Shown here: piece by piece, positions 1 through 20,218 of the stretch
Layout: the number at the start of each line of letters is the position of its first letter
Position numbering within the stretch: the stretch's first letter is position 1
Virus record (IMG/VR): IMGVR_UViG_3300046028_007469
Span: 1 to 20,218 of that record
Origin: a virus
DNA: 20,218 nucleotides
Reading direction: 5' to 3' (one strand)
Notes under the pieces: generated by a model
What the model was told of the DNA's origin: nothing
Seen by the model: the letters and a program-made list of their open reading frames with translations, nothing else
The model's database searches: none
Program-made: the position numbers and the translations under genes

Positions 1-2
1 GA

Positions 3-95
3 AAAGGCATTGATAAGCGCACGCAAAACGGCTTATACCTCAGTAAGAAACAAAACTATCTTAGAGATCTAGGGAGATTCAACCGCCAAGAATAA
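3..95 (+). CDS. 3' end of an upstream phage gene (partial)
   Basis: The window opens inside a reading frame with no start in view. The frame beginning at base 3 gives 30 residues (KGIDKRTQNGLYLSKKQ...) and stops at TAA 93-95. It looks like a normal hydrophilic C-terminus and would belong to a tail gene upstream of the next CDS. A second frame from base 1 stops at TAG 73-75 and cannot be excluded. The hairpin at 105-151 follows closely, which fits either as the end of a gene. The product is not recognisable. Confidence 0.35.
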   Translation, partial: KGIDKRTQNGLYLSKKQNYLRDLGRFNRQE

Positions 96-104
96 CGTTA
101 ACTA

Positions 105-151
105 CCTGATATTTCATAAATTTAGCCCTAGTTTAGGCAAGAAATATCAGG
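105..151 (+). terminator. Long hairpin, putative intrinsic terminator
   Basis: An 11-bp perfect inverted repeat, CCTGATATTTC (105-115) and GAAATATCAGG (141-151), encloses a 25-nt loop. The loop can form an inner CCTA/TAGG stem. It is followed by CGTTTTATG, a short T tract. It sits between the upstream partial gene and the tail gene at 204, so it may end one transcript. The stem is AT-rich and the T run short, so termination is inferred. Confidence 0.5.
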
Positions 152-186
152 CGTTTTATGCTATAAATCACTTTAAATCACGTCAC

Positions 187-198
187 TGTCGGGAGACA
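187..198 (+). promoter_or_regulatory. Shine-Dalgarno within a GGGA-loop hairpin
   Basis: TGTC-GGGA-GACA forms a 4-bp stem with a GNRA-type tetraloop. The purine run GGGAG (191-195) lies 8 nt before the ATG at 204, so the ribosome binding site is partly in the loop. The same 12-base string recurs at 5198-5209 before the Rz gene, there with a 5-bp stem. Confidence 0.55.
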
Positions 199-203
199 AC
201 AAC

Positions 204-614
204 ATGACTGCATTAACGAATTACACTGAAAACAATATCATTAACCATATCTTTCGTACCGGCAGTTTTACCAAGCCCTCTGCGTTGTATGTAGGCCTTA
301 TCACCTCATTGACTGATGGTGAAGGTGGTTCTTATGCAGAGCCAGCTGTCGGTGCTTATGCAAGGGTCGTTAGAAATCCTTTAGATGCTAACTGGAACGC
401 CTCAACAACTACCGGAACTACTGCCAATACGGCCAGTTTACAATTTCCTGCTGCGACAGCCGATTGGGGTACTTGTACACACTTTGGTATTTGGGATGCT
501 GCAACAGGTGGCAATCTACTGATCTATGCACCCTTAACCGCAGCCAGAACGATTACTAATGGCACAACTCCAAGCTTTGGCGCGGGCGCTTTAACTTTTC
601 AGGTAGATAACTAA
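204..614 (+). CDS. Small phage tail protein
   Basis: This 136-aa protein resembles the small tail proteins often coded just before a tail fibre. It has an N-terminal helix (TENNIINHIFR), then beta-rich sequence including ALYVGLIT and a C-terminal half rich in Thr, Ala and Gly (HFGIWDAATGGNLL). This pattern is known from phage tail proteins loosely described as Gp80-like; I judge similarity by eye only. The start ATG has a good ribosome site (GGGAG, spacing 8). Its TAA overlaps the next ATG by one base, so the two genes are translationally coupled. Most likely it is a structural tail-tip or fibre-attachment component. Confidence 0.65.
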   Translation: MTALTNYTENNIINHIFRTGSFTKPSALYVGLITSLTDGEGGSYAEPAVGAYARVVRNPLDANWNASTTTGTTANTASLQFPAATADWGTCTHFGIWDAATGGNLLIYAPLTAARTITNGTTPSFGAGALTFQVDN

Positions 615-1966
615 TGGCTACCTTAACACTGCGATCAGTTAAAGGATCGGAGCTTACCTCCGCTGAAATTGATGCCAACTTTACCAACTTGAATAATGAC
701 AAGCTGGATAAAACCGCAAGCACTAATATAGGCGTAGCAGGCGCCCAAGGTTTTGGCGTAGGACTTTGTAAAAATCTGCCCTCTGGTTTTGCAAAGATGA
801 CCGGCACAGATGATACCGCTTCTGCAAACTACGGAAATTATCAGTACACCGATGATTCGGTGATGTGTTGGATACCTGCCTTTTATTACAAGGTCGGCAC
901 AGGTAGCAATGGTTTGGCTTTAAACATCATTGATATTAAAGACTACAGCACTTACGCTGATGTTGCCACTGCTAACACGGCAGGTTATGCCCTACATCGT
1001 GCTTTTTATAATGCTGGTGTGGTACAAACAGGCGTGTTTGTTGATAAGTATCAATGCTCAAATAATGGGGGTATTGCTTCGAGTATTAAGCTGGGCAATC
1101 CTTTGTCCAGTGCTTTAGTGCATAACCCGTTTAGTGGCTTAACCGGCTTAACCACAGGCGATAATATCTATGCAGGTGCTTTTAAGGCAGCGAAAACGCG
1201 CGGCACCAAGTTCTTTTGTAACTCGCGGTTTATCTTTAGTGCGTTAGCGCTGTTATCGTTAGCGCATGGACAAGCGGCTACTTCTGCGACTGCGTGTGCC
1301 TGGTATGACGGAGCAGGCATTACTAATTTCCCTAAAGGCAATAATAATAACGCCTTGAAAGATACTAATGATGCCACCGTTACTTATATCACTGACGGTT
1401 ATCCCAATTGCGGACAAACCGGCTCAGCATCTAACCTAGCCAAGACAGCGCATAATGGTCAAAGCTGTGGTGTGGTTGATTTAAACGGCAATGTGTGGGA
1501 AATCAATACCGGCTTAATCAGCAACGGTAGTAATTATTATCTATTAAAAACCAATGCGGATATTAATGCGCTAACAGGTGGAAATACGTTAAGTACCGAT
1601 GCGTGGGGTGCTACCAGTATTGCCACCAATTATGATTTGTTGGGCGCAACGTATGGCAGCTTAACGGCTTCCAACACCGCAAAATATTTTAATTCGACGG
1701 GGCAAGTATTTAGCGAAGTGGTAGCTGGAGCAGGTGCGTGGGCAACCACTGGCGCAGGCCTACCTTTGGCAACCGGCGTGTCAACGGGTGGCACTAACGC
1801 AATGGGTAATGATGTGCTTTATGATTACCGGCCTAACGAGCTGTGCGCTCTTGCTGGTGGTGATTGGACCTATGGAGCGGCTGCGGGTGTTTGGACGCTC
1901 GCGTTGTTCCACGATCGGACGAATTCGAACTCCGTTATTGGCTTTCGCTCGGCCTTGTATCTTTGA
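614..1966 (+). CDS. DGR variable protein: tail fibre with C-type-lectin/FGE-like C-terminal domain
   Basis: This 450-aa protein starts like a phage tail fibre (LTSAEIDANFTNLNNDKLDK, residues about 15-34). It then carries a domain like formylglycine-generating-enzyme / C-type lectin folds: GVVDLNGNVWE in the middle and a terminal IGFR motif typical of these folds. The last 41 residues, from 410, are coded by the variable repeat of the adjacent retroelement. Against the template translation, 14 residues differ, including D417, T419, Y420, A423, A424, A430, F432, H433, D434, S440 and V441, while the W/G/GFR scaffold residues are kept. It is inferred to be the receptor-binding protein whose binding surface is diversified, as for Mtd of Bordetella phage BPP-1. 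Start ATG overlaps the upstream stop. Confidence 0.92.
   Translation: MATLTLRSVKGSELTSAEIDANFTNLNNDKLDKTASTNIGVAGAQGFGVGLCKNLPSGFAKMTGTDDTASANYGNYQYTDDSVMCWIPAFYYKVGTGSNGLALNIIDIKDYSTYADVATANTAGYALHRAFYNAGVVQTGVFVDKYQCSNNGGIASSIKLGNPLSSALVHNPFSGLTGLTTGDNIYAGAFKAAKTRGTKFFCNSRFIFSALALLSLAHGQAATSATACAWYDGAGITNFPKGNNNNALKDTNDATVTYITDGYPNCGQTGSASNLAKTAHNGQSCGVVDLNGNVWEINTGLISNGSNYYLLKTNADINALTGGNTLSTDAWGATSIATNYDLLGATYGSLTASNTAKYFNSTGQVFSEVVAGAGAWATTGAGLPLATGVSTGGTNAMGNDVLYDYRPNELCALAGGDWTYGAAAGVWTLALFHDRTNSNSVIGFRSALYL
1841..1955 (+). repeat. DGR variable repeat (VR)
   Basis: 115 bp at the 3' end of the tail-fibre gene align without gaps to the template repeat at 2387-2501 (offset 546). There are 20 mismatches; 19 are at adenines of the template and one is T to G at 1903. 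The last 16 bases before the end of conserved identity (1937-1952) match the template exactly and would act as the initiation-of-mutagenic-homing segment. Homology fades two codons or so before the stop codon at 1964-1966. Confidence 0.97.
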
Positions 1967-1983
1967 GGTCCTGAGCGATAGCG

Positions 1984-2385
1984 ATGGGGCTGCACTCTGA
2001 AGCAGGATTAGATAGAAAATTTATTGAATTTGCAAAACTGATGACAATTTATTTAAATCACTTTCCTACGCATGAAAAATACGGGCTTGCTTTAGAAATA
2101 AGGCGAGCTGCGTATGACGCGTATGCGCTGATTGTCGAGTGCCAAAAGCGCTATCATAAGAAAACCACACTCACGAGTCTGGATATTCGCCATGAGCAAT
2201 TGCGTATGCTGATTCGCTTGGCTAATGAACTGGGCTATTTTGGTTTTAAAGACGGTAAAAAGGATAAAAAACTGGCAGAGCATCGATATTTAAACCTGTC
2301 TTTGCTGGTTGATGAACTTGGACGCATGATTGGCGGCTGGATTGTCGCTGATCGTGATAAGAGTGTAGTACGGGAAGTATCTTAA
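1984..2385 (+). CDS. avd: DGR accessory variability determinant (Avd), four-helix bundle
   Basis: This 133-aa, wholly helical and basic protein lies exactly where avd lies in the BPP-1 type cassette, between variable gene and template repeat. The stretch FPTHEKYGLALEIRRAAYDA matches the helix pattern of the Avd / four-helix-bundle family, followed by helices around 60-80 (RHEQLRMLIRLANELGYF) and 100-125. Known Avd proteins form a barrel-like pentamer that binds the RT and the template RNA and is needed for mutagenic homing. The stop TAA (2383-2385) is separated from the template repeat by a single base. The start ATG 1984 has only a weak ribosome site; a later Met is possible. Confidence 0.88.
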   Translation: MGLHSEAGLDRKFIEFAKLMTIYLNHFPTHEKYGLALEIRRAAYDAYALIVECQKRYHKKTTLTSLDIRHEQLRMLIRLANELGYFGFKDGKKDKKLAEHRYLNLSLLVDELGRMIGGWIVADRDKSVVREVS

Positions 2386-2386
2386 T

Positions 2387-2501
2387 ATGTGCGCTATTGC
2401 TGGTGGTAATTGGAACAATGGAGCGAATACGGGTGTTTGGACGCTCAATTTGAACAACAATCGGACGAATTCGAACAACAATATTGGCTTTCGCTCGGAC
2501 T
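2387..2501 (+). repeat. DGR template repeat (TR)
   Basis: This is the invariant donor copy. It contains 32 adenines, 19 of which differ in the VR. The mutable positions are concentrated in AAC/AAT codons, which cannot become stop codons when only A is changed at positions 1 and 2. It begins one base after the avd stop and ends 163 nt before the RT start. A long open frame runs through it by virtue of its homology to coding sequence but need not be translated. Confidence 0.97.
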
Positions 2502-2664
2502 CGGTAAAGCCTCGAAATCTGATGTATGGATATGGTGGAGCCAAGGGAGATACTTTCCGGTGCGTAGCAAATGCTATGGCGAAATCGGTCTGCCCTCATT
2601 TTTCTGGTAGCAATAATCCGGTCAATTTTGTACTTGGGTGCGAACGTCAGATGAGGGTTTTATT
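2387..2664 (+). ncRNA. DGR template RNA: TR plus downstream spacer
   Basis: In the BPP-1 system the RNA substrate for the RT-Avd complex is the TR plus roughly 140 nt of downstream spacer, which primes cDNA synthesis. Here the spacer between TR end (2501) and RT start (2665) is 163 nt with no convincing gene, so a comparable RNA is expected. The boundaries are inferred from that analogy, and I did not derive a folded structure. Confidence 0.6.
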
Positions 2665-3681
2665 TTGAAACGGCAAGGACAGTTATTTGAGCAGGCTTTT
2701 ACTCACGATAATTTAGTGCAAGCATTTCATGATGCAGCAAAAAGCAAGCGAGGTCGTCGTGGCTGCTTTGATTTTGAAAAGCACTTGGCGATCAATATTA
2801 AAGAACTGCATAACGAACTGCATAGCGGCAACTATTGCCCAAAGCCTTATTTTACTTTTACTATTCATGAGCCTAAAGAGCGGGTTATCTTTGCGCCTGC
2901 ATTTCGTGATTGTGTTGTACAGCATGCCATTTACCGCATTATATCGCCCATTTTTGAAGCCACTTTTATAGATCAGTCATTTGCTTGTCGGGTTGGTTTC
3001 GGTACGCATAAAGCCGCTGATTATGCACAACACGCGCTGCAGCAAGTGCTTCACGATAGCTATACACTTAAACTTGATATTAGAAAATTCTTTTATCGCA
3101 TTGACCGGATTGTCTTGAAAACGCTTATTGAGAAAAAGATAAAAGACCAGCGTATGGTTAGGGTGATGATGCTATTTACAGAGCATGGTGAGGTGTTAGG
3201 TATTCCGATTGGCAATCTGTTGTCACAACTTTATGCGTTAATTTATTTGAATCCACTGGATCATTATATAAAGCGAGCGTTACAGATTAAATATTACTGT
3301 CGCTACGTTGATGATTTTATCTTGTTTGGGATTACGCATAAGCAAGCTGTAGCGTATCAACAACTCATTATTGATTACATTGATAGTAATTTAAATCTTG
3401 AGCTATCAAAGTCAACGATTGCCAAAGTCAATAAGGGTATTAATTTTGTGGGCTATCGCACCTGGTCAAGCAAGCGCTTTATTCGTAGACGCAGCTTATA
3501 TAATTTTAAACAAGCTGTAAAAGCATTAAAACTCGATTCAATTATCGCTATATTGGGGCATGCACGTAAAACCCATACCCTGAACTTCCTTTTAACCAAA
3601 CTAAGAGAAACTTATGCCGACTATTTACAGTTACCAAAAATATATAGATCCGCTAATCAGTCGTACCTTACGCTTACCTGA
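2665..3681 (+). CDS. DGR reverse transcriptase
   Basis: RT of the retron/group-II-like family found in DGRs. With TTG 2665 as start it is 338 aa and opens (M)KRQGQLFEQAFTHDNLVQA, the usual opening of DGR RTs. GAGGG at 2653-2657 gives an 8-nt spacing, so I prefer it to the in-frame GTG at 2638. Motifs by residue: DIRKFF (motif A, D138), IGNLLSQ (182-188, the DGR-type form of motif 4 ending in Gln) and YVDD (214-217, catalytic aspartates), then a GYRTW block and a C-terminal thumb. It would copy template RNA with adenine-directed errors and work with Avd. Its last 68 bases overlap the next gene in another frame. Confidence 0.95.
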   Translation: MKRQGQLFEQAFTHDNLVQAFHDAAKSKRGRRGCFDFEKHLAINIKELHNELHSGNYCPKPYFTFTIHEPKERVIFAPAFRDCVVQHAIYRIISPIFEATFIDQSFACRVGFGTHKAADYAQHALQQVLHDSYTLKLDIRKFFYRIDRIVLKTLIEKKIKDQRMVRVMMLFTEHGEVLGIPIGNLLSQLYALIYLNPLDHYIKRALQIKYYCRYVDDFILFGITHKQAVAYQQLIIDYIDSNLNLELSKSTIAKVNKGINFVGYRTWSSKRFIRRRSLYNFKQAVKALKLDSIIAILGHARKTHTLNFLLTKLRETYADYLQLPKIYRSANQSYLTLT

Positions 3682-4069
3682 AAGCAACGCAAATAGCCCT
3701 TTAGGTACAGAGTTGGCAACGATTGACGGGTTGACTTATGTCAGCATTCCTGATGATCAAGTCTTACCGACTAATCAATATGATGAGATAAGCGAAAGTA
3801 TTACAGAAGTCACAATGACTGACACATTGAAAGAAGCAATCAGACTGGTTAGCCCACATACCCAGTTAATCGCACAACGTATTATTGAAACAATACGCTC
3901 TAATTACACGATTGATGACGAAATGTATTTTGCCCGCATTGGTGTAGGTGCTTCAATGGGGCTTTACGTACCATCGACTCAAGAATTACAAGAAATGACA
4001 GTATTTGGTGAGTTTGTTGAAGCCACGCGTCAATGGGGCAGAGATCAACGGGCATTGTTAGGCTTATAA
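3614..4069 (+). CDS. Phage protein of unknown function, probably tail-associated
   Basis: This 151-aa acidic protein has no motif I recognise. It starts inside the RT gene (68-nt overlap) with a plausible ribosome site (AAGAGA, about 7 nt before ATG 3614). It runs to a TAA one base before the next ATG, suggesting coupled translation. Sequence such as YVPSTQELQEMTVFGEFVEATRQWGRDQRALLGL is globular and helical at the C-terminus. Its position between fibre/DGR genes and further tail-side genes suggests a virion or assembly role; this is inference from context only. Confidence 0.7.
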   Translation: MPTIYSYQKYIDPLISRTLRLPESNANSPLGTELATIDGLTYVSIPDDQVLPTNQYDEISESITEVTMTDTLKEAIRLVSPHTQLIAQRIIETIRSNYTIDDEMYFARIGVGASMGLYVPSTQELQEMTVFGEFVEATRQWGRDQRALLGL

Positions 4070-4070
4070 G

Positions 4071-4880
4071 ATGCGCTACGCAGCCAATGGTTATGCACTA
4101 ACAGGGTACTTTCTGCAAGTAGAGGAGCAATTGGCTGCGACTGCGGTTTCTATATCTTCTGGTAGTGGTCAAGTTTACTCTATATTGGATGATCTACAGA
4201 GTAATTCATTTTCAGTTAGTACAAGTGCGGGTAATGTTTACTCAACACTGGATGATCTTCAAAGCAATTCATTCGCTACCAGTATAGGATCAGGTAATGT
4301 TTATTCAACATTAGCCTTATCTGGGAGTAGTGTTGGCATAAGCACTTTAGTTGCTGGCATTAGCCTAGATGCTTATTTAGTTAGTGATGCTACTGCAACC
4401 TGTATTAGTACAGGTAATGTTTATTCAGTATTGAATATAGCCTCTATAGCAACAGCCACCAGCACGTTAATAGGCGACGTTAATCCATCCTACCACTATT
4501 CCCAAGCAGGGTATGCAGAAGTAGGTTATTTCTTAGCAGATGAAGCGCCTGTTATAGCGACATCTGTTGCTGTATCTACTAGCACTGGTGAAGTTTACTC
4601 TATATTGGATGATCTACAGAGTAATTCATTTTCAGTTAGTACAAGTGCGGGTAATGTTTACTCAACGATAGATTTAGGCGGACAAGCGCAGAACATATCT
4701 TTAAGTGCAGGTACTATTTATTCAACTCAAACTTTATTTAGCAATGCTTATAGTGTTGTCACTACAGTTGGAAGAATAACCTTTCCTTCACTATATATAG
4801 GTGACTTAGGTATTGAATCACTCACACCTATCAATGCTATTGAATCGCTCACACCTGTACATCAAATAGGTATTTATTAA
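4071..4880 (+). CDS. Ser/Thr-rich internally repetitive protein
   Basis: This 269-aa protein is built from repeats of the form SxSxGxVYSxLD, seen at least seven times (GQVYSILDDL, GNVYSTLDDL, GNVYSTLALS, GNVYSVLNIA, GEVYSILDDL, GNVYSTIDLG, GTIYSTQTLF). Two larger modules each open with a Tyr/Gly motif (YAANGYALTGYF at 3 and YSQAGYAEVGYF near 142), so the gene looks like a partial duplication; a 76-bp DNA segment is exactly repeated 420 bp apart. The low-charge beta-repeat composition suits an extended fibre or surface-binding protein, but I do not recognise the family. It begins one base after the previous stop and abuts the next gene. Confidence 0.72.
   Translation: MRYAANGYALTGYFLQVEEQLAATAVSISSGSGQVYSILDDLQSNSFSVSTSAGNVYSTLDDLQSNSFATSIGSGNVYSTLALSGSSVGISTLVAGISLDAYLVSDATATCISTGNVYSVLNIASIATATSTLIGDVNPSYHYSQAGYAEVGYFLADEAPVIATSVAVSTSTGEVYSILDDLQSNSFSVSTSAGNVYSTIDLGGQAQNISLSAGTIYSTQTLFSNAYSVVTTVGRITFPSLYIGDLGIESLTPINAIESLTPVHQIGIY
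4171..4246 (+). repeat. 76-bp exact direct repeat, copy 1
   Basis: Identical to 4591-4666, offset 420 bp (140 codons), and in the same reading frame of the repetitive protein. A third, diverged copy of part of it follows at about 4232-4280. Identity at every base, including synonymous positions, implies recent duplication or gene conversion. Confidence 0.95.
4591..4666 (+). repeat. 76-bp exact direct repeat, copy 2
   Basis: Second identical copy of 4171-4246. Recombination between the copies would delete or add exactly 140 codons in frame. Confidence 0.95.
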
Positions 4881-5183
4881 ATGAATATTGAAGAAATTAT
4901 TTATACCGGACGTGATAATGAAATTATCTTTTCTTTGTCAACCGACGGAAACCCTATCAATCATAGCCTGATTACTCGCTGTCAGGTAAAGGTTGGCGCT
5001 ACAATGATAGACAGCCAAACATCGCCTAATTTATTTAGCATGGTGAATGCAGACAGAATTATCCTGACATTAGGCTTAACAACAATACCGGCTGGAGATT
5101 ACACCGCCAAGCTCTACATATTCGATTTAGATAATATTGAGGGTGTTGCTTGGGGCGAGTTTGACGTAACAGTGACCAGCTAG
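4881..5183 (+). CDS. Small beta-rich phage protein
   Basis: This 100-aa protein starts directly after the preceding stop (TAA then ATG) and looks like a single beta-sandwich domain: IIYTGRDNEIIFSL, CQVKVG, IILTLGLTTIPAGDYTAKLYIFD, GEFDVTVTS. The pattern resembles Ig-like or baseplate-upper-protein N-terminal domains in tail modules, but the match is structural impression only. Position argues for a tail or fibre accessory. It is followed by a 33-bp gap holding the hairpin ribosome site of the lysis genes. Confidence 0.65.
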   Translation: MNIEEIIYTGRDNEIIFSLSTDGNPINHSLITRCQVKVGATMIDSQTSPNLFSMVNADRIILTLGLTTIPAGDYTAKLYIFDLDNIEGVAWGEFDVTVTS

Positions 5184-5196
5184 TTTTACCACCATC

Positions 5197-5210
5197 ATGT
5201 CGGGAGACAT
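5197..5210 (+). promoter_or_regulatory. Shine-Dalgarno within a GGGA-loop hairpin, second copy
   Basis: ATGTC-GGGA-GACAT, a 5-bp stem with a GNRA-type loop, repeats the element at 187-198. The GGGAGA run lies 9-10 nt before ATG 5217 of the Rz-like gene. Confidence 0.55.
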
Positions 5211-5216
5211 TATGTT

Positions 5217-5708
5217 ATGTTTTATATTCAAATCGCAATCGCTATTGCCATCTATGCTGCCGGCTATGCAACAGCATGGAAAGTAGAAGTCAGAGAAGTA
5301 GCCAGGCTGGAGGCATCCATTGACTCAGCTAATCAACAATCACAAGCTACACTTAGTGCCATTCAAGAGCGTGTCAAATCTGCCCAAGACAAGGCAGAGG
5401 TCGTCGCTGTACAACTTGAGAGTGAGCATACTCAAAGCACTCAATCTATTGCTAATCTGTCTACTCGTCTGGCAGCTGCTCGGTTGCAGTACGCCAAGCA
5501 TTCAGCCGGTCGTGGTTGCCCCTTGCCCAAAATTAGTGATACCCCCTACGATCAAATCCATGATGAAGCAGGATCTTACTTATCAGCCACTGAACTTTCA
5601 GCAGGGTTTGATCAACTTGTACTCACCAAAAACCCCGACCAACTAGCAGAAGATAAACATTTCATTCTAGCCTGGCTGAACACCATCCCACCGGAGCAAG
5701 TCCAATGA
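5217..5708 (+). CDS. Rz: Rz-like inner-membrane spanin subunit
   Basis: This 163-aa protein has an N-terminal membrane anchor (residues about 3-20, IQIAIAIAIYAAGYATAW) followed by a long charged helix with coiled-coil character (about 25-95), the plan of lambda i-spanins. A second reading frame inside it codes a lipoprotein of the Rz1 type, which makes the assignment firm. Spanin pairs bridge the inner and outer membranes in the last step of lysis of Gram-negative hosts. The C-terminal part ends with EDKHFILAWLNTIPPEQV. The stop overlaps the next start (ATGA). Confidence 0.85.
   Translation: MFYIQIAIAIAIYAAGYATAWKVEVREVARLEASIDSANQQSQATLSAIQERVKSAQDKAEVVAVQLESEHTQSTQSIANLSTRLAAARLQYAKHSAGRGCPLPKISDTPYDQIHDEAGSYLSATELSAGFDQLVLTKNPDQLAEDKHFILAWLNTIPPEQVQ
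5422..5646 (+). CDS. Rz1: Rz1-like outer-membrane spanin lipoprotein, embedded in Rz
   Basis: In the +1 frame relative to Rz there is a short frame with a signal sequence and lipobox: ALNLLLICLLVWQLLGC, then a Pro-rich mature part (STPSIQPVVVAPCPKLVIPP). Processing at the Cys would give a lipoprotein of about 53 residues. The open frame extends back to ATG 5320, but that gives an overlong N-terminus, so I place the start at GTG 5422 (74 aa), which puts the hydrophobic segment at the N-terminus. The ribosome site for this start is poor, as is common for embedded Rz1 genes. Confidence 0.8.
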   Translation: MSILKALNLLLICLLVWQLLGCSTPSIQPVVVAPCPKLVIPPTIKSMMKQDLTYQPLNFQQGLINLYSPKTPTN

Positions 5709-5914
5709 GCGATCCTATCGTAATGATTCAGTATGCGTCGGATCTGCTCGATGTCATTAGTAATTTTATTCCTAAGCTGATTGCTTTTGCCTCTATCTCT
5801 GCGGCCTTCTTTCCACCGGTATCAGGAAGTTCATGGTTATCTAAGGTTCATACCTTTATTAATATGGCAGCCTTTAATTTCAAAGAAGCTAAAAATAAAG
5901 AGGTGGACCTGTGA
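5705..5914 (+). CDS. Small lysis-region protein with a hydrophobic centre
   Basis: This 69-aa protein starts in ATGA overlap with the Rz gene and ends in overlap with the next GTG start. It has one moderately hydrophobic stretch (about 20-42, IPKLIAFASISAAFFPPV) and a basic C-terminus. I do not recognise the family. Coupling to spanin and holin-like genes suggests a role in lysis or membrane association, by context only. Confidence 0.65.
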   Translation: MSDPIVMIQYASDLLDVISNFIPKLIAFASISAAFFPPVSGSSWLSKVHTFINMAAFNFKEAKNKEVDL

Positions 5915-6141
5915 CCGATGACTTGAATATAAGGTTAGTGAAAGTGGAACAGCGATTAGATGGTTTGTGCCGAGAACTGACGGAAGATAAAGCGGAAAGT
6001 AAGCATCAATATGAACGTATCTGTGAATCACTCGATGTGCTAAAAAAAGAATCAGCTAATAACAAAGGGTTCTTCGGTGGCGTAGTCTTTGCTGTCGGGG
6101 CGATATTTGCCTTTCTAGCGTACATTATGGGCGTTAAGTAA
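5911..6141 (+). CDS. XhlA-like coiled-coil/membrane protein, possible holin component
   Basis: This 76-aa protein has an N-terminal charged coiled coil (about 1-48: VKVEQRLDGLCRELTEDK, heptad spacing) and a C-terminal membrane segment (about 53-74, FFGGVVFAVGAIFAFLAYIMG). That plan matches the XhlA haemolysin/holin-associated family, in which the C-terminal helix sits in the inner membrane. Start GTG 5911 overlaps the preceding TGA and has an excellent ribosome site (GAGGTGG). It may cooperate with the 52-aa protein downstream in releasing the endolysin. Confidence 0.72.
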   Translation: MTDDLNIRLVKVEQRLDGLCRELTEDKAESKHQYERICESLDVLKKESANNKGFFGGVVFAVGAIFAFLAYIMGVK

Positions 6142-6176
6142 TTATGCGCTAATTACATACGCGATCCTGAAAAAGC

Positions 6177-6212
6177 AAAACCCCCGACAGCGGCAAACTG
6201 GCGAGGGTTTTT
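6177..6212 (+). terminator. Intrinsic terminator inside the lysis region
   Basis: AAAACCC (6177-6183) pairs with GGGTTTT (6205-6211) around a 21-nt loop that can form an inner CAG/CTG pairing, ending in a T5 run. It stands between the XhlA-like gene and the 52-aa holin-like gene. The A tract before it would also make it work leftward. Read-through into the endolysin would have to be partial or regulated. Confidence 0.75.
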
Positions 6213-6246
6213 AATCCAATCCTTAAAGCAGAAGGACAGAATATAT

Positions 6247-6405
6247 ATGCAGTTTAACGTAAATGATGGAGTAGTCAAGATGCTAGAGCTATTAGCTAGT
6301 AATAAATCATTGCAAGCCTTTATTGTTATATTGGCAATCATTATAAGGTCCCCTGATATTATTTCAGCCATGACGGGATTAATCATACAAATAACAAAAG
6401 GGTGA
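6247..6405 (+). CDS. 52-aa membrane peptide, putative holin
   Basis: A short frame from ATG 6247 to TGA 6403-6405 codes 52 residues with one clear membrane segment (SLQAFIVILAIII, about 21-33) and a second weakly hydrophobic part (IISAMTGLIIQI). AGAAGGA about 10 nt upstream is a good ribosome site. The stop overlaps the GTG of the lysozyme (GTGA), the typical holin-endolysin junction. Holin function is inferred from size, membrane segment and position. Confidence 0.65.
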   Translation: MQFNVNDGVVKMLELLASNKSLQAFIVILAIIIRSPDIISAMTGLIIQITKG

Positions 6406-6842
6406 AAGGGATGACAGCGTTAGAAATATTGATGAAGCTAATTAAAGAGTCCGAGGGATGTAGTTTGACGGCTTACCGCTGTCCGGCACATGTACTAACC
6501 ATCGGGTTCGGTCAGACCAAAGGCGTAAAAGAAGGTATGGTATGGACACAGCAACAGGCTGATGATGATTTACTGGTAACAGCAATGGATGTGATTGCAC
6601 AAGCATTAAAGGCCAGTCCAGTGCTAGTTAATGCCACTATGCAACGTCAAGCAGCCATTTCTGACTTCATCTATAACCTTGGTTTGGGTAACTACAACAA
6701 ATCCACACTGAAGCTCAGAGTAGGGCAGAGTAACTGGATCTCAGCAGCAACAGAAATTAAGAAATGGAATAAGGCTGGTGGTGTAGTCTTGAAAGGATTA
6801 ACGATTAGACGCAATAAAGAAGCGGAGTTGTTGCTGGCTTGA
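6402..6842 (+). CDS. GH24 phage lysozyme (endolysin)
   Basis: This is a T4/P22-type muramidase that cleaves the beta-1,4 MurNAc-GlcNAc bond. Numbered from ATG 6411, the family triad E-x8-D-x5-T appears as E15 (KESEG), C24 (AYRCPAH) and T30 (LTIGFGQT), with the expected spacing. The usual Asp is thus Cys, a substitution known in several phage lysozymes and reported as active when made in T4 lysozyme. There is no signal peptide or SAR segment, so export would need a holin. Length, about 143-146 aa, is normal. GTG 6402 overlaps the previous stop and gives three extra residues (MKGMTAL); neither start has a spaced ribosome site, so coupling is likely. Confidence 0.92.
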   Translation: MKGMTALEILMKLIKESEGCSLTAYRCPAHVLTIGFGQTKGVKEGMVWTQQQADDDLLVTAMDVIAQALKASPVLVNATMQRQAAISDFIYNLGLGNYNKSTLKLRVGQSNWISAATEIKKWNKAGGVVLKGLTIRRNKEAELLLA

Positions 6843-7012
6843 TTTAATTTCTTGTAACCATTTGTAACCATTTGTAACCAAATTAATCCGTTAATTTTGA
6901 GTGCTTAAAACACTCTAAGCAGATTATTAGATTAAACTTTGGGAACTTATCATATTTAGTGCATTTGTGTTCTGGTTTGAACCAGTTATATATTTTCTTT
7001 ATCATAAGTTTC
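6843..7012. other. Putative attP region between lysis genes and integrase
   Basis: These 170 non-coding bases lie between convergent endolysin and integrase genes. They hold three 10-bp repeats (see 6852-6881), two mutually exclusive hairpins (GAGTG/CACTC at 6899-6915 and GCTTA/TAAGC at 6903-6920), and a palindrome CTGGTT-TG-AACCAG at 6972-6985. Imperfect inverted arms AACTTATCATA and TATCATAAGTT flank 6943-7012. Attachment sites commonly lie beside the 3' end of int, so this is the best attP candidate. The core crossover sequence cannot be named without the host site. Confidence 0.5.
6852..6881 (+). repeat. Three tandem TTGTAACCAT-type repeats
   Basis: TTGTAACCA occurs three times at an exact 10-bp period, one helical turn, just after the endolysin stop. 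Spacing and location fit integrase arm-type sites. The core AACCAT recurs in the 10-bp repeats upstream of the integrase (8100-8129). Confidence 0.6.
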
Positions 7013-8023
7013 CTAAATATCAACGTCACCGGGATTAATATTGCAGTATCTCTGCAAAGTTTTCCAGCTCGAATGTAAAGTTATCTGCTGTACATCAACT
7101 ATTGATAGTCCTCTTTCAAATAGTCGGCTGGTTGCTTCATGGCGCATATCATGAAAATGTAAATCTTTAATATCCAGTAAGTGACAGGCATTAGTAAAGT
7201 ATTGCCCTACTGTTTTCGAGTTGTATGGAAAAACCCTATCATCAACTTTAGGTTGACGCATGACAATCTTATAAGCACTTAGTGGCATTTTAGCACGTTT
7301 ACTAATGACTCGCTTAAAGGGGTCTTTTAAGCCGTACACCATATACGTCCTATCTTCATGGCGAATATCATCCCACCGAATACGCATGATTTCAGACTGT
7401 CTACGAGCCGAATAGATTGCAAACCACATCAAGTCAAGCATCGGTACATTCATTCCTTGAAGCCGTCTTGATAGCGCCCAGATTTCCTCCTTTGTTGGCC
7501 TTCTAGTTCTAGTCTCAGACGATTTAATCAAGCCATTGTCTTTGAGTATCTTTCTGGCCTCGTCAAATATGCCCATATTAAAATCTAGCTTGTGCATACC
7601 TGACATGGTTTGAATAACACCACTAAGCCAAATCAAATCATTTCCAGCGGTTTGCGGCTGGCACTCCTCATTCCTGAGCTTAATATGTTTCACCAAATCT
7701 CTTACTGTTAATTTATGGATATCGATCTTACAAATATCCCTCCTTCTTAATCCCTTTATGTCAGCCTTTTTGGTTCGCCCTTCTGGACTAAACGATTCGA
7801 TATATTCATCAATTAAAGTACCAATAGGCAGATAGGCTTTCTTGGCATAGACGGACGTTTCTTGTAATTCAACCTCGCGTCTCATGCCCCAGTCTTTAGC
7901 CAATTTAGATTTTAAAAAGGTTTTAGACTCTCGATGAATTACAATGCCATCTTTTCTGATGACCACCTCACATTTAAATTTAATAGTGCCATCTGTGAGG
8001 ATATATTTTCTTATTGAAGCCAT
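7013..8023 (-). CDS. int: Tyrosine site-specific recombinase (phage integrase)
   Basis: From ATG 8023 this is 336 aa, starting MASIRKYILTDGTIKFKCEV, the usual beta-sheet arm-binding N-terminus. The in-frame ATG at 8056 would add 11 residues through an inverted repeat and has no ribosome site. The catalytic set is visible: Arg208 (ARRQSEI), a beta-hairpin Lys in GLKDPFKR, H291-x-x-R294 (HDMRHEA), the LHSSW box replacing the second His region, and Tyr326 (LQRYCNI). It would integrate and excise the phage at att. It is the last gene of the leftward operon, next to a PrtN-like protein that may be the directionality factor. Confidence 0.93.
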   Translation of the reverse strand: MASIRKYILTDGTIKFKCEVVIRKDGIVIHRESKTFLKSKLAKDWGMRREVELQETSVYAKKAYLPIGTLIDEYIESFSPEGRTKKADIKGLRRRDICKIDIHKLTVRDLVKHIKLRNEECQPQTAGNDLIWLSGVIQTMSGMHKLDFNMGIFDEARKILKDNGLIKSSETRTRRPTKEEIWALSRRLQGMNVPMLDLMWFAIYSARRQSEIMRIRWDDIRHEDRTYMVYGLKDPFKRVISKRAKMPLSAYKIVMRQPKVDDRVFPYNSKTVGQYFTNACHLLDIKDLHFHDMRHEATSRLFERGLSIVDVQQITLHSSWKTLQRYCNINPGDVDI

Positions 8024-8025
8024 AA

Positions 8026-8068
8026 TCAGTCCGCATGAAAGTTTCACTGTCAACATTATGCGGACTGA
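8026..8068. repeat. 11-bp inverted repeat at the integrase start
   Basis: TCAGTCCGCAT (8026-8036) and ATGCGGACTGA (8058-8068) form a perfect inverted repeat with a 21-nt loop just upstream of the preferred integrase start codon at 8023. In mRNA it would form a stable stem that could hide the start region. The same GCGGACTG core recurs at 8200-8220. Confidence 0.75.
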
Positions 8069-8099
8069 TATACCTAAAATGCAAGATTTTAATCTATTT

Positions 8100-8129
8100 T
8101 AAACCATGATAAACCGAGATAAACTGGAT
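8100..8129 (+). repeat. Three tandem 10-bp TAAACC-type repeats upstream of int
   Basis: TAAACCATGA, TAAACCGAGA and TAAACTGGAT follow each other at a 10-bp period. They are phased like protein-binding sites and share AACCAT with the repeats beyond the other end of int. Confidence 0.55.
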
Positions 8130-8199
8130 CATAGCTTCTGTGTTGCGCCCATGCTGGATTGGACGAATATGCCATATAAAATGCGGTATGTAGCGCTTC

Positions 8200-8220
8200 A
8201 TGCGGACTGGACGCGGACTG
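8200..8220 (+). repeat. Tandem GCGGACTG repeats
   Basis: ATGCGGACTG (8200-8209) and ACGCGGACTG (8211-8220) are direct repeats 11 bp apart. Together with the two arms at 8026-8068 they make four copies of an eight-base core within 200 bp, between the integrase and the PrtN-like gene. Confidence 0.6.
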
Positions 8221-8227
8221 CTTAAAC

Positions 8228-8236
8228 TTATCCACA
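8228..8236 (+). promoter_or_regulatory. Consensus DnaA box
   Basis: TTATCCACA is a perfect match to the DnaA-box consensus, beside the repeat cluster upstream of int. It stands alone, so replication-origin function is not established. Confidence 0.35.
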
Positions 8237-8240
8237 GATT

Positions 8241-8468
8241 TTATGATCTGGAACGGCTGTCTAAAACGTCTGCTAATTGCTCAATATCGACAAGCCAAGG
8301 TGATTTTGCAGATCCAAGTCTAAATGCTTTTATACCACCCAACTCATTTTTTAACGCCATTTTAGAGATTACACTCGCATCGCTAATGCCCAAATACTCA
8401 GTCGATATTTGAAGCAGGGGTACAAACTTTTTATTATACTGCTTAAATAATGCTTCAGATGTTTTCAT
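8241..8468 (-). CDS. PrtN-like DNA-binding regulator, candidate excisionase
   Basis: This 75-aa protein fits the pyocin-activator PrtN pattern: N-terminal FKQYNKKFVPLLQISTEYLG, a central helix-turn-helix-like part (ISDASVISKMALKNEL), then KAFRLGSAKSPWLVDIEQLADVLDSR, matching the family's FRLG...VHIxDLAxYID ending. PrtN proteins bind DNA and activate transcription, and small relatives act as phage excisionases. Lying directly upstream of int and the repeat cluster, a recombination-directionality role is plausible. Its start overlaps the preceding stop by four bases. Confidence 0.75.
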   Translation of the reverse strand: MKTSEALFKQYNKKFVPLLQISTEYLGISDASVISKMALKNELGGIKAFRLGSAKSPWLVDIEQLADVLDSRSRS

Positions 8469-8740
8469 TCCAAACCTACCTCATTCCTAATCACCGGTGG
8501 TGTAAGCGTATAAGGATTATTAGGTGACTGAGTGGACCATTCAGCACCGTAACGACCATTCGGATTATTGATAGAATTAACTCCCCAGGTACTGCCATAC
8601 GGTCCACTTGGATTAGCGGTTGAATCATACTGATAGGGAGATCCACCTAATTTACCGAGATAGGTACCATCTTGAGCATAGATCTCAGCACCTGTTGCTG
8701 ATGTACTTAGTAACAGCAACACAATTAATTTAATTTTCAT
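8465..8740 (-). CDS. Small secreted protein with Asn/Pro/Gly/Tyr repeats
   Basis: This 91-aa protein has a clear signal peptide (MKIKLIVLLLLSTSATGA, cleavage near residue 18). Its mature part has repeats of the type NPxGxYGxxW and SxNNPY: YLGKLGG, NPSGPYGSTWG, NPNGRYGAEWS and SPNNPYT. Similar secreted proteins of unknown function occur in many bacteria and temperate phages. The ribosome site AGAGGA is 8 nt from ATG 8740. A secreted product within an early operon is unusual and suggests a lysogenic accessory role, which is inference. Confidence 0.78.
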   Translation of the reverse strand: MKIKLIVLLLLSTSATGAEIYAQDGTYLGKLGGSPYQYDSTANPSGPYGSTWGVNSINNPNGRYGAEWSTQSPNNPYTLTPPVIRNEVGLE

Positions 8741-8900
8741 GTGAAATTTCCTCTAGTGATTTAATATTCTGTTGCAATGCGTAATAACCCATTGCATGTA
8801 GACAGGCTTCGTAGGAACCGTCTGTTGATGATTCACAGCCACTCGCTTGTAGTTTTATTTCTGATAGGCGTTGTTTCATTTCTTCAAGATTAGAGATCAT
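8730..8900 (-). CDS. 56-aa helical small protein
   Basis: ATG 8900 to TAA 8730-8732 codes 56 residues, starting MISNLEEMKQRLSEIKLQ and containing GCESSTDGSYEACLHAMGYY. GAGGGAG about 7 nt upstream is a strong ribosome site. It overlaps both neighbours by about 11 bases, as expected in a compact phage operon. It has two cysteines and is otherwise an amphipathic helix; the family is unknown. Confidence 0.6.
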   Translation of the reverse strand: MISNLEEMKQRLSEIKLQASGCESSTDGSYEACLHAMGYYALQQNIKSLEEISHEN

Positions 8901-9078
8901 TTCTTTTCTCCCTCTCTGCCAGCATCGCCATCATCGCATTTGCGAACCATCCCAACATAACCTCATCATTTAAATTACATTCTGGATTACACTCTCTAAA
9001 AAACTTTGTCCAAGCCAATGCACTTGAGTTGCTGTGTATGCTCATATCATAAGGAGCGGGTTTGTCTTTACTCATCAT
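8890..9078 (-). CDS. Small phage protein of unknown function
   Basis: This 62-aa protein starts MMSKDKPAPYDMSIHSNSSA, continues with two Cys close together (RECNPECN) and ends with helix EVMLGWFANAMMAMLAEREK. It immediately follows the upstream stop codon and overlaps the downstream gene. Two tandem ATGs (9078 and 9075) are possible starts. No family recognised. Confidence 0.6.
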   Translation of the reverse strand: MMSKDKPAPYDMSIHSNSSALAWTKFFRECNPECNLNDEVMLGWFANAMMAMLAEREKRNDL

Positions 9079-9258
9079 CTACTCTTTATCTTTAATTGCT
9101 TTATCGACATTAAAGCTCTCTGCAAAATGAACCATCGAGCCATTGCCGGTCATGCAATACCTAAAATTTCCATCGTCTCTAAATACTATGTATTTAGTTT
9201 TTGATTCATCACCGGTAATGGTGAATACAGCGTTAAGCGGTAAATCTTTCAGTTTCAT
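9079..9258 (-). CDS. Small phage protein of unknown function
   Basis: This 59-aa protein starts at ATG 9258, preceded by AGAAGG at 8-nt spacing; a TTG at 9276 would add six residues but lacks a ribosome site. It is a compact alpha/beta domain: LPLNAVFTITGDESKTKYIVFRD then YCMTGNGSMVHF. It resembles small single-domain phage proteins with beta-barrel character; no function assigned. It overlaps the DUF1289-like frame by 26 bases. Confidence 0.65.
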   Translation of the reverse strand: MKLKDLPLNAVFTITGDESKTKYIVFRDDGNFRYCMTGNGSMVHFAESFNVDKAIKDKE

Positions 9259-9352
9259 TTCTTTTACCTTCTTCAATTATTTCTTCAATCGTTCTTTTGC
9301 AACCTAAGCAAACACCATTCTCTAACCAGCATTTGTTAATACACTTACTCAT
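9233..9352 (-). CDS. 39-aa DUF1289-like Cys peptide
   Basis: ATG 9352 to TAA 9233-9235 codes 39 residues. MSKCINKCWLENGVCLGCKR followed by TIEEI matches the DUF1289 pattern (C-x3-C-x6-C-x2-C-x-RT-x2-EI), a short four-cysteine domain of unknown function probably binding a metal. It overlaps the genes on both sides. The conserved Cys spacing and the RT/EI ending are the evidence that this tiny frame is real. Confidence 0.7.
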   Translation of the reverse strand: MSKCINKCWLENGVCLGCKRTIEEIIEEGKRNETERFTA

Positions 9353-9647
9353 AACATAGAGCTTCAAAATTAACCTCCACGTTCAAAAACATCTGGCCAT
9401 TAAAATAAGAGTCGATCCGCTTAATTCCACCAAACTGCATTAACGTATCTTTTCGGGTACGAGTTAGCTTTTTAGGTTTGATGTTATTTAAAATAAAATC
9501 ATCAACAACCTGTTCGTCATACATCAAATGCCTACCATGCTTGCAAACATGATCTGGAAAATGTTTCCATAGCTTTTGCATCCTTGCTCTAAGTTGTTTT
9601 CTTGTGATTCCCAACTTTGCTGCAATATGATCTCTATTCACTAGCAT
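9345..9647 (-). CDS. Putative small DNA-binding protein
   Basis: This 100-aa basic protein has an N-terminal helix-turn-helix-like segment, HIAAKLGITRKQLRARMQKLW (about residues 7-27). A second helix pair follows with VVDDFILNNIKPKKLTRTRK, and the C-terminus is YFNGQMFLNVEVNF. It overlaps the end of the preceding HTH gene by 14 bases. It is likely a phage regulator or replication accessory; the family is not identified. Confidence 0.62.
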   Translation of the reverse strand: MLVNRDHIAAKLGITRKQLRARMQKLWKHFPDHVCKHGRHLMYDEQVVDDFILNNIKPKKLTRTRKDTLMQFGGIKRIDSYFNGQMFLNVEVNFEALCYE

Positions 9648-9987
9648 TTGTAAGCCTATCTATTGTGTGTAGCCTATTTAGCCTGGCGGGTTGATAGAAA
9701 TTAATCAGCATCTCTGGATACTCAAACGGCTGTCCAGGTTGCTGTGTAAAATAAACATCCGACTCGTTATTAAAATCGTAGGCTTTCTTTATGCCAGTTT
9801 TGGGACCGTTACGAACCTCAGAAAGAATCGTATCTTTTAAAGCATCAATATCTTCCTTCAAGTAATACTTCTTACCTTTGATCGTGACAGGTTTAGGTAT
9901 CTTTCCAATATTCCCCCAACGATAAACCGTCAAGGGGCTTGTTTTCAGAATGACGCAGACTTCACATCGGTTGTAGTAGCGATTCAT
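9634..9987 (-). CDS. AlpA/MerR-like helix-turn-helix protein
   Basis: This 117-aa protein begins with a winged-helix DNA-binding domain: CEVCVILKTSPLTVYRWGNI (recognition helix about 15-25), GKIPKPVTIKGKKYYLKEDIDAL (wing and helix). That is the layout of excisionase/AlpA-type domains. The C-terminal half (about 60-117) is of unknown fold. GAGG at 7-nt spacing supports ATG 9987. It may be a transcription factor or a replication-initiation helper, as it lies beside the helicase. Confidence 0.72.
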   Translation of the reverse strand: MNRYYNRCEVCVILKTSPLTVYRWGNIGKIPKPVTIKGKKYYLKEDIDALKDTILSEVRNGPKTGIKKAYDFNNESDVYFTQQPGQPFEYPEMLINFYQPARLNRLHTIDRLTNASE

Positions 9988-9989
9988 AG

Positions 9990-11603
9990 TTAAGCCTCTA
10001 ATTTAACGATTTTGGGATAGGTGCCTGACTCATCAACTACCGCTGCTGTTGGTTTGGTTGCGTGTTCTCTTGCCAGCTGTACACAATCGCCCAGATCATT
10101 AGGAGGCGGTGCAGACCGATAGGCTATCCACCTTGCCCACCATTGCAGAGCCTTTTCTTTAGCAAAGCCTTGATGGTTAAAACAGATCCACTCAGTACCT
10201 ATAATTTTCAATCCAGCCCAATAATCAACTCTCATACAGGGATTGCCGCTTTGTTTTCCAATATGCTCTCTGTAAGTGACGTTAGTGACATCATAAGTAA
10301 CAATCTTGGCCTCTAACTGGCTCCTCATGATTGCCGCGTTACTGGCTTCTCTTGCGGCTTTCTCTTCAGCTTCTCGCATCAGTGAGCCACACTCAGGACA
10401 CTCCAGTAAACTAGCCGGCCTAACTTGCGCCCCGCAGTCATCGCAAATAGCATAAGGCGCAGCACCAGAATTAGATGATTTACTTTTCTTCCTACCTTTT
10501 ATTGCATCTACTGGGCCGAGACGAGCAGTTGTATCGGTGAAGTCAAGCCACAAGCAATCCGTCTTACCATTCGATATGCGCATACCACGACCAGAGCCTT
10601 GCACATAAAGAACAGGGCTTTTAGTCGGGCGTAACCACAATATGCAGTCAATATCTTCAACATCAAATCCGGTAGCCAATGCTAAAACAGTAACCAGGCA
10701 ACGCAATTCACCCCGTTTAAAGCTGTCGATCAGCTCTTCACGTTCTTTCTTAGGTGTTGAGCCACAGACCAGAGCAACCGCTATGCCTAGCTCAGTAAGA
10801 CAGCTTACTAAGTGTTCAGCATTGGCAACAGTTGGAGTAAAGGCTATCCACTTCCTTCTATCTACAGCTAAGTTACAAGCCTCAACCGCTGCTGACTCTA
10901 TATAAGTGTCAACACGCTCAGATAGATCCGAAATAGCGAAGTCGCCATTAACGATTTTCAAGTCGTCAGTTTCAATATGCGTACTGACGTTATCAATAGG
11001 CCGTATCAGTGGCGATAGAAAACCAAGATCCAGTAATTGCTGTATCTTTACTTCGTGAGCTATGGAGCAAAACAGCGGGTCCTTACCGTCGGTTAGCCAC
11101 GTACCGTTACCTCTAAAGGGAGTCGCTGTTAAGCCGACTACTCTAAACTCACAATACTTGGCCAGATCATTTAGAAATTGGCGGTATTGACCTGAGCCAT
11201 CAGGGTTGACCAAATGGCACTCATCGATAATTACACAATGGATATTGCCTAAGACATGTGCATTTTTAGCGATAGAGCCAATGGTCGCGACTATCACATC
11301 CGCTGTTGGTACTTTCTGCCCTAAGCTGGCAGAGTAATAACCGATACTGAGATGACGAGGCAATATGCGCCTTAACTTGTCGGCATTTTGTTCAGCTAGT
11401 TCTTTGGATGGTACTAAAATGATTGTTCTTGGATGAGCTTCAGGCCAGGTATCAAATAACAATCTGACTAACTCAGCAATGATAATTGACTTACCGGCAC
11501 CGGTAGGTAGAGCCAGTATGGGACAGCGATCAATAGACGGATTACCAACCCACCAGTGATATAGTGCGTCTATGCTCTCCTGTTGATATTCACGGGGTTT
11601 CAT
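9990..11603 (-). CDS. SF2 DEAD/DEAH-box helicase with zinc ribbon
   Basis: This 537-aa protein starts at ATG 11603, supported by GAGGA about 8-9 nt upstream. Superfamily 2 motifs are present in order: Q-tip REYQQES, Walker A PTGAGKS (33-39), Ia VPSKELAEQN, DECH (127-130), GLTATPFRG (motif III), the ATGFDVEDID region and QGSGRGMR (motif VI, GRGxR). A C-terminal zinc ribbon CDDC...CPEC follows, then about 140 residues of unknown fold. Such phage helicases unwind DNA during replication or recombination. It overlaps the 3' end of the repeat-protein gene by 14 bases. Confidence 0.92.
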   Translation of the reverse strand: MKPREYQQESIDALYHWWVGNPSIDRCPILALPTGAGKSIIIAELVRLLFDTWPEAHPRTIILVPSKELAEQNADKLRRILPRHLSIGYYSASLGQKVPTADVIVATIGSIAKNAHVLGNIHCVIIDECHLVNPDGSGQYRQFLNDLAKYCEFRVVGLTATPFRGNGTWLTDGKDPLFCSIAHEVKIQQLLDLGFLSPLIRPIDNVSTHIETDDLKIVNGDFAISDLSERVDTYIESAAVEACNLAVDRRKWIAFTPTVANAEHLVSCLTELGIAVALVCGSTPKKEREELIDSFKRGELRCLVTVLALATGFDVEDIDCILWLRPTKSPVLYVQGSGRGMRISNGKTDCLWLDFTDTTARLGPVDAIKGRKKSKSSNSGAAPYAICDDCGAQVRPASLLECPECGSLMREAEEKAAREASNAAIMRSQLEAKIVTYDVTNVTYREHIGKQSGNPCMRVDYWAGLKIIGTEWICFNHQGFAKEKALQWWARWIAYRSAPPPNDLGDCVQLAREHATKPTAAVVDESGTYPKIVKLEA

Positions 11604-12066
11604 TATTGTATTCCTCACATTCTTTATAAAAACTTATCTGTAAATCTTCGTAATCTTGTTTTCTGGCTTGGTAATTAGCCTTACGTCTAGCACTAACGGA
11701 TTCTTTATTAGCTTGGTAATAATCCTTATTTTTAGCCGACTCAGCTTCTTTATTAGCTTCGTAACTAGCCTTTCTTGTAGCCGCAACTAATTCTTTATTA
11801 GCGTGTTTATAAACCTTACTGTAAGCCGCAATAGCTTCTTTATTGGTTTCTCTATAAACCTTAGTTCTAGCTAAAATAGCTTCTTTATTAGCTTGTTGAT
11901 AAGCCTTTTGTCTAGCTAAAATAGCTTCTTTATTAGCTTGGTAATAATCCTTATTTTTAGCCGACTCAGCTTCTTTATTAGCTTGGTAATAATCCTTATT
12001 TTTAGCCGACTCAGCTTCTTTGTTAGCTTCGTAATAAACCTTAGCTTGTTCTTTAGTGTGAGCCAC
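11590..12066 (-). CDS. 15-residue-repeat protein A
   Basis: This 158-aa protein is made of about eight tandem 15-residue units of the form YYxANKEAxxAxxKx, ending with a distinct tail ARKQDYEDLQISFYKECEEY. It is wholly helical, Lys/Ala/Glu-rich, and repeats at the DNA level every 45 bp. It starts with GTG 12066 (AHTKEQAKVY), whose ribosome site GGAG lies within the end of the preceding gene. Similar repeats occur next to HNH or DNA-binding domains in phage proteins, but no such domain is present here. Fifteen-residue periodicity can form a right-handed coiled coil or a charged helical rod. Function unknown. Confidence 0.72.
   Translation of the reverse strand: MAHTKEQAKVYYEANKEAESAKNKDYYQANKEAESAKNKDYYQANKEAILARQKAYQQANKEAILARTKVYRETNKEAIAAYSKVYKHANKELVAATRKASYEANKEAESAKNKDYYQANKESVSARRKANYQARKQDYEDLQISFYKECEEYNNETP
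11612..11669 (+). repeat. 58-bp exact repeat at the 3' end of repeat gene A
   Basis: Identical to 12076-12133 (offset 464 bp). It codes the shared C-terminal tail of the two repeat proteins and shows that one gene arose by tandem duplication of the other. Confidence 0.95.
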
Positions 12067-12470
12067 TAGAAATACTCCTCACATTCTTTATAAAAACTTA
12101 TCTGTAAATCTTCGTAATCTTGTTTTCTGGCTTCTTTATAAGCCTTTTGTCTAGCTGCAATAGATTCTTTATTAGCTTGGTAACTAGCCTTATTTTTAGC
12201 TAAAACAGATTCTTTATTAGCTTTGTAATAATCTTTTCTATAAGCCGCAACTAATTCTTTATTAGCGTGTTTATAAACCTTAGCTTTAGTCGCAATAGCT
12301 TCTTTATTGGCTTCTCTATAAGCCTTATTCCTAGCTAAAACAGCTTCTTTGTTAGCTTCTCTATAAGCCTTTTGTCTAGCTAAAATAGCTTCTTTATTGG
12401 CTTCGTACTCAGCCTTTTTTCTAACCGCAATAGCGTCTTTATTGACTGCTACCCAAGCCTTAGTAGCCAT
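12066..12470 (-). CDS. 15-residue-repeat protein B, paralogue of A
   Basis: This 134-aa paralogue of the downstream gene has about seven 15-residue units (YREANKEAxxAxxKx) and the same C-terminal tail. The N-terminus, MATKAWVAVNKDAIAV, is its own. ATG 12470 has a good ribosome site (CGGAG at 8 nt) that lies inside the 30-bp repeat 12468-12497. It overlaps the next gene by one base. Unit number and order differ from protein A, so repeats have been gained or lost since duplication. Function unknown. Confidence 0.72.
   Translation of the reverse strand: MATKAWVAVNKDAIAVRKKAEYEANKEAILARQKAYREANKEAVLARNKAYREANKEAIATKAKVYKHANKELVAAYRKDYYKANKESVLAKNKASYQANKESIAARQKAYKEARKQDYEDLQISFYKECEEYF
12076..12133 (+). 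repeat. 58-bp exact repeat at the 3' end of repeat gene B
   Basis: Second copy of 11612-11669, coding the ARKQDYEDLQ...KECEEY tail of protein B. Confidence 0.95.
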
Positions 12471-12497
12471 TAAAAATACTCCGGTGTCTCAACTATC
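12468..12497 (+). repeat. 30-bp direct repeat, distal copy
   Basis: Identical to 12898-12927 (offset 430 bp). On the minus strand it reads as the end of the nuclease gene (IVETPEYF, stop), a CGGAG ribosome site and the TAATG stop-start junction. Here it precedes repeat protein B although the nuclease gene ends elsewhere, so it is a duplicated remnant. Confidence 0.93.
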
Positions 12498-12501
12498 ATG
12501 A

Positions 12502-12900
12502 CTAAAGTTTCCCACCCCAAACTTTACTTGTTTCAGATTTTTTAATAGGGATGTATTCAAACATATCAGATGGGAGACGATACCTATACTCATGCAATGA
12601 ATTAAGGGCATTATTGACAGATAGCGGACAACATTTATCCCTGATAATAATGCCTAATGCAGTTGCATATACCAATGATACTAATTTTTCTGGATAATCT
12701 TCGTTTTCTCGTACCTCTACGTTACAAGCTCCCCAAGAGCATTCATACATTCTTTTGCGGTCATAATAAAAATCCGCATCAGTTACAACTATGTCTATAG
12801 AATTACGGTTCCACTCTATTACATTATGTATAATTCTTCCTTTATCCCAGATACGGACAAGATCGTTTTTATAGTTTTCTGGATCAAATTTGTTTGGCAT
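12502..12900 (-). CDS. Inserted ORF of unknown function
   Basis: This 132-aa protein is acidic/aromatic and its family is not recognised: IWDKGRIIHNVIEWNRNSID, then YYDRKRMYECSWGACNVEV, CCPLSVNNALNSLHEYRYRL. Its start ATG 12900 uses the ribosome site within the 30-bp repeat, and a second copy of that repeat lies directly beyond its stop. The layout is that of a gene cassette inserted at a gene junction with duplication of the junction, or brought in by homologous recombination across it. Confidence 0.68.
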   Translation of the reverse strand: MPNKFDPENYKNDLVRIWDKGRIIHNVIEWNRNSIDIVVTDADFYYDRKRMYECSWGACNVEVRENEDYPEKLVSLVYATALGIIIRDKCCPLSVNNALNSLHEYRYRLPSDMFEYIPIKKSETSKVWGGKL

Positions 12901-12927
12901 TAAAAATACTCCGGTGTCTCAACTATC
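12898..12927 (+). repeat. 30-bp direct repeat, proximal copy
   Basis: The original copy: on the minus strand it is the last codons of the nuclease, the ribosome site and the start codon of the next gene. See 12468-12497. Confidence 0.93.
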
Positions 12928-13946
12928 TTGGCATTAAACTCTTTTCGCATTTCTTCATTAACGGGATCACCTAAGACAGACTTAGAGCCAGCAAAATGAA
13001 TTTCATCTGAGCGATAACCATCGGCAGAGTTACTGAATAACTCGCCATTCAGCTTGTTTCTGTACGTCACGATATTAAGCTCTTGTGAGCCGTCTACCAC
13101 TTCAGCAAAATTAGCTAAATGTGTTGGTGCAAAACGATGATGAATACAGCCAGCCTTTTGTTCAGCAACACTTAAATTGTCATTCTTAAAGTAGCCGCAG
13201 GACCATTTACCATTGCGTTCCGGTGTTACATGAGCGCAGCTACGACAAGTTGGAAGGGGGGCCTCAGTACCATGACAAATATTACTAAAGTCACACCACT
13301 TACATAAGTAATACGATGGATCACTAGAGATGCCCATTGGGGCTTCTTCACTAAAGATTACCTTTTCCGCTGTCTTGAGTAGCGCTTGGGCTAATTCAGG
13401 GTCAGCATCAATAATTTCTGTGTGTAAATCATCGGTATTTTTATTGGCAGCCATATATAAGGCTTTTGTCATGCCGGTGAGTGACATGTAAATTTGCATT
13501 TGCGCATAGTGCTGGGGCTTTGATGTTTTAACGCCTTTACTGATTAAATCTTTAAAACTCTTTTCGCCATGCGTTTTAAATTCAACACAGTGCCAAGTCT
13601 TAGGGTCAGAGGGTAGGCCAACAACAGCGCCATCCATACTGCCTCCAAAGTGACCACCGAGTTCAGATACACGCCATTGCTTACCTTCTTCAGGACCTTC
13701 TGTTACTTCACAGCCAATCCAGCGCAGTTCTTCAACAAAACGAGCTTCAGCGAGTTGCCCAGTTTCAAACAGCCTAAGCATACGACCATCGAAACTAGAC
13801 TTCTTTACCCAACGAAAGCCGAACCACAATGCCTTTGAACAAGGCGCACCGATCTGACTTGCACCTAAATGAGGGCGCAGGCCATCGTCATTGCGTTCAA
13901 CGCGGGCTTTATATATCAAATCGGTTAATGTGCTACGGCCTTCCAT
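12900..13946 (-). CDS. Cas4/RecB-like PD-(D/E)XK nuclease with probable Fe-S cluster
   Basis: 348 aa. Nuclease motifs: GGSMDGAV with D105, VEFKT with E122 and K124, and QHYAQMQIYM (Q145-Q151), the RecB-family motif. Cys36 (APCSKAL) together with C215-x2-C218-x5-C224 (LCKWCDFSNIC) matches the split four-cysteine set that binds a 4Fe-4S cluster in Cas4/AddB nucleases. A second Cys/His group follows (CRSC at 234-237, SCGYF, GCIHHR). It would resect DNA ends for the adjoining Sak4-like annealase and DUF669 protein. ATG 13946 has AGGG about 8 nt upstream. No CRISPR array or other cas gene is present, so it is a phage recombination exonuclease. Confidence 0.9.
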   Translation of the reverse strand: MEGRSTLTDLIYKARVERNDDGLRPHLGASQIGAPCSKALWFGFRWVKKSSFDGRMLRLFETGQLAEARFVEELRWIGCEVTEGPEEGKQWRVSELGGHFGGSMDGAVVGLPSDPKTWHCVEFKTHGEKSFKDLISKGVKTSKPQHYAQMQIYMSLTGMTKALYMAANKNTDDLHTEIIDADPELAQALLKTAEKVIFSEEAPMGISSDPSYYLCKWCDFSNICHGTEAPLPTCRSCAHVTPERNGKWSCGYFKNDNLSVAEQKAGCIHHRFAPTHLANFAEVVDGSQELNIVTYRNKLNGELFSNSADGYRSDEIHFAGSKSVLGDPVNEEMRKEFNAKIVETPEYF

Positions 13947-13948
13947 GA

Positions 13949-14458
13949 TTAAACCCTAACTGCCCAAGGAGCCGCACCATTAGCAGCGACAGGAGCGGGT
14001 GTTGGTTGAGCGTAAGCTGGTGGAGTGAAACTTGGCGCAGCATGACTAGCAGAGCCATTGGCGGCCTCATACCCCACTATCTCATTGCTGTCATCATAGT
14101 TAGAGCCTGGAGCAGCAATACGGATCTTAACTTTGATAGTGACAGGAAGGTTATGCAGCTCGCTAGTATCTTTAAGCTGTAAGATACCAACCGCGTGACA
14201 CAGCTGTGAGAGTTGACCTTGACCAATACTTTCAGCTTTAGGGTTATTATGCTGAACATTGATGTTAGAGAAGATACGACGATTCGCGTACTGCCCATCA
14301 ACAATTTGCAGTTGCAGACTTAAGCCAGTGCCATTACCCGATTTAAGCAGCTTCATTTCAGATGAAGTGACCAAAGCCAGATAGTTACCGGCTGGAATGG
14401 GTGCAAAGCTAGTTTCTTGTGGTTTAACAGCGGTTGCGTCAAAATTAAATAATGCCAT
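13949..14458 (-). CDS. DUF669-like single-strand-binding/recombination protein
   Basis: 169 aa from ATG 14458, supported by AGAAGG at 8-nt spacing; an upstream Met in the same frame lacks such a site and overlaps the next gene. MALFNFDATAVKPQ, then FAPIPAGNYLALVTSSEMK, SGNGTGLSLQLQIVDGQYANRRIF and GQLSQLCHAVGI are the conserved blocks of DUF669, phage proteins grouped with recombination and replication genes. An Ala/Pro-rich linker leads to a short C-terminal tail (PWAVRV). It is inferred to bind single-stranded DNA alongside the Sak4-like ATPase just upstream. Confidence 0.85.
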   Translation of the reverse strand: MALFNFDATAVKPQETSFAPIPAGNYLALVTSSEMKLLKSGNGTGLSLQLQIVDGQYANRRIFSNINVQHNNPKAESIGQGQLSQLCHAVGILQLKDTSELHNLPVTIKVKIRIAAPGSNYDDSNEIVGYEAANGSASHAAPSFTPPAYAQPTPAPVAANGAAPWAVRV

Positions 14459-14471
14459 GATGGTTACCTTC

Positions 14472-15215
14472 TTATAGTGTGGTTTTGATGTTGTCGGAAA
14501 ATTCCGAATAGTTAAGCGCTTGATTTTTGAGTCCAAAACGATTGCCGCCACAGTGGGCAGGGTGCGGTTCGAGATGCAAAATTCTTGCGCCAGTGGTTGT
14601 AGCCTTTGTTTCAGTTTTATTGAAGCCTGATTCGTTTTGGCGCGTGACAATCTTATAGCCGGCATAACCAATCACGTCTGCCCATTCCATGATCAAAGCT
14701 GATGCTCTGTCATGCAGTTTCAATACATGCGAGTCATAACCGTCAGTCATTGGATCGTCGATGCGTTTGATCTTGTCGTGAGCGATTAGAAACACACCCA
14801 TGTTCTTAGCGTTGCGTAGGGCTTCAAAGCCTGACAGCAGGGTACGCCACTCTTCAGCAGCGGCTATATAGCCTTTGCCATAGCCTGCTTGCTCGATGTC
14901 TTTCCAGCCATTAGCATTGCAGACATGCTTATGAATAAGCGGTTCGCACCAGTCGAGTGAGTCTAAAAAGACATTCTCAAAGCCATGATCTTCAGTAATA
15001 AGAACTCCAAGAGCCTGATAGACATCATCAAGCGTTGTTGCTAACGGGAAAGCTACGGTGTCTATGTTAGTGGAACCATCTTCAGTTAAGATCCCTACGC
15101 AGTTTGGTGCGGAAGCTGCAAAAGTTGTTTTACCGATCTTTCCAGGTCCTACGATAACGACCTTCTTAGCGGCCAGTCGCTTTGTCTTACTAATTGATTG
15201 TAAATTTAAGGCCAT
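14472..15215 (-). CDS. Sak4-like RecA-fold ATPase / recombinase
   Basis: 247 aa. Walker A GPGKIGKTT (23-31) and Walker B VFLDSLD (82-88) mark a P-loop ATPase. The short length, the GILTEDG segment after Walker A and the LIAHDKIKRIDDP block match the AAA_24/Sak4 group of phage RecA-like annealases. These promote strand annealing or exchange during phage replication, usually with an SSB and an exonuclease, both of which are the next two genes. ATG 15215 has AGGACA about 8 nt upstream. Confidence 0.88.
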   Translation of the reverse strand: MALNLQSISKTKRLAAKKVVIVGPGKIGKTTFAASAPNCVGILTEDGSTNIDTVAFPLATTLDDVYQALGVLITEDHGFENVFLDSLDWCEPLIHKHVCNANGWKDIEQAGYGKGYIAAAEEWRTLLSGFEALRNAKNMGVFLIAHDKIKRIDDPMTDGYDSHVLKLHDRASALIMEWADVIGYAGYKIVTRQNESGFNKTETKATTTGARILHLEPHPAHCGGNRFGLKNQALNYSEFSDNIKTTL

Positions 15216-15226
15216 AATGGCGTGTC

Positions 15227-15598
15227 CTATCTGATTGTTAATGCCGGTTTTGCCGGAGTTGAGGTTATAAATTTGGCGGCTTGTAAATAAGCCACGTCAT
15301 CTAATTCTTGTACGGCTCTCATCGCTGTTGTAGAGATGTCAGCTGCCCACTTAAAACAGTTCTGCGTGTTTCTACCCAATCCTGCCCAGCTTGCTTGCAG
15401 ACTGGCTGTATCAACTTTGCGGGATACTTTATATGTAACTGTTACTTTGCCTTCTTCGGTTGACTCAGATACCGAGCCTTCCTCTTTGTGAGGCATCAAG
15501 TTAATAATTAATGCTTCTAGTTCACGACGTGCAAATGTAGCGTCGTTTTCAGCTTCTTTGGCAATCTTCCACTCAGCGACTAAATCGTTTAACGCCAT
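15227..15598 (-). CDS. Small phage protein of unknown function
   Basis: 123 aa from ATG 15598, with GGAGAA about 7 nt upstream; a longer frame extends into the hairpin region and is unlikely. The N-terminal half is a helical pair (LVAEWKIAKEAENDATFARRELEALI). A beta hairpin (GKVTVTYKVSRKVDT) and a C-terminal helix follow. Proteins of this shape often precede Sak4-like genes in phages; no function can be named. Confidence 0.72.
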   Translation of the reverse strand: MALNDLVAEWKIAKEAENDATFARRELEALIINLMPHKEEGSVSESTEEGKVTVTYKVSRKVDTASLQASWAGLGRNTQNCFKWAADISTTAMRAVQELDDVAYLQAAKFITSTPAKPALTIR

Positions 15599-15674
15599 GA
15601 TGGTTCTCCTATATAATAAAGATGCTCCGCTCGTGTGTAGCACTTGCTGAAGCGGTTAAGATAAAATCTGTTAT

Positions 15675-15732
15675 TTGTGCGCCTAGCCTGTAAGCCCCTT
15701 CGAAAGTCCTTACTCGCTAGGTGTTCGCACAA
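15675..15732. other. Large symmetrical hairpin in the early operon
   Basis: A 58-bp inverted structure sits in a 145-bp gap. From outside in: TTGTGCG/CGCACAA (15675-15681, 15726-15732), CCTAGC/GCTAGG (15682-15687, 15716-15721), GTAAG/CTTAC (15690-15694, 15709-15713) and an apical TTCGAA. Only small internal loops interrupt it. On the leftward transcript it is not followed by a T run, so it is more likely a processing site, mRNA-stability element or regulatory RNA than a terminator. Confidence 0.7.
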
Positions 15733-15743
15733 CTTTTTGAAGT

Positions 15744-16010
15744 TCACTCTCTTCCCCAGGCATCAATTAATGACATTGGAGAGATAGGTTGATAATTTCC
15801 GTCAGCTTTTGCTTGAGTTGAAAACAAATACAGCGATAACAGCAGTACAGCGGTAATGATGATTGCAGTCGCTACTTTGCCAACACTGCTTGCTTCAAAG
15901 TCATCATCAATCAGCTTTAACTCATGCTCATCAAGCAAGACTCGACGGGCTTCTTGTTGCACCCAGCGTTTGTCTGCGTAGTCGTGTTTAATCGGATATT
16001 TAATAGCCAT
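15744..16010 (-). CDS. Small single-pass membrane protein
   Basis: 88 aa from ATG 16010, which has an excellent ribosome site (GGAGG, about 8 nt). The N-terminal half is charged and cytoplasmic-looking (YPIKHDYADKRWVQQEARRV). A single membrane helix (about 45-66, ATAIIITAVLLLSLYLF) leads to a short outer tail. A longer frame upstream has no ribosome site. Function unknown; early membrane proteins in phages often act in exclusion or host takeover, but nothing here shows that. Confidence 0.7.
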   Translation of the reverse strand: MAIKYPIKHDYADKRWVQQEARRVLLDEHELKLIDDDFEASSVGKVATAIIITAVLLLSLYLFSTQAKADGNYQPISPMSLIDAWGRE

Positions 16011-16011
16011 C

Positions 16012-16212
16012 TCAATTACCTCCAGCAGGAAATATAACTTCAGGCATGAGTTCATCAAGTTGGAAGATTCTTCCCTTCTGCACGACGAACGTACCGGACT
16101 TAGTAGGTAGGATCTCTACATAACGACCTGACGTGGAGGAGTAGACCTGATTAGCGCCTAGTCCTAATATAAAGGCGACTAACCACCCTATGAATTTTGA
16201 TTTGTTTGACAT
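16012..16212 (-). CDS. Small membrane-anchored or exported protein
   Basis: 66 aa from ATG 16212, preceded by AGGGG at about 9 nt. It has an N-terminal hydrophobic segment (FIGWLVAFILGLGANQVYS), then about 45 residues with beta character (GRYVEILPTKSGTFVVQKGRIFQL). It is the first gene of the leftward operon, one base from the next. It could be anchored or cleaved; no family recognised. Confidence 0.66.
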   Translation of the reverse strand: MSNKSKFIGWLVAFILGLGANQVYSSTSGRYVEILPTKSGTFVVQKGRIFQLDELMPEVIFPAGGN

Positions 16213-16588
16213 TTTTGTATCCCCTGTAATTATTATTGTTTCGGCTTCACACCGATTTGAGCATTGCCACACAAGTGAAATGTGTTGAGTTGCTTAATCT
16301 GTATTCATTCAGCTGATTACTGTTTCGGGCGTTCAGTGAGTGCTACTCACGTTCCTTTTGTAAGCGGGAACCTTTCTAGAATTGTTAGGCCGCGTTGCTA
16401 ACTCAATAATCATGTGAATAAATGCTGGTTACGTTATCCAGCAGTACAACAACTCGTCCTGAGAAAATTTGTTGAAGTACCGTAAATACAGCCCCAGAGT
16501 AAAATCTGAAATACAAAAGGTTCCAGCCTGTATTCTCGGTTTTTGTAAAGCCAATCACCGACAACCGCTTACCCAAGAAACTTTCCTC
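16213..16588. other. Hairpin-rich leader of the leftward operon, no convincing gene
   Basis: About 375 bases without a supportable CDS. Several short perfect stems follow one another: GTGAGT-GCT-ACTCAC (16336-16350), GTTCC/GGAAC (16351-16371), GTTAG/CTAAC (16384-16402) and GCTGG/CCAGC (16424-16442). It would be transcribed only if the terminator at 16589-16614 is read through. Frames of 60-83 codons on either strand lack ribosome sites or run through the terminator. Confidence 0.5.
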
Positions 16589-16614
16589 AAAAAAGCCCCG
16601 TATCGCTACGGAGC
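16589..16614 (-). terminator. Intrinsic terminator early in the leftward transcript
   Basis: On the minus strand GCTCCGTA-GCGA-TACGGGGC (8 pairs with one mismatch) is followed at once by six T. It lies about 135-160 nt downstream of the expected start of the leftward promoter and before every gene of the operon, the position of lambda tL1. Confidence 0.85.
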
Positions 16615-16645
16615 AGGTAGGAGTCACAACATGAGGACGTTGTAT

Positions 16646-16683
16646 AAATAGCACTCGTTAAAATGCTATTTGTACAAAGAGCG
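16646..16683 (-). promoter_or_regulatory. nut-like site: boxA sequence plus hairpin
   Basis: The minus strand reads CGCTCTTTGTACA (16683-16671), close to the boxA consensus CGCTCTTTAACA. It is followed at once by an 8-bp stem AAATAGCA/TGCTATTT (16671-16646) with a 10-nt loop; five more pairs, TTGTA/TACAA, can extend it. It lies about 67 nt from the predicted transcription start and before the terminator, as in lambda nutL. An N-like protein is not identified. Confidence 0.6.
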
Positions 16684-16756
16684 TTGCTGCTAAGGTCTAT
16701 CGCTATCAGGCGGCCTTGCAATCCTTCTACGGGGATTTTCCGTTTAGTTGGATAAT

Positions 16757-16785
16757 AATATACGTTAGCGTATAAATTAATGCAA
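16757..16785 (-). promoter_or_regulatory. Leftward early promoter (PL-like)
   Basis: On the minus strand TTGCAT (16785-16780), a 17-bp spacer and TATATT (16762-16757) form a near-consensus sigma-70 promoter. It would start transcription near 16750. One operator-like palindrome lies across the spacer and -10 box and a second overlaps the -35 box, so the repressor would shut it. Confidence 0.75.
16759..16774. promoter_or_regulatory. Operator site in PL-like promoter (1)
   Basis: TATACG-TTAG-CGTATA, a perfect 6-bp inverted repeat with 4-bp spacer, between -35 and -10 of the leftward promoter. It shares ATACG-N4-CGTAT with 19063-19080. Confidence 0.75.
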
Positions 16786-16798
16786 ACGAATTCGTATA
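16783..16798. promoter_or_regulatory. Operator site in PL-like promoter (2)
   Basis: CAAACG-AATT-CGTATA, one good and one degenerate half-site, centred 24 bp from the first operator and overlapping the -35 box. Confidence 0.6.
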
Positions 16799-16881
16799 TT
16801 TTTCAAACAAAATAACACCTAAAACCACAAGTGATTGATTAATGACGGGATTTATTTTCAAGAACATGTAGAAAACAGATC

Positions 16882-16890
16882 AGTTATACT
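16882..16890 (+). promoter_or_regulatory. Promoter-like AGTTATACT motif of the accessory gene at 16909
   Basis: AGTTATACT contains a -10-like TATACT about 20 nt before the start codon. The same nine bases stand upstream of two other accessory genes (18139-18147 and 18444-18452, minus strand). No clear -35 box. Confidence 0.45.
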
Positions 16891-16908
16891 TTATAAGGAG
16901 GTTTTACT

Positions 16909-17643
16909 ATGTCAGACACGATTAAAATTACATTACATTACGAAAAGCCAGTTGAATTGCTTGATATTTCATCATCGTTAGCAGCAATGGGGATAGAGTT
17001 TCAGGCATTTTCAGAGCGATCAAATAAGGGCGTACCAGGATCAAAACTTTTTTTGCATAAAGTTGAGCAGGGCAGTCTTATTGCAGAGTTAAAAGCAATA
17101 TCAGATCAAGCATCCATATTTATAGATCAGGCTGAAGCTGTAACTGCATTTATTGGCAACTTTAAATGGCTAACTGATTATTTATTAGGTAAGAAAGTTG
17201 ATAAGCCTGTTTTTGATAAAAAACAACTGGATCGTCTTGATGCCTTTTTAAATCCGGTAGCTAAAGACATAGGCGCAACATGGCACATCACCAATAGTGG
17301 CAGCGGTACAGTTACTATTAATTATCAAGAAGCTAATGCGCTTCAGAATGCGGCTTCTAGGGAAAGAGATCTATTAAAAGAACCTATCGTTGGTTTGCAT
17401 GAGCAAGTAGTATTAACATTTCAACAAACACGTAATCACCCAGATACAGGCAATCGTGCCAAGGTAGAGAGTATTTATCATTTGCCCGTCAAAGCGGTAT
17501 TTGCTAATGAGGATGTTCACCAGGCGATGTTAATGGACGACGATAACCCATTAACAGGCATGTACTTGGTCGATGTAAGAGTTGAGACTGTTGATGATAA
17601 GCCGGTGTTATACAAAATATTAAGACTGCATGATCGGATATAA
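16909..17643 (+). CDS. Accessory protein of unknown function
   Basis: 244 aa with an ideal ribosome site (AAGGAGG about 8 nt before ATG). It is a soluble, acidic alpha/beta protein: ITLHYEKPVELLDISSSLAA, LFLHKVEQGSLIAELKAI, then a helical middle (FIGNFKWLTDYLLGKK), and a beta-rich C-terminal part (EQVVLTFQQTRNHPD, MYLVDVRVETVDDKPVLYKI). No signal peptide, membrane segment or known motif. It stands alone with its own promoter between the operator regions, opposite to its neighbours, so it is probably an accessory gene expressed in the lysogen, for example in host defence; that role is a guess from position. Confidence 0.8.
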   Translation: MSDTIKITLHYEKPVELLDISSSLAAMGIEFQAFSERSNKGVPGSKLFLHKVEQGSLIAELKAISDQASIFIDQAEAVTAFIGNFKWLTDYLLGKKVDKPVFDKKQLDRLDAFLNPVAKDIGATWHITNSGSGTVTINYQEANALQNAASRERDLLKEPIVGLHEQVVLTFQQTRNHPDTGNRAKVESIYHLPVKAVFANEDVHQAMLMDDDNPLTGMYLVDVRVETVDDKPVLYKILRLHDRI

Positions 17644-17706
17644 GCGCGGGATTTATTTTTCGATAGGCAATAAAAAATATAAATTTAGTAACATTTTAAC
17701 TAATTG

Positions 17707-17764
17707 TTTACGTTTAAGGGGCAAAAGGTTTACAATAAATTTCAAAATACTTTACGTTTAAGGG
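17707..17764 (+). repeat. Pair of 14-bp direct repeats TTTACGTTTAAGGG
   Basis: Identical copies at 17707-17720 and 17751-17764, offset 44 bp (about four helical turns), in the AT-rich gap between convergent genes. A related AGGTTTACAA lies between them. Function unknown. Confidence 0.7.
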
Positions 17765-17783
17765 TTTAAAATGAATCTAATAA

Positions 17784-17933
17784 TTAAGGAAATACTATTA
17801 TTAATATCATAATTAAATCAAAATCTTTTAATACTGATGGAGGAGGGAGTGGGCCTTGCCATTGAGATGCAATAATTGCGCTATTATCGTTGTTATCGTC
17901 CACTATTCCGTTGGAATCTGTTAATTGCGACAT
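17784..17933 (-). CDS. Truncated DUF2335-like mini-protein
   Basis: ATG 17933 to TAA 17784-17786 codes 49 residues, with an ideal ribosome site (AGGAGGA, about 7 nt). The middle, QWQGPLPPPSVLKDF, matches the conserved N-terminal GPLPPPxxL motif of DUF2335 membrane proteins, which normally run to well over 100 residues. Here it passes at once into a hydrophobic tail (LIMILIIVFP) and stops. Either a large internal deletion has left a shortened anchor protein or it is a decayed gene. It overlaps the upstream gene by 41 bases. Confidence 0.6.
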   Translation of the reverse strand: MSQLTDSNGIVDDNNDNSAIIASQWQGPLPPPSVLKDFDLIMILIIVFP

Positions 17934-18096
17934 TAAAGTCTCCTCCTATTTTTTTCCAATCGCCCTGTAATTTTTCAGTATCTGTTCTTTTGTCGATTGC
18001 AATTTGCAGCAGTTTAGTCTTTGGAAATTCTGGAGCTTCCCATAATACTGAGCCAGAAAGGCCTTGCCAAAATCCACGTATAAAGTCTTTATTCAT
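17893..18096 (-). CDS. Small accessory protein upstream of the DUF2335-like gene
   Basis: 67 aa from ATG 18096 with GGAG at 7-nt spacing. MNKDFIRGFWQGLSGSVLWE then a basic tail (KLLQIAIDKRTDTEKLQGDW...). It begins with a short amphipathic or aromatic stretch that may touch the membrane. Overlap with the next gene suggests the two are made together. Family not recognised. Confidence 0.66.
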   Translation of the reverse strand: MNKDFIRGFWQGLSGSVLWEAPEFPKTKLLQIAIDKRTDTEKLQGDWKKIGGDFNVAINRFQRNSGR

Positions 18097-18138
18097 TTTT
18101 AATCTCCAAAGCTACGGCTGTTAATCAGCTCTTATCTA

Positions 18139-18147
18139 AGTATAACT
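18139..18147 (-). promoter_or_regulatory. Promoter-like AGTTATACT motif
   Basis: The minus strand reads ATAAGTTATACT-TA-GATAAGAG upstream of the 67-aa gene; the same elements, without the two extra bases, recur at 18436-18455. TATACT would be the -10 box. Confidence 0.45.
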
Positions 18148-18155
18148 TATTATTT

Positions 18156-18419
18156 TTATGCGAAAAAAGTTTTGATGACTAAAGACATAACGCCAGCAAT
18201 CAAGATACCCATCAACCATTTAAGCGTTATAGAGTCAGCTTTTAATACTGCTAAATCAGTTTTGACAGGTAATAAAGATATTTCAAGCACATCTTTAGTA
18301 ACCAAATTATCTTGTGAGTCAACAATAGCACGAACGAAAGCATCAGCGTGTTCTTGGGATACGCCCACAGCTTTTAGTTTTATAACCGCTTCTTGTGTAT
18401 CAAATGTAATGGTTGTCAT
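18156..18419 (-). CDS. DUF1640-like coiled-coil membrane protein
   Basis: 87 aa from ATG 18419 with GAGGA about 6 nt upstream. FDTQEAVIKLKAVGVSQEHA then AFVRAIVDSQ and a helix ending in VLKADSITLKWLMGILIAGV are the pattern of DUF1640/CCDC90-type proteins: a coiled coil plus a C-terminal membrane helix (about 66-86). Such short proteins are common in bacterial genomes and prophages; function unknown. It has its own promoter-like motif. Confidence 0.75.
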   Translation of the reverse strand: MTTITFDTQEAVIKLKAVGVSQEHADAFVRAIVDSQDNLVTKDVLEISLLPVKTDLAVLKADSITLKWLMGILIAGVMSLVIKTFFA

Positions 18420-18443
18420 AGCGTCCTCGTTTCATCTCTTATC

Positions 18444-18452
18444 AGTATAACT
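18444..18452 (-). promoter_or_regulatory. Promoter-like AGTTATACT motif
   Basis: The minus strand reads ATAAGTTATACTGATAAGAG about 25 nt before the start of the DUF1640-like gene, nearly the same as upstream of the 67-aa gene. Confidence 0.45.
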
Positions 18453-18528
18453 TATTTCTTCTTATCATTCTGCGGGGTGTTTATTACATTCAGATAGGTG
18501 TGTTGCCAGTTGCCATCTGTAAAACCGC

Positions 18529-19008
18529 TTATTTTGAATCTTCGTAGTCGTGCTGCATTGCTTCAATAAATTCTTTATCGGCTGGTTTGTCTCCCTGCCG
18601 CCTTCGGTACGAGGCTAGAGGATCAGGCAGGTTCACCCCCCCCCCCCCCACATTTTCCGGTCGGGGTGTCAAGGGTTTATTTTCTTTATTTTGCGATAAT
18701 TGTGGTTGAGCGAGGACAAGCGTATTAACCATTTGCTCTATTAGCTTTTTGTTTTCTGCATTTAGTTTTTCAATATTCTCATATAGTGGAACTGGAATAT
18801 TAGTTTCTTCAAACCCTCTTAATGCCGCTTCAGTTGTACCTAGACCTTTAGCAAGTTTTTGTATAGTTCTACTTCTAGGGTCGCCATGCGTACCCGATAG
18901 AAATCTTTGTATTGTTGGTTGTGGTACGCCTGACTTTTCAGACAAAACGGTGGCGTTCCAACCTCTGGAATCCATTTCTTGCTTTAAATTTTTCCGCAAT
19001 GCGCTCAT
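18529..19008 (-). CDS. CI-like phage repressor with poly-G tract
   Basis: 159 aa from ATG 19008 (MSALRKNLKQEMDSRGWNAT); the frame runs further upstream through the operators, so the later Met is chosen. The N-terminal XRE helix-turn-helix is clear: TVLSEKSGVPQPTIQRFLSG (about 20-39). A coiled-coil-like middle follows (NIEKLNAENKKLIEQMV). There is no S24 peptidase domain, so RecA-stimulated self-cleavage is not expected. Near residue 124 a run of 14 G codes GGGG; one base more or less would truncate the last 30-odd residues. It is divergent from the Cro-like gene across a pair of operators and is therefore the lysogeny repressor. Confidence 0.85.
   Translation of the reverse strand: MSALRKNLKQEMDSRGWNATVLSEKSGVPQPTIQRFLSGTHGDPRSRTIQKLAKGLGTTEAALRGFEETNIPVPLYENIEKLNAENKKLIEQMVNTLVLAQPQLSQNKENKPLTPRPENVGGGGVNLPDPLASYRRRQGDKPADKEFIEAMQHDYEDSK
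18636..18649 (+). repeat. Homopolymer tract of 14 C (14 G in the repressor gene)
   Basis: Lies in the coding strand of the repressor as Gly codons. At 13 bases the frame reads TGA straight after the tract; at 15 it reads GEPA and stops. Only 14 (or multiples of three from it) keeps the C-terminus. Confidence 0.9.
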
Positions 19009-19042
19009 CAGCCCAATATAAGGCCGATTATTTTCTAAGTCG

Positions 19043-19058
19043 AATACGTTTGCGTTTG
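19043..19058. promoter_or_regulatory. Operator site between repressor and cro (1)
   Basis: AATACG-TTTG-CGTTTG, one good and one degenerate half, overlapping the -35 box of the rightward promoter. Its centre is 21 bp, two helical turns, from the next site. Confidence 0.6.
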
Positions 19059-19083
19059 ACAAATATACGCTTTCGTATATGAT
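19056..19083 (+). promoter_or_regulatory. Rightward early promoter (PR-like)
   Basis: TTGACA (19056-19061), a 16-bp spacer, TATGAT (19078-19083). Transcription would begin at about 19090, at or one base before the ATG of the Cro-like gene (19091). The strong operator fills the spacer. Confidence 0.8.
19063..19080. promoter_or_regulatory. Operator site between repressor and cro (2)
   Basis: ATATACG-CTTT-CGTATAT, a perfect 7-bp inverted repeat with 4-bp spacer and the best of the four related sites, placed across the spacer and -10 box of the rightward promoter. Confidence 0.82.
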
Positions 19084-19090
19084 AGGGGCC

Positions 19091-19285
19091 ATGAACATAC
19101 AAAACGCCTTAAATGAAATTAGAGATAGTGGTCTTACTGAAAATGAGATCAGCGCTATTGTCGATATTCCACAGCCAACGATTAATAGATTGAGGCGTGG
19201 TGTGCATCAAGAAACTTCATATATCCGTACAGTAGCAATACAAAAACTTGCTAAAGAAATCCGACCCGACATTTTTGGTAAATAA
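19091..19285 (+). CDS. Cro-like repressor
   Basis: 64 aa from ATG 19091. It is little more than one helix-turn-helix domain: LTENEISAIVDIPQPTINRLRRG (about 14-36), then a helix and the tail IRPDIFGK. Its recognition segment (IPQPTINRL) resembles that of the CI-like protein (VPQPTIQRF), so both should read the same operators. It is the first gene of the rightward operon. The ATG is within a base or two of the predicted transcript start, so translation may be leaderless; AGGGG just before it lies too close to be a normal ribosome site. Confidence 0.85.
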   Translation: MNIQNALNEIRDSGLTENEISAIVDIPQPTINRLRRGVHQETSYIRTVAIQKLAKEIRPDIFGK

Positions 19286-19288
19286 CTC

Positions 19289-19486
19289 ATGGCTAGAGAC
19301 ATCACCACATCGGTCAGGCTTGACGAACCACTCGACAAATTTATAACAGTTATCGCAAAGAACGACAGGCGTACAAAGGCAACTTTGATGTACATGATCA
19401 TCGAGGATTGGGCTAAGGAACATGATTACACCGAGTGGCTTGATGAAAACGTTGTACCCAGAATACCTAATAAGCGGTTTGATTAG
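19289..19486 (+). CDS. Ribbon-helix-helix (Arc/CopG-type) regulator
   Basis: 65 aa, three bases after the Cro-like stop. ITTSVRLDEPLDKFITVIAK gives the beta strand and first helix, and TKATLMYMIIEDWAKEH the second helix of a ribbon-helix-helix DNA-binding domain; an acidic/aromatic tail follows. Such proteins bind as dimers to short operators and serve phages as secondary regulators or as antitoxins; no toxin gene is adjacent. Translation probably couples to cro, since no ribosome site is evident. Confidence 0.78.
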   Translation: MARDITTSVRLDEPLDKFITVIAKNDRRTKATLMYMIIEDWAKEHDYTEWLDENVVPRIPNKRFD

Positions 19487-19489
19487 AAG

Positions 19490-19506
19490 CCCCTAATGTA
19501 GAGGGG
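19490..19506 (+). other. Short GC hairpin after the RHH gene
   Basis: CCCCT (19490-19494) and AGGGG (19502-19506) with a 7-nt loop. No T run follows, so it is not a clear terminator; a second small stem, GTAG/CTAC, comes next. Confidence 0.4.
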
Positions 19507-19566
19507 TGTAGGAAATAATCTACGTTTCATTATTTGTATTTTTAGAAATCTAGTCTAGCGGTATTT

Positions 19567-19749
19567 ATGAGTCAAAAAAGAAACATTGCAGGGGATAAGA
19601 GGGCGGCAAGTTTGACTTTGCGTCCAAGACCTCCACAAAGGAATACTTTCGGGCGTGGCTTTGAGTTAAGAGCTGCCTTGACCGACATAGATCACTGCGA
19701 AAGAAATCGTATTCATCAGTGTATTGCAATGAGGAATAGTAAGAATTAA
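19567..19749 (+). CDS. Small basic protein of unknown function
   Basis: 60 aa, Arg/Lys-rich: MSQKRNIAGDKRAASLTLRP RPPQRN then RGFELRAALTDIDHCERNR. The ribosome site is weak. Size, charge and place (third gene of the rightward operon) would suit a regulator such as an RNA-binding antiterminator or a CII-like activator, but no motif proves either. It may also be a non-functional frame. Confidence 0.45.
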   Translation: MSQKRNIAGDKRAASLTLRPRPPQRNTFGRGFELRAALTDIDHCERNRIHQCIAMRNSKN

Positions 19750-19972
19750 GACACCGACACTTTAGTTTAGCCCTTACCAGAGGTTAATTCGGAACATATT
19801 TGGTAGATAGCAAAATCGCAACGGGGATAGGCCGACCGTGACTAGAGATAGTCGACAAACACCGCCAAAGTGATGTACCTCAAGGATGATAAAGGGTTTG
19901 GGCGCTACCCGGCTGAAACATACCAGCAAAAGTGTCGAGTGTAAATTTGCGAGTTTGGACTAGGCCGGTGTC
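19750..19972 (+). ncRNA. Candidate structured RNA in the rightward operon
   Basis: No gene fits in 19750-20123. Long-range complementarity brackets the region: GACACCG (19750-19756) with CGGTGTC (19966-19972), and CGACACTTT (19755-19763) with AAAGTGTCG (19929-19937); the two share two bases. Inside are small stems: GACTA-GAGA-TAGTC (19840-19853, GNRA loop), GGGT/ACCC (19894-19910), GCTG/CAGC (19912-19927) and TACCA/TGGTA near 19776-19805. GCCCTTACCA near 19770 faintly resembles a boxA. The family is not recognised. Confidence 0.4.
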
Positions 19973-20059
19973 AATCAGCACCTAACAACTAACAACATGT
20001 GTCCTATCACATACGGTCACATATAGCCGAATACCGCCCAGAGAAATCAGGACAAAGAA

Positions 20060-20093
20060 AAACCCCAACGATCCGCAAGATGCAATGGGGTTT
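20060..20093 (+). terminator. Possible terminator/attenuator before the next gene
   Basis: AAACCCCA (20060-20067) pairs with TGGGGTTT (20086-20093) around an 18-nt loop, followed by ATTGAATTT. Position resembles lambda tR1, before the next gene. The T run is short. Confidence 0.55.
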
Positions 20094-20123
20094 ATTGAAT
20101 TTAATCAACGTGGAAATTATAAC

Positions 20124-20218
20124 ATGAGTAAAGAATTAGTAGTAGCAAGTGAAAAACAAATAGTTGCAGGAATAGTAAAGGCTCTTAACAAAGAAACAGC
20201 CTCTAAAAAAGGTTACGT
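20124..20218 (+). CDS. 5' end of a rightward-operon gene (partial)
   Basis: ATG 20124 opens a frame reading MSKELVVASEKQIVAGIVKA and on to the window edge without a stop (31 complete codons). GTGGA about 10 nt upstream is a modest ribosome site. The visible part is helical and Lys-rich. It is the next gene after the 374-bp non-coding stretch and likely a regulator or replication gene, but it cannot be identified from this fragment. Confidence 0.6.
   Translation, partial: MSKELVVASEKQIVAGIVKALNKETASKKGY

Follow-up and report, generated by a model that had tools for sequence, protein, structure and literature searches.

The DGR (diversity-generating retroelement) of Bordetella phage BPP-1 is arranged in the order mtd-avd-TR-brt, with the TR directly after the avd stop codon, a lectin-fold host-binding gene that ends in the VR, a GRNA hairpin behind the VR and a spacer before the reverse transcriptase (RT) gene. 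For the hairpins of phage DGRs, Guo et al. (PMC3240598) established the GRNA loop rule, in which a 4-nt GRNA loop is carried on an uninterrupted stem of 7–10 bp. In a survey of more than 30,000 DGRs, Roux et al. 2021 (PMC8144416) found broadly active phage clades in which tail proteins are diversified, and frequent transfer of DGRs between genomes was known from the same work.

In the current study, we analysed a 20,218-base virus record from IMG/VR (here called the window), which is a fragment of an uncultured phage. It was confirmed to contain a complete DGR of the BPP-1 type, sharing with that system each of the features of order and placement listed above; DGRs are an already known kind of element and this is one more phage DGR. 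The first-pass annotation had claimed a complete DGR with the gene order of BPP-1, and every part that it named was present at about the place given, in the same order as in the annotated BPP-1 cassette. Its span of 1841–3681 held for the parts but not for the extent of the element, which is 614–3681 since the target gene begins at 614.

Results

Organisation of the cassette

The order of the element is target gene, avd, TR, structured spacer RNA and RT, and a hairpin behind the VR is, like the spacer, also part of it (Table 1).

Table 1. Coordinates in the window of the DGR components and of the gene that follows them.
Feature	Start	End	Strand	Remarks
Target (variable) protein	614	1966	+	450 aa; VR at C-terminus
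VR	1842	1955	+	3′ end of target gene; 83% identity to TR
IMH-like A-poor VR 3′ end	1938	1952	+	same sequence in TR (direct comparison)
VR-flanking hairpin	1967 (about)	1989 (about)	+	GRNA tetraloop GATA at 1977–1980; 3′ arm holds avd start codon
avd (accessory variability determinant)	1984	2385	+	133 aa; Pfam bAvd, E 1.2e-16, above cut-off
TR	2388	2501	+	31 adenines; starts two bases past avd stop
Structured spacer RNA	2502	2664	+	between TR and RT; covariation
DGR reverse transcriptase	2665	3681	+	338 aa; IGNLLSQ and YVDD
dn1	3614	4069	+	151-aa protein; overlaps RT 3′ end; directly after cassette in most relatives

VR and TR form a single 114-nt direct repeat with the copies 546 nt apart, and of the 19 mismatches between them, 18 coincide with one of the 31 adenines of the TR (hypergeometric P 8.5e-12). 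Read from TR to VR, the changes comprise seven A to C, six A to G, five A to T and one T to G, the lone non-adenine mismatch being located at 1903 (T in TR, G in the window VR). At position 1953 the TR has A and all close relatives inspected have C in their VR; this is probably a fixed IMH/IMH* difference and not a mutagenic change, which would leave 17 of 18 mismatches at adenines for the mutable part of the VR. The same bias was observed across 28 non-redundant relatives, in which adenines account for 749 of 3,261 TR bases and for 423 of the 434 TR/VR mismatches.

The avd product, predicted at the outset to be an Avd-like protein, is supported in this assignment by its Pfam bAvd match and by PHROG 3206 (‘Avd protein of DGR’, E 4.7e-21), while its score of 69 bits against the NCBIfam model DivGenRetAVD lies below the model cut-off of 80.

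The RT contains both motifs attributed to it beforehand, and these fit the DGR-clade patterns [IVL]GxxxSQ and YxDD. Its best match among solved structures is the BPP-1 bRT (8ub7, E 3.2e-53), and it matches PHROG 1423 with an E of 8.8e-99 when the longer reading of the gene is used. One rival reading is a group II intron RT, a retron RT or a DRT defence RT that by chance lies beside a repeat, and HMM libraries do give partial matches to models of all three classes. All matches with a stated cut-off fall far below it, however, and the motif that reads QGGxxSP in the sampled group II RTs is IGNLLSQ in this RT. Phylogenetic placement, which the first-pass annotation had proposed as a check, grouped the RT with the DGR RTs of BPP-1, VP58.5, ACA1, BalMu-1, Lagaffe and ANMV-1 and, with 100/100 support, placed it apart from five RTs of group II introns. 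Together with the adenine-biased TR/VR pair and the presence of avd, these results refute an RT of another class, to which we assign a negligible probability. The RT start is probably TTG 2665 and not GTG 2638, since the RTs of all relatives begin with MKRxG at the position aligned to TTG 2665 (MKRQG in the window) and a GAGGG ribosome-binding sequence (2653–2657) lies 8–12 bases upstream.

The target protein

The first 36 residues of the target protein form a tail-attachment-like N-terminal segment, which is followed by a lectin/FGE-like fold, and its PHROG matches are 20912/2889 (unknown function; tail family). The AF2 model has a mean pLDDT of 71 and a pTM of 0.80, with weak stretches at residues 1–36 and 226–285. 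Foldseek returned TaqVP (5vf4) as the best PDB match of this model (E 3.6e-13), whereas Mtd variants were matched weakly (E 0.0075–0.044) and TvpA (2y3c) had an E of 0.19; by sequence, TaqVP was the sole PDB match (E 0.00068). The claim that the VR-bearing gene has a lectin fold is thus supported by the best match of a model of moderate confidence. Most of the rewritten codons are AAY (Asn), and they lie at the C-terminal end of the protein which, by analogy with known systems, is most likely the receptor-binding protein of the phage.

Natural variation of the VR

Three contigs from three sister metagenomes (L002, L003 and L004) align without gaps to the window over 4.2–7.5 kb, and the comparisons below are between assembly consensus sequences. 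The TR is identical in the window and all three contigs, in which avd, RT and spacer are likewise intact and identical, while the VR differs from that of the window at 20 (L002), 22 (L003) and 21 (L004) positions, all but one at TR adenines. Diversity at adenine positions of the VR with an invariant TR, the other check proposed for this locus, can therefore be read directly from these contigs. Window and L002 differ at 24 of 5,636 bases, 20 of which are in the VR and four near the left end (8–65); this corresponds to 20/114 nt within the VR and 4/5,522 nt elsewhere (Fisher P 2e-31). Such numbers of VR differences on a nearly unchanged background point to a VR turnover that greatly outpaces change in the remainder of the genome.

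A decayed or silent DGR, with a cassette intact in sequence, VR differences that are old and an element that no longer works, would find some precedent in the repeated loss of the cassette at related loci, as inactive states do exist in this family. With three contigs in which intact, identical parts accompany 20–22 VR differences and almost nothing else has changed, we consider it very improbable. Ordinary recombination with diverged phages, and not retrohoming, might also be invoked for the VR differences of L002–L004. Recombination appears common here, as a block spanning 725–4069 is found at 87–94% identity in phages whose available flanks have no nucleotide match, and the VR of L003 is a 5′/3′ mosaic relative to L002 and L004. 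Yet recombination would not confine changes to TR adenines, as observed for 19 of the 20 VR differences between window and L002 (hypergeometric P 1.2e-12), and would bring in flanking differences; it may shuffle VR alleles but cannot create them, and as the source of this variation it is most unlikely. Rewriting of the VR from the TR remains the preferred reading.

The 3′ half of the L003 VR (1895–1937) is common to L002 and L004 and its 5′ half differs. If retrohoming invariably began at the 3′ end, this mosaic would not be expected; it may reflect recombination between VR alleles or the assembly of mixed populations.

Outside the VR, 12 differences between L004 and the window are clustered at 5261–5454 in a spanin-like gene, where L002 is identical to the window; we note this as a patch of local divergence. 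In a further gene (4071–4880), 110-bp direct repeats are present at 4137–4673, and L003 is without the stretch between them (4247–4556), through either slippage or assembly collapse.

The VR-flanking hairpin

The core of the hairpin, GAGC-GATA-GCGA (1973–1984) with a GA/GA internal loop, is conserved and its outer helix covaries. The core is common to 28 loci with 22 distinct arm pairs, and only 3 of 5000 shuffles of these arm pairs reached the observed pairing. In L034, L056 and L058 the avd start lies outside the hairpin and the core is nonetheless kept, so that avd coding alone is insufficient to explain it. The GA/GA internal loop is conserved in the clade of the window, while Pseudomonas phage Bise, L018, L043 and others have near-perfect stems.

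The structured spacer RNA

The spacer had no family match in Rfam. Its covariation is strong: in a structure drawn up manually from single folds, and leaning on them, 135 cells show changes on both sides, compared with 47.7 in shuffles and 22–37 in slid controls, which fall short of the count; plain RNAalifold recovered two covarying helices only. One helix (2593–2601/2649–2657) has compensatory changes at six of six counted pairs and holds the ribosome-binding sequence of the RT in its 3′ strand. We infer that this helix may regulate RT translation.

Loss of the DGR and exchange of the locus in relatives

Protein searches with target and dn1 yielded about 35 contig lineages with both the target end and dn1, of which about 24 hold avd-TR-RT. 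In the other 11 (L010, L015, L021, L024, L026, L032, L035, L044, L046, L051 and L063), target and dn1 are kept and the DGR is lost or broken, leaving no whole avd-TR-RT; a search of these contigs turned up no other RT. Absence of the DGR is scattered on the target tree, with 11 changes on the best tree and at least six forced by well-supported branches.

Remnants of the cassette persist at these loci. L010 retains 44 RT codons, whose protein is identical to that of the window, joined a few bases past the target stop, and RT tails are kept in L015, L026 (a weak match read by eye), L035 and L051. All five RT tails begin at about RT residue 290–299, immediately N-terminal to the LGHAR motif, and RT fragments of intermediate length were not seen at any locus. 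Pieces of avd are kept in L015, L021, L044 and L051, and the hairpin sequence in L016 and L063. Antisense HNH endonuclease genes (PHROG 374) replace TR and RT in L021 (8442–9128, minus strand) and L044 (4576–5265, minus strand), the position within avd at which the insertion occurs differing between the two. Because avd, RT and hairpin remnants persist, loss is favoured as the origin of the DGR-less loci. An ancestral DGR-less state was ruled out, several of these loci holding avd or RT fragments. No description of this pattern of loss was found in the part of the literature that was searched.

The block 725–4069 begins at about target residue 38 and ends with the stop codon of dn1. It matches L005 at 94% identity, the available L005 flanks giving no nucleotide match, and its identity to L006 and L007 is 88% (in L007 over the part covered by the contig). 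Its conservation in the absence of flank matches points to exchange of 725–4069 as a unit.

Genomic context and host

A gp80 fibre family is encoded 5′ of the target gene, and lysis genes and an integrase lie 3′ of it. The region 7013–19098 encodes integrase, helicase, a Cas4-like exonuclease, SSB, a Sak4-like annealing protein and a cI-like repressor; as predicted from its gene content, the source is a temperate tailed phage carrying its own recombination genes. Two adjacent genes on the minus strand (11590–12066 and 12066–12470) encode proteins built of NKEAxxARxKAYxxA-like repeats, with near-identical C-termini.

The whole window had no nucleotide-level match among reference phages, and dn1 had none in the reference phage collection. 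Rfam and tRNA scans of the window were also without a match and thus gave no attachment-site clue to the host. Scanning of genome contigs for relatives succeeded with an RT alignment as query, whereas the RT as a single sequence retrieved no relative. A DNA-based host search in three genomes carrying related cassettes gave matches confined to the cassette region. Among cellular genome assemblies, the closest cassette was found in a Methylococcales MAG (RT 69%), which offers a hint and no more that the host group may be the Gammaproteobacteria.

Discussion

Taken as a whole, the findings are best explained by a BPP-1-type DGR that rewrites the VR of the target gene from a constant TR, an explanation in which we place very high confidence. 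By analogy with work on BPP-1, an RT-Avd complex would bind an RNA that includes the 3′ end of avd together with the TR and the spacer, and the RT would copy the TR with errors opposite adenines; the cDNA would then replace the VR up to the IMH, aided by the hairpin, with the TR left unchanged. The predicted outcome is a phage swarm with differing host-binding surfaces. The use of a DGR in nature can thus be read from public contigs, with at least 20 changes per 114 bases at the tip and almost none elsewhere.

A broader proposal, which we put forward as a tentative and rather doubtful one, is that the DGR acts as a removable switch on a host-binding locus, with the spacer helix balancing RT translation against template use. 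Phages would alternate between hypervariable and frozen states through clean loss of avd-TR-RT or through an HNH endonuclease gene taking its place; target and dn1 would stay through the loss and move between phages as a block. In the active state, the helix covering the ribosome-binding sequence of the RT would trade RT translation off against the use of the same RNA as template. The pairs with and without a DGR (about 24 intact lineages and 11 without) bear on when the freezing of a receptor-binding protein benefits the phage, and the GA/GA hairpin and covarying spacer RNA provide comparative data on DGR parts known mainly from BPP-1.

Compared with BPP-1 itself, the window RT is only 35% identical, the fold of the target is closer to TaqVP than to Mtd, and the cassette is followed by dn1. 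The BPP-1 hairpin, GCGGGGCC-GAAA-GGCCCCGC, occupies the same place behind the VR on a perfect stem, whereas that of the window has the conserved GA/GA internal loop; with respect to the hairpins of PMC3240598, the GATA loop fits and the interrupted stem is a variant form. The nearest catalogued phage is Pseudomonas phage Bise (OR683401), whose cassette has the same order (RT 55.8%, Avd 61.8%) and in which nine of nine TR/VR mismatches are at adenines, the bias also seen in the window. Bise is nonetheless a different phage of 38 kb, with a perfect hairpin stem, a DNA methylase behind the RT and no dn1 found beside its DGR, and its target shares 28% identity with that of the window in the C-terminal half only. 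TaqVP, the variable protein of a Thermus aquaticus DGR, is the best structural match of the target at 15–16% identity, the window protein having additional N-terminal attachment-like residues. Among the metagenomic phage DGRs of PMC8144416, the element fits those which diversify tail proteins.
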